This document shows, piece after piece, positions 1 to 43,940 of a stretch of 43,940 nucleotides of DNA (positions are counted from its first letter, which is position 1; each line of letters opens with the position of its first letter). Both the position numbers and the translations under genes were made by a program. This DNA comes from a virus. Under the pieces are notes generated by a model. It did not search any database. It was given only the letters and a program-made list of their open reading frames with translations, and was not told the DNA's origin. Location: positions 1 to 43,940 of IMG/VR virus record IMGVR_UViG_3300014501_000028; one strand, 5' to 3'.

Positions 1-170
1 CCGCTCGACCGCCATCCGCCGGAATTCTTTCGAGTATCTTCCCACTCGTCTCTTTGCCACTCGCAGCTCCTTTCGCTGCAAAGTGTGCCTTATCCGAGTG
101 TCTCAAGTTAAGGGTTCAGTCCACCGAAACCAGGCAATCCTCAGGAAGACGTTAAGTCGTTGAAAACAGT
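1..170. other. host flank left of the prophage, no gene seen
   Basis: This is host DNA downstream of the tRNA, which reads leftward. I see no convincing reading frame or RNA structure. It may contain the tRNA transcript end, but no clear stem followed by a T tract is visible on the minus strand. Confidence 0.5.
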
Positions 171-247
171 TGGTGGGCCCGCCAGGATTCGAACCTGGGA
201 CCAACGGATTATGAGTCCACTGCTCTAACCAGCTGAGCTACGGGCCC
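171..247 (-). tRNA. tRNA with CAU anticodon (elongator Met or Ile2)
   Basis: Read on the minus strand, the 77 nt fold as a complete cloverleaf: acceptor GGGCCCG pairs with CGGGCCC, the discriminator is A, and CCA is encoded (171-173). The T arm contains GGTTCGAATCC. The anticodon loop is CTCATAA, anticodon CAT, so it is either elongator Met or the lysidine-modified Ile2; sequence alone does not settle this here. Its 5' 42 nt (206-247) are the phage attachment core, so in the lysogen the 5' part and the upstream promoter region come from the phage side. It lies 13 bp downstream of integrase 1 in the same direction. Confidence 0.95.
206..247. repeat. attL: attL core, 42-bp direct repeat within the tRNA
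   Basis: This copy is identical to 43491-43532. It covers the tRNA 5' end through the anticodon loop and the start of the 3' anticodon stem. Identity stops at 205 (C here, T at 43490) and at 248 (A here, G at 43533). Crossover must lie inside the 42 bp, most likely around the anticodon loop as in other tRNA-targeting tyrosine recombinases. Confidence 0.93.
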
Positions 248-260
248 AACTTGTACAAAA

Positions 261-1361
261 CTAGGCAATTGCGACGATTCTGGCATTCCGTGTTTTTGCT
301 CTGGTGCCATGTAGGTGCCAGGCGCCCGCTTTTTTCGGCCTCTCTTTTACCAGGGTGTCGACCGCGGAGTGTAGGTGCCCGCGCGACAAATGCATGTAGC
401 GCAACGTGGTCTGGATCCCCTTGTGGCCCATCAGCTCCTGAATGCTGCGCACGTCGGCTCCGGCCATAGCCAGGCGCGACCCGAAGGTATGCCGCAGGTC
501 ATGCCAGGTGAAATCCAAAATCTTCGCTTCCGCGCAGGCCGCCTCGAACCACCGGCGGAAGTCGCGCTGCTCCTCGGCTCCGCGATCGGGACAAACGAAC
601 GGCGCGCCGGCCGTCTGGCGGCGGAGCCGCGCGATCGCTGCTAGCGCGGTACGGTTCAGGGGAATATGCCGGCTCCCGGTTTTACCGGATTCCGGAACGA
701 TCAGGGTCTGGTGCTCGACGTCGACGTCCGACCAGCGCAGCGCATACTGTTCGCCGCGGCGCATCCCGGTGTTCAGCGCGAGCTCAAACTCCGCCAGGCC
801 AGTGGGGTGAATCTTGCAAATTGATTTCCGCAGCCGTGGTTCTTCCTTGTCGGTGAGAAAACGGATCCGGCCTGGGCTCTCCCGGTATCGTTCCACCTTG
901 GCCACCGGGTTCACCTGAATCGAGCCGGCCTCGACCCCGTGCGCGAAGACGCTGCTGAGCAGGGAACGGTAGCGGTTCGCGGTTCCGGTGGCGCGGCCCA
1001 TCTCAACGAGGCCGGCGAGCATCTGGGAAATGGTGACCGCGGTGATGGAGGCCGCGGGAAGATCCCCGTACAAGGTGAGCAGCGGCTCGAGGCGGATCTC
1101 ATCAGCGCGGTAGGACTTCGGCCGGATCCGGGTCCGCTTATGCTGCATTCGGGAGCTCGCGAGCTCGCGAAAGGTGGGCCCGTGCGACGCGGTCCGCGGC
1201 GCCTGGAATTTCCCTTCGCGGATTTCCTGGCGTCGCTGGTAGTAGGCCTCGACGGCGACCGATTCGCGTCCCACTTTTTCGCGGTGACGCGCGCCGGCTG
1301 CGTCCTGGTAGTTTATCCACCAGACGCCAGAACCCTTCGGTTTTTCAAATACTCCGCGCAC
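261..1361 (-). CDS. int: tyrosine integrase 1, next to attL
   Basis: Site-specific recombinase expected to join attP and the tRNA attB. With the GTG start at 1361 it is 366 aa. An AAGG ribosome site lies 10-16 nt upstream, and the start matches that of integrase 2 (V-x-G-(V/I)-F-E-(K/R)-P). The SAM-like arm/core-binding region spans about 60-160. Catalytic residues are R201 in NTGMRRGE, K near 227, H287-x2-R290 (HDLRHTF), H313 (GHK) and Y322. The reading frame is open further upstream to 1472, but that extension overlaps the preceding gene and lacks family similarity. The 3' end overlaps the putative arm sites at 301-383. Transcription runs straight into the tRNA. Confidence 0.93.
   Translation of the reverse strand: MRGVFEKPKGSGVWWINYQDAAGARHREKVGRESVAVEAYYQRRQEIREGKFQAPRTASHGPTFRELASSRMQHKRTRIRPKSYRADEIRLEPLLTLYGDLPAASITAVTISQMLAGLVEMGRATGTANRYRSLLSSVFAHGVEAGSIQVNPVAKVERYRESPGRIRFLTDKEEPRLRKSICKIHPTGLAEFELALNTGMRRGEQYALRWSDVDVEHQTLIVPESGKTGSRHIPLNRTALAAIARLRRQTAGAPFVCPDRGAEEQRDFRRWFEAACAEAKILDFTWHDLRHTFGSRLAMAGADVRSIQELMGHKGIQTTLRYMHLSRGHLHSAVDTLVKERPKKAGAWHLHGTRAKTRNARIVAIA
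301..383. repeat. left arm-type repeats (candidate integrase/excisionase binding sites)
   Basis: CTGGTGCCATGTAGGTGCC at 301-319 occurs again without mismatch and in the same orientation at 43378-43396, near the other prophage end. A third element, GTAGGTGCCCGCG at 371-383, matches 43388-43400. Repeats flanking the core on both sides are the expected layout of P and P' arm sites of a lambda-type recombinase. The left copies lie inside the 3' end of int. Binding is inferred. Confidence 0.6.
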
Positions 1362-1375
1362 GTCGAACCTTTGCC

Positions 1376-1654
1376 TTAGTGGACTGCCAGCCGGAGACCG
1401 CTTTGTTTTAATTGTACGGTGCGAATTCCTGGCTCTACCTGCGCCCCGGCCTGCAGGCGCTGCAGAAACCATTCTCTTTTTTCACGGAGGGCGAGGTCGG
1501 CCTGGCGTTTGGCTTCTCGCAGGAGGGCGAGTTCGGCCAAATCTTCCTGAGTAATTAGGATTTTCCTTCTCCAAGCTAGACCCTTCATGACCACAATTTT
1601 TTGTTCGCCCATGAACACGAGCTTCTGGTGATGGTGGTTTCGCGGCAGATTCAC
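1376..1654 (-). CDS. small coiled-coil protein upstream of integrase
   Basis: 92 aa from GTG at 1654, chosen because a strong GGGGAGG lies 6 nt upstream. The middle (about residues 35-70) is a charged Leu/Glu/Arg-rich helix likely to form a coiled coil, for example LAELALLREAKRQAD. The N-terminus is rich in His and basic residues. I do not recognise a family. It ends 14 nt before the integrase start and begins 12 nt after the upstream RHH gene, so all three are probably one transcript. A role in regulating or assisting integration is possible but only by position. Confidence 0.65.
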   Translation of the reverse strand: MNLPRNHHHQKLVFMGEQKIVVMKGLAWRRKILITQEDLAELALLREAKRQADLALREKREWFLQRLQAGAQVEPGIRTVQLKQSGLRLAVH

Positions 1655-1666
1655 GACCGACCTCCC

Positions 1667-2029
1667 CTAGACCTGTTTGTTCTGTGTGTGTCCGCCCGTG
1701 ATCGAGCGGCGTTTTTTCTGGACGCGGCGGTCAGTCTCTGCGGCCGATTCGATCAGCGACGCGCGTGACGGGGCCAGTTCCATCGCCCGCAAAGCGTGAA
1801 GTGATCCGATGGTGTCGTAGGCACTGAGCGCCCACTTGGCTAGCTTCCGAATGAAATCGGCTGGCGCCAGATCTTCGTCATCGGCTGCGGCGTCGACGCG
1901 CGTGGCAAATGCCGCGTCAACCCGAAACGAAAGCTGGACGTCTTTTCTAGGACTTTTTATAAGGCCCCTCTCAGTTTTGGTTTTCCACAAATCCACATCC
2001 ATGCACAGGTACTTGTCACTGAGAGTCAT
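1667..2029 (-). CDS. ribbon-helix-helix-like protein, probable regulator of the integration operon
   Basis: 120 aa. The segment from LSFRVDAAFATRVDAAAD to DFIRKLAKWAL has the beta strand-helix-helix pattern of RHH (CopG/Arc/MetJ-like) DNA-binding proteins: a short strand (QLSFRV), an acidic helix, then a second helix with a conserved hydrophobic face. A basic tail (RRVQKKRRS) follows. It heads the minus-strand operon containing integrase 1. Its start codon lies inside the palindrome at 2027-2041, which suggests autoregulation. No good Shine-Dalgarno is visible at 2029; an internal ATG at residue 10 is an alternative start. Confidence 0.7.
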   Translation of the reverse strand: MTLSDKYLCMDVDLWKTKTERGLIKSPRKDVQLSFRVDAAFATRVDAAADDEDLAPADFIRKLAKWALSAYDTIGSLHALRAMELAPSRASLIESAAETDRRVQKKRRSITGGHTQNKQV

Positions 2030-2078
2030 TGAATATCAATGGGGGGGAGTGTTACAAGGAAATCATTGCTAGTCAATA
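2027..2078. promoter_or_regulatory. divergent control region with two related palindromes
   Basis: Between two divergent RHH genes lie CATTGA-ATA-TCAATG (2027-2041, perfect) and CATTGC-TAG-TCAATA (2064-2078, the same pattern with two outer mismatches), centres 37 bp apart. The second overlaps a TTGACT (-35-like, minus strand 2077-2072) that could drive the integrase operon, and sits just downstream of TTACAA (2052-2057), a possible -35 for the plus-strand early operon. RHH dimers typically bind such short inverted repeats. This is the best candidate for the lysogeny switch operator. Confidence 0.55.
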
Positions 2079-2122
2079 GGTATCGATGGTAGGAAGTGGT
2101 TGCTGGTGGAGTTCAGCAAAAA

Positions 2123-2302
2123 ATGACCAACCTGAAACGGAAACGACGGCCCACGCGGCTCGAGGGAGTGGCGGTCCAAATCGAGACGCGGAAGTGCAGC
2201 AAAATTCGCGCGCTGGCAAAAGAACAGAAGCGCTCGTTTGCGTTCATCGTTCGCGAGGCGATCGACTTCTATCTCGCGCGGCAAAGCGGAGAGGCGGCAT
2301 GA
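2123..2302 (+). CDS. CopG-family ribbon-helix-helix regulator
   Basis: 59 aa from ATG 2123 (GGTGGAG about 11 nt upstream). After a basic N-terminus (LKRKRRPTR) comes a compact RHH fold: strand GVAVQIE, helix SKIRALAKEQ, turn, helix SFAFIVREAIDFYLARQ. It is the first gene of the rightward early operon and diverges from the RHH gene at 1667-2029. The stop overlaps the next start (ATGA), so it is coupled to the excisionase-like gene. It could be the Cro-like counterpart in the switch; that is inference. Confidence 0.8.
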   Translation: MTNLKRKRRPTRLEGVAVQIETRKCSKIRALAKEQKRSFAFIVREAIDFYLARQSGEAA

Positions 2303-2571
2303 TCACCGACAAAGACAAAATGCTGTATTCGCGGAAGGAGGCTTCCGCGGCGCTGGCGCTGTCGGTGAGTTCGATCGACCAGCTCATCCTGAGCGCGCGG
2401 CTCCGCGTTCGCCGCATCGGGAGCCGGGTGCTCATCCCCAAGAGCGAGATCGAGAAACTGGCGCGCTCCGATATCGGGCGCATCTTCCCCCCGCAAATCA
2501 ACGGCAAGTCGACCCGGCACTTCGCGCCTGCGAAGCCGGCGCCGGCGAACGCCATCTCCAAGTCCGCTTAG
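2299..2571 (+). CDS. xis: excisionase-type helix-turn-helix protein
   Basis: 90 aa. The N-terminal half has the MerR/excisionase-like HTH_17 pattern: YSRKEASAALALSVSSIDQL, then a wing ending RRIGSRVLIPKSEIEKL. That is the classic form of small Xis-like and DNA-binding adaptor proteins. The C-terminal 35 residues are Pro/Ala/Lys-rich and probably unstructured. ATGA overlap with the upstream RHH gene. By family it would bend or bind DNA to direct excision with one of the two integrases; by context it could also be a transcriptional regulator. Confidence 0.8.
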   Translation: MITDKDKMLYSRKEASAALALSVSSIDQLILSARLRVRRIGSRVLIPKSEIEKLARSDIGRIFPPQINGKSTRHFAPAKPAPANAISKSA

Positions 2572-2593
2572 CAATCTAAAAGTGAGGAAAGGG

Positions 2594-2941
2594 ATGAACG
2601 AACCCAGGCAAGAGGAAGTCAGTCTACAAAATCTTTGCGGTGGCGCGATCGAGGAAGTTTTCCAGCGCGAGTTTGCGAGTGTGCTGGCGAACATCGCCGA
2701 CGTGAACACCGACCCGGAAGCGAAACGCAAAATCACGCTGGAGTTCACCATCGAGCCGTTCGAGGACCGCTCCGGCGCGCACATTACCTTCGCGTGCAAA
2801 TCCAAGACGGTTCCGGTGGTGGCCGTGAAGGGCACCGTGTTCCTGCAGCGAAAAGGTCTGGGCCTGGTAGCTGTGCCGCACGATCCCAAGCAGTCGGTGC
2901 TTTTCGACGCGAAGAAGGCGGCCGCAAACGACGTGATGTAA
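2594..2941 (+). CDS. phage 'replication terminator'-like early protein
   Basis: 115 aa from ATG 2594 (GAGGAAAGG upstream; GTG 2582 is an alternative). The pattern LQNLCGGAIEEVFQREF, then ANIADVNTDPEAKRKITLE, then a beta-rich C-terminus resembles a small conserved family in many temperate phages, often labelled replication terminator protein, whose function is not established. Its partner in those phages, a protein like the one at 3213-3932, is also here. It probably acts early in DNA metabolism. Confidence 0.65.
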   Translation: MNEPRQEEVSLQNLCGGAIEEVFQREFASVLANIADVNTDPEAKRKITLEFTIEPFEDRSGAHITFACKSKTVPVVAVKGTVFLQRKGLGLVAVPHDPKQSVLFDAKKAAANDVM

Positions 2942-2952
2942 GGAGGGTCCAA

Positions 2953-3162
2953 ATGCAATACGAACCGGACGATGGCGACCTCATCGATGGAGTCGGTTTC
3001 GCCGACCCCGGCGGAAATTCCGCACTTCGAGCCGCAACGAAAAAGAACCCGCGCAATTTGCCGTGCCCAAACTGCGGCGCGAAAAACCGTCTCACTCGAG
3101 CCGACCGCGCTCGCGGCTACCAATGCGACAGTTGCGCGGACCAGTTGGAACGCGGCTACTAA
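2953..3162 (+). CDS. small zinc-ribbon protein
   Basis: 69 aa from ATG 2953 with AAGGAGGG 6 nt upstream. A single zinc ribbon occupies the C-terminal half: CPNC ... CDSC, 17 residues apart, with basic residues between (KNRLTRADRARGY). The N-terminus is acidic. It sits between the 'terminator'-like gene and its usual partner. Such ribbons bind nucleic acid or protein; no specific role can be given. Confidence 0.75.
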   Translation: MQYEPDDGDLIDGVGFADPGGNSALRAATKKNPRNLPCPNCGAKNRLTRADRARGYQCDSCADQLERGY

Positions 3163-3212
3163 AAGGTCTGGAACGGCCGTCAATTTTAATTGACTCCAGG
3201 GAGGGGTCGCCA

Positions 3213-3932
3213 ATGTTGAAGGAATTTGTTGACAGAATTCTGTCGCTCGCCGTGCCGAACATCCACGAGGAAGGCGATCTCACGTACTCCGACAAACATC
3301 TGATCCTGATCACTCCGCCGATTCCCCCACCGCTCGATTGCTCGACGCTGCAGGGCTTGGTGGATCTGTACAACGGGAAACTGGACGACGGCGGCGACAT
3401 GCTGGTGTGGATTGAATCGCCGACGAGGGTGGGGCTCGTGTCGCGCATGTCCGACTACTGGGGCCGACGGCGCGAGTGGGCCGTTGCCAAGCACCCGGAG
3501 TGCCAGGCTTTTCCGTTCGGCCGGTTCATGGATCCGGAGAGTTTCATCATCCAGGTGCAGGCCTCGTTCCAGCGCTTGCTTATCGACGACGCGCAGGACC
3601 TCGACTACGTTCTCAAAATCGCCAGCTCCATCAGTGCCGAGCAGGTGCAATCGAACGAGGACGACGGCATCGCACAACGCGTGGCGACCAAGTCCGGCGT
3701 GGTTCTTAAATCTGAGAAGGTGCTCCGCCCCATTGTGAACCTCGCGCCGTGGCGGACGTTCGCGGAGATCGACCAGGTGATGTCGCGGTTTGTTTTCCGC
3801 GCGCGCATCGGCTCGGACTCGGTGAACCTCGCGCTGTTCGAAGGCGACGGCGGCCGCTGGAAGCTCGGCGCCGTTTCCGCCATCAAGGCGTGGCTGCAGC
3901 CGAAGTTCGGCACGGTTCCGGTGATCTCGTAA
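3213..3932 (+). CDS. conserved early phage protein of unknown function
   Basis: 239 aa from ATG 3213 with GGGAGGGG 5 nt upstream. Recognisable blocks are TLQGLVDLYNG near 45, a middle FGRFMDPESFIIQVQASF, and NLAPWRTFAEIDQ with SRFVFRARIG near 200, ending in an amphipathic segment KLGAVSAIKAWLQ. I recall proteins with this block order in many temperate phages next to the replication-terminator-like family, uncharacterised. There is no nuclease or ATPase motif. Cytoplasmic, probably DNA-metabolism related by context. Confidence 0.7.
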   Translation: MLKEFVDRILSLAVPNIHEEGDLTYSDKHLILITPPIPPPLDCSTLQGLVDLYNGKLDDGGDMLVWIESPTRVGLVSRMSDYWGRRREWAVAKHPECQAFPFGRFMDPESFIIQVQASFQRLLIDDAQDLDYVLKIASSISAEQVQSNEDDGIAQRVATKSGVVLKSEKVLRPIVNLAPWRTFAEIDQVMSRFVFRARIGSDSVNLALFEGDGGRWKLGAVSAIKAWLQPKFGTVPVIS

Positions 3933-3942
3933 GGGGCGCGAC

Positions 3943-4950
3943 GTGGCAAAGATTCCCGGGATTTTCGAGAGGCCGCCGCGGTCCGGCACCTGGTGGGTGT
4001 CCTACATCGATGCCGATGGAGATCGGCACCGGGAGAAAGCGGGGCGCCGCACCCAGGCGATGGACCTGGTGGCTCGCCGGCGAATGGAGGTGAGAGACGG
4101 GCGGTTCATCGCGCCGACCAAGGGAGCGCGCCTCACGTTCCGCGACCTGGCGGCCGCGGCACTGGCGCAGAAAAAATTGAGGCTCGCTCCTCTCTCCTAC
4201 ATTACCGACCGCCGGCGCCTGGAAAAACTCCTGCCCTACATCGGCCATGTGCCGGCCGATCGCCTCACCCCCGATCGCATCGAGGAAACCCTGGCGCAGC
4301 TCCGCCGTTCGGTGTCGACGTCCACCACCAATCGGTACCGTTCCCTGATCGGGTCGATTTTTTCTTTTGCGGTGCGCGCCGGCCGTATCGCCATGAACCC
4401 GGTTAACCGGGTGAAGCGGTACCGCGAAAACGAATCGCGCCTGCGGTGGATGAAGGACTCCGAAGAGGCCGCGGTGCGCAAGCACCTGTCTGCGGAGCAC
4501 GCGGCCGAGTTCGACCTGGCGCTGCACACCGGAATGCGGCGCGGGGAGCAATACGGTTTGAAGTGGAAGGATGTCGACCTCGAGCGCGGGATCCTGACCG
4601 TGCGCGGAAAAACCGGGCGCCGGCACGTCGTGGCCGGCAAAACCGCGATCAAGGCGCTGCGGGTCCTGCAGGGGCATACCGGCGCCGAAGAATTCGTCTC
4701 CACCGGCCACCACGGAACGCCCCAGCGGGATTGGCGGCGCTGGTTTGAAGACGCGCTCAAGAAAGCCGGCGTGAAAGATTTTCACTGGCACGACCTCCGG
4801 CATACGTTCGCCTCGCGCCTGGTGATGCGGCGCGTCGATATCCGGACGGTGCAGGAGCTCCTGGGTCACAAATCGATCGTGATGACCATGCGCTATGCGC
4901 ACCTGTCTCGGGACCATCGCGCCGCGGCCGTGGAAAAAATGAACGGATGA
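3943..4950 (+). CDS. tyrosine integrase 2, full length
   Basis: 335 aa from GTG 3943 (TAAGGGG upstream). A complete tyrosine recombinase: R199 in HTGMRRGE, K223 (GKTGRRH), H283-x2-R286 (HDLRHTF), H309 (GHK), Y318 in MRYAHLS. It is homologous along its whole length to integrase 1 (same N-terminus, NRYRSL block, NPV-V-RYRE block) but clearly diverged. It lies among early genes far from either attachment site and in the opposite direction to integrase 1. Possibilities are an excision-biased recombinase, the relic of a second element, or a resolvase. Confidence 0.9.
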   Translation: MAKIPGIFERPPRSGTWWVSYIDADGDRHREKAGRRTQAMDLVARRRMEVRDGRFIAPTKGARLTFRDLAAAALAQKKLRLAPLSYITDRRRLEKLLPYIGHVPADRLTPDRIEETLAQLRRSVSTSTTNRYRSLIGSIFSFAVRAGRIAMNPVNRVKRYRENESRLRWMKDSEEAAVRKHLSAEHAAEFDLALHTGMRRGEQYGLKWKDVDLERGILTVRGKTGRRHVVAGKTAIKALRVLQGHTGAEEFVSTGHHGTPQRDWRRWFEDALKKAGVKDFHWHDLRHTFASRLVMRRVDIRTVQELLGHKSIVMTMRYAHLSRDHRAAAVEKMNG

Positions 4951-5105
4951 ATGTGGGAGTCGAAGGTCGACGAAGCTGGATTTACCGCGCGGTGATCTGC
5001 CGTTCGTGGCGCAGGAATAAATTCGCCATCGTGCATCGGTGTACGCGGGGGATCCTGCACGTTGGCTCCCACGTTTGTCGGTGCGGGTATCGGTGGCGGC
5101 GGTGA
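4947..5105 (+). CDS. 52-aa basic zinc-knuckle microprotein
   Basis: ATGA overlap with the integrase 2 stop suggests coupled translation. The protein is very basic (RRSW, RSWRRNK) and ends with a Cys/His cluster: HRCTRGILHVGSHVCRCGY. The start is chosen only from the overlap. Its stop at 5105 precedes the next start by 11 nt and contributes to that gene's GTGAGGTGG ribosome site. Function unknown. Confidence 0.5.
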   Translation: MNVGVEGRRSWIYRAVICRSWRRNKFAIVHRCTRGILHVGSHVCRCGYRWRR

Positions 5106-5116
5106 GGTGGATTCCG

Positions 5117-5419
5117 ATGGGCTCGAACGATCGCTATAACCGGCAGTACAACACGCTCAGGGAAATGCCGGCGGAGGTCCTGGCGAACGTGGTTACGCAC
5201 GATTTGCGCTCGCGGCCGATCGAGGAGTGGGTCGGGGTTCTGGCGACGCTGTTCGAGGAGATGCGCCTCGAGTACCGGGCGCCAGGTGAAATCGAGGAGC
5301 GGAAGTGCAGCTACTGTGACGCCATGACCAACCATCGGCTGGAAAAATTGAAGGACGTCGGGACCACGCTCGACCTTATTTTCCGGTGTGTGGATTGCGA
5401 CAAGGTGACGCTGCCGTGA
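5117..5419 (+). CDS. zinc-ribbon protein
   Basis: 100 aa from ATG 5117. The N-terminal half is helical and charged, with a DLRSRPIEEWVGVLATLFEE stretch. The C-terminal half contains a zinc ribbon, CSYC ... CVDC, separated by about 26 residues. The stop overlaps the next start (GTGA). Probably protein- or DNA-binding; no family name recognised. Confidence 0.7.
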   Translation: MGSNDRYNRQYNTLREMPAEVLANVVTHDLRSRPIEEWVGVLATLFEEMRLEYRAPGEIEERKCSYCDAMTNHRLEKLKDVGTTLDLIFRCVDCDKVTLP

Positions 5420-5652
5420 GCGACCCGGTGTGCGTCAACCATCCCGATCGCAAAGCCCACCGTATGGTGCCGAAGGTGGGCCCGATCTGCGATGAATGTT
5501 TTCGTCCTGGCGGCGCGCCCGGGACGATACCGCAAATCCGCGAGACGATCGCGCGGGTCGAAGAGACGGAAGACGCGAAAGAGGAGACGACAGTGGCTAA
5601 AAAAGAACCGCCGTTCTGTACCCAGTGCGCGGTGTCAAGCCGCGGGCTTTGA
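5416..5652 (+). CDS. Cys/His-rich small protein
   Basis: 78 aa from GTG 5416, coupled by GTGA overlap. Metal-ligand candidates are C6, H8, H14, the CDEC pair near 25 and CTQC near 70, separated by an acidic helix (RETIARVEETEDAKEE). This looks like one B-box-like or zinc-finger N-terminus plus a second half-site. Function unknown; one of the microprotein series of the early operon. Confidence 0.6.
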   Translation: MSDPVCVNHPDRKAHRMVPKVGPICDECFRPGGAPGTIPQIRETIARVEETEDAKEETTVAKKEPPFCTQCAVSSRGL

Positions 5653-5744
5653 ACGGGAACGCGCGCTTCGCGATCGCGATCGCAGAGCTCACCGCGGAGC
5701 GCGATCGCCTGCAGGGAATCATCGACCAGCTCGAGGCGATGTAG
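5625..5744 (+). CDS. 39-aa coiled-coil peptide
   Basis: GTG 5625 start, overlapping the previous gene by 28 nt. The sequence IAELTAERDRLQGIIDQLEA is a strong heptad-type helix common in tiny phage proteins. Adjacent reading frames have less plausible composition in this stretch. The start is uncertain. Confidence 0.4.
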   Translation: MRGVKPRALNGNARFAIAIAELTAERDRLQGIIDQLEAM

Positions 5745-5837
5745 GTGGTTCACCGGCCAACGACGACGGTGATTAAAGAGGCGTTCGGATGCGCACGGCA
5801 GCCCGCCACAGAACTCATTGGGGAGCGAACCGCGTGA
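5745..5837 (+). CDS. possible 30-aa peptide
   Basis: GTG directly follows the previous stop, and the end overlaps the next start (GTGA). Composition is unremarkable (VIKEAFGCARQPATELIG). Only the overlap pattern supports it. Confidence 0.28.
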   Translation: MVHRPTTTVIKEAFGCARQPATELIGERTA

Positions 5838-6028
5838 GGCCATACGAAGATTCCCGGGTCCGGCTCGATTGGGCTTTCAACAAGGCCGCGAAATTTCTGC
5901 GTCGGTTCGGCGGCGAGCTCGAGGGTTTCGGGCGGTTGCTGCAGCCGTACCAGATCAGCCGGATGCAGCTCCCGCTGGCGCGGCTCCTGCGCGCGGTGGC
6001 CAGGGCATCGGGAGGACGGCGCCGATGA
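5834..6028 (+). CDS. 64-aa basic helical protein
   Basis: GTG 5834 with GGGGAG 9 nt upstream; ATG 5789 is an alternative giving 79 aa. Rich in Arg and Leu with amphipathic helices (AFNKAAKFLRRFGGELEGF, LPLARLLRAVARASG). The stop overlaps the ASCH gene start (ATGA). Function unknown. Confidence 0.5.
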   Translation: MRPYEDSRVRLDWAFNKAAKFLRRFGGELEGFGRLLQPYQISRMQLPLARLLRAVARASGGRRR

Positions 6029-6714
6029 AAGCACTTTCACTCACGCAGCCGTGGGCCTCGCTGATGTGCGACGGCCGCAAAACGATCGAGACCAGGTCCT
6101 GGGCGCCTCCGCTGTCGCTGATGGGCGAGCGGTTCGCGATCCACGCGGCGCGATCGATCATGCGCGGGCAGTGTTTCATGTTCGGGTACGAGCCGGAGCG
6201 GATCCCGCGGGGCGCGCTGCTTTGCACCGTGGAGTTAATCGGGTGCCTACGTACTCCGTTCCGGCCGGGCGCGATCGAGCTCCTTCTCGGCCGCCCACCA
6301 TTTATCGAAGAGCGGCTGAACGAGTGGGATTTCGGAAACTTCGAAGACGGGCGTTATGCGTGGTTCATCCGCGACGTCCAGAAGTTCGCGGCGCCGATCC
6401 CGGCGATCGGGCGCTTGGGACTTTGGGAGTGCGGTCCGCTCGAGGTGCTCCTCGAGCTCGCGGCCCGCCGTCGCCGCCGGAAAAGTTCCCCCCTCAGACG
6501 AGGGGGCGAAGGAGGCAGAAAAAAAATGAACGTCCAAGCAAAGAAGGCGTACGAGGCTTACACGCAATCGATGCACGGATCCCATGCGTCGGCCCGGTAC
6601 GAGAACCTGGCGCCGACGGAACGCGCGGCGTGGGATGCGGTGGCGGCCGCGCTGGGGCATGCGGCTCCGGCGGAGACGGAGGGTCGGAAGTATGCGGTGG
6701 GCGAGGAGGTCTAA
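6025..6714 (+). CDS. ASCH-domain protein with an in-frame C-terminal extension
   Basis: 229 aa. Residues 1 to about 150 form an ASCH domain (PUA-like RNA/nucleotide-binding fold): it begins KALSLTQPWASLM, has GRKTIETRSW, a central FAIHAA, and the terminal GLWE. ASCH proteins are proposed RNA-binding regulators and some hydrolyse modified cytidines. After an Arg-rich linker (RRRRRKS) the frame runs on into a 62-aa segment that has its own ATG at 6526 with GGAGG 10 nt upstream, preceded by a GC hairpin at 6489-6506. So the gene may be a fusion, or two proteins may be made from it. ATGA overlap with the upstream gene. Confidence 0.8.
   Translation: MKALSLTQPWASLMCDGRKTIETRSWAPPLSLMGERFAIHAARSIMRGQCFMFGYEPERIPRGALLCTVELIGCLRTPFRPGAIELLLGRPPFIEERLNEWDFGNFEDGRYAWFIRDVQKFAAPIPAIGRLGLWECGPLEVLLELAARRRRRKSSPLRRGGEGGRKKMNVQAKKAYEAYTQSMHGSHASARYENLAPTERAAWDAVAAALGHAAPAETEGRKYAVGEEV
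6489..6526 (+). promoter_or_regulatory. hairpin and internal ribosome site inside the ASCH frame
   Basis: CCCCCTC (6489-6495), loop AGAC, GAGGGGG (6500-6506) forms a perfect 7-bp stem. GGAGG follows at 6511-6515, then an A-rich spacer and ATG at 6526 in the same frame. An independent product of 62 aa starting MNVQAKKAYEAYTQ is therefore likely in addition to, or instead of, the full-length protein. Confidence 0.5.
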
Positions 6715-6887
6715 AAAAAGGGGGGTCCAGCCGTCCTGGGCCCCTCGAAAATCCTGGCACCAGGAGTGGCACCAGACGGGTTTTGGAACGAAAACGTCAA
6801 AAACGGCCTCTACGCTCTACATAACGGGCCGGTTAAAACGCACGGTTTTACACGCAGGACTACGGGTCCTGTGGAAGAGGAGGCAAA
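6715..6887. other. intergenic region with arm-like repeat and two hairpins
   Basis: No gene. CCTGGCACC-N5-TGGCACCAG at 6753-6775 is, in reverse, very close to the left arm repeat at 301-322 (CTGGTGCCA...GGTGCCAGG). Two small hairpins follow: TAAAAC/GTTTTA (6834-6839, 6845-6850) and CAGGAC/GTCCTG (6855-6860, 6866-6871). The latter could also be read as a 5-bp stem with a 7-nt loop CTACGGG, like a tRNA anticodon arm, but no T arm follows. GAGGAGG near the end is the ribosome site of the next gene. Confidence 0.45.
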
Positions 6888-7439
6888 ATGACCGATCAAC
6901 CCCCCAGGCCGACTACCGGCCAACCCGGCTCCGGCGGCGATCCAGGCCCCCGCCAGAACCCTCCCTGGGGCCGGGAAACTGGCAATACTGCAGCTCCCCC
7001 GGAGAGCAAGAAACGTATCTGTCCTGATTGCGGCTCAGACCTCGACATCCATCCCGAACCCGGGATGATCTACACGCGTTGCCCGCGCTGTTATCCAGCG
7101 GGGTCGACCTCTGAATTTGCAGCGGAGCGCGACCGCGCGGTGTCGCTCCTGTCGGCCGCCGCGCGCAGGATCATCGAGCGCGTCTATGAAATCTACCAGC
7201 CCGATTACATCAAGCGCTGCTATCTCAAAGAGCCCGACAGTTTCCTCGCGTTGGTGATAGGCCTCGACGACGCGCTGGACCGGGTTCTCTACTTACGTTC
7301 GACGCCAGGTCCCTTCGGTTGCTGTTCCTCTTGTGACCGGATTCTGGAGCTTTTGCCCCGATCCGGCCGCCTGAAAATCTGGGCGTGCCGCAATTGCAAT
7401 CCGGATCGGTTCTCGGCGCTGGAGGTCCGCGAGGAATGA
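6888..7439 (+). CDS. double zinc-ribbon protein
   Basis: 183 aa from ATG 6888 with GAGGAGG 6 nt upstream. A Pro/Gly-rich disordered N-terminus (1-43) is followed by zinc ribbon 1 (CPDC near 45, CPRC near 65), a helical middle (AAARRIIERVYEIYQP ... LALVIGLDDALDRVLYL), and ribbon 2 (CCSSCDR ... LKIWACRNCNPDRF). The C-terminal ribbon is the same module as in the next gene but one (7567-7872). Likely cytoplasmic; might bind host RNA polymerase or nucleic acid, but nothing in the sequence proves this. Confidence 0.75.
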   Translation: MTDQPPRPTTGQPGSGGDPGPRQNPPWGRETGNTAAPPESKKRICPDCGSDLDIHPEPGMIYTRCPRCYPAGSTSEFAAERDRAVSLLSAAARRIIERVYEIYQPDYIKRCYLKEPDSFLALVIGLDDALDRVLYLRSTPGPFGCCSSCDRILELLPRSGRLKIWACRNCNPDRFSALEVREE

Positions 7440-7567
7440 ACACTAAAGTGTGCACCCGGCGAGTTCATTCTCACTCTCTCCTCCACGGGTTCTTTCGTCC
7501 TCGCCGCCGTCACCGTAGTTCGGGAATTTTTTTTTCAAAATCTAAGGCCCCAGGAGGCAAAAAGTGA
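7436..7567 (+). CDS. possible 43-aa basic peptide
   Basis: ATGA overlap with the previous stop and end at the next start. Arg/His/Ser-rich (RRVHSHSLLHGFFRPRRRHR). The DNA contains ACACTAAAGTGT, a small dyad, so this stretch may be regulatory rather than coding. Confidence 0.22.
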   Translation: MNTKVCTRRVHSHSLLHGFFRPRRRHRSSGIFFSKSKAPGGKK

Positions 7568-7872
7568 TGGAGAAACTTCTCGGGGTTCTCGCGGTTCTAG
7601 GTTTTCTGATTTTCGAGTTGTGTCTGTGGTACCTCTACCGGAAAATCCACGCCCTAACGATCAAAATCTGCACCGAGCTCGGGGAACGGGTTAAACGCCT
7701 CGAGGAGTTTCACACTCTGGGGACCGCAATCCGTATCGAGGCTCCCGTTTGCTGCAGTTGCGGCAGGGAGCTCGAGGCCTTGAGCAATCGCCGTTTCAAG
7801 ATCTGGGGCTGCCAGGTTTGCAATGCCGATTATTTCACCGAGGAAGCACACCGGAAAGGCGGTGTGATGTGA
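7567..7872 (+). CDS. membrane-anchored zinc-ribbon protein
   Basis: 101 aa from ATG 7567 (AGGAGG at 7552-7557; GTG 7564 also possible). One N-terminal transmembrane helix, about residues 3-23 (LLGVLAVLGFLIFELCLWYL), is followed by a cytoplasmic helix and a C-terminal zinc ribbon, CSCGRELEAL ... FKIWGCQVCNADYF. The ribbon matches that of 6888-7439 in spacing and in the (F/L)KIW-x-C-x2-CN core, so the two genes share a duplicated module. Function unknown. Confidence 0.7.
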   Translation: MEKLLGVLAVLGFLIFELCLWYLYRKIHALTIKICTELGERVKRLEEFHTLGTAIRIEAPVCCSCGRELEALSNRRFKIWGCQVCNADYFTEEAHRKGGVM

Positions 7873-8126
7873 CGCTCGCGGAATGGACGGTGCAGATATC
7901 CGCGGAGCTCGAGGCGGCCGGGTTCGCGGTTTCCCAGTACGACGGTCTTCCCCTGGTGCCGCGGCCGGAATCTCACCACGAAACCGTCCGGCTCTTGAAC
8001 TTCCAGACGTCGCTCGCGTGTGACCGCAGGATCTACAGCGAGGGGATGCTATTCGCTCCGCTCGGCTCGTATCAACTGGCCGAAATTGCCCGAGCAAAGG
8101 ACCGAGATGCCGGCGCGGCTAAATGA
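7869..8126 (+). CDS. 85-aa hypothetical early protein
   Basis: GTG 7869 overlapping the previous stop (GTGA). Begins LAEWTVQISAELEAAGFAV, a helix typical of small two-layer alpha/beta proteins, then alternating strands. No metal motif and no family recognised. Confidence 0.6.
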   Translation: MTLAEWTVQISAELEAAGFAVSQYDGLPLVPRPESHHETVRLLNFQTSLACDRRIYSEGMLFAPLGSYQLAEIARAKDRDAGAAK

Positions 8127-8388
8127 ACGGTCGTTCGAGATCCGGTGGTCCGACGGTTCTTGTGGAGACGCCGGGTGCGCGAGTCCATCGTGCGTGTGCG
8201 CGCTCTGCGCCAGGCCGATCGGAGTTAGCGCAGACGATCCGCGCTGGTGGGTTCATCGGGAGGAGTGCCTGGGCTGCGAGCTCTGCGAGGACCAGGTCCC
8301 GATCATGCTCTGGCGGAATGTGGGAAACGGCAAGACCCTGCAGCAGGCCGCGTTCCACGGTCGGTGTTTCAAAAAACTTCTGGAGTGA
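8107..8388 (+). CDS. Cys-rich LIM/treble-clef-like protein
   Basis: 93 aa from ATG 8107, overlapping the previous gene by 20 nt. About ten Cys and two His (CGDAGC, CVCALC, HREECLGCELC, then HGRC) suggest two zinc sites in a treble-clef or LIM-like arrangement. Basic C-terminus. Function unknown; fits the zinc-microprotein series. Confidence 0.6.
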   Translation: MPARLNERSFEIRWSDGSCGDAGCASPSCVCALCARPIGVSADDPRWWVHREECLGCELCEDQVPIMLWRNVGNGKTLQQAAFHGRCFKKLLE

Positions 8389-8401
8389 AGGGAGGCGATG
8401 A

Positions 8402-8587
8402 ATGCCCCGAAAAAAAGTGAAGACGGCCTCGGCGTGGAAGGTCGGGCAGTGGGTTCGCTTCGCTCACGAGGCGCTCGAGCGCCCCAGTTTCAAAATCGCG
8501 GCGATCAATAAAGACGGGATGCTCGAGCTCGAGGACTGGACCGGCTGGTTCCATCCGGAAATTTTCGTGGCCGGCAAACCCAGGTGA
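8402..8587 (+). CDS. 61-aa beta-rich (SH3/KOW-like) protein
   Basis: ATG 8402 with GGGAGG 5 nt upstream. After a Lys-rich start the pattern WKVGQWVRFAHEALERPSFK, then IAAINKDGMLELEDWTGWF resembles a small beta-barrel (SH3/KOW type). Stop overlaps GTGA with the next frame. Confidence 0.55.
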   Translation: MPRKKVKTASAWKVGQWVRFAHEALERPSFKIAAINKDGMLELEDWTGWFHPEIFVAGKPR

Positions 8588-8817
8588 ACCGTGAGCGGGG
8601 AGTCACGGTTAAAGTTTTTCGGGTGCTGGTGCAGCGTACCGAGTTTGGGGAGAGGCTCTGTGTTCGGGAGACGTGCTATGCGGTCGAAAGGTCAACGGGT
8701 AGTGGAGGCGCTGATGCCATGTTCGCGGGTCAAGCTGGCGGATGGGATGGTGGCGATCGTGTGCGGGAAGATGCGGCGGCTGCCGAAATGCCGTTTTTGC
8801 GGCGAACCGAGCACTAA
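8584..8817 (+). CDS. uncertain small gene overlapping its successor
   Basis: GTG 8584 coupled to the previous stop; 77 aa. The first 40 residues look coding (VTVKVFRVLVQRTEFGERL), the rest overlaps the next, better supported gene by 104 nt in another frame and has poor composition. Either a real overlapping gene or an upstream region of the 8714 gene. Confidence 0.35.
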   Translation: MNRERGVTVKVFRVLVQRTEFGERLCVRETCYAVERSTGSGGADAMFAGQAGGWDGGDRVREDAAAAEMPFLRRTEH

Positions 8818-8941
8818 ACTCTGCGACAAAATCCTGGCGACGACCATCGCCGGCGCCGAGCTCACCTGCGACAACCCGATCTGTGGCGGGTGCGCGAGCT
8901 CCGTTGGCCCCGATAAAGATTTTTGCCCGAGGCACTCATGA
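8714..8941 (+). CDS. zinc-binding small phage protein
   Basis: 75 aa from ATG 8714 with GGAGG 6 nt upstream; the open frame extends upstream to 8591 but the MPC start is typical of this type of protein. Motifs: CSRVKLADGMVAIVCG, CRFCG, then CDNPICGGC and a final CPRH. This layout (MPC...AIVC...C-C pairs) is common in early regions of actinobacterial and other phages, function unknown. Stop overlaps next start (ATGA). Confidence 0.65.
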   Translation: MPCSRVKLADGMVAIVCGKMRRLPKCRFCGEPSTKLCDKILATTIAGAELTCDNPICGGCASSVGPDKDFCPRHS

Positions 8942-9159
8942 AAATCCGGACTACTCCCACCTGCCACCGGCGGCAAAGGTTCGTGAGTCTGGGCATCGCC
9001 GCGGAAACCTCGGTGTTTCTCCGCCAGCACGGCGCCGACGTCCAGTTCTGTCCGGAGCGATGTTCCGCCTGTAATTATTTCCACCTGGTGTGGGCCCGGC
9101 GCCCGGTTGTGCAGCCCGTGGTTTTGGAGAAAGCAAAAAGGAGAAGCGCGCATGCCTGA
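8938..9159 (+). CDS. small zinc-knuckle protein
   Basis: 73 aa from ATG 8938. N-terminal TTPTCHRRQRFVS and middle CPERCSACNYFHLV give a Cys/His site like that of short phage proteins that read C-H...C-x2-C-x3-H. Basic tail. Coupled by ATGA overlap. Function unknown. Confidence 0.6.
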   Translation: MKIRTTPTCHRRQRFVSLGIAAETSVFLRQHGADVQFCPERCSACNYFHLVWARRPVVQPVVLEKAKRRSAHA

Positions 9160-9400
9160 AAAACTGACATCCGTTTCGCTAGCCTATGTTCCGGGTCTGC
9201 GGGGAGAAGTGGCGCTGTGCATCCGGACGGACCAGGGCGACTACACTGCCACCGCGACAACCTTGCGGCAGATTCGCGCGAAAGCGCAGGCGCTCGCGGC
9301 CGCGTTCCCTGAGCTCGTGGAGATCATGCGGCTGTTCGCGGATCCGGACGTTGGCGGCATGCCGGATATTTTGGAGGATAGAAAAAATGTTTCCCATTAA
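9152..9400 (+). CDS. 82-aa hypothetical protein
   Basis: ATG 9152 with AAAAGGAG upstream, overlapping the previous gene by 8 nt. Begins with strands (SVSLAYVPG, VALCIRTDQGDYTATAT) and then a long helix (LRQIRAKAQALAAAFPELVEIM). A plausible small alpha/beta fold without recognisable family. Confidence 0.55.
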   Translation: MPEKLTSVSLAYVPGLRGEVALCIRTDQGDYTATATTLRQIRAKAQALAAAFPELVEIMRLFADPDVGGMPDILEDRKNVSH

Positions 9401-9593
9401 ACCAGGGCGGTGCCGGGTGTGCGGATGTACCGAAGACCATCCTTGCCTGTCCACCGAGGACGGCGTTCGCGTGGTGGCGTGCGCCTGGCTCGATACCGGC
9501 CGGACGCTGTGCTCGAATGTCGCTTGCGTTGGAGCGATTCCCCTCGCCGCATTGCTGGCGATGCCGGCGGCGAATCCTTTTGGTGGGTTTTGA
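9387..9593 (+). CDS. zinc-finger-like early protein
   Basis: 68 aa from ATG 9387 (GGAGG 7-10 nt upstream). CRVCGCTEDHPC, then CAWLDTGRTLCSNVAC: the C-x2-C-x-C...C...C-x4-C pattern is widespread in small phage proteins containing CxxCGCT-x-H. Ends with a hydrophobic segment. The stop overlaps the next frame. Confidence 0.6.
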   Translation: MFPIKPGRCRVCGCTEDHPCLSTEDGVRVVACAWLDTGRTLCSNVACVGAIPLAALLAMPAANPFGGF

Positions 9594-10102
9594 CCGAGTA
9601 TCCGTTCCCGGTGGAGTTCAACAGCGCGCGGTACACCCGGCTGTATCTCTACTCCCAGGCGAACGAGGCGCGCGTGCAGGCCGACGTGATCACCTTGCTT
9701 CGCTCCTACGGGGTCGACGCGTGTGCGATCGATGCCGGCGGCCGACGAGCGCGCGGCCGGATGATGGCGGCCGCGAAGAGCGCCGGCGTCGCGCTCGCGG
9801 GAATCCAAAACGTAAAAACCGGATCCGCAATTCCGGCCGGGTTCGCGGATGTGGAAGCGACGCTCGCGCCGGACGGCCGCGCGCTGTACATCGAAATCAA
9901 GGCGCCGGCGTGGATAAATTCTGACGGGAGCCTGATTCGGCGCGCGGGAAAACCGAGCGCCGAGCAGCTCGAGTTCCTGATGTCCAAACATCGCCGCGGC
10001 GCGCTGGTGCTGATTGCGTGGTCGGCGACCGACGTGAACGAATGGTTCCAGACCGAGCTCGCCGAAAACCAACGGGCGCTGCGAAGAGCGACCTGCAGAT
10101 GA
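9590..10102 (+). CDS. VRR-NUC type PD-(D/E)xK nuclease-like protein
   Basis: 170 aa if it starts at TTG 9590 (TTGA overlap); GTG 9611 is an alternative. The core reads E near 23-25 (ANEARVQADVITLL), a Gly-rich turn, then G-F-A-D-V near 84-88 and YIEIKAPAW near 100-107, i.e. the catalytic D87, E102-x-K104 of a VRR-NUC/PD-(D/E)xK fold, followed by S-x-EQ-x-FL typical of VRR-NUC proteins. These phage enzymes cleave branched or flapped DNA during replication or recombination. Confidence 0.8.
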   Translation: MTEYPFPVEFNSARYTRLYLYSQANEARVQADVITLLRSYGVDACAIDAGGRRARGRMMAAAKSAGVALAGIQNVKTGSAIPAGFADVEATLAPDGRALYIEIKAPAWINSDGSLIRRAGKPSAEQLEFLMSKHRRGALVLIAWSATDVNEWFQTELAENQRALRRATCR

Positions 10103-10557
10103 AACTTAAGTTTCGCTACGTGGCGATCGATCCCGCGCGCTCCTCGCTCGCGCGTGAGCTCGGGAAGGCCTCCTACCTCGACGAGTTCCTAACCCACTGC
10201 CAGACCGATGCCCGCGGCCGGGTCAATTACGGACGGCCGATTACCTACAAGTGGATCTGCGGCCGGATGAAAATCTCGGTATGCCGGAAGACGCTGCAGC
10301 GGTGGATGGGACGGCTGCAGGATCTCGCGCGCGTCGAAGTGGTGGCTGCTCCGGGTGGGATGCGGGTGCGAATTCTGAATCAAAAAAAATGGCCGAGCTC
10401 CGCCCAGCTATCGCTTTTCCCGGCGCCCGCTCCGCGGTGCATTTCCTCTGGGAAACCTTGTGCAAAACCAGCGGAAAAGCTGTGGGGTCCAGTAGTTCTG
10501 GGCCGGACAAAAATGTCACCCCCCCCCGGACAAAAATGTCACCCCGGTGGGGTCTAA
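10099..10557 (+). CDS. helix-turn-helix protein, candidate replication initiator
   Basis: 152 aa from ATG 10099. The region 30-100 has a winged-HTH pattern used by phage replication proteins (YKWICGRMKISVCRKTLQRW as the HTH, then a wing RVEVVAAPGGMRVRIL). The C-terminal tail (105-152) is low complexity. The last 50 nt of the gene carry two 20-bp direct repeats, an arrangement seen when an initiator gene contains its own origin. No helicase loader or primase follows. Confidence 0.6.
   Translation: MKLKFRYVAIDPARSSLARELGKASYLDEFLTHCQTDARGRVNYGRPITYKWICGRMKISVCRKTLQRWMGRLQDLARVEVVAAPGGMRVRILNQKKWPSSAQLSLFPAPAPRCISSGKPCAKPAEKLWGPVVLGRTKMSPPPGQKCHPGGV
10503..10550. repeat. iteron-like tandem repeat in the 3' end of the HTH gene
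   Basis: CCGGACAAAAATGTCACCCC occurs at 10503-10522 and 10526-10545, a 23-bp period, about two helical turns. Each copy contains the dyad GACA-AAAA-TGTC. A CCCC-GGT-GGGG hairpin overlaps the end (10542-10552). Candidate origin iterons or an operator. Confidence 0.5.
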
Positions 10558-10614
10558 GTTTTTGATTTTGCGGCTAGTTGGAAACCCGTTAGGAGTAAGT
10601 CTGAGGAGAAGTAC

Positions 10615-10848
10615 TCAAACAGCGGTCGAATCCCCAGGCCGGAGACGGTTTTGATGCGGAAAAACCAGCGGACCACGGTACACGTCCAGGTCGGCCGTGG
10701 GAAAAAGCTCCTCGAGGACCGTGGCGATATCGCCGGCGCAGAGCTCGAGCAAAACCGTTCCCTGGAAGTACTCCGGCTGCAGGCGCAGCTCCGCAGCGCA
10801 CAAACGGAGACGGTTCTTTACGGCCAGCAATCGGGCGCGTGTGTCCAT
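10615..10848 (-). CDS. lone leftward gene in the early region, unknown function
   Basis: 77 aa from ATG 10848, with AAAGGA 6 nt upstream on the minus strand. The sequence is coherent (RARLLAVKNRLRLCAAELRL, then LLELCAGDIATVLEELFP), helical in the first two thirds. The overlapping plus-strand frame is much less protein-like. It runs against about 8 kb of rightward genes and is convergent with the HTH/iteron gene, so it has its own promoter and perhaps acts in control of replication or lysogeny. No HTH is recognisable. Confidence 0.6.
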   Translation of the reverse strand: MDTRARLLAVKNRLRLCAAELRLQPEYFQGTVLLELCAGDIATVLEELFPTADLDVYRGPLVFPHQNRLRPGDSTAV

Positions 10849-10877
10849 GACGGTCCTTTCAGTTTATCAAGAAACCA

Positions 10878-11066
10878 ATGACCAAAAACCATCGAGAAAC
10901 GGAGATTTCGAAGATCGGGGTCACCTCGCGGAATTGCGCATTTCCCGAATTTAAGTGTTCCGCCTGCAGCACGATTTTCGTGTACGAGTCCGACGAGGAT
11001 CTCCTGGCCGAAGGCATGCGCGCTCCGGCGTTTTGCCCGATCTGCGGAAGGAGCAACGGCTCGTGA
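10878..11066 (+). CDS. zinc-ribbon microprotein
   Basis: 62 aa from ATG 10878. One zinc ribbon: CSAC near 28 and CPIC near 54, with an acidic insert (VYESDEDLLAEG). The form, with CPxCG close to the C-terminus, resembles small ribbons that dock on larger enzymes. Only about 30 bp separate it from the divergent 10615-10848 gene, so both promoters must overlap neighbouring sequence. Confidence 0.6.
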   Translation: MTKNHRETEISKIGVTSRNCAFPEFKCSACSTIFVYESDEDLLAEGMRAPAFCPICGRSNGS

Positions 11067-11200
11067 GCGGATCCGAGTGGCTCCTGCTGGCAGGGATTTA
11101 CTGCATCCCGGTGGTTCTGTGGTTGATCGAATATCGCCGGAGAGTGAGGCGCGAACGGCAATGGGACGAAAGGCAGCGTCGGTGGTTCAGGCGAAAATAG
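11063..11200 (+). CDS. 45-aa single-span membrane peptide
   Basis: GTG 11063 overlaps the previous stop (GTGA). One transmembrane helix, about 5-22 (WLLLAGIYCIPVVLWLI), then a strongly basic cytoplasmic tail (RRRVRRERQWDERQRRW). Coupled translation upstream and overlap with the next peptide support it. Function unknown. Confidence 0.5.
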   Translation: MSGSEWLLLAGIYCIPVVLWLIEYRRRVRRERQWDERQRRWFRRK

Positions 11201-11265
11201 CATCGATCCGGAAGCGGATCCGCAAGCTGCTCAGGTGGATCCGGGTCCGAGCGAGGAAAAAATGA
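11161..11265 (+). CDS. 34-aa strongly cationic amphipathic peptide
   Basis: ATG 11161 inside the end of the previous gene, another frame; its stop overlaps the next start (ATGA). It has 14 Arg/Lys and no acidic residue; AKIASIRKRIRKLLRWIRVR would form an amphipathic cationic helix, like membrane-active peptides. Short length and overlap make it uncertain. Confidence 0.4.
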   Translation: MGRKAASVVQAKIASIRKRIRKLLRWIRVRARKK

Positions 11266-11447
11266 AAACCGCGAAGACAATCGTCGGGGTTGAAAAATCA
11301 TCGACCGAAAAAGGACGGTGGCTCCTGAAGTTGGAGTGTGGTCACGAGTTCTGGGTTTCGCAGCCCCGCAAACCGAACCAAAAAACCACGATGTGTGCTG
11401 AATGCGAAGAGCTTCGGCATAACCCATTGTCTGCAAATTCAAAATAG
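11262..11447 (+). CDS. 61-aa zinc-knuckle protein
   Basis: ATG 11262 in an ATGA overlap. Strand-rich N-terminus (TIVGVEKSSTEKGRWLLKLE), then a Cys/His site C-x-H...C-x2-C (ECGHEFW ... MCAECEEL), the same layout as small host and phage proteins described only as zinc-ribbon. Function unknown. Confidence 0.6.
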   Translation: MKTAKTIVGVEKSSTEKGRWLLKLECGHEFWVSQPRKPNQKTTMCAECEELRHNPLSANSK

Positions 11448-11459
11448 GGAGTGGCGACG

Positions 11460-11708
11460 ATGCGCGGATCAGACTACTTTTGGCTTGTGGTGTGTGGCCT
11501 GCTGGCTCGTTTTATTTTCGGGATGCTCGGCGACCGACCTCTCGAGGCGACGGACTATTTCACTCTGTTCGGTTGCTTCCTGGTGGTGGTGCTGGCGCTG
11601 AGACTGGCTCGCAGGATAACCTCGCCGGAATTCCTGGCTGAGCTCGCGGAGCTCCGCCGGCAGAAGGAGGACCGCGGTGCTCGCCGAAAAGATTTTCCCG
11701 ATGATTAA
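11460..11708 (+). CDS. two-span membrane protein
   Basis: 82 aa from ATG 11460. Two predicted transmembrane helices, about 5-22 (YFWLVVCGLLARFIFGML) and 32-50 (YFTLFGCFLVVVLALRL), then a charged cytoplasmic tail. It overlaps the next gene by 32 nt. Could be a holin-like or superinfection-exclusion protein; position in the early operon favours the latter, without proof. Confidence 0.5.
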   Translation: MRGSDYFWLVVCGLLARFIFGMLGDRPLEATDYFTLFGCFLVVVLALRLARRITSPEFLAELAELRRQKEDRGARRKDFPDD

Positions 11709-11973
11709 AGCGCTCGAGAACGACCCCAGGATCGTCGAGCGGGCGAGTGAGCTCGACGAAAACCTCCCGTTTAAGGAAACCGTCATCGGCATGGATTCGG
11801 CTCCCGAATCTGTCCGGTGGTCGGCCTGCTGTTTTCTTCTCCGTTCGATGCACGCGGCTCTGCTGATCGCGAACCACGAAGCCTGGTGCGATAGCGGCGC
11901 CGCGCTGCTGTTCATGGTTCGGCGCTGGCAGGAGCAAGGCGGCAGCTCCGTTTCCGAGTACGGACCGAATTGA
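11677..11973 (+). CDS. 98-aa helical hypothetical protein
   Basis: GTG 11677 with AAGGAGG 7 nt upstream. Mainly helical: EKIFPMIKALENDPRIVERA, then a Cys/Ala-rich helix (CCFLLRSMHAALLIANHEAW). Soluble. No family recognised. Confidence 0.55.
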   Translation: MLAEKIFPMIKALENDPRIVERASELDENLPFKETVIGMDSAPESVRWSACCFLLRSMHAALLIANHEAWCDSGAALLFMVRRWQEQGGSSVSEYGPN

Positions 11974-12083
11974 AGATTCGCGCGCGCATCGCCGGGTTCC
12001 TGCTCTGTTTTTTCGGTTTCCACGATCGCCAGTTTCCCGGGAATCGGTGTCAGCGGTGCAATCGCAAGGACCGGCGACGATGA
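11970..12083 (+). CDS. 37-aa hydrophobic/zinc-knuckle peptide
   Basis: TTG 11970 overlaps the previous stop (TTGA) and the end overlaps the next start (ATGA). RIAGFLLCFFGFHDRQF followed by RCQRCNRKD has the plan of short phage proteins with an aromatic N-terminus, His, then CxxC. Start codon and existence rest on coupling and this pattern. Confidence 0.4.
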   Translation: MKIRARIAGFLLCFFGFHDRQFPGNRCQRCNRKDRRR

Positions 12084-12340
12084 CGTTACCCGCGAGCCGT
12101 TTGGATTTGAAAAAGCGCCGGTGGGTTGAAGGCGAATCGCGGCCGTGTAAGCTGTGCGGAACCCCGATCGAGTTCTGGCGCTCTCCGGATACCGGCAAAA
12201 TTCATCCCCTCGAGGTCCGCGCGGAATTGGATTGGGTTCTGGATACGCATTTTCGCTACTGTCCGCGGGGCGAGGAAATGAAGAAACGGAACGCGCCTGC
12301 CAAAAAGGCGATCCCGAAAACCGGAAATTTGTTTCCATGA
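12080..12340 (+). CDS. 86-aa Cys/His zinc-finger-like protein
   Basis: ATG 12080. CKLCGTPIEFW near 23-33, then H45 (KIHPLEV), H58 (DTHFRYCP) and C62: a C-x2-C...H...C site as in small proteins annotated as phage zinc-finger-like. Basic Ala/Lys tail. Stop overlaps next start (ATGA). It is the last gene of the zinc-microprotein run. Confidence 0.6.
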   Translation: MTLPASRLDLKKRRWVEGESRPCKLCGTPIEFWRSPDTGKIHPLEVRAELDWVLDTHFRYCPRGEEMKKRNAPAKKAIPKTGNLFP

Positions 12341-12996
12341 ACACCAGCGTCGATATCGATATCAGCCTGGCGCTCAAGGTCACGGCTCAGGCCATCCGAA
12401 AAATTCCGTACGCGACCAACAACGCGATCACTCGCGTCGCTAAGGAAATGGTCGATGCCGGCAGAGCGGAAATCTCAGCGCACTTCCAAATCCGAAAAAA
12501 CTTCATTCTGACCCGCCTGAAAATCCTGCAGTATTCCCGAGTCTCGAATCTCACGGCCATCGTGGGAATCGATACCGCGGTGCAGGGATCTCCGTTGCTC
12601 CTGGGGATTTTCGAAGAAGGCGGAACGAAGGAACCGGATAACGGTTCCGGAATCGCGGTTCCGATCACGGGTTCGCCGGCGCGGCCCACGTTTTCGGATG
12701 CGGTGGTTCGCGCGCTGCAATATACGAAGCTGCAGCTCTCGACCACCGCGACCGATCAATCGATTCGCGGTCTGCAGCACACTTACGTGGTTCCCGGTGT
12801 TGGCGTTTTTGAACGGGTTGCTCCCGGGAACGATCCGGGTGCAACGGTTCTGATCTATGCTTTTGAACCAAGCGCGCCGTTGAAAAAGCGGATAAGTCTG
12901 ATCCAGGTGATGAGTGATATCGTGAGCGCGCGCTTCAATCCGATTTTCTGGCAAGAGTATGCGAACGAAATCGCTCAGCAGAAACCAGCGAGGTAG
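12337..12996 (+). CDS. phage minor tail protein Z-like
   Basis: 219 aa from ATG 12337. N-terminal helix AQAIRKIPYATNNAITRVAK, then MVDAGRAEISAHFQIRKNFIL and a strand-rich middle: this is the plan of lambda gpZ-like minor tail proteins (A-x-N-x-T-A/R...F-x-R-x-F/T). In lambda, gpZ is needed for correct tail-tip/tail completion. Its place upstream of the terminase rather than with tail genes is unusual. Confidence 0.5.
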   Translation: MNTSVDIDISLALKVTAQAIRKIPYATNNAITRVAKEMVDAGRAEISAHFQIRKNFILTRLKILQYSRVSNLTAIVGIDTAVQGSPLLLGIFEEGGTKEPDNGSGIAVPITGSPARPTFSDAVVRALQYTKLQLSTTATDQSIRGLQHTYVVPGVGVFERVAPGNDPGATVLIYAFEPSAPLKKRISLIQVMSDIVSARFNPIFWQEYANEIAQQKPAR

Positions 12997-12998
12997 AA

Positions 12999-13607
12999 AT
13001 GGATGGCAAGTCGTTTTATTGGCTGCCTCGCTGGGTTGCACCAGTAGGGCGACGCCCGCCGGAACCGGAACCTGGTATTGGCGCACAAGGAGAACCTGTG
13101 CCGATATATCCGCCATTGATGTGGATTCCGCGAGCTGTGCAGAACACCGTTTACGTGAACCTCGCTCATGTGTACGGCGTTCGTCACGGAGTCAGTTCTT
13201 CGCTGGTGTGTGCGGTGTGCGAGCAGGAAAGTGGAAAACGGAATGCTGTTATTCCTGCCGGCTTAGAAGATTGGGATCCAAATGCTACGCGCTTTGAACC
13301 CGCTTTTGAAACCCGTTATATAAAACCCGCAAATCCATCGATGCCATCCACCGAAGATCTGACTCTCGCGATGAGTTTTGGGTTTATGCAGGTGATGGGT
13401 CAGACGGCTCGCGAGCTCGGGTACACTGGGCGGTTCCTGACCGGGTTGTGTGATCCGGAAACCGGCCTCGAGTTCGGGTGTCGCAAGCTGGCGCGCTGCA
13501 TGGCCGAGGTGAACAACGACCCGCCTGCCGCGCTCCTGCGGTACAACGGCGGTTCCGATCCCGTCTACCCGCACCTAGTGCTCGCTCGCATGCTGAAGTA
13601 CGCATAG
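12999..13607 (+). CDS. lytic transglycosylase (SLT domain), probable endolysin or virion muralytic enzyme
   Basis: 202 aa. SLT-type lysozyme fold from about residue 60: catalytic Glu in AVCEQESGKRN (near 75), the conserved SFGFMQVMGQTARELGY block, and the late LRYNGGS. It cleaves peptidoglycan glycan strands to 1,6-anhydro products. No signal peptide is clear, so it needs a holin or acts within the virion. It sits beside the gpZ-like gene, away from the membrane-protein lysis cassette at 40-42 kb. Confidence 0.82.
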   Translation: MDGKSFYWLPRWVAPVGRRPPEPEPGIGAQGEPVPIYPPLMWIPRAVQNTVYVNLAHVYGVRHGVSSSLVCAVCEQESGKRNAVIPAGLEDWDPNATRFEPAFETRYIKPANPSMPSTEDLTLAMSFGFMQVMGQTARELGYTGRFLTGLCDPETGLEFGCRKLARCMAEVNNDPPAALLRYNGGSDPVYPHLVLARMLKYA

Positions 13608-13830
13608 GCCGGTTCCATCGTTATGTCGATAGGTGTCAATGTGTTGCGCGTTCGTTCGTTCGTGCGCGCGGTAGGAAACCGGCCACGTTGTTGTGTTTTT
13701 TGTGTGACTCTTTTTTTTCGCGGGTCCTTTCGCGGAAGGTGGCCGTCGAGGGTGACGGCGCGGTCGATTATTGTCCTGCGACTAAACTTTTTGAACGGAC
13801 TTGACTATAGTACCGGCGGAGGCGGGCCCC
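13608..13830 (+). other. structured intergenic region, possible terminator and late promoter
   Basis: GCCGGTTCC (13608-13616) pairs with GGAAACCGGC (13674-13683, one bulge) around two smaller hairpins, ATCG/CGAT (13617-13630) and GCGCG/CGCGC (13646-13669, GTTC repeats in the loop). T-rich DNA follows (13684-13733), which could act as an imperfect terminator after the lysin gene. TATAGT at 13805-13810 could be a -10 box for the late operon but has no good -35. Confidence 0.35.
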
Positions 13831-15141
13831 GTGAAAATCCAGACGCTCAGCGTCGACAAAATATTCCCGTACAAGCAGAACCCTCGCCGCAACGAGGACG
13901 CGATCGCCAAAGTCGCCGCCTCCATTCAGGAATTCGGTTTCAAGCAGCCCATCGTGGTGGACAAGGACCGGGTCATCATCGTCGGCCACACCCGTTTGCT
14001 GGCGGCGCTCCGCCTGGGCCTCACCGAGGTCCCGGTGCTGGTGGCCGACGAGCTCACGCCGGCGCAGGTCAAAGCGTATCGGCTCGCGGATAACCGCGCG
14101 GGCGAAGAGGCGACCTGGGATCCGGAGCTCCTGGCGCTCGAGCTCGGCGATTTGTCGAAGCTGGGGTTCAACCTGACCGTCACCGGGTTCGACCCGGACG
14201 AGATCTCCTCGCTGCTGAAAACGGATTCGGGCGGTTTGCTTCCTGGCGCCGATGAGGACGATGCCCCGTCGCTCCCCGCGAAGCCGATCACCACGCGCGG
14301 CGCGCTCATTGAGCTCGGCGCGCACCGTTTGGTCTGCGGCGACTCGACCGACCCGTTCGCCATCGAGAAACTTTTCGTGGGGAAGCTCGCGGATGCGGTG
14401 TTTACCGACCCGCCTTACAACGTGGGCTATGTCGGCAAAACGAAAGACGCGCTCACCATCGACAACGATCGCCAGGACGGCGATAAGTTCCGGCAGTTCC
14501 TACTCCGCGCGTTCCAGGTCATGTTCCGGGTGCTGAAGGATGGCGGCTCCATCTATGTGTGCCATGCGGATACCGAGGGTTTGAAATTCCGGAGCACGTT
14601 CGAGGAGGCCGGGTTCAAGCTCGCCGGCTGTCTGATCTGGGCGAAGGACTCTATGGTGATGGGTCGCTCCGATTACCAATGGCAGCACGAGCCGATTCTG
14701 TACGGCTGGAAGCCCACGGGCGCGCACAAATGGTACGGCGACCGGAAATCCACCACCATGTCGGAGTTCATGCTGGAGGCCCCGCTCACTCCGATCGACG
14801 GCGGGAAGCGGTGGCGCCTGCACCTGGGCGATCAGTGGTTCGAGATCGATGGCGAGAAACTTTCGGTGACCGAAGTTCCCACGACGGTTTCCAAAATCAA
14901 ACGGCCGACCCGGAGTCTCGAGCACCCGACCATGAAACCGATTGCGCTGATCGACAAGTTTCTAAAAAATTCCACGAAAAAGGGCGATATCGTTTTCGAT
15001 GGGTTCGCCGGCTCCGGGTCGACGCTGGTGTCCTGCGAAAAATTGCGGCGGACCGCGTACCTCTGCGAGCTCGACCCGAAGTACTGCGATGTGATTGTGA
15101 AACGGTGGGAGACGGTCACCGGCCGAAGGGCTAAAAGATAA
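13831..15141 (+). CDS. ParB/Srx-domain DNA methyltransferase (N4-cytosine or N6-adenine)
   Basis: 436 aa from GTG 13831 with GGAGG 8 nt upstream (the frame is open to 13801). Residues 1-120 are a ParB-N-like domain (YKQNPRRN, VDKDRVIIVGHTRLLAA, VKAYRLADNRAGE). Residues about 170-430 are a beta-class amino-methyltransferase: catalytic DPPYNV at 193-198 and, later, the SAM-binding FDGFAGSGST near 389-398. The motif order (DPPY before FxGxG) is that of class beta. Typically a solitary phage or plasmid methylase with no cognate nuclease; it may protect phage DNA or mark pac/cos sites, as it directly precedes the terminase. Confidence 0.92.
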   Translation: MKIQTLSVDKIFPYKQNPRRNEDAIAKVAASIQEFGFKQPIVVDKDRVIIVGHTRLLAALRLGLTEVPVLVADELTPAQVKAYRLADNRAGEEATWDPELLALELGDLSKLGFNLTVTGFDPDEISSLLKTDSGGLLPGADEDDAPSLPAKPITTRGALIELGAHRLVCGDSTDPFAIEKLFVGKLADAVFTDPPYNVGYVGKTKDALTIDNDRQDGDKFRQFLLRAFQVMFRVLKDGGSIYVCHADTEGLKFRSTFEEAGFKLAGCLIWAKDSMVMGRSDYQWQHEPILYGWKPTGAHKWYGDRKSTTMSEFMLEAPLTPIDGGKRWRLHLGDQWFEIDGEKLSVTEVPTTVSKIKRPTRSLEHPTMKPIALIDKFLKNSTKKGDIVFDGFAGSGSTLVSCEKLRRTAYLCELDPKYCDVIVKRWETVTGRRAKR

Positions 15142-15636
15142 ATGGCGACGGTCAACGCAGAACGGTTATCGCAGGCGCTCCATCTTTCCGAGGCTCGCGT
15201 TTACCAGCTCGTGAAGGAAGGCCTCCCGAAAGAAGGGAAGGGACAATACGATCCGATCAAATGCATGTATTGGTACATCTGCTACCTGCAGGCCGCGCTC
15301 GAAAAAAAATCCGTGCCCACGCTGGACGGCGGCTACGCCGGCGAAAAAGACCAACGGGTCCGGTTGCTCACGGTGGACGCCAACCTGAAGGAATTGCAGT
15401 TCGCGAAGGAGCGAGGCGACGTCATCCTAATCGCGGAAAGTGAAAAAATCATGAGCGACCTGGTGCTCACGACCAAAGCGCGGATCATGGCCATCGGTGC
15501 GCGCGTGGCCCCGGACCTGGTGGGCGAAACTTCCCGGGTAATGATCCAGGCTAAAATCGAGAAGGCGCTGAAGGAAGCGCTCGCCTATCTAGCAAAGGCG
15601 GGCGCCGATGGAACTGCAGCAAAGCAACCCAGCTAA
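15142..15636 (+). CDS. terminase small subunit (Nu1-like)
   Basis: 164 aa, ATG directly after the methylase stop. An N-terminal winged-HTH resembles lambda gpNu1 (NAERLSQALHLSEARVYQLVKEGLPKEG), then a helical region (AKERGDVILIAESEKIMSDL) and a C-terminal helix for contact with the large subunit. It recognises the packaging start site. Overlaps the large subunit by 29 nt. Confidence 0.85.
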   Translation: MATVNAERLSQALHLSEARVYQLVKEGLPKEGKGQYDPIKCMYWYICYLQAALEKKSVPTLDGGYAGEKDQRVRLLTVDANLKELQFAKERGDVILIAESEKIMSDLVLTTKARIMAIGARVAPDLVGETSRVMIQAKIEKALKEALAYLAKAGADGTAAKQPS

Positions 15637-17503
15637 CCTCGCCGCGCAAGCCGCGCGCGTCTATTCGCTTTTCGACCCTCCCCCCGATATCACCGTGTCC
15701 GAGTGGGCGATCCAGAACCGGATTATGCCCAAGGGAACCACCGCGCGCCCGGGCCCGTTCCGGCCGGAGGTGTTCCAGGTCGAAATGATGGACGTGATTC
15801 TGGATCCCAACGTCCACGAAGTGGTGGTGATGAAGCCGACGCAGATCGGCTACTCCGAAGCGGTCCTAAACAATATCGTGGGCTACTACGTGTGCGCGGA
15901 TGCACGTCCGATGATGATGGTGCAGCCCACCATCGAGAACGCCAAGGACTACGGCAAGAAAAAAATCACCCCCATGATCGACGCGACGCCGGCGCTGTCC
16001 GCGAAGATCCGCCCGGTGACCACGCGGCGCGCCGGGAACACCCTTGCGTTGAAGGAATTTCCCGGCGGGTTCCTGAAACTCACCGGCGCAAACTCCGGCG
16101 CAGGCCTCCGCTCGGATGCGGTCCCTGTAGTTTTGTTCGATGAAGTAGACGCATACCCGATAGATGTGGATGGGGAGGGTGACCCGCTGGCCATCGGGAC
16201 GCGGCGGACCGATTCGTTCGCCGATTACAAAATCGTCAAAGGATCCACGCCGGCGAAACCGAAAGGGGTTTCCCCGATCGAGGCGGCCTATAAAAAATCC
16301 GACCAGCGGCGGTTCTACGTTCCATGCCCGTTCTGTAAACACCCGCAGACGCTCCGCTGGCGCGACGAACCCGAGAAGGAAGGCGACCCGCCCGGGATGT
16401 ACCGTCTCACCTATGAAGTCCGGCCGGACGGGTCCATCGTGCCCGAATCGGTGGCGTACATCTGTGAGAACTGCAATGGCCGGATTCCGGAACGGTACAA
16501 GCAGCAGATGCTCAACGCCGGGACGTGGATTGCAAAATATCCGGAGCGGCCCATCGTGGGGTTTCACATCAACGCGCTGTACTCCCCGTGGCGGGATCTC
16601 TGGGCGCAGCTCGCGGATGAATGGCACGAGGCGACCGCGCGCGAACGGAACCCCGAGAAATTGAAAGCGTTCATCAACCTGCGCCTGGCCGAAACCTACG
16701 AGGAGGACGCGGAGGCGGTGGCGCCGTCCGCGCTCCGGAACCGCGTCGAGAAATACCTGGCGGAAGTTCCCCGCGGCGTGGGGATCCTGACCGCGGCGGT
16801 CGACGTCCAGGGCGACCGCCTCGAGGCGGTGGTGAAAGGCTGGGGCGCCGGCGAGGAGTCCTGGCTAATCGATTACCAACAATTTTTCGGCGACCCCGGC
16901 CAGGACGCGGTCTGGCTCGAGCTCGACGAGTTCCTACTCCGCCCGTTCACCCACGAATCCGGGGCGGTCCTGCGGATCCGCGCGACGATGGTGGATTCCG
17001 GCGGTAGTCACGCGGATTCGGTATACCGTTTCGCCCGGGCGCGCCAGGGGCGCCGGGTCTGGGCGATCAAGGGCTCGAGCGAATCCGGAAAGGAGATCCT
17101 GGGGAAATCATCCACCAACAACTCCTACAAGGTCCGGCTCTGGTTCATCGGCACCGATACCGCGAAGGACCGAATCTTCGCGCGGATGAAAGTCCCGGCG
17201 CCCGGGCCCGCTTATATGCACCTTCCGGATTGGGTCACCAACGAGTACCTCGAGCAGCTCACTTCGGAGAAAGCGGTCCGCCGGTACCGGAAGAACCGCG
17301 GCGCCGTGCGCGAATACCAAAAAATCCGGACGCGCAACGAGGCGCTCGACCTCGAGGTCTATTCGCTCGCGTGCCTCTATTCTTTCGGGCAGCAAACGTT
17401 GCGGGAGCTGAAGGCCCGGGCGGAATTGTTGAACGCGGGGAAAGCCGGCGAGGCCGTGGAGGCTCCGAAAAACCGCGGGATCCGGAACCCAGGCGTCGGC
17501 TAG
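15608..17503 (+). CDS. terminase large subunit, lambda gpA family
   Basis: 631 aa from ATG 15608. ATPase: a variant Walker A around K76 (MKPTQIGYSE) and Walker B at 175-179 (VVLFDE, D178-E179). A Cys cluster CPFC ... CENC lies at about 240-300, seen in many gpA proteins. The C-terminal half has the nuclease domain (VDVQGDRLEAVV with acidic residues near 400, then MVDSGGSHADSVY). It cuts concatemers and powers packaging. The gpA family suggests cos packaging. Confidence 0.95.
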   Translation: MELQQSNPANLAAQAARVYSLFDPPPDITVSEWAIQNRIMPKGTTARPGPFRPEVFQVEMMDVILDPNVHEVVVMKPTQIGYSEAVLNNIVGYYVCADARPMMMVQPTIENAKDYGKKKITPMIDATPALSAKIRPVTTRRAGNTLALKEFPGGFLKLTGANSGAGLRSDAVPVVLFDEVDAYPIDVDGEGDPLAIGTRRTDSFADYKIVKGSTPAKPKGVSPIEAAYKKSDQRRFYVPCPFCKHPQTLRWRDEPEKEGDPPGMYRLTYEVRPDGSIVPESVAYICENCNGRIPERYKQQMLNAGTWIAKYPERPIVGFHINALYSPWRDLWAQLADEWHEATARERNPEKLKAFINLRLAETYEEDAEAVAPSALRNRVEKYLAEVPRGVGILTAAVDVQGDRLEAVVKGWGAGEESWLIDYQQFFGDPGQDAVWLELDEFLLRPFTHESGAVLRIRATMVDSGGSHADSVYRFARARQGRRVWAIKGSSESGKEILGKSSTNNSYKVRLWFIGTDTAKDRIFARMKVPAPGPAYMHLPDWVTNEYLEQLTSEKAVRRYRKNRGAVREYQKIRTRNEALDLEVYSLACLYSFGQQTLRELKARAELLNAGKAGEAVEAPKNRGIRNPGVG

Positions 17504-17619
17504 AAAACCTGGTTGGCCCGTCTAGGTGGACTCCAAACGCATTCACGTAGTGTCATTGACGCGCGTTGGTTGTCAAATTCCTTGGCGTCTGCCCGGCTGT
17601 CGCGATAGTCTCAGGGCCG
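17504..17619 (+). promoter_or_regulatory. 116-bp gap with inverted repeat and weak promoter
   Basis: This is the longest gap in the head cluster. TTGAC (17556-17560) and GTCAA (17572-17576) form an inverted repeat. TTGGCG (17582-17587), 16 bp, GATAGT (17604-17609) could be a weak promoter for the head genes. Evidence is slight. Confidence 0.25.
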
Positions 17620-17868
17620 ATGCCATTCCCCGCACCCGCGATTTCCCTGGCGCAAGCCCAGGCCCAGCTCACCTTATGGCTCGCCGCGGAAGCGCAAATT
17701 TCCACCACCGGACAGGAATATTCAGTTCAAGGCCGCGCGTACCGGGCCGCCGACCTCGGGCACGTCGCCGAGCGGATCACGTTCTATCAGCAGCTCGTTG
17801 ACCGCCTGTCCAACTCGCCGCGCGGCGGTGTGCGCGTGCGTCGGGCAGTTCCCTTGGATTACCTCTAA
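17620..17868 (+). CDS. gpW/DUF6148-like head-tail connector protein
   Basis: 82 aa from ATG 17620. Helix ISLAQAQAQLTLWLAAEAQI, a turn with QEYSVQGRAYRAADLGHV, and a second helix ITFYQQLVDRLSN: the two-helix plus hairpin plan of small proteins between terminase and portal (lambda gpW and the DUF6148 family). It lies four bases before the portal gene. In lambda gpW joins tails to heads. Confidence 0.7.
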   Translation: MPFPAPAISLAQAQAQLTLWLAAEAQISTTGQEYSVQGRAYRAADLGHVAERITFYQQLVDRLSNSPRGGVRVRRAVPLDYL

Positions 17869-17872
17869 TTAA

Positions 17873-19663
17873 ATGGAAACCACCAAGCTGCCGGATCCGA
17901 CGTTGCTCGAGCGCGCCATCGAATACGTCTCGCCGAGGTGGGCAGCCCAGCGACTGAAACAGCGGGCGATGATGGCCATCGTCGGTGGCTACATCGGCGG
18001 CCGCTATGACAAAACTTCCACGCGGTCCTGGTTCACCACGGCCCAGAGCGCCGACGTTGACACCGTTTACGATTTGTTCACCCTGCGGGCGCGCTCGCGG
18101 GACCTGATACGAAACTCCCCGATGGCCACCGGATCCGTGGGGACGATCGCGACGAACGTGATCGGCTCCGGGTTGTCGCTGATGGCGCAGCCCGACGCGG
18201 CGTTCCTGAAAATAAAGCCCGACGATGCCGCGGAGTGGGTGCAAACCGTCGAGCGGGAGTTCCGGTGCTGGTGCGAGAGTCCGGAGTGCGATGTCACCCG
18301 CACCCAGAATTTTTACGGTTTACAGGCGCTCGCGTTCCGTTCCACGTTGGAGTCAGGGGATTGCTTCGCGCTGCTCCCAATGGCCGGCGGCGCGAAGACC
18401 AGCCCGTATTCGCTGCAGATCCAGCTAATCGAGGCCGACCGCATCGGCACGCCGGGCGCGTTCGGAATTGTGGCCGTGCCCGGCGGTGTGCCCAACGTAT
18501 ACGGGCAGCAGCTCGCTCCAGGGCTCAACGGCGCGGGCGCCGGGAACCGAATCGTCGCCGGCGTGGAGGTGAACCCCACCGGCGCGCCGGTTGCCTACCA
18601 CATTTCCACGCAGCACCCCGGGGATGTCGCTGTCGGGGCGATCAAATGGAACCGCGTGCCCGCGTTCGGATCCAAAACCGGGATGCGGAACGTCCTGCAC
18701 ATGTTCGAGCGATCGCGGCCTGGCCAGAACCGCGGCGTTCCGATTCTCGCCCCGGTGGTCGAGCAGCTTAAGCAGCTCGACCGCTACTCCGAGGCCGAGC
18801 TCATGGCCTCGGTTGTTTCCGCGATGTTCACCGTTTTCGTTGAAACGGAATCAGGGACCGGCCTCGATGGAGAAGGGCTCCCGCTTCCGACCGGGTCCAA
18901 CACCGGAGTGGCCGGCACCCGCCTTCTCGACAACTCGAAAAATCAAATCGGGATGGGCAACGGGTCGATCATCGACCTGGTGCCTGGTGAAAAGGTTTCG
19001 TTCGCGAACCCCGGGCGCCCGAATACCGCGTTCGATCCGTTCGTGACCTCAATTCTCCGCGGGGTCGGTGTTGCGATCGGCCTGCCCTATGAGGTCCTGG
19101 TGAAACATTTCACCGCGAGCTATTCCGCAGCTCGAGCAGCGCTCCTGCAGGCCTGGCAGATGTTTAAACTCCGGCGCGATTTTATGTCGACGCAGTTTTG
19201 CAACCCGGTGTATGAGGCGTGGATGTGCGAGGCGGTCGCCAGCGGCCGCATCAGCGCGCCTGGTTTTTTCGACGACCCGATGATCCGGCGCGCGTACCTT
19301 GCTTGCTCCTGGGTTGGCGACGCTCCCCTGCAGATCGATCCGCTCAAGGAAATCCAGGCCTGCGAGCTCCGGCTGCAGGTCGGTGTCTCGGATCTGAAAT
19401 CCGAAACGATGGAGCTCCGCGGCGTCGATTGGGAAGTGGTTCACGAGCAACAAGTCCGCGAGAAAGAAGCGCGGGTCAAAGGCGGCCTCGAGGCGGAAGC
19501 GATCCAGCCGATCAAACCTTTGGGCCCGAAGGGGTCGGAGAACCCGGCGCCCGTCGGGCCGACCACCGCGAAGCCGACAGAGCCGGGCCAAACAGCGAAG
19601 CCTGGCACGGTCCCAGCTCCGCCAAATCAGGAATCGGGAGACGGCGACAATGAGACTAATTGA
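17873..19663 (+). CDS. portal protein, lambda family
   Basis: 596 aa. Lambda_portal family pattern: R-x-R-DLIRNSPMA ... I-x-TNVIGSGL near 70-100, the QLIEADRI block near 185, VKHFTASYSAARAALLQAW near 420, and a CNPVYEAWMCEAV block. The C-terminal 70 residues are Pro/Lys/Gly-rich and probably flexible. It forms the dodecameric channel at one capsid vertex. Overlaps the protease gene by 14 nt. Confidence 0.95.
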   Translation: METTKLPDPTLLERAIEYVSPRWAAQRLKQRAMMAIVGGYIGGRYDKTSTRSWFTTAQSADVDTVYDLFTLRARSRDLIRNSPMATGSVGTIATNVIGSGLSLMAQPDAAFLKIKPDDAAEWVQTVEREFRCWCESPECDVTRTQNFYGLQALAFRSTLESGDCFALLPMAGGAKTSPYSLQIQLIEADRIGTPGAFGIVAVPGGVPNVYGQQLAPGLNGAGAGNRIVAGVEVNPTGAPVAYHISTQHPGDVAVGAIKWNRVPAFGSKTGMRNVLHMFERSRPGQNRGVPILAPVVEQLKQLDRYSEAELMASVVSAMFTVFVETESGTGLDGEGLPLPTGSNTGVAGTRLLDNSKNQIGMGNGSIIDLVPGEKVSFANPGRPNTAFDPFVTSILRGVGVAIGLPYEVLVKHFTASYSAARAALLQAWQMFKLRRDFMSTQFCNPVYEAWMCEAVASGRISAPGFFDDPMIRRAYLACSWVGDAPLQIDPLKEIQACELRLQVGVSDLKSETMELRGVDWEVVHEQQVREKEARVKGGLEAEAIQPIKPLGPKGSENPAPVGPTTAKPTEPGQTAKPGTVPAPPNQESGDGDNETN

Positions 19664-20543
19664 CGTCATGAATGCCCCTTGGGCAATCGTTCCGGAAAAG
19701 TTCCTCGAGATCCAGGCGATCTACGCGACCCACCTGCGCGGCGAGAAGATCGATCTCGAAAGCCTGGCTCTCAAAATCCGGCAGCCGAACAGCAGCCACG
19801 TCGCTTACGCGCTGGACGGGACCACCGCGATCATCGAGATCGACGGTGTCCTGGGCAAAAAAATGAATTTGTTTTCCTCGATCTCCGGCGGCGCCTCGAC
19901 CCAGATCATCGGCCGGGACATCCAGTTAGCGTTGGAGGATCCCAACGTGAAATCGATTCTGCTGGCGATCGATTCGCCTGGCGGGACGGTGGACGGCACC
20001 GAACCTCTGGCGGACCAGATCTTCGCGGCGCGCGGAAAGAAACCAATCGTTGCGTTGGCCGACGGACTGATGGGGTCCGCGGCCTACTGGATTGGTTCCG
20101 CGGCGGACCAGGTGTTCGCCGCGGATAACTCCACGAAGGTCGGCTCCATCGGTGTGGTGGCGACCCACGAGGACTACTCCCAGGCCGAGCACGCTGCCGG
20201 CGTGAAGGTGACCGAGATCACCGCGGGCAAATATAAACGCGTGGCCTCGGCGCACGAGCCACTGTCCCAGGAAGGCCGCGCATCGATTCAGGAAATGGTC
20301 GACCAGGTATACGCCACGTTCATCGACGGGGTTGCGCGGAACCGCGGGGTGAGCGCCGACAAAGTCGCCGAAAAAATGGGCGACGGAAAAGTTTTCTTGG
20401 GGAAGCAGGCGGTGAAGGCAGGCCTGGTGGACGGTGTTTCCACGCAGGCCTCGCTGGTGCGTTCCCTAAACCAGAAAGCAGCAAAAAACTTTCAACGGGC
20501 GGTTGCCCAATTCGCAGGCGAACGACTAGAGAGGATCAAATGA
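19650..20543 (+). CDS. S49-family prohead protease (gpC-like)
   Basis: 297 aa. ClpP/SppA-type fold: AIIEIDGVLGKK, LLAIDSPGGTVDG near 107-119, catalytic Ser143 in GLMGSAAYW, and the GKYKR Lys near 194-196. It would process scaffold and head proteins during maturation. Unlike lambda gpC it has no long scaffold extension; that role is probably taken by the next gene, which overlaps by ATGA. Confidence 0.92.
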   Translation: MRLIDVMNAPWAIVPEKFLEIQAIYATHLRGEKIDLESLALKIRQPNSSHVAYALDGTTAIIEIDGVLGKKMNLFSSISGGASTQIIGRDIQLALEDPNVKSILLAIDSPGGTVDGTEPLADQIFAARGKKPIVALADGLMGSAAYWIGSAADQVFAADNSTKVGSIGVVATHEDYSQAEHAAGVKVTEITAGKYKRVASAHEPLSQEGRASIQEMVDQVYATFIDGVARNRGVSADKVAEKMGDGKVFLGKQAVKAGLVDGVSTQASLVRSLNQKAAKNFQRAVAQFAGERLERIK

Positions 20544-21037
20544 GCGACCCAAAAGAACCAGTTGTACTCACGCCCGATTTGCGCGCGCAGCTCGCCCCTG
20601 AATTTAAAGCGATCGAAGATGCTTTTTTCGCGAAGGGGCAGGCCTCCGGCGCAACGGCGGAACGTGAGCGTATACAGGCGGTCGAGGCTCAGCTTATGCC
20701 GGGCCACGAGAAGCTAATCGCGGATCTGAAATTCGACGGGAAGACCACCGGATCTGAGGCCGCGGTGAAGGTCCTGCAGGCGGAGAAGGCGAAGAACGCT
20801 GCGAAGCTCACGGAGATCCGCAAGGACGCTCCGGCCGCGGTCGAAGCTGTCGCGACCGAGGAAGAAATCGCCAAGGCGAAGCTGCCGAAAACCCCGCAGG
20901 AGCAGGCGGCTCTGGGCGTGAAGATGGCGGCGGAAGCGAAGACCTACCACGGCCAGCAACACGCGGGCGGCAACCCAATCACCATGACGGAAGCGACGCA
21001 GTTCGTTTACGTCAGGGCGGGGATTCCCATGCGGTAG
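20540..21037 (+). CDS. scaffold-like protein
   Basis: 165 aa from ATG 20540. Highly charged, helical and Ala/Lys/Glu-rich (VLQAEKAKNAAKLTEIRKD), typical of an internal scaffold. The block AERERIQAVEAQLMPGHEKLI is often found at the C-terminus of S49-type capsid proteases, so this gene corresponds to the detached Nu3-like part of gpC. Expected to be degraded or released during maturation. Confidence 0.75.
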   Translation: MSDPKEPVVLTPDLRAQLAPEFKAIEDAFFAKGQASGATAERERIQAVEAQLMPGHEKLIADLKFDGKTTGSEAAVKVLQAEKAKNAAKLTEIRKDAPAAVEAVATEEEIAKAKLPKTPQEQAALGVKMAAEAKTYHGQQHAGGNPITMTEATQFVYVRAGIPMR

Positions 21038-21106
21038 TAGGACGGGCCCCGTTTTTTCTACGCACCAGGTGCTGCTGTAAAAATCTCGATTTGAAGGAGC
21101 GGTTCA

Positions 21107-21469
21107 GTGTCGAATCCAATTCTCAAGAAAAGTTATACCGCGGGCTCGGTCCCGATCAACGCCAGGACGTTCGTGAAGTTTGGCGCCGCATCGGGCGAGG
21201 TCGTTCCATCGGCCGCGGGCGCGGACGCCTCGATCGGAGTCACGGATCAGTTTTGCGATCCGCTTTTGGGCGATCGGTTGGACGTCTGCGTCGAGGGAAT
21301 CGCGGACGTGCAGTCGGGCGCCGGCGCGATAAACCGTGGGGATTTTGTGATGTCCGATGCGAACGGGAACGCCGTCACCTGGGTCACCCCTGGGCGGGTG
21401 TGCGGTACCGCGTTCGAGTCGGCGGCCGCCGGCGACGTCATTCCCGTGGATCTGCACTTCGGGCACTAA
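21107..21469 (+). CDS. capsid decoration/stabilisation protein (gpD/DUF2190-like)
   Basis: 120 aa from GTG 21107 with AAGGAG upstream. Mostly beta: TAGSVPINARTFVKFG, IGVTDQF, then GDRLDVCVEGIADVQSGAG and a VPVDLHF-like end, the plan of phage head-decoration proteins placed just before the major capsid gene. It would trimerise on the expanded capsid. Confidence 0.8.
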   Translation: MSNPILKKSYTAGSVPINARTFVKFGAASGEVVPSAAGADASIGVTDQFCDPLLGDRLDVCVEGIADVQSGAGAINRGDFVMSDANGNAVTWVTPGRVCGTAFESAAAGDVIPVDLHFGH

Positions 21470-21540
21470 AAAACTTCTGCCCGTGCTCGCTTGAAGCGCG
21501 CATGGCGGCTCGAAAAATCTCGCAGTAAGGATGGCTGATT

Positions 21541-22464
21541 GTGAATTCACCAATTCCAGTACTACCGTATCTCACCAGCATCGCGCTGAACTATAAGAAC
21601 GTCAGTCTGATCGCTGACAACGTTCTCCCGCGGGTGCCGGTGGGAAAGCAATTGTTTCGCTACCTCGCTTATCCGCAAGGCGACCAGTTCACCGTTCCCG
21701 ACACCAAAGTCGGGCGCACGTCGAAGGTGAACCAAGTTGAATTCGGAGCCACGGCGCTGACCGCGTCGACGGTCGACTACGCGCTCGACAATCCCATTCC
21801 GCAGATCGATGTGTTGAACGCGGTTGGGACGGGCTACGACCCGGAGTCCCGCGGTGTCGAATTAACCACCGACCTCATCTTGCTCGACCGGGAAGTCCGC
21901 GCGGCGAGCCTGGTGTTCAGTGTTGGCGGCTACGATTCGGCGCACAAGGAAGTGCTCACCTACCCGTGGGATAACGCGACCAGCTCGACCCCGATCGAGG
22001 ACATCACGTCGGCTCTCGATTCGATGCTCATGCGGCCGAACATCATGGTGCTGGGAAACTCGGTAGCGACCGCGCTGCAGACGAACCCCGCCATCCTGAA
22101 AGCGTTTTATGGAAACCTGGGCGACAGTGGAATCGTTCCCGTCCAGTTTCTCGCGACGCTGTTCGGGCTCGACGCGGTCTATGTCGGGCGCGGATGGCTC
22201 AACATTGCAAAGCCGGGCCAGCCGGTGACCCTGCAGCGTGTGTGGGGAAACATGGCGGCGCTGATCTACCGGAATTCACTGGCCACGGCCGACCAGGGAA
22301 TGTCTTTCGGTTTGACGGCGCAGTTCGAAGAGCGGTACGCCGGCCGAATCATCGACCAGGATCTCGGCATGCGTGGCGGAGTTCGGGTCCGGGTCGGGGA
22401 ATCGGTAAAAGAATTAATTCTCGCGCCCGACCTCGGGTTCCTGTTTGAAAACGCGCACTCGTAA
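21541..22464 (+). CDS. major capsid protein (gpE-type)
   Basis: 307 aa from GTG 21541. HK97-fold of the lambda gpE type: N-terminal IALNYKNVSLIADNVLPRV, PVGKQLFRYLAY, the E-loop with PDTKVGRTSKVNQVEF, a P-domain helix with LTTDLILLDREVR, and MVLGNSVATALQTNPAIL (typical of the gpE family). Followed by a strong terminator at 22482-22518, consistent with very high expression. Confidence 0.92.
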   Translation: MNSPIPVLPYLTSIALNYKNVSLIADNVLPRVPVGKQLFRYLAYPQGDQFTVPDTKVGRTSKVNQVEFGATALTASTVDYALDNPIPQIDVLNAVGTGYDPESRGVELTTDLILLDREVRAASLVFSVGGYDSAHKEVLTYPWDNATSSTPIEDITSALDSMLMRPNIMVLGNSVATALQTNPAILKAFYGNLGDSGIVPVQFLATLFGLDAVYVGRGWLNIAKPGQPVTLQRVWGNMAALIYRNSLATADQGMSFGLTAQFEERYAGRIIDQDLGMRGGVRVRVGESVKELILAPDLGFLFENAHS

Positions 22465-22481
22465 TCGCTCCAGGCTGTGAA

Positions 22482-22518
22482 CCGCCGGCTCTGGCAGGAG
22501 CCGGCGGCAGTTTTTTTC
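22482..22518 (+). terminator. rho-independent terminator after the capsid gene
   Basis: CCGCCGGCTC (22482-22491), loop TGGCAG, GAGCCGGCGG (22498-22507), then CAG and seven T. A perfect 10-bp GC stem with U tract. It would reduce but not abolish readthrough into the downstream head-completion and tail genes. Confidence 0.92.
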
Positions 22519-22545
22519 AAATTCAAAAAAAAAGAGGACACCGAC

Positions 22546-22869
22546 ATGACCGATCCAGCAAGACCAACGGGGAAACCGGGAACGACGGGCCAGAAGTACC
22601 GCGCTCTGCAGAATATTTCGTTTGGGAAAGATCGACCAGCAGTGGGTCCCGGCGATATTTTCCAGCTCGACGATGCGGCCCAGGCGAAGGATTTGCTCGC
22701 GAAGGGTTACATCTCGACCAACGTCGCTCCGAAAGCTCCGGCGCCCGGTACCGCGGGCCCGGCCAGCGGATCCGGACAGCAGGGTGGGCAGCAAGGCGGG
22801 GAACCCGCTGGCGCCGCGGCTACCCGTGGCAACGATGCGGACGACAAGAACGCGGGCGTCATCAAGTAG
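22546..22869 (+). CDS. head completion/assembly protein (gpFI-like position)
   Basis: 107 aa from ATG 22546 (AGAGGA upstream). A folded N-terminal half (KYRALQNISFGKDRPAVGPG, FQLDDAAQAKDLLAKGYI) is a small beta domain like those in short proteins following major capsid genes. The C-terminal 45 residues are Pro/Gly/Ala/Gln-rich and disordered. Position corresponds to lambda FI. Confidence 0.55.
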   Translation: MTDPARPTGKPGTTGQKYRALQNISFGKDRPAVGPGDIFQLDDAAQAKDLLAKGYISTNVAPKAPAPGTAGPASGSGQQGGQQGGEPAGAAATRGNDADDKNAGVIK

Positions 22870-22872
22870 CGG

Positions 22873-23235
22873 ATGTCACCATTCGCTGATTCCGACATTC
22901 CAGCGATGATCGGGCGTTTTGGTTCCCCGATCACCATCGCTGGAATTGCGGGCATCGCGCTGGTGGACGCGCAGGACCAGGCGTTCAATTCTGACGGGCA
23001 GGACGGTGTCACCGTCATGCCCGTCACCTCCGCGATCATCCAGACCTCCGCGTTCCCGAATATTTCAATCGATGACGCGGTGCTCCTGAACGGAATCGAT
23101 TACACGGTCCGCGACCGGATGCGAATAGACGACGGCGCGCTCACCAAAGTTTTTCTAGGGACCGCAGCTACGCTGTACGACGGCGGCGGGTTCCCCGATG
23201 CACCGGAAGAGGAAATCGACGGCGGGAGTTTTTAG
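22873..23235 (+). CDS. head-tail joining protein (gpFII-like)
   Basis: 120 aa from ATG 22873, 3 bp after the previous stop. Beta-rich: FGSPITIAGIAGIALVDAQD, DAVLLNGIDYTVRDRMRID, GALTKVFL. This matches the small beta-barrel head-tail joining proteins (lambda gpFII) in size, fold pattern and position. Stop abuts the fibre gene. Confidence 0.65.
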   Translation: MSPFADSDIPAMIGRFGSPITIAGIAGIALVDAQDQAFNSDGQDGVTVMPVTSAIIQTSAFPNISIDDAVLLNGIDYTVRDRMRIDDGALTKVFLGTAATLYDGGGFPDAPEEEIDGGSF

Positions 23236-25668
23236 TTGAGCACCACGATCAAAATTCGGCGGGGTTTGAAGTCGGCGCTGCCGGCGGCCGCGTCGCTGGG
23301 CGAACTGCTGTTCTGCACCGACGTGTCGGAGTTGTGGATTGGAACGGGAACGGGAATTGAGCCGGTGGTGGTGGTTGGCGCGGAAGGATTGGCGACGGAA
23401 GTCACGCGCGCGGAAACGGCGGAAGGAGCGCTCGCGGCGGAGATAGCTACGGTGGTTGAGGCGGCGGTGGTAGCAGAGACGGCCAGGGCGGAGGCCGCGG
23501 AGAGCGGGCTAGCGGCGGCGACCGCGGCGGAGCGCACGCGGGCGTTGGCGGCCGAGGCGCTGGCGGCGTCGCTCGTGTCGGTGACGGCGGCGGTTGCGGT
23601 GGAGACGGCCCGGGCGGCGGCGGCGGAAGCGGTGGACGCGAGCGCGGTTTCCGTGGAGACGGCGAGAGCGGAAGCGGAAGAAACGATTCTAGCGGCGGCG
23701 ATTGCGGCGGAAGTCACGCGCGCGGAAGCGGCCGAGTCGGCGGTGGAAGTGGCGGCGGAAGGATTCGCGACGGCGGCGGTTGCGGCGTTAGTCAATTCGG
23801 CGCCTGCTCTGCTGGACACGTTGGGGGAAATCGATGCGGCGCTGAACGACAATCCAAATTTTGGCGCAACGATGACAGCGTCCCTGGCGACGAACGCGGC
23901 GGCGATCCTGGCGGAGACGGAGCGCGCGGAAGCGGCCGAGTCGGCGCTTGCGACGCCTGCGGGAGTGGCGGCGGCGGTTGCGGTCGAAACGGGAAGGGCG
24001 GAGACGGCGGAAGCGGGGAACGCGGCGGCGGTTGCGACGGAGACGGCGAGAGCGACGGCGGCGGAGTCAACGAACGCCACGGCGATTGTAGCGAACGCGG
24101 CGGGGATCGTCACGGAGCGGACGCGAGCGGAGGCGGCGGAGGCCGCGGAAACGACGCGCGCGGCGGCGGCGGAGGCGGCGAACGCAACAAACATCGCCAC
24201 GAATAGCACGAACATCGCGGCGGAAGTGGCGCGGGCGGAGGCGGCGGAGTCGGGGTTGGCGCCGATTGCGTCGCCGGTGTTCACGGGAACGCCGAAGGCG
24301 CCGACCGCGGCGGCGCTCGATGCGTCAACGAATCTTGCGACGTCGGCGTATTGCGACAGAGCGGTTGCGGCAGCGGCGTTTTCTGTGGGCGCGTCCGGAA
24401 CCGCGGTGTTGCGAAACGCGAAACCGATTCCCTGGAATTTTCAATTCCCCGTTCCGCAGAGTGTTCCAACGGTCCTAAGTCTTTCGGCGGTTACGTTTGC
24501 TCCTACTCCGTTGTTTCAAAACACGTATACGTGGGCATTGGTTTCGGGGCCTTCTCCGACGTTGGGGCAGATAATTACCATCACCGGAATGTTCAACGCG
24601 GGGAACAACGCGCCATCCCTTTTAATCATGGCGATCACGGGCGCGGGCGGATCGTCGGGAACGTTGACGGTCGATCTGGCGGGAACGGGAGTAACACATT
24701 CGGGCGATACGGGAACGGGAACGATTTTGCTAGGCGCGCCGAATACGGTTCTTAGCATATCGGGCGTGACGTTTGCGACTCCGTTCAATACGTACACTTG
24801 GACGCTTGTTTCGGGAGCGTCGCCTGCGATCGGGCAAGTGGTCTGTATCGCGGGGATGACAACGAACGGGAACAATTTAGCAAGTGGTCAAGTCATAGTT
24901 GGGTTGACGGGCGCGGGCGGATCGTCCGGAACGTTGACGTGTTATCTGTCGGGGGGTTCAACGCATTCCGGCGATACGGCGGTAGGTGCGATTTTCACGA
25001 AGGTTTTGTATACGTGTCCCGCAAATCGGCGGTGTCTCGTACCCACCTATCCGTTTATCGTTTTTCCGCTGAATTCGAGCGCCACTATGTCGGTGGGCAT
25101 CGAATTGTTCGACGCAAGCGGAAATTTTTACGACCTAGGAATAAAGGGCGTAGGTAACAACGGCGGGCAAGTGAGTTTAGGTCTTGTGAGCTATCTGATT
25201 TTGGAGCCGGGAGATTCGCTTGTGTTGTCAGCGACCGCGGCAGCGAATTTTTTCGGCGGGGCGATCGAGTTCGACAGCAATTCCCAGATTCGATTTGTAA
25301 AAATGGTTATCCCGACGAACGCGTATACGACGGTGTACACGGCACCGGCGGGCGGGGCGATGATCTCTGCGGGCGGCGGACTGCAGGCGGGCGCTGAAAT
25401 CGGTTTCCTTGCAAATTATGTGGCGAGCGGAAATATGACTCCTGCGGTGCAAGCGGTGATCGGCGGAGTTACGGTTCAATTCGGCGGAACATTTAATCCG
25501 TCTGCGGCGCAGACGGTTGGACTTCTGCAAAACAATTCGGCGGGTCCTACTTACTGGTTTTTGGCGGCGGGCGATTCCCTTGTGATAAAGCCGGGGCTGG
25601 CGCCGCCGGCGGGGGTGAATCCCGGCGTGATCTGGTTCGGCGCGGTAGTGAATGAGGCAATCAGTTGA
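23236..25668 (+). CDS. long coiled-coil fibre protein inside the head-tail junction cluster
   Basis: 810 aa from TTG 23236, immediately after the previous stop. Three parts: a short beta cap typical of phage fibres (IKIRRGLKSALP, LGELLFCTDVSELWIG); about 330 residues of Ala/Glu/Arg heptads (repeats like ETARAEAAE); then two tandem beta repeats of about 93 residues near 410-500 and 503-585 (each with TYTW-LVSG-SP-GQ and GAGGSSGTLT); and a C-terminal beta region. It lies between head-tail joining and tail terminator genes, so it may be a capsid or neck fibre rather than a tail fibre. The DNA of the coil is a low-complexity GCG/GAA repeat. Confidence 0.8.
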   Translation: MSTTIKIRRGLKSALPAAASLGELLFCTDVSELWIGTGTGIEPVVVVGAEGLATEVTRAETAEGALAAEIATVVEAAVVAETARAEAAESGLAAATAAERTRALAAEALAASLVSVTAAVAVETARAAAAEAVDASAVSVETARAEAEETILAAAIAAEVTRAEAAESAVEVAAEGFATAAVAALVNSAPALLDTLGEIDAALNDNPNFGATMTASLATNAAAILAETERAEAAESALATPAGVAAAVAVETGRAETAEAGNAAAVATETARATAAESTNATAIVANAAGIVTERTRAEAAEAAETTRAAAAEAANATNIATNSTNIAAEVARAEAAESGLAPIASPVFTGTPKAPTAAALDASTNLATSAYCDRAVAAAAFSVGASGTAVLRNAKPIPWNFQFPVPQSVPTVLSLSAVTFAPTPLFQNTYTWALVSGPSPTLGQIITITGMFNAGNNAPSLLIMAITGAGGSSGTLTVDLAGTGVTHSGDTGTGTILLGAPNTVLSISGVTFATPFNTYTWTLVSGASPAIGQVVCIAGMTTNGNNLASGQVIVGLTGAGGSSGTLTCYLSGGSTHSGDTAVGAIFTKVLYTCPANRRCLVPTYPFIVFPLNSSATMSVGIELFDASGNFYDLGIKGVGNNGGQVSLGLVSYLILEPGDSLVLSATAAANFFGGAIEFDSNSQIRFVKMVIPTNAYTTVYTAPAGGAMISAGGGLQAGAEIGFLANYVASGNMTPAVQAVIGGVTVQFGGTFNPSAAQTVGLLQNNSAGPTYWFLAAGDSLVIKPGLAPPAGVNPGVIWFGAVVNEAIS

Positions 25669-26156
25669 CGATCCGCGAACAAATTATTCTAGCGGCCTGC
25701 GGGTATCTCCTCGCCGGCGCCGCGTCGCCGAGTTTGTACAGCAGCAGCTCGGCGGGCCCGGCGCCGGTTCCCGGGCTCGCGGTTCACCGGGAGCGAACGC
25801 GGCCCCTCGAGGCGGACCGGTTGCCCGCGGTCCTGCTGTATTCCGAGGACGAGGAGCCGTCGCCGATCGGATCCAGGCGCGATGCCCCGTTGACCGAGCG
25901 CGCGTTGACGCTGAAGGTGGAATGCCGCGCGCAGGGATCCCAGACCACGCCTCCGGATGCTGCACTCGATCCGGTTATCGCATGGGTGCTCTGGCAGATT
26001 TTGAATAATGAGAAATTCGGTGGTCTGGCGAACGGCGTCTCAGAAGGAAAGACGAGCTGGACCTCGAAAGAAGGCGACACGGTGTTAGCGGCGGCGGCGA
26101 TTCATTTCACCGTCAAGTACCGGACGAGCAGGACCGACCCGAGCTCGAGCCACTAA
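25665..26156 (+). CDS. tail terminator/completion protein (gpU-like)
   Basis: 163 aa from TTG 25665 in a TTGA overlap. Begins TIREQIILAACGYLLAG, has VERPL-like strands (LPAVLLYSED, RALTLKVECRAQG), a helix (LDPVIAWVLWQIL) and ends IHFTVKYRT: the alpha/beta plan of tail terminator proteins. Position right before the major tail protein supports it. Confidence 0.7.
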   Translation: MTIREQIILAACGYLLAGAASPSLYSSSSAGPAPVPGLAVHRERTRPLEADRLPAVLLYSEDEEPSPIGSRRDAPLTERALTLKVECRAQGSQTTPPDAALDPVIAWVLWQILNNEKFGGLANGVSEGKTSWTSKEGDTVLAAAAIHFTVKYRTSRTDPSSSH

Positions 26157-26171
26157 AAAAGGAGCGAAAAA

Positions 26172-26966
26172 ATGCAACCTCTGGTTTATCCCTTGGAGTA
26201 CGTACCGATGCTCGGTAAAGGGCTCGTCATGTTCGATCAGTTCGACGCGAACGGGCTCCCCACCGGGTTTATGGCGGTTGGGAACGCCACGAAATTCGGC
26301 GCAGAAACCAAAGACGATATCGCCGAGCAGTACGGAAGCATCAACGCGAACGCGGCGCTGATCGCGACCGCGCTGAAAAAGCGGCAAATCAAAATGACCA
26401 TCGAGGGCACCGATTTCAAAAGCGACGTGATGGCGCTGGCGCTGATGGGCGGGTCCAAAACCATAGTGTCCACCGCGGCGGCCACCGTCACCGCCGAGCA
26501 GTTGGTTTCGGCGACGGCGACCCACGCAGGCCGTTTTTTCTACACCCAAAAAATGAACATCGACAACACCGCGACTCCGCCGGTGCTGACTAACGGCGTC
26601 ACGGTGCTGGTGGAGGGAACGGACTACCTCTGCGTGGACACCGAATCGGGCGCGTTTTATTTCCCCGTCACCACGTCTGCGGTTGACGGTTCCGCGACGA
26701 CGATCACCTACCACACCGTGGTGGGCTCACAGGACGTCGTGGCTATGGGAACGAAGCCGCAGTTGACGGGCGCTTTGAAGTTTTCCCCGGATCCAACGGA
26801 CGGACAGAAAATCGGCCTCGATATCTGGAAGCTGAATCTGTCGCCGACCGGAACGATCCAGTTCATCGCGGACGAGTATGGGAACTGGTCGATGGACGGC
26901 CTGGTGCTGGACGATTCGGTTGCTCACCCGACCGAGCCGTTCGGTCACGCGACGTTCCTGAAGTAA
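26172..26966 (+). CDS. major tail tube protein
   Basis: 264 aa from ATG 26172 with AAAGGAG upstream. Tail-tube beta-sandwich pattern: FMAVGNATKFG, a helix DDIAEQYGSINANAALI, strands around QIKMTIEGTDF, and a late block IGLDIWKLNLSPTGTI ... WSMDGLVLDD. Located between terminator and G/GT genes, as in lambda V. Confidence 0.85.
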   Translation: MQPLVYPLEYVPMLGKGLVMFDQFDANGLPTGFMAVGNATKFGAETKDDIAEQYGSINANAALIATALKKRQIKMTIEGTDFKSDVMALALMGGSKTIVSTAAATVTAEQLVSATATHAGRFFYTQKMNIDNTATPPVLTNGVTVLVEGTDYLCVDTESGAFYFPVTTSAVDGSATTITYHTVVGSQDVVAMGTKPQLTGALKFSPDPTDGQKIGLDIWKLNLSPTGTIQFIADEYGNWSMDGLVLDDSVAHPTEPFGHATFLK

Positions 26967-26980
26967 AAACTTCCACCGCG

Positions 26981-27008
26981 CGGCGGCCTGCGCAGTTGCA
27001 GGCCGCCG
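26981..27008 (+). terminator. strong hairpin after the tail tube gene, no T tract
   Basis: CGGCGGCCTGC (26981-26991), loop GCAGTT, GCAGGCCGCCG (26998-27008): an 11-bp perfect stem with no T run behind it. It may protect the upstream mRNA 3' end or attenuate transcription rather than terminate it fully. Confidence 0.5.
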
Positions 27009-27025
27009 GCGGGGAGAACAAAAAA

Positions 27026-27535
27026 ATGGCGGACGAAACTTTCACGCTGGACGGGCGGCAGTTCTTTGGCGTCAAGCAGAACCTGACGGCGGCGCAGGAC
27101 AACTACCTCCTGTATTGGCTGGGCCAGGCGGGCGCGACGGATGTTCTTCTCAATCTGGCGTCGGGGGTCAAGCCGGAGTCGAACGCCATCGCTCTCCTGC
27201 AGAAGATTCTGGGCAGTGGTTACGCGTCGAACGTGCTCGCCGGCGTCCTGACCGAGTCAGAAAAGAAGTGGAGCAGGGACGAGGCGGGTCGGAACGCGAA
27301 AATCTTCGACGACATAACCGACGTCGGGGAAAAAACCATCATGCGGAGCGCGCTGGTCGGATTGGTGGCTGATTTTTTTTTACTCGCGGAAGTATCACGG
27401 ACGACTTCCCCGAAATCTTTAAGCCAGAACGAAACGGCCCCCGCTACCGTGAGCGAGGCAGTTGCGACCTCGGAACTTTTGGCGGAATCATCCGACAAGT
27501 TGCCGGCCACGACGCAGAGCGAATCGACCGGGTAG
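27026..27535 (+). CDS. tail assembly chaperone G (zero-frame product)
   Basis: 169 aa from ATG 27026 with GGGGAG upstream. Helical protein with TAAQDNYLLYWLGQAG near 20-35 and a C-terminal Ser/Thr/Glu-rich tail after the slippery site. In lambda-type tails G binds the tape measure and, as a minority GT product, recruits tail tube protein. The slippery heptamer is at codons 118-119. Confidence 0.88.
   Translation: MADETFTLDGRQFFGVKQNLTAAQDNYLLYWLGQAGATDVLLNLASGVKPESNAIALLQKILGSGYASNVLAGVLTESEKKWSRDEAGRNAKIFDDITDVGEKTIMRSALVGLVADFFLLAEVSRTTSPKSLSQNETAPATVSEAVATSELLAESSDKLPATTQSESTG
27376..27409 (+). other. programmed -1 ribosomal frameshift signal
   Basis: Zero frame GAT TTT TTT TTA CTC contains the heptamer T TTT TTA (27376-27382). 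Five nt later a stem GGAAGT/ACTTCC (27388-27393, 27404-27409) follows. The -1 frame is then open for 103 codons and encodes a T-like domain. All three elements of a classical -1 frameshift are present. Confidence 0.92.
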
Positions 27536-27693
27536 TCAACTGGCCGTTGCGGGACTTGTTCCTCGCGTTCGTCGAATACCTCCGAGCCAGCGCGCGCGAG
27601 AACTACCACGTCGAAATGATCGTCTGGGCGCTCACCGCTCCGCATCGAAAGCATCCCGGGAGGCCACCGGACATCCCGAGCATTCTGAGGTAG
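27382..27693 (+). CDS. T domain of the GT frameshift fusion (tail assembly chaperone)
   Basis: 103 residues read in the -1 frame after the slip, joined to 27026-27382 to give a GT protein of about 222 aa. It has no start of its own. Sequence is clearly protein-like: DDFPEIFKPERNGPRYRERG, then NWPLRDLFLAFVEYLRASAR and VEMIVWALTAPHRKHPG. This resembles T parts of other siphophages (WxxR-x2-FL, YHxE). Stop at 27691-27693, one base before the HNH gene. Confidence 0.88.
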   Translation, partial: TRGSITDDFPEIFKPERNGPRYRERGSCDLGTFGGIIRQVAGHDAERIDRVVNWPLRDLFLAFVEYLRASARENYHVEMIVWALTAPHRKHPGRPPDIPSILR

Positions 27694-27694
27694 G

Positions 27695-28195
27695 ATGCAC
27701 AGCCTTATGAGACGACAACGACTCGAAGGTAAGAGATTTGGGAAATGGAAGGTGCTCTCTTTCGCTGGAGTGCGGGGCACCCATTCCTATTATCGCGCGC
27801 GGTGCGCCTGCGGAACCCGGCGGACTGTAGAGGCCTCAACCCTACCAAACGGGATCTCTAAGAGTTGCGGCTGTCTGAGAGCTGCCATTCCAAACGTCCG
27901 CAACACGACCCATGGGATGAGCAAAACTCCTATCTATAGGTGCTGGGGGCAGATGCTCGATCGGTGCCGAAACCCGCGAAGCGGTGGGTTTCGGAATTAC
28001 GGAGGGCGCGGGATTCGCGTCTGCGCTCGATGGGCGAATTCCTTTCTAGCGTTCTATCGCGATATGGGGTTGCGCCCGCGGGGGCTCTCACTGGACCGGC
28101 GGAACAACGACGGCGATTACCGACCGGGCAATTGTAGGTGGGCTACTGCATCGGAGCAGCGGATAAATCAGCAGCGGAGGAACAAGCGTGCCTGA
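27695..28195 (+). CDS. HNH-type homing endonuclease 1
   Basis: 166 aa from ATG 27695 (ATG 27710 is equally plausible). A zinc site at the N-terminal side, CACG ... SCGC, then the family core GMSKTPIYRCWGQMLDRC, NYGGRGIRVC, RW-x2-SF-x-AFY-x-DMG, and SLDRRNNDGDYRPGNCRWAT. Free-standing phage endonuclease that cuts related phages at the empty locus. It separates GT from the tape measure gene; its 3' end carries the GGAGG ribosome site of the tape measure gene. Lower GC than its neighbours. Confidence 0.85.
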   Translation: MHSLMRRQRLEGKRFGKWKVLSFAGVRGTHSYYRARCACGTRRTVEASTLPNGISKSCGCLRAAIPNVRNTTHGMSKTPIYRCWGQMLDRCRNPRSGGFRNYGGRGIRVCARWANSFLAFYRDMGLRPRGLSLDRRNNDGDYRPGNCRWATASEQRINQQRRNKRA

Positions 28196-31139
28196 TGCCC
28201 CTGAAATAAAGATACAGATAACGGCAGAAGACCAAGGGGTCGCTGCCGCCATAAAGAACCTCACGGCCAACCTCACCGCTCTGAAAGACAAACAAGCCGA
28301 AGTTGCGGGCAGCACCACCGACCTCAAGGGCGCGATGCAGGGCCTCATTTCGGTCCTGGCGATCGAGCAGTTCGCGGCGTTCGGAAAACAGGTTTTCGAT
28401 AGTGGCGTAAAAATCGCGAAGCTGGCTCAGGTCACCGGGATCTCCGCGGAGACTTTGTCGGTGTATGCCCAGGCGACCAAGAACGCCGGCGGCGACGTCG
28501 ACGCGATGAAGAGCGGTATCGATAAGCTGGCGCTGGTGGTGACCCAGTCGGAGCAGGGGAACCAGCGAAGCGCGAAAGCGCTCGCGCTGATCGGATTGTC
28601 CGCGAAGGACTTCATCGGGCTCAATTTCGATCAGAAGCTCCGGAAGGTGACCGACACCCTGGCCTCGATGCCGCCGGGTGCCCAGAAGGTTGCGGCGGCG
28701 AACAAGTTGTTGGGCGATGGCGCGGAATCTCTCTTACTGGCGTTTCAAGAACTGGCCGGCGACGGATTCGACCGGGTGAAGCAGCAGGCGGAAGAGATGG
28801 GCACACTGCTTTCGACCCAGACCGCCCAGGACCTCCTCGCGACGGAGGGGGCGCTCAAATCTCTCAAGGAATCCGCGGAAGGCGTCACCCAACAATTCGA
28901 GAACGGTTTCCTGCCGGCGTTGACCGATGTCGCGAACGCTCTAGTCGCCAGCGTCGCCGGGAAGGGTGGCGACGGTTTTAAATCGCTCGGCGCAATCGCG
29001 GGCTCGGTTTTCAAATTTATCGTTGAAGTCGCAATGGGTGCGGCGGATACGCTGGGCCGCAACGCTGCGCTGATTGGCGCCCACGTCATGAACCTGATGG
29101 TGGAGATGAAGAATCTCGTCACTCAGGGACTCAAGGCTGCGGGCACCGCTTACGAGCAAAGCGAATTCGCGGACGAGCAGCGAATCAATGCGGATTTCGA
29201 CGCGCGCGAGGCGGCGATAGAAGGTCAACTCCAAAATGCGGACGCGCGAAACCAGGCCGCCCAAGCGGCACGTGAGGCCAAGGCAAAGGTCCCGACGGGG
29301 AAGGACCCGGGGCTCGTGGATCAATCTGCGGAACAGGCGGCGCTGAAAAAACAGGAGCAAAACGACGCAAAGTACGCGCTAGCGCAGAGCTCGCAGGTTA
29401 AAGCGATCACGTCGGGGCTGGAGCTGCTGAAATCCGAAGCATCGCAGCGTGAGGCGATTGATAAGAGCAGTTTTGACCGTGGGATCATCACGCTCACCGA
29501 ATACTACGCGTCGCGGAAATCGGAGCTCGAACGCGCGGGCGTCCAGGAGATCGCCGCCTTAAAGGAGCAGATCGCAATCCAACAAGCGACGCGGACCAGG
29601 GCGAACCTCGAGGCCGCTCGAGATACCCGCGAAGCAGGGAAACCGGGAATGCTGGCCCCGGAACAGATGGCGTATCAGGCGCAGGCGGCGAAGGAGCAGG
29701 AGACGGCAGCTCGCGCGACCCAAGCGATCGCGGAGCTGACCGCTAAAATTACCCTCACCAGCTCGCAGACCGCGGCGAAGATGACCGAGGAGGATGAGTC
29801 CCGGAGGAAAGCGACGGTCGAGCAGGCGCTCAAATTAGCGGGGTATACGAAGGAGATCTCTGACCTGCAGGGTCAGACGACAATAGGCGCGAAAGCAGAG
29901 GCCGCGGCGAAACGAGAGGAATACGCGACGCTTCTTGCGTCGGCGCCAAATGCGACGAAGGACGATTCAGCGGCGAAACTGGCGAAATACGACGAGCTCA
30001 TAACGGCCGTTGCGACCTACAACGAGACGCGCGTCCAGGGCGAAACCGCGATGAAGGCTCTTGACGATGCGCGCGCGGAAATCGAGCTGAAAGTAAAAAG
30101 CGGCCAGATTTTCGAGGTTCAGGGCCAGCAATTGATTCGCGCGGAAGAAGCAAAAAGATTGCCGGGCCTGCGAGCGATCCAGCAGGCGGAACTAGCGGCG
30201 GCGATCGCGTCGGGGAACGAAGCGGACAAACAGGCGGCGCTGGATTTTGGAAGGGCGCTGGATCAGGTGGGATTGGACGCGAACCAGGCGGAGCAGCAGA
30301 TGGCGACGCTAAAAAAAGGAATCGAGTCCGGACTCACGGGCCCGCTGGAACAATTTTTCGATTCGGGGATCGAGCACGCGCGGAACATGCAGCAGGCGTT
30401 CGCCGGACTCGCGGACTCCATCGTTTCCTCGATTCAAAAAATGGTTACGCACATGCTGATTCAGATCGCCACCCAGAAGCTGATGGCGGCGTTTCACAAG
30501 ACCTCGGAGGTCGCTGGCGGCGCTCCGAAAATTGCGGAGGCGCAGGCGGCGGGAACGGCGCAGGCACTTCCGTTGCAGGCGGCCGCGTTGGCGTTGAAGA
30601 CCTCCGGAATCGCGGTGAGCGCGAGCGGGACGGGAATTGTGACGGGCGCGACGGCGCTGGGTGTCTCGAGTTCCGGGTTGATGACCGCGGCCGCGGCGCT
30701 CAGCCTGGCGGCGATTCAGTTAGAGGAGGCGGCGACCCAGGAAGAGATGGCCTCCGCGGCCTCCGGTGGGATGGCCGGCGGCGGGCAGGTCCCGGGAAGG
30801 GGCAGCTCGGATTCGGTCCACGCGATGTTGACCCCTGGCGAATTCGTGCTGCGGACGGCCGCGGTGCGCGCGATCGGGGTGACCGCGCTGCATGCGATGA
30901 ACCGGGGGTTGAGCATTTCGGCGCCGATCACGATGGCGGCTCCGGCGCGCTTCGCGGAGGGCGGCCTGGTGGCGGGAACCGGCGCGGGATCCAGCCCGGC
31001 GCACGTCCACATGCAGATCGGTTTGGAGGAAGGGCTGGTGGTGAAGCACATGGCCTCGCGCGCGGGCGGTAAAGTGGTGATCAACCATCTTGCGAACAAC
31101 CCGAAAAGCGCGGCGAAGGCTATCGGCAGGAGCAGTTAA
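28188..31139 (+). CDS. tape measure protein
   Basis: 983 aa from GTG 28188, GGAGG 7 nt upstream, overlapping the HNH gene by 8 nt. Long helical, Ala/Gln-rich protein: N-terminal AEDQGVAAAIKNLTANLTAL, TMP-like block VTGISAETLSVYAQATKNAG, coiled coil 340-700, then hydrophobic Ala/Gly segments around 790-850 and a Gly-rich GGMAGGGQVPGRGSSDSV. Length predicts a tail near 0.15 nm x 983, about 150 nm (inference). Ends inside the next start (TAATG). Confidence 0.95.
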   Translation: MPDAPEIKIQITAEDQGVAAAIKNLTANLTALKDKQAEVAGSTTDLKGAMQGLISVLAIEQFAAFGKQVFDSGVKIAKLAQVTGISAETLSVYAQATKNAGGDVDAMKSGIDKLALVVTQSEQGNQRSAKALALIGLSAKDFIGLNFDQKLRKVTDTLASMPPGAQKVAAANKLLGDGAESLLLAFQELAGDGFDRVKQQAEEMGTLLSTQTAQDLLATEGALKSLKESAEGVTQQFENGFLPALTDVANALVASVAGKGGDGFKSLGAIAGSVFKFIVEVAMGAADTLGRNAALIGAHVMNLMVEMKNLVTQGLKAAGTAYEQSEFADEQRINADFDAREAAIEGQLQNADARNQAAQAAREAKAKVPTGKDPGLVDQSAEQAALKKQEQNDAKYALAQSSQVKAITSGLELLKSEASQREAIDKSSFDRGIITLTEYYASRKSELERAGVQEIAALKEQIAIQQATRTRANLEAARDTREAGKPGMLAPEQMAYQAQAAKEQETAARATQAIAELTAKITLTSSQTAAKMTEEDESRRKATVEQALKLAGYTKEISDLQGQTTIGAKAEAAAKREEYATLLASAPNATKDDSAAKLAKYDELITAVATYNETRVQGETAMKALDDARAEIELKVKSGQIFEVQGQQLIRAEEAKRLPGLRAIQQAELAAAIASGNEADKQAALDFGRALDQVGLDANQAEQQMATLKKGIESGLTGPLEQFFDSGIEHARNMQQAFAGLADSIVSSIQKMVTHMLIQIATQKLMAAFHKTSEVAGGAPKIAEAQAAGTAQALPLQAAALALKTSGIAVSASGTGIVTGATALGVSSSGLMTAAAALSLAAIQLEEAATQEEMASAASGGMAGGGQVPGRGSSDSVHAMLTPGEFVLRTAAVRAIGVTALHAMNRGLSISAPITMAAPARFAEGGLVAGTGAGSSPAHVHMQIGLEEGLVVKHMASRAGGKVVINHLANNPKSAAKAIGRSS

Positions 31140-32077
31140 TGGCGACCCAGACCGGAACGGCGTCAAGCTACCTCGATCTCCTGGCGCAATTTCACACGTT
31201 TGTTACCGGGCTGTCCGGCGGCATGGCGTGGACCGCGCTCCGGACGGCCGCACCGGAGTACATCTGGAGCGCGCCAGGCTCGCTCGGCTCGCCGGCGGAT
31301 CCCCTGATCATCGGTGCGAAACCGTTCTCTAACGTTCCCGCGGATTATTACAATTGGAGGCTCGGCGGGTTCCTGTCCTATGACGCGGCGCTCGCGTTCG
31401 AAGCCCAGGAAGGGTACGTAAACGCTGCGGGGAGCTCCTCGCCGGTTTTGAATCTGTGGAATGCGTCTATACCGTACCGTTTTTATGCGACCGGGCGCCG
31501 GGCGATCATTCTGGCCCAGGTTTCGACGGTGTACGTGGTCTGCTACCTCGGATACCTGTCGACCTACGTTGCCCCTGGCGCGTTCCCCTACCCGCTCCTA
31601 GTGGGCGGCTCGATGGCGTGGGACGTGGTTCCGGAGCCGGTGGCGACCGACGCGCGCTGGCGCTGGAGCTACAACGGGAACGAGATCGCGAATTTCCCGA
31701 TTTGTTCGGGCGCGCTCTTGAACCCATACGGCAGCCAGCTCCGGATGCGCAAGCCCGACGGGAGCTGGCCGGGGTTCAAACCATCAGTCGTCTCGCCCCC
31801 CGGCGCTGCGGTTGGAAAAATCTGGCCGTATGGCAATTTCGGAAACGACCAGGCGGCTAACTGGCAGACGAACCTCGACGGGACTTATACGTTGCTCCCG
31901 ATTGTTTTGCACGATTCAACGCCCAATGTTTATGGCGAGCTCGACGGGATTTTTGCCGTCACGGGCTTTGGGAACGGTGCCGGGAACATCTTGACGGTCG
32001 GCGGGGTGAATTTTTTCGTCGTTCCCAATATTTTTCGCACTTCGCAGACGAACTACTTTGCGCTCAAAGAGGCTTAG
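31139..32077 (+). CDS. tail-tip protein A, paralogue of the next gene
   Basis: 312 aa, start overlapping the tape measure stop. N-terminus TASSYLDLLAQFHTFVTG and C-terminus with GGVNFFVVPNIFRT are matched in plan by the next gene (GPVDLLQQLNTFLT ... GATTYTVFPMFSVI). Beta-rich and aromatic, with several YxxG loops. Such pairs follow the tape measure in D3112/B3-like siphophage tails. Probably part of the distal tail or tip. Confidence 0.65.
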   Translation: MATQTGTASSYLDLLAQFHTFVTGLSGGMAWTALRTAAPEYIWSAPGSLGSPADPLIIGAKPFSNVPADYYNWRLGGFLSYDAALAFEAQEGYVNAAGSSSPVLNLWNASIPYRFYATGRRAIILAQVSTVYVVCYLGYLSTYVAPGAFPYPLLVGGSMAWDVVPEPVATDARWRWSYNGNEIANFPICSGALLNPYGSQLRMRKPDGSWPGFKPSVVSPPGAAVGKIWPYGNFGNDQAANWQTNLDGTYTLLPIVLHDSTPNVYGELDGIFAVTGFGNGAGNILTVGGVNFFVVPNIFRTSQTNYFALKEA

Positions 32078-32079
32078 GC

Positions 32080-33081
32080 ATGCCGACTCTAAATGGAAGT
32101 GCGACCGGGCCCGTCGATTTGCTGCAGCAGCTCAACACGTTTCTGACCGCGAACGGCTGGAATTCCGACATGACCGAGGTCGACGGGGTCGGGTGGCGGG
32201 CGCATATCGATCGCGGCGGGGTGTTCGCTCATCTGCGGGCTCAGGTGAATGAACCGGAGCCGTTTCAGGACAACGGCGGCGCAAACGGCTATTCCGTTTG
32301 CCTTTACCTCGGGAGCGCTTTCACTTCCGCGAACGCGTGGAACAACCAGGTCACCGGTGCGCCGCTCGAGTCCGCGACCCCAACCAAACCCGTCGGCGTT
32401 GGGATGCGGTTAACCGCGGCGGCGATTCCGAACTATTGGTTTTTTACCGATACCGCGGGCGACAACGTGGTGGTGGTGGTCGAGAATTCCTCAGGCATTT
32501 TCAATCACCTTGGTTTCGGAGTGTCGCTTTCGAAGGTTGGCGCGTACACCGGCGGCGCGTATTTTTTCGGGGTGTGGGATGGGTGCAACTGCCACCAGGC
32601 GACCGGCCAGCCTGGCGACGCGTCCACGATCACCGCGAATTGCCCGGGCTGCACCAACGACCCGTATGCCGGCGCGACCTGGTTTGTCCGCGCAGACGTT
32701 GATTCGTTCGTCGGGAAATGGATCTGTGGAAGCGATACCACCACCGACCAGAACGGGTACACCGGGAAAAACGGCGCCGGGCCTGTCGGTGGGTTGTTCA
32801 CCGTGCAGCACACCCAGTTCCCTTCGTACTACGAAACCTATGGGGAACCTGGCGATTTCCAGGCGGAGCAGGTCAGTGCAATCGACGGCCGCGCGAACCT
32901 CTTGCCGATTCCTTTCTACGTCCAGCGCGACGGGGTTGGCGCCGGCTATTCGATGCTGGGATCCCTGCCCCTTGTTTTCGTCTGCAGCGGGGTTGGCCAG
33001 GGCTACTCCCCGGGGAGCACTTACGTGTTGGGCGCCACGACCTACACGGTGTTCCCGATGTTTAGTGTCATTACCGAGTAA
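32080..33081 (+). CDS. tail-tip protein B
   Basis: 333 aa. Same domain plan as protein A: DLLQQLNTFLTANGWNSD at the N-terminus, beta-rich middle, and a GATTYTVFPMF ending. It has an extra Cys-containing loop (GCNCHQATGQ ... NCPGCTNDP) that could hold a metal. Probably a structural protein of the tail tip next to the tape measure C-terminus. Confidence 0.65.
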   Translation: MPTLNGSATGPVDLLQQLNTFLTANGWNSDMTEVDGVGWRAHIDRGGVFAHLRAQVNEPEPFQDNGGANGYSVCLYLGSAFTSANAWNNQVTGAPLESATPTKPVGVGMRLTAAAIPNYWFFTDTAGDNVVVVVENSSGIFNHLGFGVSLSKVGAYTGGAYFFGVWDGCNCHQATGQPGDASTITANCPGCTNDPYAGATWFVRADVDSFVGKWICGSDTTTDQNGYTGKNGAGPVGGLFTVQHTQFPSYYETYGEPGDFQAEQVSAIDGRANLLPIPFYVQRDGVGAGYSMLGSLPLVFVCSGVGQGYSPGSTYVLGATTYTVFPMFSVITE

Positions 33082-33093
33082 GGAGAACTCCAA

Positions 33094-33564
33094 ATGCGAG
33101 CGAGACTGCAGCTCAAAGGTCGGCGTTTTGGCAAGTGGTCTGTGGCACGGCTTCATCATGTTGAGAGCGGGCGCACAATATGGCTTTGCAAGTGTGCGTG
33201 CGGTAGCTCCCAGACCGTAGCTGGCTACAGTCTGGTGCGAGGTGATTCGAGGAGCTGCGGCTGCGGCAGACCTGGAAACCTAATTCATGGGATGCGCCAC
33301 TCGCCAGAATACCAAGCGTGGTGTGGCATGATCGCTAGGTGTACGAATCGCAAAGATAAGTCGTGGGAAAATTACGGAGGTCGGGGAATCAGGGTTTGCG
33401 TCCGCTGGCGCAAATCCTTCGCGGCATTCTTCAAGAACATGGGACGGAGGCCCAGTCGTAGGCATTCGCTGGACCGTCGAGAAAACGACGGGAACTACAC
33501 TCCACAAAATTGTCGTTGGGCGACCAGATCACAGCAAAATAGAAATCAGCGCAGGTGGTTGTAG
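33094..33564 (+). CDS. HNH-type homing endonuclease 2
   Basis: 156 aa from ATG 33094 (AGGAG upstream). Same family as the genes at 27695 and 36063: N-terminal LKGRRFGKWSVARL, zinc site CKCACG ... SCGC, then HSPEYQAWCGMIARC, YGGRGIRVCVRW, FKNMGRRPSRRHSLDR, and DGNYTPQNCRWAT. Inserted between two tail-tip genes without breaking either. Confidence 0.85.
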   Translation: MRARLQLKGRRFGKWSVARLHHVESGRTIWLCKCACGSSQTVAGYSLVRGDSRSCGCGRPGNLIHGMRHSPEYQAWCGMIARCTNRKDKSWENYGGRGIRVCVRWRKSFAAFFKNMGRRPSRRHSLDRRENDGNYTPQNCRWATRSQQNRNQRRWL

Positions 33565-33567
33565 AGA

Positions 33568-35268
33568 GTGAGTGTCGCGCAAATCCTCGCTTTTCCCGGC
33601 CGCATAAGCGCCAAGGGCACCGTCGCGACGATCACCAACGCGGTACTCACCGCGGGCGGTTTCCCCCTGTCGAAAATGAGCGGACCGCTCGCGGCGACCA
33701 GCGCGGGCCCGGGCGCGAGCGTAGTGGTGACGGCAACCAAAGCGGCCGCGCTCCTGCTGATGTTCGGCGGGCAGTTATTCGAGAAAATCATCGTCACCCC
33801 GCGGGTATCAAACCTCGAATTCGTGTTGAGCTCGACCACCTTCCCCGTTGAGGTCTGGAACACACACCACGATGCTTCGGAGAGCCTGACCGCGATCGCG
33901 ATTACGGGCCAGGGCGGGTTGACGGTCACTAACCCGTTCACTTTTCCCCTGGTGATCGGGCCGAAGGGTTCGGTCATTTTCGAAGTGGCGGTTCCGAGCG
34001 CGGGCGATGTCGCGATCGCCGAGGACATCGATTTTGTTTTCACGGGAATCAGCGGTACGGATCTGCGGGTTACGGGCTCGAGGATCCTGGTGTTCAGTGT
34101 GGCGCCGGATTGGGCGGAAGGAATCGAGGAGACCATCTCGTATCTCACCGACGTCATGAAAATGTACGACGACTCGGAACAGAGGCGAGGCCTCCGGACG
34201 CTTTCCAGGCGCGGTTTAAAGTTTCGCGCGTTGACGTTGACAGCTCGGAATGCCGCGGGCCTCGAGTCCCTGATCTGGGGATGGCAGCACCAACCTTTTT
34301 GTGTTCCGTTCTGGCAGGAGGCGCAACCCCTCACGGCGCCGGTTTCGGCCGGGCAGTTTAGCGTGGAGGTGAACACGGTTGACCGGCTGTTCGCGGTGGG
34401 CGGGGTTGCGATCATCTGGACGGATGAATTCACTTTCGAGGCGCTGACCGTCGCCGCGATCGAGCCGGGCTCTTTATCCTTCACCGCTCCCACGCAGTCT
34501 GCATGGGCCGCCGGCGCGTTCGTGGTTCCCGGGTTCCTGGCGCGGATGCCTAAGAAATTGTCGGTGGGGAGAAATTGGAGCGGGAGCGACCAGTTGGATG
34601 TCGCGTTCGAGGGGGAGGCGCAGCAGATCGGTCCGCTGCCGGCCGCCGCGCTCACCCAGTTTAAATCGTTCGACGTTTTGGAAGTTCCCCCGAATTGGGT
34701 TAACGGGTTAAAGCGGGAATACGATCGGACGATGGATACGCTCGACCCCGGGCCTGGCCCGTTGACGGTGATCGACCACAGCGGCGTGCCGGTTGTGGAC
34801 CACGAGCTGCCGTGGTGGATTGATACCCACGCGAAGATCACCGCGTTCCGCGCGTTCGTCCTGGCCCGGTACGGGCAGCTCAACCCGTTCTGGTGTCCGA
34901 CCTGGGATCAGGATCTGGTGCTGAACGAGGACGCCTCGAGCGGGGCGGCGTTCCTGGTGATCAGTTTCGTGAATTATGCTCGGTTCTTCTTTCCGACTAT
35001 CGCGCGGCGGTACCTCGCGCTCATCTCGAGAACCGGAGCTCCGAATGCTTACGTGGAAGTGACCGGCGCGGTGAATAACGGAAACGGAACCGAGACGTTG
35101 ACGCTCGGTGCTCCCCTGGGCGCCGCGGCGCCGGCGGCGACCACGATGGTTTCGTTTCTCACGTTCGGCCGGCAGTCGGCCGACGTTGTCACAATCAAGT
35201 GGGAATCCACGGAATACGCGGAGACCGCGCTCGGGATCCAGGAGCTGCCACAGGAGATCCCCTCGTGA
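33568..35268 (+). CDS. tail-tip/baseplate hub protein
   Basis: 566 aa from GTG 33568. An N-terminal beta region (40-170) is followed by DWAEGIEETISYLTDVMKMY, DDSEQRRGLRTLSRR and a domain with WGWQHQPFCVPFW. A second half repeats this plan (GVPVVDHELPWWIDTH ... YGQLNPFWCPTW). This block order is known from tail proteins of D3112/B3-like phages. It probably forms the distal tail ring or links tube to hub. Stop overlaps the gpL-like gene (GTGA). Confidence 0.65.
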   Translation: MSVAQILAFPGRISAKGTVATITNAVLTAGGFPLSKMSGPLAATSAGPGASVVVTATKAAALLLMFGGQLFEKIIVTPRVSNLEFVLSSTTFPVEVWNTHHDASESLTAIAITGQGGLTVTNPFTFPLVIGPKGSVIFEVAVPSAGDVAIAEDIDFVFTGISGTDLRVTGSRILVFSVAPDWAEGIEETISYLTDVMKMYDDSEQRRGLRTLSRRGLKFRALTLTARNAAGLESLIWGWQHQPFCVPFWQEAQPLTAPVSAGQFSVEVNTVDRLFAVGGVAIIWTDEFTFEALTVAAIEPGSLSFTAPTQSAWAAGAFVVPGFLARMPKKLSVGRNWSGSDQLDVAFEGEAQQIGPLPAAALTQFKSFDVLEVPPNWVNGLKREYDRTMDTLDPGPGPLTVIDHSGVPVVDHELPWWIDTHAKITAFRAFVLARYGQLNPFWCPTWDQDLVLNEDASSGAAFLVISFVNYARFFFPTIARRYLALISRTGAPNAYVEVTGAVNNGNGTETLTLGAPLGAAAPAATTMVSFLTFGRQSADVVTIKWESTEYAETALGIQELPQEIPS

Positions 35269-36050
35269 CCTATACTTTGCTGGAATCGAGTGTGGCCGGC
35301 TCGAAGCCGTTCGAGCTGTATTTATTTCAGGGTGTCGGGGTCAACTACGCGGTGACCTCGTGTGATGTGGCGATCGAATACGAGGGGAACACCTACCAAC
35401 CCACCACGGTTTCCCGCGATGAGGTCGACATGTCGAGCGAAGTCTCGAGCGGGCAAACGAAGGTGTACCTCCCGGCGAGCCATCCGATCGCGGCCCTGTT
35501 CATTCCCTACCTGCCAACGTCGCAGATCGATATCACGATTTTCGCCGGGCACCTGGGCGACGACGAGATCTTCGTGGTTTTTTCTGGAACGGTCGCGAGC
35601 GGAAGGTTCACCGACCAGGCCGAGCTCGTTTGCAATTCCGACCAGTACAAACTCCAAAACAAAATTCCGCGGATTCTCTACCAGTCGGTGTGTGCGCATA
35701 TTTTCGGGGACTCCGGCTGCACCAAAGTTGTGCCCACGTTCCCCGGGGTGGTGAGCGCGATCTCCGCAGACGGGACCGAGATCACCGTTCCGGCGTTCGC
35801 GGCGCTCTCCGCGCCCCTGGTGGCCGGCTATTTTATTCGCGGGAACGACATGCGGGCAATCGTCGCGCAGGTGGGGGATGTGATCACTCTCAGCGCGGGA
35901 ATCGCGGACCTCGAGGTCGGGGATGCGTGTGTGGGGAAGGCCGGGTGCCAGGGCACGTTCACCGCTTGCGTGTTTTACAACAACGTCGACCATCTCCTGG
36001 CGTTCGATCTCATCCCACTTGTGAATCCGTTTTCGGATTCGATCACCTAA
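35265..36050 (+). CDS. tail-tip protein of the gpL/DUF2163 (BR0599) type, Fe-S cluster candidate
   Basis: 261 aa from GTG 35265. N-terminal beta domain (FELYLFQGVGVNYAVTS, QPTTVSRDEVDMSSE), then Cys143-x8-Cys152 (SVCAHIFGDSGC) and Cys228-x6-Cys235 (CQGTFTAC), plus Cys222. The C-x8-C and C-x6-C spacings match the four cysteines that hold an iron-sulfur cluster in lambda gpL and its relatives. A small beta domain lies between the pairs. It would cap the tail between the hub and the J-like fibre protein. Confidence 0.8.
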   Translation: MTYTLLESSVAGSKPFELYLFQGVGVNYAVTSCDVAIEYEGNTYQPTTVSRDEVDMSSEVSSGQTKVYLPASHPIAALFIPYLPTSQIDITIFAGHLGDDEIFVVFSGTVASGRFTDQAELVCNSDQYKLQNKIPRILYQSVCAHIFGDSGCTKVVPTFPGVVSAISADGTEITVPAFAALSAPLVAGYFIRGNDMRAIVAQVGDVITLSAGIADLEVGDACVGKAGCQGTFTACVFYNNVDHLLAFDLIPLVNPFSDSIT

Positions 36051-36062
36051 AGGAGTTCGGCG

Positions 36063-36581
36063 ATGCCGGGCACGAAAGGAAATCAGAATCGGGGCAGGCT
36101 ACAGTTAAAGGGGAGGCGGTTCGGGATTTTGCGAGTAATCCGGTTTTCTCACGTTGTCCAAGAAACCCCCCAAAACTCAAGGTCTGTATGGCTTTGCAAA
36201 TGTGCTTGCGGCCGGTCCGCGAAGGTCAGCGGCCATAATTTAGTGCGGGGCAACTCGAAGAGTTGCGGTTGCCGGAGGTTCGGGGCGGGCCGAAAAACAC
36301 ACGGCATGTCCGATACGCGTGAGCACCATTCGTGGAAGGGAATGATTCAGCGATGCACGAATCGGAGAACCCCGGCGTGGAAAGATTACGGCGGCCGGGG
36401 AATTCGTATCTGCGCGCGTTGGCGGCGATCCTTCGCGGCATTTTTCGCCGACATGGGCAGGTGCCCGAGTCGGCGGCATTCGTTGGACCGTTGGCCGAAC
36501 AATGACGGAGATTATTCGTCCAAAAATTGCAGGTGGGCTACGAAGTCAGAGCAAGCGAGGAACAGGCGGAGGCCCACCTAG
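36063..36581 (+). CDS. HNH-type homing endonuclease 3
   Basis: 172 aa from ATG 36063 with AAAGGAG upstream. Same family as copies 1 and 2: LQLKGRRFGILRVIRF, zinc site CKCACG ... SCGC, REHHSWKGMIQRC, YGGRGIRICARW, FADMGRCPSRRHSLDR, DGDYSSKNCRWAT. Placed between the gpL-like and J-like genes. The last codons contain GGCGGAGG, the ribosome site of the J-like gene, and stop and start overlap by one base. Confidence 0.85.
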   Translation: MPGTKGNQNRGRLQLKGRRFGILRVIRFSHVVQETPQNSRSVWLCKCACGRSAKVSGHNLVRGNSKSCGCRRFGAGRKTHGMSDTREHHSWKGMIQRCTNRRTPAWKDYGGRGIRICARWRRSFAAFFADMGRCPSRRHSLDRWPNNDGDYSSKNCRWATKSEQARNRRRPT

Positions 36582-39500
36582 TGTTCTGGCTTGTTCTACT
36601 TCTCTATGTCGCGACCACGGTCATCGGCGAGCTGCTCAAGCCGAAGACGCAGAAGCCCGCGGCCGGAGGCCTCGGCGATTTCGATTACCCGACCGCGCAA
36701 GAAGGGCGCGCGATCCCGGTGGTGTATGGCACGGTCAAAATCAAAGGCGGAAACACAGTCTGGTGGGGCGACCTGAAAGTCGTTCCGATCAAGCAGAGCG
36801 CCTCGATCATCTCCTTCTCCTCGACCCTGGTGGGGTTTCGGTATTTCATCGGGGTTCAGTACGCGCTGTGCTGGGGTGTCGTCGACGAGCTCATCCAGAT
36901 CAACGCGGACAAAAAGTCGGTTGCCTACACCGACGCGATCCAATACAACGGGAACGGTTCCGAGGATTATCACCAGCTCACCTGTACGGCCGCGACGCTG
37001 TTCGGCGGGATCAATCTGTACGGTGGCCAGGGCGGGTTCACCGGGATCATCGATTTTTATCGCGGGCTCCAGACGCAGCAGCCGAACGCGTACCTGACCT
37101 CGAAGCAGGGGCGGATCCTGACCCCGTTCACCGGGCTCGCCTATACCTACACCGGCGTGGGAAATGGAACGCTCACCGATATGTCCGGCGGCGCGTTCGC
37201 GAAAGCCGAGACGATCACGATCACGGCTATCGGCATCGATGCGAACGCGGAGCACTCGACGTTTCAAAAAATGAAGTTTCAGGTCACCGGGTCTGTCTCG
37301 GGAAATATCACCGCGAGCGCGGCGAATCCGGACGGCTCGTATGCATGTTGGGCGGACCAGGCTTTTTCTTCCGCGGAATTTAACGCCACGGTGACCACCG
37401 GCTCGACGCAGTACGGGATCGGGGACGCGTTCACTTTCACCACGCTCCATTCCCATCTCGCCCCGTCCTACAAAAAAATCTGCTACGCAGTTCTGGAAGG
37501 CTGCTATATCGGAACGCAGAACTACCCAAAAGAGATGGAGTACATCATCCGGCGTACTCCGGATCCGTTCCTGCAGGGCCCGGGTGTTTCCAATCTCGCC
37601 GGCGACGCGAACGGCGCGCTGGCCATATATGACTTCATGACCGATCCCGATTTCGGCCTGGGGATCCTTCCGGCAAAATTCAACGCGGCGACCTGGCAAG
37701 CGGTGGCGGCGACGCTCGCGGCGGAAGGCCTGGGAGTGGCTGTGCAGTTCGATACTCCGGATGCCGCGGACACCCTGGTCGCGGATATCCTTCGGCACAT
37801 CGACGGCGTGGTCTATTCCGATCCGCAAACCGCGCTCTGGGAGATCAAGCTCGCCCGGGCCGACTACGTGGTGGCCGACCTGGTGACGCTGGACACTTCG
37901 GCGATCGTCGGGAAGGTGGACTACCAGCGCGGCTCCTGGCAGGAAACCACCAACCACATCGTGCTGAGTTATGTCGATAAGAATTCCGATTTCAATGTGC
38001 GATCGGTGCAGGCTTACGACCCCGCAAATATCGCGGTGACCCAGGAGGTCCGCTCCGAATCGGTCGATTACAAATCACTTTCGAATTCCGCGACCGCGCA
38101 GCAGGTGCTCGCGCGCGTCCTGAGCACGTTCGCGTTCCCGTTGGGCAAGCTCAAGGTCGAGGTGAACCGCAACGCGTGGAATTTCCGCATGGGCGGCGTT
38201 TTTATTTTCACCTGGCTCCCGCTCGGGATCGCCGGGATGATTTTCCGGGTCACCCACATCGGGTATGGGGAGGTCCGCTCCGGAAAAATCACCATCGACG
38301 CGGTGGAGGATATTTTCGGAGTGGCGGACGCGGCGTTCATCTCCCCGCCCGTGTCGGGATGGATTAACCCGGCGGGAGCTCCGCCGGCGCCGGCGCTGCA
38401 GACGCTCCTCGAGCTCCCCTACCACCTGATGGTGCTCCTGGGCCTCGAGGCCGGGATCTGGGAGATGGCGCTCGCGGTCCGCGGCGATCAAATCTGCACG
38501 TCGTTTCAAATCTGGCTAAGTGTCGGGACGTACGAGGAGAGCGAACCGTTGGCGCAGTTCGTTCCCGGCGCGACCCTCAACGCGGCATACCCGATCGGAA
38601 CCCTCGCGACCGATACCGTGGGTTTCACGGTGACCGGGACCGTGGATGAAACAGTTTTGCCAACGGGCGGAACCGCGGCGCAGTTGGACGCGGGATCTTT
38701 CCTCGCGCTGATCGATGAGGAAATCATTGCGTACCAGGGCTATGTCGATAACGGCGATGGCACCTTGACGTTCTCTCCCGCGATTCGGGGAGTGTTCGAT
38801 ACGGTTCCCGCGGCTCATGCGGCCGGCGCGCCGGTTTTCTTTTTCGACGGGGGAGCGCCGTTGACCAAGGCGGTACCGGAGGCCGTGGACTTATCCTTCC
38901 ACGCGAAATTGCTCCCCAGCAACGGCTCGCTCACGTTCCCGATCGCGACGGCGTCGGAGCTCGCGCTGGTGACCAACTCCCGGTTCGCGCGGCCCTACCC
39001 GCCGGGAAATCTTTTGATTCAGGGCGGCGCGTGGGGGGTGGTTCCGAATCCCGCGGCCGGCGATCTGTTTTTTTCATGGGTCGGAAGGAATCGGTTGACG
39101 CAAACCCCGACGGGCCTGGTGGTGGCGCAGGACGCGCCGAATATTCCTAGCGAGGGGACGTCCTGGCTGGTGGTGGTGAAAGTCGGCGGGGTGGTGATGC
39201 ATTCCGACGTTTCCTACTTCCCCTCATACGCTTTTACGGCAGCGCAGCGGGCGCTCGACAACCCGGATATGACGCAGCTCGTGGAGATCGATCTGTACAC
39301 GCTGAATGCGGCGGGGTTGCAAAGTTTTTATCCGCAGACGTTTCAAACGGTGATGAGTGGCGCGGTCGGTCCGGTGGCGCCGGCTCCGCCTCCGCCGTTG
39401 CTTCCGCCTCCGGTGGTTCCGGCAGGGCCGACGGGGAATTATCAATTTTCGACCAAGTGGACATTCGCAAACGTGCCGGGCACGATCGCGAATCCGAACA

Positions 39501-39979
39501 ACGTTACGGACGGGAACCCGGCGATGTTCGCGGGGTTCGCGGCGCCGTCGGGCGCGACGTCCGGTTATTCGCAGGCCCAGGCCCAGTACCGGAATCCCAT
39601 GAACGGCGCGTTTACGAAGGGTCCGGCGGCGCCGGCGTCGATCACGTTCCGCTGCACTTACGAAATAACGATCAGCGACCTGATCAGCGCGACCCAGAAC
39701 AGCGCGGCGGATGCTTATGCGTTGGCGTTGACGAACGGAAACTCGACGACCATGCCGCAGGTGATGCTCTACCTGGCGAACGCGGCCGGCGGGTTCGATT
39801 GGTACTACACCCAAATCACGGATCAGGGCCCGGTGGTGAAGGTCACGGTCGACACGTCGTTGCCAACCAGCACGGATATCTCCGGACTTCAGTTTGGGGT
39901 GTTCGTCGATTCCAAGGCGGACGCGACCGCGGGCAGTTGCGTGGTGAACGTGTATGAGGCCTATTTCATCATCGCCTGA
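36581..39979 (+). CDS. central tail fibre/tip attachment protein (J-like)
   Basis: 1132 aa from GTG 36581 (GGAGG 8 nt upstream). A hydrophobic N-terminus (FWLVLLLYVATTVIGEL) is followed by GRAIPVVYGTVKIKGG, the typical start of J/TipJ-type proteins. The middle (380-600) resembles gp27-like hub domains (YDFMTDPDFGLGI, LRHIDGVVYSD). FnIII-like beta domains follow. A Pro-rich linker (PAPPPPLLPPPVVPAGPTG) near 930-955 leads to a C-terminal domain of about 180 residues, likely receptor binding. Confidence 0.88.
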   Translation: MFWLVLLLYVATTVIGELLKPKTQKPAAGGLGDFDYPTAQEGRAIPVVYGTVKIKGGNTVWWGDLKVVPIKQSASIISFSSTLVGFRYFIGVQYALCWGVVDELIQINADKKSVAYTDAIQYNGNGSEDYHQLTCTAATLFGGINLYGGQGGFTGIIDFYRGLQTQQPNAYLTSKQGRILTPFTGLAYTYTGVGNGTLTDMSGGAFAKAETITITAIGIDANAEHSTFQKMKFQVTGSVSGNITASAANPDGSYACWADQAFSSAEFNATVTTGSTQYGIGDAFTFTTLHSHLAPSYKKICYAVLEGCYIGTQNYPKEMEYIIRRTPDPFLQGPGVSNLAGDANGALAIYDFMTDPDFGLGILPAKFNAATWQAVAATLAAEGLGVAVQFDTPDAADTLVADILRHIDGVVYSDPQTALWEIKLARADYVVADLVTLDTSAIVGKVDYQRGSWQETTNHIVLSYVDKNSDFNVRSVQAYDPANIAVTQEVRSESVDYKSLSNSATAQQVLARVLSTFAFPLGKLKVEVNRNAWNFRMGGVFIFTWLPLGIAGMIFRVTHIGYGEVRSGKITIDAVEDIFGVADAAFISPPVSGWINPAGAPPAPALQTLLELPYHLMVLLGLEAGIWEMALAVRGDQICTSFQIWLSVGTYEESEPLAQFVPGATLNAAYPIGTLATDTVGFTVTGTVDETVLPTGGTAAQLDAGSFLALIDEEIIAYQGYVDNGDGTLTFSPAIRGVFDTVPAAHAAGAPVFFFDGGAPLTKAVPEAVDLSFHAKLLPSNGSLTFPIATASELALVTNSRFARPYPPGNLLIQGGAWGVVPNPAAGDLFFSWVGRNRLTQTPTGLVVAQDAPNIPSEGTSWLVVVKVGGVVMHSDVSYFPSYAFTAAQRALDNPDMTQLVEIDLYTLNAAGLQSFYPQTFQTVMSGAVGPVAPAPPPPLLPPPVVPAGPTGNYQFSTKWTFANVPGTIANPNNVTDGNPAMFAGFAAPSGATSGYSQAQAQYRNPMNGAFTKGPAAPASITFRCTYEITISDLISATQNSAADAYALALTNGNSTTMPQVMLYLANAAGGFDWYYTQITDQGPVVKVTVDTSLPTSTDISGLQFGVFVDSKADATAGSCVVNVYEAYFIIA

Positions 39980-39993
39980 AGGGGGATCCGCGG

Positions 39994-40140
39994 ATGCTGG
40001 TGCTCTTGATAATTTTGCTCCTGCTTTTCGGGGGTGGTGGTTTCGGGTACCGGCGGTGGGGAACTGGCGGAGGCCTCGGGGTGGTGGGCACCGTCCTGGT
40101 GATCATCCTGGTGCTCTGGTTCATGGGCGCGATCCGGTAA
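39994..40140 (+). CDS. 48-aa hydrophobic peptide (DUF3309-like)
   Basis: ATG 39994, 14 nt after the tail fibre stop, with AAGGGGG upstream. Two hydrophobic helices (VLLIILLLLFGGGGFGY and LGVVGTVLVIILVLWFMG) separated by a Gly/Arg/Trp turn, the plan of the short DUF3309 family. It may be a small holin or membrane peptide of the lysis region. Confidence 0.55.
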   Translation: MLVLLIILLLLFGGGGFGYRRWGTGGGLGVVGTVLVIILVLWFMGAIR

Positions 40141-40413
40141 AACCCCGTAATTGACGGTTCGACCCCGATCTGACCCCATTTGGCACCCATTTGGCCCCGG
40201 TTTGCCCCTCCCAAAACGCGCTAGGAGCCAATATGAGCGATCCTGCTCCCAGTAGGTTCTAACCACCGGACCCTCGGTTTTGCGTTGGGGACGCTGGCGC
40301 GGAGCTCCGGGGCGCCTGGTTCTGGGTTCCGATGCCATTCATCGGTTGGCAATGGGTGTCAAGTTCGCGCCAGTTCCATAGCGGCGGCCGGGAATCGGGG
40401 TCACCCTAGTGGG
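40141..40413. other. intergenic region, no gene seen
   Basis: 273 bp. It contains a C-rich run with CCCATTTGG repeated (40175-40193), one GGCACC like those in the arm sites, and small inverted repeats such as GGAGC/GCTCC and CAAAAC/GTTTTG around 40214-40285. A weak hairpin-type element is possible, but no gene, tRNA or clear promoter could be recognised. Confidence 0.35.
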
Positions 40414-40662
40414 GTGGCGGATCTCCTCTCGGTTTCGGATGGCAAATGGAAAACGGAACGGCTGTTACTTTGGGACGTAGTCCATCGGCTCGAGGACGCG
40501 CAAAAAAGGGAGAAGGAAAAACTCGAGGGGGATATTCGCGCTGCGCACGGGAAGATCCGTTCGATGGAGAGCTGGAAGTGGAAGGCGTGGGCGGCGAGCT
40601 CGGCGGCCGGGTTCCTGAGCATCGCGGTGGTCGAATTGTTGAAGCTGCTTTTCGTGAAGTAA
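40414..40662 (+). CDS. coiled-coil plus C-terminal membrane anchor (XhlA-like lysis protein)
   Basis: 82 aa from GTG 40414. Helix RLLLWDVVHRLEDAQKREKEK, then a further coil, then one transmembrane segment at the C-terminus (AWAASSAAGFLSIAVVELLKLLFV). This is the form of XhlA/holin-accessory proteins. First gene of the lysis/membrane cassette. The start is chosen from frame length; no strong ribosome site. Confidence 0.6.
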   Translation: MADLLSVSDGKWKTERLLLWDVVHRLEDAQKREKEKLEGDIRAAHGKIRSMESWKWKAWAASSAAGFLSIAVVELLKLLFVK

Positions 40663-40685
40663 AAATCTGAAGGGGGAAAACGAAG

Positions 40686-40895
40686 ATGCGGATTATTTTC
40701 TTCATGGTGGCGTCCGGGTTCACGGGTGTGGCGATCGGTTACGCATTGAAGGCGTGGATTGGAGTGAAGAAAGCGGCGTTAGAAATCGACCTGAAGTCCT
40801 GGCGGGCCCGGCTCGATTCCGCATTGACCGCGGATGAGGCGACGGCCAAGCGCGCGGTGACCTCGGTACTCGCGGAAATCAAAGCGAAGCTCTGA
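40686..40895 (+). CDS. 69-aa single-span membrane protein
   Basis: ATG 40686 with AAGGGGG upstream. N-terminal transmembrane helix (MRIIFFMVASGFTGVAIGYAL), then a soluble Lys/Ala-rich helix (KSWRARLDSALTADEATAKR). Could be a small spanin- or antiholin-like protein of the lysis cassette. Not assigned to a family. Confidence 0.55.
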   Translation: MRIIFFMVASGFTGVAIGYALKAWIGVKKAALEIDLKSWRARLDSALTADEATAKRAVTSVLAEIKAKL

Positions 40896-40921
40896 TTGTG
40901 TTTCCGTACTCCAGCCGGGTG

Positions 40922-41212
40922 ATGCCCCTCCTGACGAAAATTCTGCACTGGCACGTCAGTGCGGTTTCCGAAGATGACGGCAGCGCATCGAGCTCGCGCA
41001 TCGGCATGCTCGCGGTGATTGGCTCGGCTTGTTTTTGCTTTGTTTTTTTCGTGGTGAAAACTCACCAGATGCCGGACGGCGGGCAGCTCCTGGGATTGTC
41101 CAGCATCATTACCGCGGGCGCATCGCTGTACGGTTTGAACGCGTGGAAAAACCGGGCGCAGGTGTGCGACCCGAATAAGGGGAACGACAATGCTAACCCG
41201 AACCCATCTTGA
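40922..41212 (+). CDS. two-span holin-like protein
   Basis: 96 aa from ATG 40922 (GTG 40898 would add eight residues). N-terminal LHWHVSAVSEDDG, first transmembrane helix IGMLAVIGSACFCFVFFVV, second LLGLSSIITAGASLYGL, short charged tail. This arrangement, with the N-terminus in the cytoplasm, fits small phage holins. Overlaps the spanin-like gene by 23 nt. Confidence 0.65.
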   Translation: MPLLTKILHWHVSAVSEDDGSASSSRIGMLAVIGSACFCFVFFVVKTHQMPDGGQLLGLSSIITAGASLYGLNAWKNRAQVCDPNKGNDNANPNPS

Positions 41213-41828
41213 ATTCCTGGCGGTGCTGGTGGTGATCGCGGGCTTGTGGTTTGGCGTGAAGTCCTGGCGCGCGCAGCGCGAGGCTCGCGAGACGGCCGAG
41301 GCCACGGTCCAACAAAACGCGAAGGTGGCCCAGGTGGCCGGCGACCAGGTGAAGGCGCTGCAGGGGAAGATCGATGCGCGCGATGCCGCGGAAGCGACCC
41401 TCGAGCAAAACATCCGGACGGAAACGGCCGCGGCGAAAACTCCCGCGCAGATAGACAAGTATATCCAGGCGCGCCTGGCGCCCGGGGAATCGATCGGGAT
41501 CCCGGCGCCGACGGCCGCCAACCCTCTCCCCGCGGCGGAAATCGAAATCCCCCAGGCGGATCTGCCGGCGCTCCGTGACCAGATGGCGGAGTGCGAGCTG
41601 GACAAGACCGGGCTGTCGGAATGTCAGGCGGTCCGGCTCGACGAAGCGGCGAAGGAAAAGGCGGCCGGCGAAAAGCTCTCCGCAGTCTCGAAAGAACGCG
41701 ACGCGTACAAGCAGGAGCTCGCCGGCGGGACGTTCTGGAAGCGCACCAAAAAGGGCGCGGAGTTCATCGGGTTCGGCCTGGCGGCCGGAATTGCGGTGAC
41801 CTGCGGGTCTGGACACTGTAAGAAATAG
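41190..41828 (+). CDS. Rz-like inner-membrane spanin candidate
   Basis: 212 aa. N-terminal membrane helix (LEFLAVLVVIAGLWFGVKSW), then a long periplasmic coiled coil (REARETAEATVQQNAKV) and a Pro-rich part near 110, a second coil, and a hydrophobic C-terminal segment (FIGFGLAAGIAVTCG). The plan resembles i-spanins, but no embedded lipoprotein (Rz1) reading frame with a lipobox was found, and the C-terminal hydrophobic stretch is unusual. Confidence 0.55.
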   Translation: MLTRTHLEFLAVLVVIAGLWFGVKSWRAQREARETAEATVQQNAKVAQVAGDQVKALQGKIDARDAAEATLEQNIRTETAAAKTPAQIDKYIQARLAPGESIGIPAPTAANPLPAAEIEIPQADLPALRDQMAECELDKTGLSECQAVRLDEAAKEKAAGEKLSAVSKERDAYKQELAGGTFWKRTKKGAEFIGFGLAAGIAVTCGSGHCKK

Positions 41829-41837
41829 CGGTATAGT
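41810..41837 (+). promoter_or_regulatory. sigma70-like promoter at the start of the moron region
   Basis: TGGACA (41810-41815), 16 bp, TATAGT (41832-41837): five of six consensus bases in each box. It overlaps the 3' end of the spanin-like gene and points rightward. It would make a transcript starting near 41844 into the long leader before 42269. Probably active in the lysogen, as no phage factor seems needed. Confidence 0.65.
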
Positions 41838-42268
41838 TTGCACGCATGAAGGTCTAAAGTTGCCATCGCCCCGATCCACGAGTCGGGGCGCGTTTGAAAA
41901 ACGGGGCGCCGATTTGAATCCTCCCAAACTTTCGGCGCCTCACCCCCTGGGCTTACTCACTCGCGAATGCGGGTGTGTGCGGAGCCTGGCCGGGATCCGC
42001 GTCCGGCGCTGCGCAGGTCATGCCCCTCCGGAGAAGCGGACCGTTCGGCGCCGCGATCGCCTCGACATCGCCCGCGGGAACCCGGTGTTAGGCGCTGAAA
42101 TCCCAAAGGTCACCGGCGCCCCTTCGGACTAGCTCGTAACTTCATGGTACGCAAGTACCATTGGTTGGGTCGGTTCCGGATGGGAAGATGGGGTGCAGAA
42201 AGAAAGCGCCCCGCACCAGTGCTAGAAACACTGATGCGAGGCTAACCAACAAAGTGAGGTGATTCACC
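41838..42268 (+). ncRNA. hairpin-rich leader or small RNA of about 430 nt
   Basis: No convincing gene. Predicted stems: CGCCCCGA/TCGGGGCG (41867-41890); GGCGCCGA/TCGGCGCC (41905-41939); ATGGTAC/GTACCAT with a GCAA tetraloop (42144-42161); GGGGTGC/GCGCCCC (42190-42212); CAGTG/CACTG (42217-42233). The first CGCCCCG can also pair with 41902-41908, which would break the second stem, so alternative folds exist. Finally GCTAAC (42241-42246) can pair with GTTAGC (42271-42276), enclosing GTGA/TCAC around the Shine-Dalgarno and start of the next gene. Candidate cis-regulatory RNA. Confidence 0.5.
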
Positions 42269-42463
42269 GTGTTAGCTAACCAGATTTTACCCGATTTCCA
42301 GCTCCCCGAACAAAGGTTCCTAGCCAGCGAGTTGATCGGCGACGCCTACATGGGCGCCCTCGCAGCGGTCCGCGCGTTCGCAACCGCCAACCAGGCGAAC
42401 CGCAAACTGCAGCGGGATCTGGACGAGAAGCTCTTCGCCGGCTTGATGGCGGTGCCAGCATGA
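42269..42463 (+). CDS. 64-aa helical protein, first moron gene
   Basis: GTG 42269; GAGGTGA lies 6 nt upstream but inside a predicted hairpin. Helical with ELIGDAYMGALAAVRAFATA and NRKLQRDLDEKLFAGLMA. No family recognised. Stop overlaps the next start (ATGA). Confidence 0.65.
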   Translation: MLANQILPDFQLPEQRFLASELIGDAYMGALAAVRAFATANQANRKLQRDLDEKLFAGLMAVPA

Positions 42464-42678
42464 GGACCTTCATCGTGACCGCGGTCTTCCCTGAAATGGA
42501 CTCGGCGGACCAATGCCAGATCACGATGGTGGAGGCGACCACCTTCGATGCAGCCGCGGCCCGCGGGTATCGCGAGATCCGCCATTCGGAAGCTCTGGAG
42601 CATCTGTTCGCTGGGAAGCGGATCTCGGAAATCCGACTTACGGTTCAAGCGTTGAACGAAAAGTTTCCGACTCACTAG
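42460..42678 (+). CDS. moron protein, paralogue of 43110-43313
   Basis: 72 aa from ATG 42460. Small alpha/beta: strand RTFIVTAVFPE, strand QITMVEATTFD, helix AAAARGYREI, then GKRISEIRLTVQ. The gene at 43110 has the same plan (KVFTVTAFFPE ... GKRISVVQLTI). Duplicated within the same region; function unknown. Confidence 0.7.
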   Translation: MRTFIVTAVFPEMDSADQCQITMVEATTFDAAAARGYREIRHSEALEHLFAGKRISEIRLTVQALNEKFPTH

Positions 42679-42714
42679 CATCAAAAAATCGCGGACGCAA
42701 AAAGGGAGCATGAC

Positions 42715-42891
42715 ATGACAGGTTACGGACTGATCGCAGTAGCGTTGATAATTCTGTACTTCGTTCCAGCGGTCCTGGGCAGGAAGAAACGAACGGCGAA
42801 TTCGATCGCGATCGTGAACCTATTTTTTGGTTGGACGGTCATCGGTTGGGTGGGGTGCCTCGCGTGGGCGGCATCGCCGGACAAAAAGTAA
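42715..42891 (+). CDS. imm: superinfection immunity protein, T4 Imm-like family
   Basis: 58 aa from the second of two close ATGs (42715; the first, 42710, meets a stop). GGGAG 6 nt upstream. Two transmembrane helices: GLIAVALIILYFVPAVLG and, after a basic loop (GRKKRTANS), IAIVNLFFGWTVIGWVGCLAWA. The NLFFGWTVIGW block is the signature of the T4 Imm superinfection-immunity family, which blocks DNA entry of related phages at the inner membrane. Good fit to a lysogeny-expressed moron. Confidence 0.85.
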   Translation: MTGYGLIAVALIILYFVPAVLGRKKRTANSIAIVNLFFGWTVIGWVGCLAWAASPDKK

Positions 42892-43034
42892 TCGTCCTGA
42901 GTACTACCGCGCAAACCGCGCGAAAGGGCTAGACTCGGTTTTTAATTCTGCCATTTTTTCTGACCCGGCTCTGCGGGAGAGAAAACCCAAGGGACCAGGG
43001 TCGCTGGCGAAGATGGCGGAGAATAGAACGGCGC

Positions 43035-43089
43035 CCCGCGCGCGGCCTGGGTTACGAGGACTCCGGCCGCGGGCGGGTTTTGTTTTTTG
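43035..43089 (+). terminator. rho-independent terminator after the moron operon
   Basis: CCCGCGCGCGGCC (43035-43047) pairs with GGCCGCGGGCGGG (43065-43077) with a single mismatch, followed by TTTTGTTTTTT. It would end transcription from the promoter at 41810 and separate the last gene. Confidence 0.8.
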
Positions 43090-43109
43090 CGGGGGAAAAG
43101 GATGTGCCC

Positions 43110-43313
43110 ATGAAAGTGTTCACCGTGACCGCTTTCTTTCCGGAAGTGAAGCCGGCTCACTCCGCCTGGCAGACGGTGACGGTTCCTGCCGGGGATCTGG
43201 CGGTGGCTGCTACCCGGGCGCTCCATGCGATCCGCCGGCGGCCTGGTGTCGCCGGGAAGCGGATCTCGGTGGTACAGCTCACGATTCGGGACTCGGGTGG
43301 GAAGGCGGAATAA
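43110..43313 (+). CDS. moron protein, paralogue of 42460-42678
   Basis: 67 aa from ATG 43110. KVFTVTAFFPEVKPAHSAW, a strand (TVTVPAGD), helix AVAATRALHAIRR, and the ending GKRISVVQLTI. Same fold plan and key blocks as the 42460 gene. Its own unit after the terminator at 43035-43089. Last gene before attR. Confidence 0.65.
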   Translation: MKVFTVTAFFPEVKPAHSAWQTVTVPAGDLAVAATRALHAIRRRPGVAGKRISVVQLTIRDSGGKAE

Positions 43314-43377
43314 TTCTGTCCCGTGTCCCTGGGGTGTCCCGGGACGGCGGTGGGACGCGGGACGCTGGCGCCGGCTC

Positions 43378-43400
43378 CTGGTGCCATGTAGGTGCCCGCG
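43378..43400. repeat. right arm-type repeat
   Basis: CTGGTGCCATGTAGGTGCC at 43378-43396 is identical to 301-319, and GTAGGTGCCCGCG at 43388-43400 matches 371-383. It lies 94 bp inside attR. Upstream (43319-43366) is a cluster of short GTCCC/GGGAC inverted repeats that could hold further protein sites. Confidence 0.6.
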
Positions 43401-43490
43401 GGGTGCAATTTCCTGGGTGCTGGCGCAACCCGGGTTTGTGTGTTTTCTTATGTTTACGTTGCCCCGCACGTCCCTGCAACCCCCGTTATT

Positions 43491-43532
43491 GGATTATGAG
43501 TCCACTGCTCTAACCAGCTGAGCTACGGGCCC
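43491..43532. repeat. attR: attR core, partial tRNA
   Basis: This 42-bp copy is identical to 206-247. It contains only the 5' part of the tRNA (acceptor 5' strand, D arm, anticodon loop), so the tRNA here is not functional. To its right, on the minus strand, TAGTAT about 15 bp upstream of the tRNA 5' end could be the original host -10 box, now cut off from the complete tRNA at the other end. Confidence 0.93.
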
Positions 43533-43563
43533 GCACCTTCACAACATACTACACTGAAAAGAC

Positions 43564-43845
43564 TTAGTGGATATATGCCACTTCGGCATGAGATTGCTCA
43601 GCAGCCTTGGTGCTACTTTTGGTGTCAGTTAGAGCTCCTGAAGTGCTTCCCGTCAGCAGTTCGACAGCGGCCAAGGTGTGCTTCGGGGCGAGATGGGAAT
43701 AACGTACCGTCATTGATATGGTCTTGTGCCCCACTAATTCCTGCACGGTGCGGAGATCTACCCCGGCCATCACCAATCGGCTGGCAAATGTATGTCGGAG
43801 GCAATGCCCCTCCGTGTCAACATCTCTGAGACAGCAGTAGTACTC
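43564..43845 (-). pseudogene. C-terminal remnant of a tyrosine integrase from an earlier element
   Basis: The minus-strand frame (up to the in-frame stop at 43846-43848) reads GHCLRHTFASRLVMAGVDLR, then QELVGHKTISMTVRYSHL: the H-x2-R box, GHK and the catalytic Tyr of an integrase, but the N-terminal three quarters are missing. Upstream sequence to the window end shows no matching frame. It lies 31 bp from attR in the orientation expected for an integrase next to its own tRNA target. Not part of the present prophage. Confidence 0.85.
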
Positions 43846-43940
43846 TTAATTAATGAGCAGGGCGAGAAAGAAAAAGGAAGAGATGAACGGGAATGCTTTT
43901 GGTGTTCTTTCTCCAGGGGCTTTGGCTGGCGCGGAACGGA

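Follow-up and report, generated by a model that had tools for sequence, protein, structure and literature searches.

The window analysed here, a stretch of viral DNA of 43,940 nt, contains a run of short ORFs with paired Cys and His residues, which raises the questions of whether these ORFs are genes, whether their density is exceptional and whether they serve one function. The original prediction counted thirteen zinc-ribbon microprotein genes between positions 4947 and 12340 and one more at 2953, and the listed ORFs with their Cys/His motifs were all found in place. Genes are named by their start positions, and all features described are on the + strand.

Genomic setting and coding capacity of the run

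The window is a complete prophage inside a tRNA-Met gene of a soil bacterium and is flanked by 42-bp repeats (att); a close relative was found in a Terriglobia MAG. An integrase and a terminase of the lambda gpA type (TerL, by tblastn against named phages) are present in the same prophage. The gene order common to relatives is integrase, variable small genes, 8714, 9387, VRR-NUC-like nuclease, helix-turn-helix gene, 12080 and tail gene. In relatives, the variable interval is bounded on the left by a second tyrosine integrase (3943..4950) and on the right by a tail gene encoding 219 aa (12337..12996). The many overlap couplings originally described were confirmed, with 4-base overlaps (ATGA, GTGA or TTGA) at 11 of 23 gene junctions, 3 of them dependent on TTG starts, and overlaps of 8-32 bases at a further 4. 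The small overlapping genes are packed beside replication or recombination genes in the manner of a nin-like region. Promoter and terminator scans gave no signal above shuffled sequence, and no downstream Q-like gene was identified in the window.

A protein was scored as passing a zinc test if it was ≤200 aa long, had three or more Cys and contained two spaced pairs matching CX2-4[CH] or HX2-4C. Of the 14 listed genes, 12 passed (2953, 5117, 5416, 6888, 7567, 8107, 8714, 8938, 9387, 10878, 11970 and 12080), while 11262 failed narrowly (CxH and CxxC) and 4947 also failed. Eleven passing genes lie within 4947-12340, or ten when genes are called automatically. An initial gene finder based on codon usage recovered no more than 5 of the 14 since Cys codons were rare in its training set. 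Once the amino-acid bias for Cys and His was neutralised, 12 of 14 were recovered with 4947 and 11970 missed, and other starts were chosen for 6888, 8714 and 9387. Twelve of the listed genes were accepted, 11970-12083 is regarded as doubtful and 4947-5105 was rejected. The rejected 52-aa ORF (4947..5105) has no good Shine-Dalgarno (SD) sequence, no CxxC and no relative among the compared loci, a weak tblastn match to locus L005 being unconfirmed; it is probably the leader of 5117.

Passing genes made up 12 of 26 small early genes compared with 0 of 18 late ones (Fisher p 4.6e-4), the early genes of the window having been chosen by hand for this comparison, and the Cys content of small genes was 4.1% early versus 0.8% late. 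Random proteins of the phage's composition gave a mean of 0.12 passing and a maximum of 2 in 2000 trials. Shuffling of Cys revealed that the arrangement within single proteins is often unexceptional given the high Cys content. The case rests on how much Cys the proteins contain and on the conservation of those residues, not on the arrangement.

The density of the run had been called striking. The run holds 10 passing genes in 7.4 kb by automatic calling, compared with 8, 6, 5, four 2s, five 1s and 32 zeros in 44 arbitrary virus loci, which were those of ≥7 kb among 62 drawn at random and which, being on average shorter, gave the window more chances. Since the zinc test is loose and some passes in random loci are doubtful (several in L080), this baseline is too high rather than too low. 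The same count in 29 relatives reached a maximum of 9. The window marks the upper extreme of the densities in its lineage and is neither unique nor a new system. In 16 loci with automatic genes throughout, passing genes were in excess inside the interval (61 of 226) compared with outside (15 of 197; p 1.2e-7). Several relatives had been recruited via 8714 or 9387 and hence hold one by design; the count was therefore repeated without 8714, 9387, 12080 and the window, leaving a modest excess (27 of 178 versus 13 of 172; p 0.029).

Three recurring families beside DNA-processing genes

The families of 8714, 9387 and 12080 form a backbone, recurring in 53, 33 and 25 loci, respectively, with conserved Cys and purifying selection. 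These counts include both the window and L002, and overstate the number of independent viruses because of apparent duplicates (L152/L153, L155/L156, L161/L162, and L167 with L169 as the ends of one contig). L002 is 100% identical to the window over 13,717 bases and is for that reason uninformative on evolution. The ligand Cys were conserved in all five families having relatives, namely these three together with 8107 and 5117, the last two judged on one or two relatives. Loss of Cys in homologues, which would have spoken against the original prediction, was thus not seen in these five families, and their dN/dS was ~0.3.

The 75-aa product of 8714 (8714..8941) has eight ligands in four pairs, ligands 3 and 4 being far apart, and its family shows a Cys conservation of 0.86 versus 0.34. 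Together with this signature, a structural model and fold search suggest that it is a probable two-metal cross-brace finger. The fold search returned a synaptotagmin-like finger, a FYVE domain and a finger of the SRCAP complex as weak matches (Z 3.2 to 2.0, far below a safe match) and nothing significant among viral models. RING-like cross-brace fingers (B-box, FYVE, HIT), treated in PMC4506424, likewise have eight ligands in four pairs but lack the wide gap that separates ligand 3 from ligand 4 in 8714. With E values up to 1 allowed, 10 of 39 family members matched the B-box profile, the best at 3.5e-4, and the window's member gave no match. Among the 20 of 39 members rescanned singly, a set without the 3.5e-4 member, only that of L024 matched (0.11, 13.1 bits versus a cut-off of 24.1). 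The family shares membership with PHROG 10082 and 26165, both without function, which were matched by 20 and 17 of the 39 members (best 2e-27 and 1.6e-9) and weakly by the window's own protein (1.1e-4 and 2.5e-4). In named phages, relatives were found in two Erythrobacter phages. The relative in one of them, phage ZS04, is labelled RNase H and adjoins an HNH gene.

The 68-aa product of 9387 (9387..9593) has 7 invariant Cys and a Trp, and gave no match in the fold search. One family member produced a single partial match in named phages, in an unannotated record, and a second member none. In all 15 loci holding both, 9387 lies upstream of the nuclease, and in 6 of 10 it overlaps the nuclease by stop-start bases. 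The 170-aa nuclease (9590..10102) matched no Pfam family at E 0.1 and is called only VRR-NUC-like since the assignment derives from PHROG endonuclease/resolvase matches and a motif read by eye. It is followed by a gene for a 152-aa helix-turn-helix protein (10099..10557), DnaD-like according to a weak PHROG match. The link between the trio and the nuclease is one of neighbourhood, and both 9387 and 8714 occur also in loci without the nuclease. The third family, the 86-aa C-x2-C ... H-x3-C protein of 12080 (12080..12340), shows conservation of 0.86 for Cys and 0.83 for the ligand His versus 0.19, and no match in 50,697 phage records. Single-linkage clustering also grouped 8714 with 12080, a putative link.

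Variable genes of the interval

Most of the remaining zinc genes were found in the window only. Upstream of the interval, 2953 (2953..3162) encodes a 69-aa single zinc ribbon (CPNC...CDSC), is preceded by the SD sequence AAGGAGG, is called by the gene finder and precedes a phrog_1029-family gene; it had no relative among the compared loci, and its Pfam match to Zn_ribbon_IS1595 (2.8e-4) was below the cut-off. The 100-aa product of 5117 (5117..5419) has a C-terminal C2-C2 ribbon and a relative in L003 that is 55% identical and retains 4 of 4 Cys. The overlapping 5416 (5416..5652; GTGA), called by the gene finder, encodes a 78-aa C-x2-H / C-x2-C protein with the second CxxC near its end, for which there was no relative among the compared loci and no match in 50,697 phage records.

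Two genes are paralogous in part: the C-terminal ribbon of 6888 (6888..7439; 183 aa, two ribbons, SD AGGAGG, gene-finder start at 7065) resembles that of 7567 (7567..7872; 101 aa, called by the gene finder), which has an apparent N-terminal membrane helix by eye and a match to zf-HYPF below the Pfam cut-off (4.5e-4). A pattern search with this ribbon yielded 18 stretches and no relative. The 93-aa product of 8107 (8107..8388) contains 9 Cys and 2 His, and both of its relatives retain every one of them. It gave weak ferredoxin matches (E 0.1) in a sequence search of solved structures and no match in 50,697 phage records; judged from its sequence, the metal could be zinc or iron-sulphur.

The 73-aa CPERCSACNYFH protein of 8938 (8938..9159; ATGA overlap) has weak coding support (gene-finder score 1.5) and no relative among the compared loci except L002. 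The gene finder called both 10878 (10878..11066), a 62-aa C2-C2 ribbon with a match to RUBY_RBDX below the Pfam cut-off (3.8e-4) and a possible relative in L153, and 11262 (11262..11447), a 61-aa borderline ribbon whose match to Zn_ribbon_8 (0.012) was likewise below the cut-off. The doubtful 11970 (11970..12083), a 37-aa ORF with a TTG start and a TTGA overlap, had no relative among the compared loci except L002. Taken together, the proteins have Cys pairs as originally predicted, and the label of zinc ribbon is too narrow in view of the cross-brace-like 8714, the lack of a fold match for 9387 and the possible iron-sulphur protein 8107.

The number of zinc genes in relatives falls as low as 1. 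Single-locus families comprised 19 of 27 zinc and 61 of 85 other small families (p 1.0; early genes of the window chosen by hand), indicating equal turnover. The description of the run as a reservoir thus holds for the changing genes and not for the three stable families, and turnover was no faster than for other small genes.

Interpretation of the region

The explanation that we favour, with about even confidence, is that the stretch belongs to a temperate, lambda-like phage of Acidobacteriota and is its nin-like region of early accessory genes, where a zinc trio, conserved and adjacent to genes for DNA processing, is accompanied by changeable cargo. It is based on the excess of zinc genes with coding support, the Cys conservation, the dN/dS of ~0.3, the synteny, the interval excess and the precedent of lambda nin. 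Against it weigh the neighbourhood-only nature of the trio-nuclease link, the promoter and terminator scans at the level of shuffled sequence, and the modest interval excess once the trio and the window are set aside. The early region would probably be transcribed as one or few polycistronic messages, and each Cys-pair protein would fold round a single metal ion or a pair of them, with zinc the likeliest metal, to act as a small adaptor binding nucleic acid or protein. The trio may serve the neighbouring DNA-processing pair, with 9387 coupled to the nuclease, and the remaining zinc genes may be changeable early effectors directed at host or rival functions, each with its own target and with no single joint machine. 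If this is right, small early genes of Acidobacteriota phages that encode metal-binding proteins can be collected and screened at a fixed address, the interval from marker integrase to marker nuclease. The three families that recur, none with a function assigned, would then also offer clear metal-ligand residues to mutate.

The lambda nin region (ninB-ninI) is also composed of packed early-to-middle genes with stop-start overlaps, likewise holds DNA-processing genes (Orf, Rap), and 3 of its 7 tested genes (NinD, NinF, NinG) pass the same zinc test. It differs in its families and in density, with 2 zinc genes in the densest 7.4 kb of lambda versus 10 in the window by an automatic count that excluded loci <9 kb and duplicates. 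According to a lambda CRISPRi study, all 5 nin genes targeted are non-essential once Q is supplied (PMC10695390). No account of runs of zinc microproteins in phages was found in the open-access literature; in the available part of a paper on Acidobacteriota viruses the word zinc occurs in the reference list only (PMC11924767).

The original prediction had suggested host takeover or counter-defence. An account in which the majority of the zinc microproteins act as binding inhibitors of host machines or of defences is less likely, and such a role is possible for some members. The small, packed and variable genes match the hallmarks of the host takeover module of SPO1, a cluster of mostly small genes with mostly unassigned targets, as described in PMC6873191, whose text nowhere contains the word zinc; that module belongs to a lytic phage and was shown to be early and partly host-toxic. 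Also in favour, 2953 has sub-threshold Lar-type restriction-alleviation matches (Pfam 0.0048; NCBIfam 0.02), and in phage ZS04 the 8714 relative is near a gene annotated as DarB-like antirestriction. Matches of 2953 to other ribbons score as well or better. The role received no direct support: no zinc gene matched Pfam, NCBIfam (10 proteins) or any known inhibitor above the curated cut-off, PADLOC found none for 10 proteins at E 0.01, solved structures searched by sequence gave nothing below E 0.09, and the few PHROG matches at E ≤0.01 were all to families without assigned function. This absence of matches is compatible with takeover, but the stability of three families, unlike typical arms-race cargo, and a turnover equal to that of other small genes argue against it.

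A bolder extension of the nin-like reading, which we regard as rather improbable, is that the trio, the nuclease and the DnaD-like protein constitute one conserved phage DNA-processing module during takeover, with 8714 as a phage cross-brace adaptor of B-box-like type, and that the adjacent interval is an exchange hotspot of soil phages for metal-binding effectors. If true, the hotspot would be a place to look for new inhibitors directed at the host.

It is very unlikely that many of the ORFs are spurious products of high-GC DNA with Cys pairs noticed afterwards. The lack of coding support for 4947 and 11970, the low score of 8938 and the poor recovery by the unmodified codon model agree with that view, but Cys are conserved in relatives of five families (8107 and 5117 on very few) and of the 66 ORFs in the stretch that are not genes just 1 passed the zinc test. 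Treatment of the whole train as one system was rejected, as only 6888 and 7567 are clear paralogues and gene content varies freely. Least probable is one joint metal device, such as a sink for zinc or a redox buffer, starving the infected cell or protecting it. Such a device would account for the many different Cys-rich proteins in one run and for the early enrichment in Cys, but not for relatives with just one such gene or for the distinct ligand spacing and other residues held by each conserved family, which a mere sink would not need.

Coding support and abundance of the zinc-type genes

The original prediction placed 14 zinc-type open reading frames in the window (named here by start position), and all 14 were present. 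Cys/His motifs were confirmed for 12 of them by a two-pair test (at most 200 residues, at least three Cys and two spaced CX2-4[CH] or HX2-4C pairs), with 11262 failing narrowly and 4947 clearly; the latter was dropped as a gene, and 11970 is doubtful as a gene. A codon-usage gene finder recovered 5/14 in a first version biased against Cys and 12/14 after its bias on Cys and His had been corrected; the benchmark of 32/42, 43/44 and 46/46 plus-strand annotated genes of three phages covers the first version alone.

The test was passed by 12 of 26 early small genes versus 0 of 18 late ones, by at most 2 random proteins of the same composition and by 1 of 66 non-gene ORFs in the stretch. The excess of Cys/His-pair genes exceeds chance. 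By automatic calls, the densest 7.4 kb of the window holds 10 zinc-type genes, followed by 8, 6, 5 and 2 among the 44 virus loci, out of 62 drawn arbitrarily, that are 7 kb or longer. The top among 29 loci with the neighbouring nuclease is L143 with 9. Since arbitrary loci reach 8 and L143 reaches 9, the density is extreme yet continuous with other loci. Three arbitrarily drawn virus loci (L079, L080 and L089) carry 5-9 zinc-type small genes each, some doubtful; therefore, such runs exist elsewhere too.

Conservation and gene order in relatives

The original prediction would be refuted by a lack of conserved Cys positions in homologues; five families keep their Cys. Mean identity to the window was higher for Cys than for other residues in 8714 (0.86 versus 0.34, 40 other members), 9387 (0.94 versus 0.32, 28), 12080 (0.86 versus 0.19, 12), 8107 (1.00 versus 0.48, two) and 5117 (1.00 versus 0.52, one). 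Median dN/dS was 0.30-0.31 in 8714, 9387, 12080 and 8107, and the one 5117 pair gave 0.25, compared with 0.29 for the VRR-NUC-like nuclease (9590..10102, plus strand) and 0.22 for the tail gene (12337..12996), all values being rough as a consequence of high divergence (pS ∼0.6). Among the loci compared, 2953, 5416, 6888, 7567, 8938, 11262 and 11970 had no relative besides L002, a record of the same virus (100% identity over 13,717 bases); weak matches were found for 7567 in L112 (E 0.0086) and 5416 in L059 (E 0.06), and a single candidate relative of 10878 lies in L153.

Relatives share a gene order that runs from the integrase through variable small genes, 8714, 9387, the nuclease, the helix-turn-helix gene (10099..10557) and 12080 to the tail gene. 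Across 33 nuclease-bearing loci, a set that includes the window and L002, the nuclease is preceded by 9387 in 15/15 loci with both and by 8714 in 18/18, while 12080 is downstream in 16/18; the helix-turn-helix gene is directly 3' of the nuclease in 28/33. In a separate comparison, stop and start bases of 9387 and the nuclease overlap in 6/10 loci. The helix-turn-helix gene of the window encodes 152 residues (∼200-220 in most relatives) and is perhaps truncated at its end; the 320 bp that follow contain no clear plus-strand gene (region 10099-10877). In 16 syntenic loci, 61/226 small genes of the integrase-to-tail interval were zinc-type versus 15/197 outside (p 1.2e-7), 34/197 versus 14/196 without the trio of 8714, 9387 and 12080 (p 0.003), and 27/178 versus 13/172 without trio and window (p 0.029). 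Zinc-type genes number 1 to 10 per locus by automatic calls, the window being highest. The zinc genes turn over no faster than neighbouring small genes, since families confined to a single locus make up 19/27 and 61/85, respectively. The interval of L143 (4190-9451) holds seven zinc-type genes, mostly of families other than those of the window, plus the same trio.

Protein features and proposed role

The strict signature C-x1-2-C ... CD ... CD-x3-C-x2-[CH] ... C-x2-H was found in 27 of 39 members of the 8714 family, several of the remainder being fragments or variants. Fold searches with its AlphaFold model (pLDDT 86, pTM 0.54) gave no strong match; the best weak matches were cross-brace fingers (Z 3.2-2.0) and B-box profiles matched the family weakly. 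The protein is probably a cross-brace finger. The family overlaps phrog_10082 and phrog_26165, both groups of unknown function. Eight residues are invariant in 9387, seven Cys and one Trp; its model (pLDDT 84) had no match in fold searches, nor was there a PHROG match. Genes 6888 and 7567 share a ribbon, which indicates one duplication inside the train.

The genes, their packing, the conserved frame and the conserved ligands are observed. The reading we favour is a nin-like region in which the trio would assist DNA processing and the remaining zinc genes would be individual factors aimed at the host or rivals. Gene position points to early expression and coupling. Zinc folds are generally associated with nucleic-acid or protein binding, and such binding is predicted for these proteins. 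Against the nin-like reading, a promoter scan revealed nothing, and 9387 and 8714 each also occur in loci without that nuclease; the trio is linked to the nuclease by neighbourhood only. A role of the zinc genes in host takeover or anti-defence, raised in the original prediction, is a less likely alternative. The same kind of region is known in lambda and SPO1, and that of the window lies at the dense end.

The element, its host and other genes

The record of 43,940 bases appears to span an entire prophage plus some host DNA at both ends, since a 42-base stretch of a tRNA-Met gene (206-247) recurs at 43491-43532, the flanking direct repeats being identified from sequence as attL and attR. Positions 301-319 and 43378-43396 carry a second repeat, ∼19 bp long. 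The terminase (TerL) has relatives of ∼70% identity in L003, L004 and L009, and the last, a Terriglobia (Acidobacteriota) MAG, suggests Acidobacteriota as host phylum. The prophage encodes a pair of tyrosine integrases (261-1472, minus strand; 3943-4950, plus strand) that belong to the same family and share 48% identity. Relatives retain one at the position of the second, so the first, adjoining the tRNA, may be an addition.

Within the ASCH-domain gene (6025-6714), an ATG at 6526 with a strong ribosome site opens the last 62 residues; the gene is perhaps two fused genes or has an internal start. Three look-alike Cys-containing proteins of 156-172 residues among the tail genes (27695-28195, 33094-33564 and 36063-36581) resemble, by eye, AP2/HNH-type homing proteins. 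The 810-residue protein at 23236-25668, with long ETARAEAAE-type repeats in its first half, is probably a tail-fibre coiled coil.

Follow-up and report, generated by a model that had tools for sequence, protein, structure and literature searches.

A predicted antisense RNA over the translation start of a small phage gene, and its relatives before mobile-element genes

Our results make it highly probable that positions 42197-42294 of the window (the whole stretch of DNA that was analysed, a single IMG/VR virus record of 43,940 nt) hold a cis-antisense RNA gene that overlaps the translation start of a small gene, ORF A, and would repress its translation. We place the RNA on the opposite strand because of covariation, G.U usage, a minus-strand promoter, a terminator hairpin and U-turn loops, and the same observations speak against a riboswitch, thermometer or attenuator that works by folding of the mRNA itself, as the initial annotation had proposed for the hairpin-rich region 41838-42280. 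That proposal holds up in so far as a regulatory RNA element lies at the ribosome site of an operon of small genes, the last of which encodes an Imm-like protein. Comparison of homologous copies establishes the structure and its strand, the predicted promoter, tail and loop motif, the position over the start site and the spread over mobile-element genes. The features of the region are as follows.

41810-41837, plus: sigma70-like promoter (promoter scan)
41868-41941, plus: two strong GC-rich hairpins at the 5' end of the region (z -3.6; homologues not found)
42144-42161, plus: hairpin ATGGTAC-GCAA-GTACCAT (folding and comparison with phage copies)
42197-42277, minus: predicted antisense RNA of ~81 nt, 5' end near 42277 and 3' end near 42197 (covariance model match, folding)
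42197-42207, minus: U-rich tail GCTTTCTTTCT 3' of H1 (the family profile is T-rich here; scan)
42208-42242, minus: hairpin H1, terminator stem of 14 bp with the 7-nt loop UUUCUAG (YUNR = CUAG)
42240-42281, minus: hairpin H2, over the start codon and Shine-Dalgarno, 12 bp in the window copy
42256-42262, plus: Shine-Dalgarno GAGGTGA of ORF A (sequence; kept in phage homologues)
42269-42463, plus: ORF A, 64 aa, GTG start, predicted target gene
42284-42289, minus: -10 TAAAAT, within ORF A codons 6-7 (TAnnnT nearly invariant)
42308-42313, minus: -35 TTGTTC, 18-nt spacer in the window copy (TT kept across the family)
42460-42678, plus: ORF B, 72 aa, small phage family (FFPEVKPAH; relatives found)
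42715-42891, plus: Imm_superinfect-like membrane protein, 58 aa (PF14373, E 1e-13)

Folding and covariation of the region

Much of the earlier description of the region is borne out. As a whole, it folds better than shuffled sequence (41838-42290, -196.8 versus -173.2 kcal/mol, z -3.8, 0 of 100 shuffles as good), it is preceded by the sigma70-like promoter TGGACA-16-TATAGT, the sole such promoter-like site in 40500-43600 (chance expectation 0.6), and it contains the stems that had been claimed, namely 41868-41890, 41902-41941, the GCAA hairpin and the start-site stem. The stretch 41860-41945 has a z of -3.6, and CGCCCCG at 41867 can, as read from the sequence, pair with either 41884-41890 or 41902-41908. 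The GCAA hairpin is nested in a longer stem, 42121-42185 (z -4.8 for 42120-42240). At its position other phage copies carry GGTAC-N7-CYATNG, a sense-promoter-like site that lends weak support to a conserved sense promoter; because this motif occupies the same place, we speculate that the GCAA hairpin may be an operator instead of a leader structure. Group I and II introns, RNase P, tmRNA and attC were dropped on inspection by eye. For the 5' ~350 nt of the region (41838-42190) the phage collection contains no relative, a BLAST comparison of 41800-43440 with phages gave no matches, and among relatives of the tail-tip gene the lysis cassette is common and the region itself is absent from the stretches compared.

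The proposed plus-strand hairpin masking the ribosome site does not hold by itself, since 42225-42300 has a z of -0.18, the same as shuffled sequence; on the minus strand the same positions fold better than shuffled (z -2.8). For 42180-42290 the values are -8.4 on the minus and -3.8 on the plus strand, and the minus strand of 42151-42300 is the second-strongest folding signal in the window (z -6.5; 150-nt windows, both strands). The strongest lies at 22876-23025 (z -8.6 plus, -6.0 minus). Masking as such is retained, but its strand and mechanism are not, the structure being on the minus strand; covariation in homologues exists, but only in the last ~100 nt, 42197-42294, and there too the minus strand carries the conserved structure, and not, as for a riboswitch or thermometer, the strand of the mRNA.

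The first six copies were gathered by protein or DNA similarity, without use of structure. Single-protein scans with ORF A and with ORF B found no relatives; a profile from ORF B aligned with its paralogue ORF B' (43110-43313, 39% identical) led to six viral loci. The copies comprise the window, three of these ORF B-profile viral loci, a Terriglobia MAG and one more virus, which was picked up with a DNA pattern; another viral pattern yielded just two chance matches, with the element absent from both. In each of the five non-window copies sequence resembling 42197-42294 lies immediately 5' of a small ORF, and the alignment of the six is nearly gap-free until similarity stops after the first ~12 codons, beyond which the ORFs diverge. 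In every one of the six, 14 of 14 pairs of H1 are standard when read on the minus strand, with double changes in 10 of the 14, and both hairpins together reach 97.5% standard pairs with 15 doubly changed pairs, which none of 500 shuffles equalled and which compares with only about 40-45% in slid registers. The RNAalifold consensus energy is -49.2 kcal/mol for the minus and -21.4 kcal/mol for the plus strand.

The two strands differ in their wobble pairs. Minus-strand G.U pairs in H1, two or three per copy, are A.C mismatches on the plus strand. The ratio of G.U to A.C on the minus strand is 16:0 for the first six copies (sign test about 3e-5), 104:4 for 48 copies found by covariance model and 97:6 for 41 hold-out copies. 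Coding cannot account for this bias, because H1 lies 5' of the start codon. As judged from the aligned sequences, these results show the selected structure to be that of the minus strand of 42197-42294. The wider family was collected with covariance models that favour this structure, and the first six copies and the -35 are independent of them; 54 copies were aligned with model R1 and the 41 hold-out copies took no part in model building, giving 95 in total.

Promoter, hairpins and tail of the predicted RNA

In the first codons of the target gene, 5' of the hairpins as the minus strand reads, the family carries a conserved putative sigma70 promoter of the form TT, 17 nt, G-n-TAnnnT. The T, A and T of TAnnnT are kept in 52, 53 and 53 of the 54 copies and in 41, 41 and 40 of the 41 hold-out copies, the G two bases 5' of it in 45/54, and the two bases of the -35 TT, at 17-nt spacing, in 42/54 and 31/54 (hold-out 31/41 and 27/41), with little conservation in the spacer between TT and GnTAnnnT (54-copy profile). 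We count the -35 as evidence for an antisense promoter because it lies outside the search model and was nevertheless found again in the hold-out copies. Where ORF A or its counterpart reads Leu across the -10, all of the first six copies use CTA or TTA; these two codons make up 6% of Leu codons in the phage genes of the window. By sequence conservation, then, the element has its own opposite-strand promoter, as RNA-OUT and sar do, and this promoter lies outside both hairpins, unlike the Frpo type, in which -35 and -10 sit inside a folded stem. The window copy departs from the family in its weak -35, TTGTTC, and in its spacer of 18 instead of 17.

The window copy matches the models at 42198-42294 on the minus strand with 98.7 bits (R1) and 88.9 bits (R2), and the predicted RNA, from 42277 to about 42197, folds into exactly two hairpins (-41.8 kcal/mol). 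H1 and the T-rich tail form a predicted intrinsic terminator: a terminator scan flags 42242-42208 on the minus strand, and the family reads CCGCTTnnTTT-like 3' of H1, a C interrupting the U-tail in most copies. The H1 loop has 6-7 nt and carries the YUNR motif of U-turn recognition loops in 45 of 54 copies (16.0 +/- 3.2 in shuffled loops) and in 31 of the 41 hold-out copies (11.7 +/- 2.9). The RNA is complementary to the Shine-Dalgarno and the start codon, the latter standing at the same element position in nearly all copies. The sequences of H1 and H2 also form hairpins in the mRNA, although weaker ones, so that the sense leader may also act in cis. Among the 95 copies H1 has 94 distinct sequences, and loops and stems differ even within one genome.

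Prophage setting, spread and target genes

The window looks like a prophage. At 171-247 it has a complete tRNA-Met(CAT), beside which lies an integrase-like ORF (261-1472), and by inspection the 5' half of the tRNA is repeated directly, 206-247 being identical to 43491-43532 over 42 nt, so that the two probably represent attL and attR. The C-terminus of a second integrase, at 43564-43804 on the minus strand and outside the repeat, suggests an older element next door. Upstream of the region lies a phage gene, 41190-41828, which stands at the same position in related phages and probably encodes a spanin. The host is probably an acidobacterium, because the relatives are one Terriglobia MAG and otherwise viruses of environmental metagenomes.

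Downstream, the stop codon of ORF A, which has no Pfam match, overlaps the start of ORF B (ATGA), from which we infer probable translational coupling of the two. Start regions resembling that of ORF A occur at loci L023, L026, L027, L031, L032 and L051; loci L024, L025 and L028 carry ORF B without the element, and the module is therefore optional. ORF B (FFPEVKPAH...GKRISEVRLTIKE) represents a small conserved uncharacterised protein family in these phages (L023-L028, L033-L045), where its neighbours are often a small membrane protein (RAWQSPEFKRDLERLRERR) and a terminase gene. After the Imm-like gene and directly before ORF B', a strong GC stem followed by TTTTGTTTTTT (43035-43090) makes a convincing candidate for a plus-strand intrinsic terminator.

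Among 399 Terriglobia-class genomes the element was found in 121 with R2 and 85 with R1 (E <= 1e-3), with up to 10 copies per genome, and in a sample of the phylum R1 matched 19 of 297 genomes. A plasmid collection held no copies, and with R2 run on 24 loci of relatives together with the window, the window copy alone was found at E <= 1. The genes under the element are mutually unrelated and, besides those named by Pfam, mostly small ORFs of no known family. Casposase-type Cas1 accounts for 11 of 54 and 6 of 40 targets (17 of the 94 proteins scanned), the ArdC N-terminal domain for 5 and 3, the Tyr/Ser recombinases for 2 and 2 as resolvase and for 2 and 1 as phage integrase, and a Mu transposase for 1. 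Casposons carry a family-B DNA polymerase, and such a polymerase (PF03175) is present in both Cas1 loci examined. Casposon-like Terriglobia loci (L092 1987-8584, L108 842-7550) combine Cas1, whose C-terminal part is zinc-finger-like, with the PF03175 polymerase and small conserved ORFs; a quick look found no casposon end repeats in the two. At nine further loci (L139, L142, L143, L145, L151, L152, L155, L159 and L165) the element precedes tiny ORFs of 35-62 aa with similar ends (for example, MAAREVIHF...EPPP and ...RIAHPPP), which are possible leader peptides.

Proposed mechanism, alternatives and known systems

In our model, a leftward sigma70 promoter in the first codons of ORF A would give rise to an RNA of ~81 nt that folds into H2, containing the complement of the start codon and Shine-Dalgarno, and H1, and ends at the U-rich tail. 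Being fully complementary to the ORF A leader, this RNA would pair with nascent or finished mRNA through contacts of the U-turn loop and block ribosome binding or initiation at ORF A; through translational coupling, ORF B and perhaps also the Imm-like gene would be lowered. With an H1 sequence particular to each copy, silencing would mainly affect the gene next to that copy. The purpose may be to shut mobile-element genes down once a lysogen or host is established while allowing their expression in a cell just entered, and a zygotic use, in which expression lasts until enough RNA has built up, is plausible. Transcription, pairing, translational repression and biological purpose are what we infer from this arrangement. 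The copies appear to form a family, undescribed so far, of off-switches before mobile-element genes in Acidobacteria. It is conceivable, although on balance we lean against it, that the element is a transferable antisense lock, acquired repeatedly by unrelated mobile elements of Acidobacteria (phages, casposon-like and integrative elements) at the 5' ends of genes for transposition, recombination and anti-restriction, each lock with a private loop and stem and allowing brief expression on entry, before the accumulating RNA silences the gene.

An mRNA leader that masks its own ribosome site, as a thermometer, translational operator or riboswitch, could explain why the Shine-Dalgarno lies within a small covarying stem (GTGA/TCAC, GCGA/TCGC, GTGG/CCAC) and why the region as a whole outperforms shuffles; we nevertheless regard sense-strand regulation as improbable, because the plus-strand H1 carries its two or three A.C mismatches in each copy where the minus strand has G.U, the plus consensus energy is below half of the minus, the plus start-site hairpin is at the level of shuffled sequence, and the conserved minus-strand promoter would be left unaccounted for. 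Somewhat less probable still is that the minus strand acts as folded single-stranded DNA, either as an Frpo-like promoter for early expression after entry or as a STAXI-like or recombination site. DNA forms G.T pairs too, the genes involved belong to mobile elements (ArdC, recombinases and Cas1 among them) and some genomes hold up to 10 copies; against this, the promoter has canonical spacing and sits in linear coding DNA, not within the hairpins, the U-rich tail and U-turn loops are features of RNA, and start codon and Shine-Dalgarno always lie at about the same position.

We give the slimmest chance to a type I toxin-antitoxin system, with the antisense RNA as antitoxin and the small ORF A as toxin. 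Its layout is the same, in that an antisense RNA covers the start site, the genes are those of mobile elements and there are several copies, and some copies do stand before tiny hydrophobic ORFs (45 aa in L114, for example). However, the element is not confined to small hydrophobic targets, those that can be identified being mostly enzymes (Cas1, ArdC, recombinases and a transposase), and ORF A of the window is not a membrane peptide.

The element, in the window and in the other copies tested, matches no Rfam 15 family in cmscan, including Acido-1 (RF01686) and Acido-Lenti-1 (RF01687), two structured RNA candidates from Acidobacteria (PMC2864571), and the literature searched described no RNA family matching the element and nothing on RNA control of casposons. 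Among known systems, the antisense RNA we propose is like RNA-OUT of the RNA-OUT/RNA-IN pair of IS10 in being a short opposite-strand RNA over a translation start; RNA-OUT is 69 nt long, its first 35 nt are complementary, and it blocks ribosome binding on the transposase mRNA (PMC5006887). Unlike RNA-OUT, the element has two hairpins and U-turn loops, shares no sequence relation with it by Rfam search, belongs to another phylum and serves unrelated genes in phages, casposon-like loci and elsewhere. The sar RNA of phage P22 is ~70 nt long, has two hairpins and lies over the ant start site. It too is a phage antisense RNA, one that inhibits anti-repression (PMC5415839); the layout proposed for the element is like that of sar, and sar has one target in one phage group whereas the element is a broad family with many. 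Antisense systems initiated by loop-loop contacts have, as a general feature, a YUNR U-turn in the recognition loop (PMC4485353), and plasmid countertranscribed RNAs, such as RNAII of pMV158, resemble the proposed RNA in having their own promoter and terminator and in blocking translation; RNAII, however, lacks a U-turn and targets a replication gene, and the identified targets of the element include no replication initiator. Antisense control of mobile genes has so far been a matter of single cases (IS10 RNA-OUT, P22 sar and plasmid copy control). Here, one RNA architecture is present in about 30% of the sampled Terriglobia-class genomes, before unrelated genes that include casposase-type Cas1. 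It thereby offers a ready natural set of antisense pairs, probably orthogonal, and opens the control of casposon and phage genes in Acidobacteria to direct testing.
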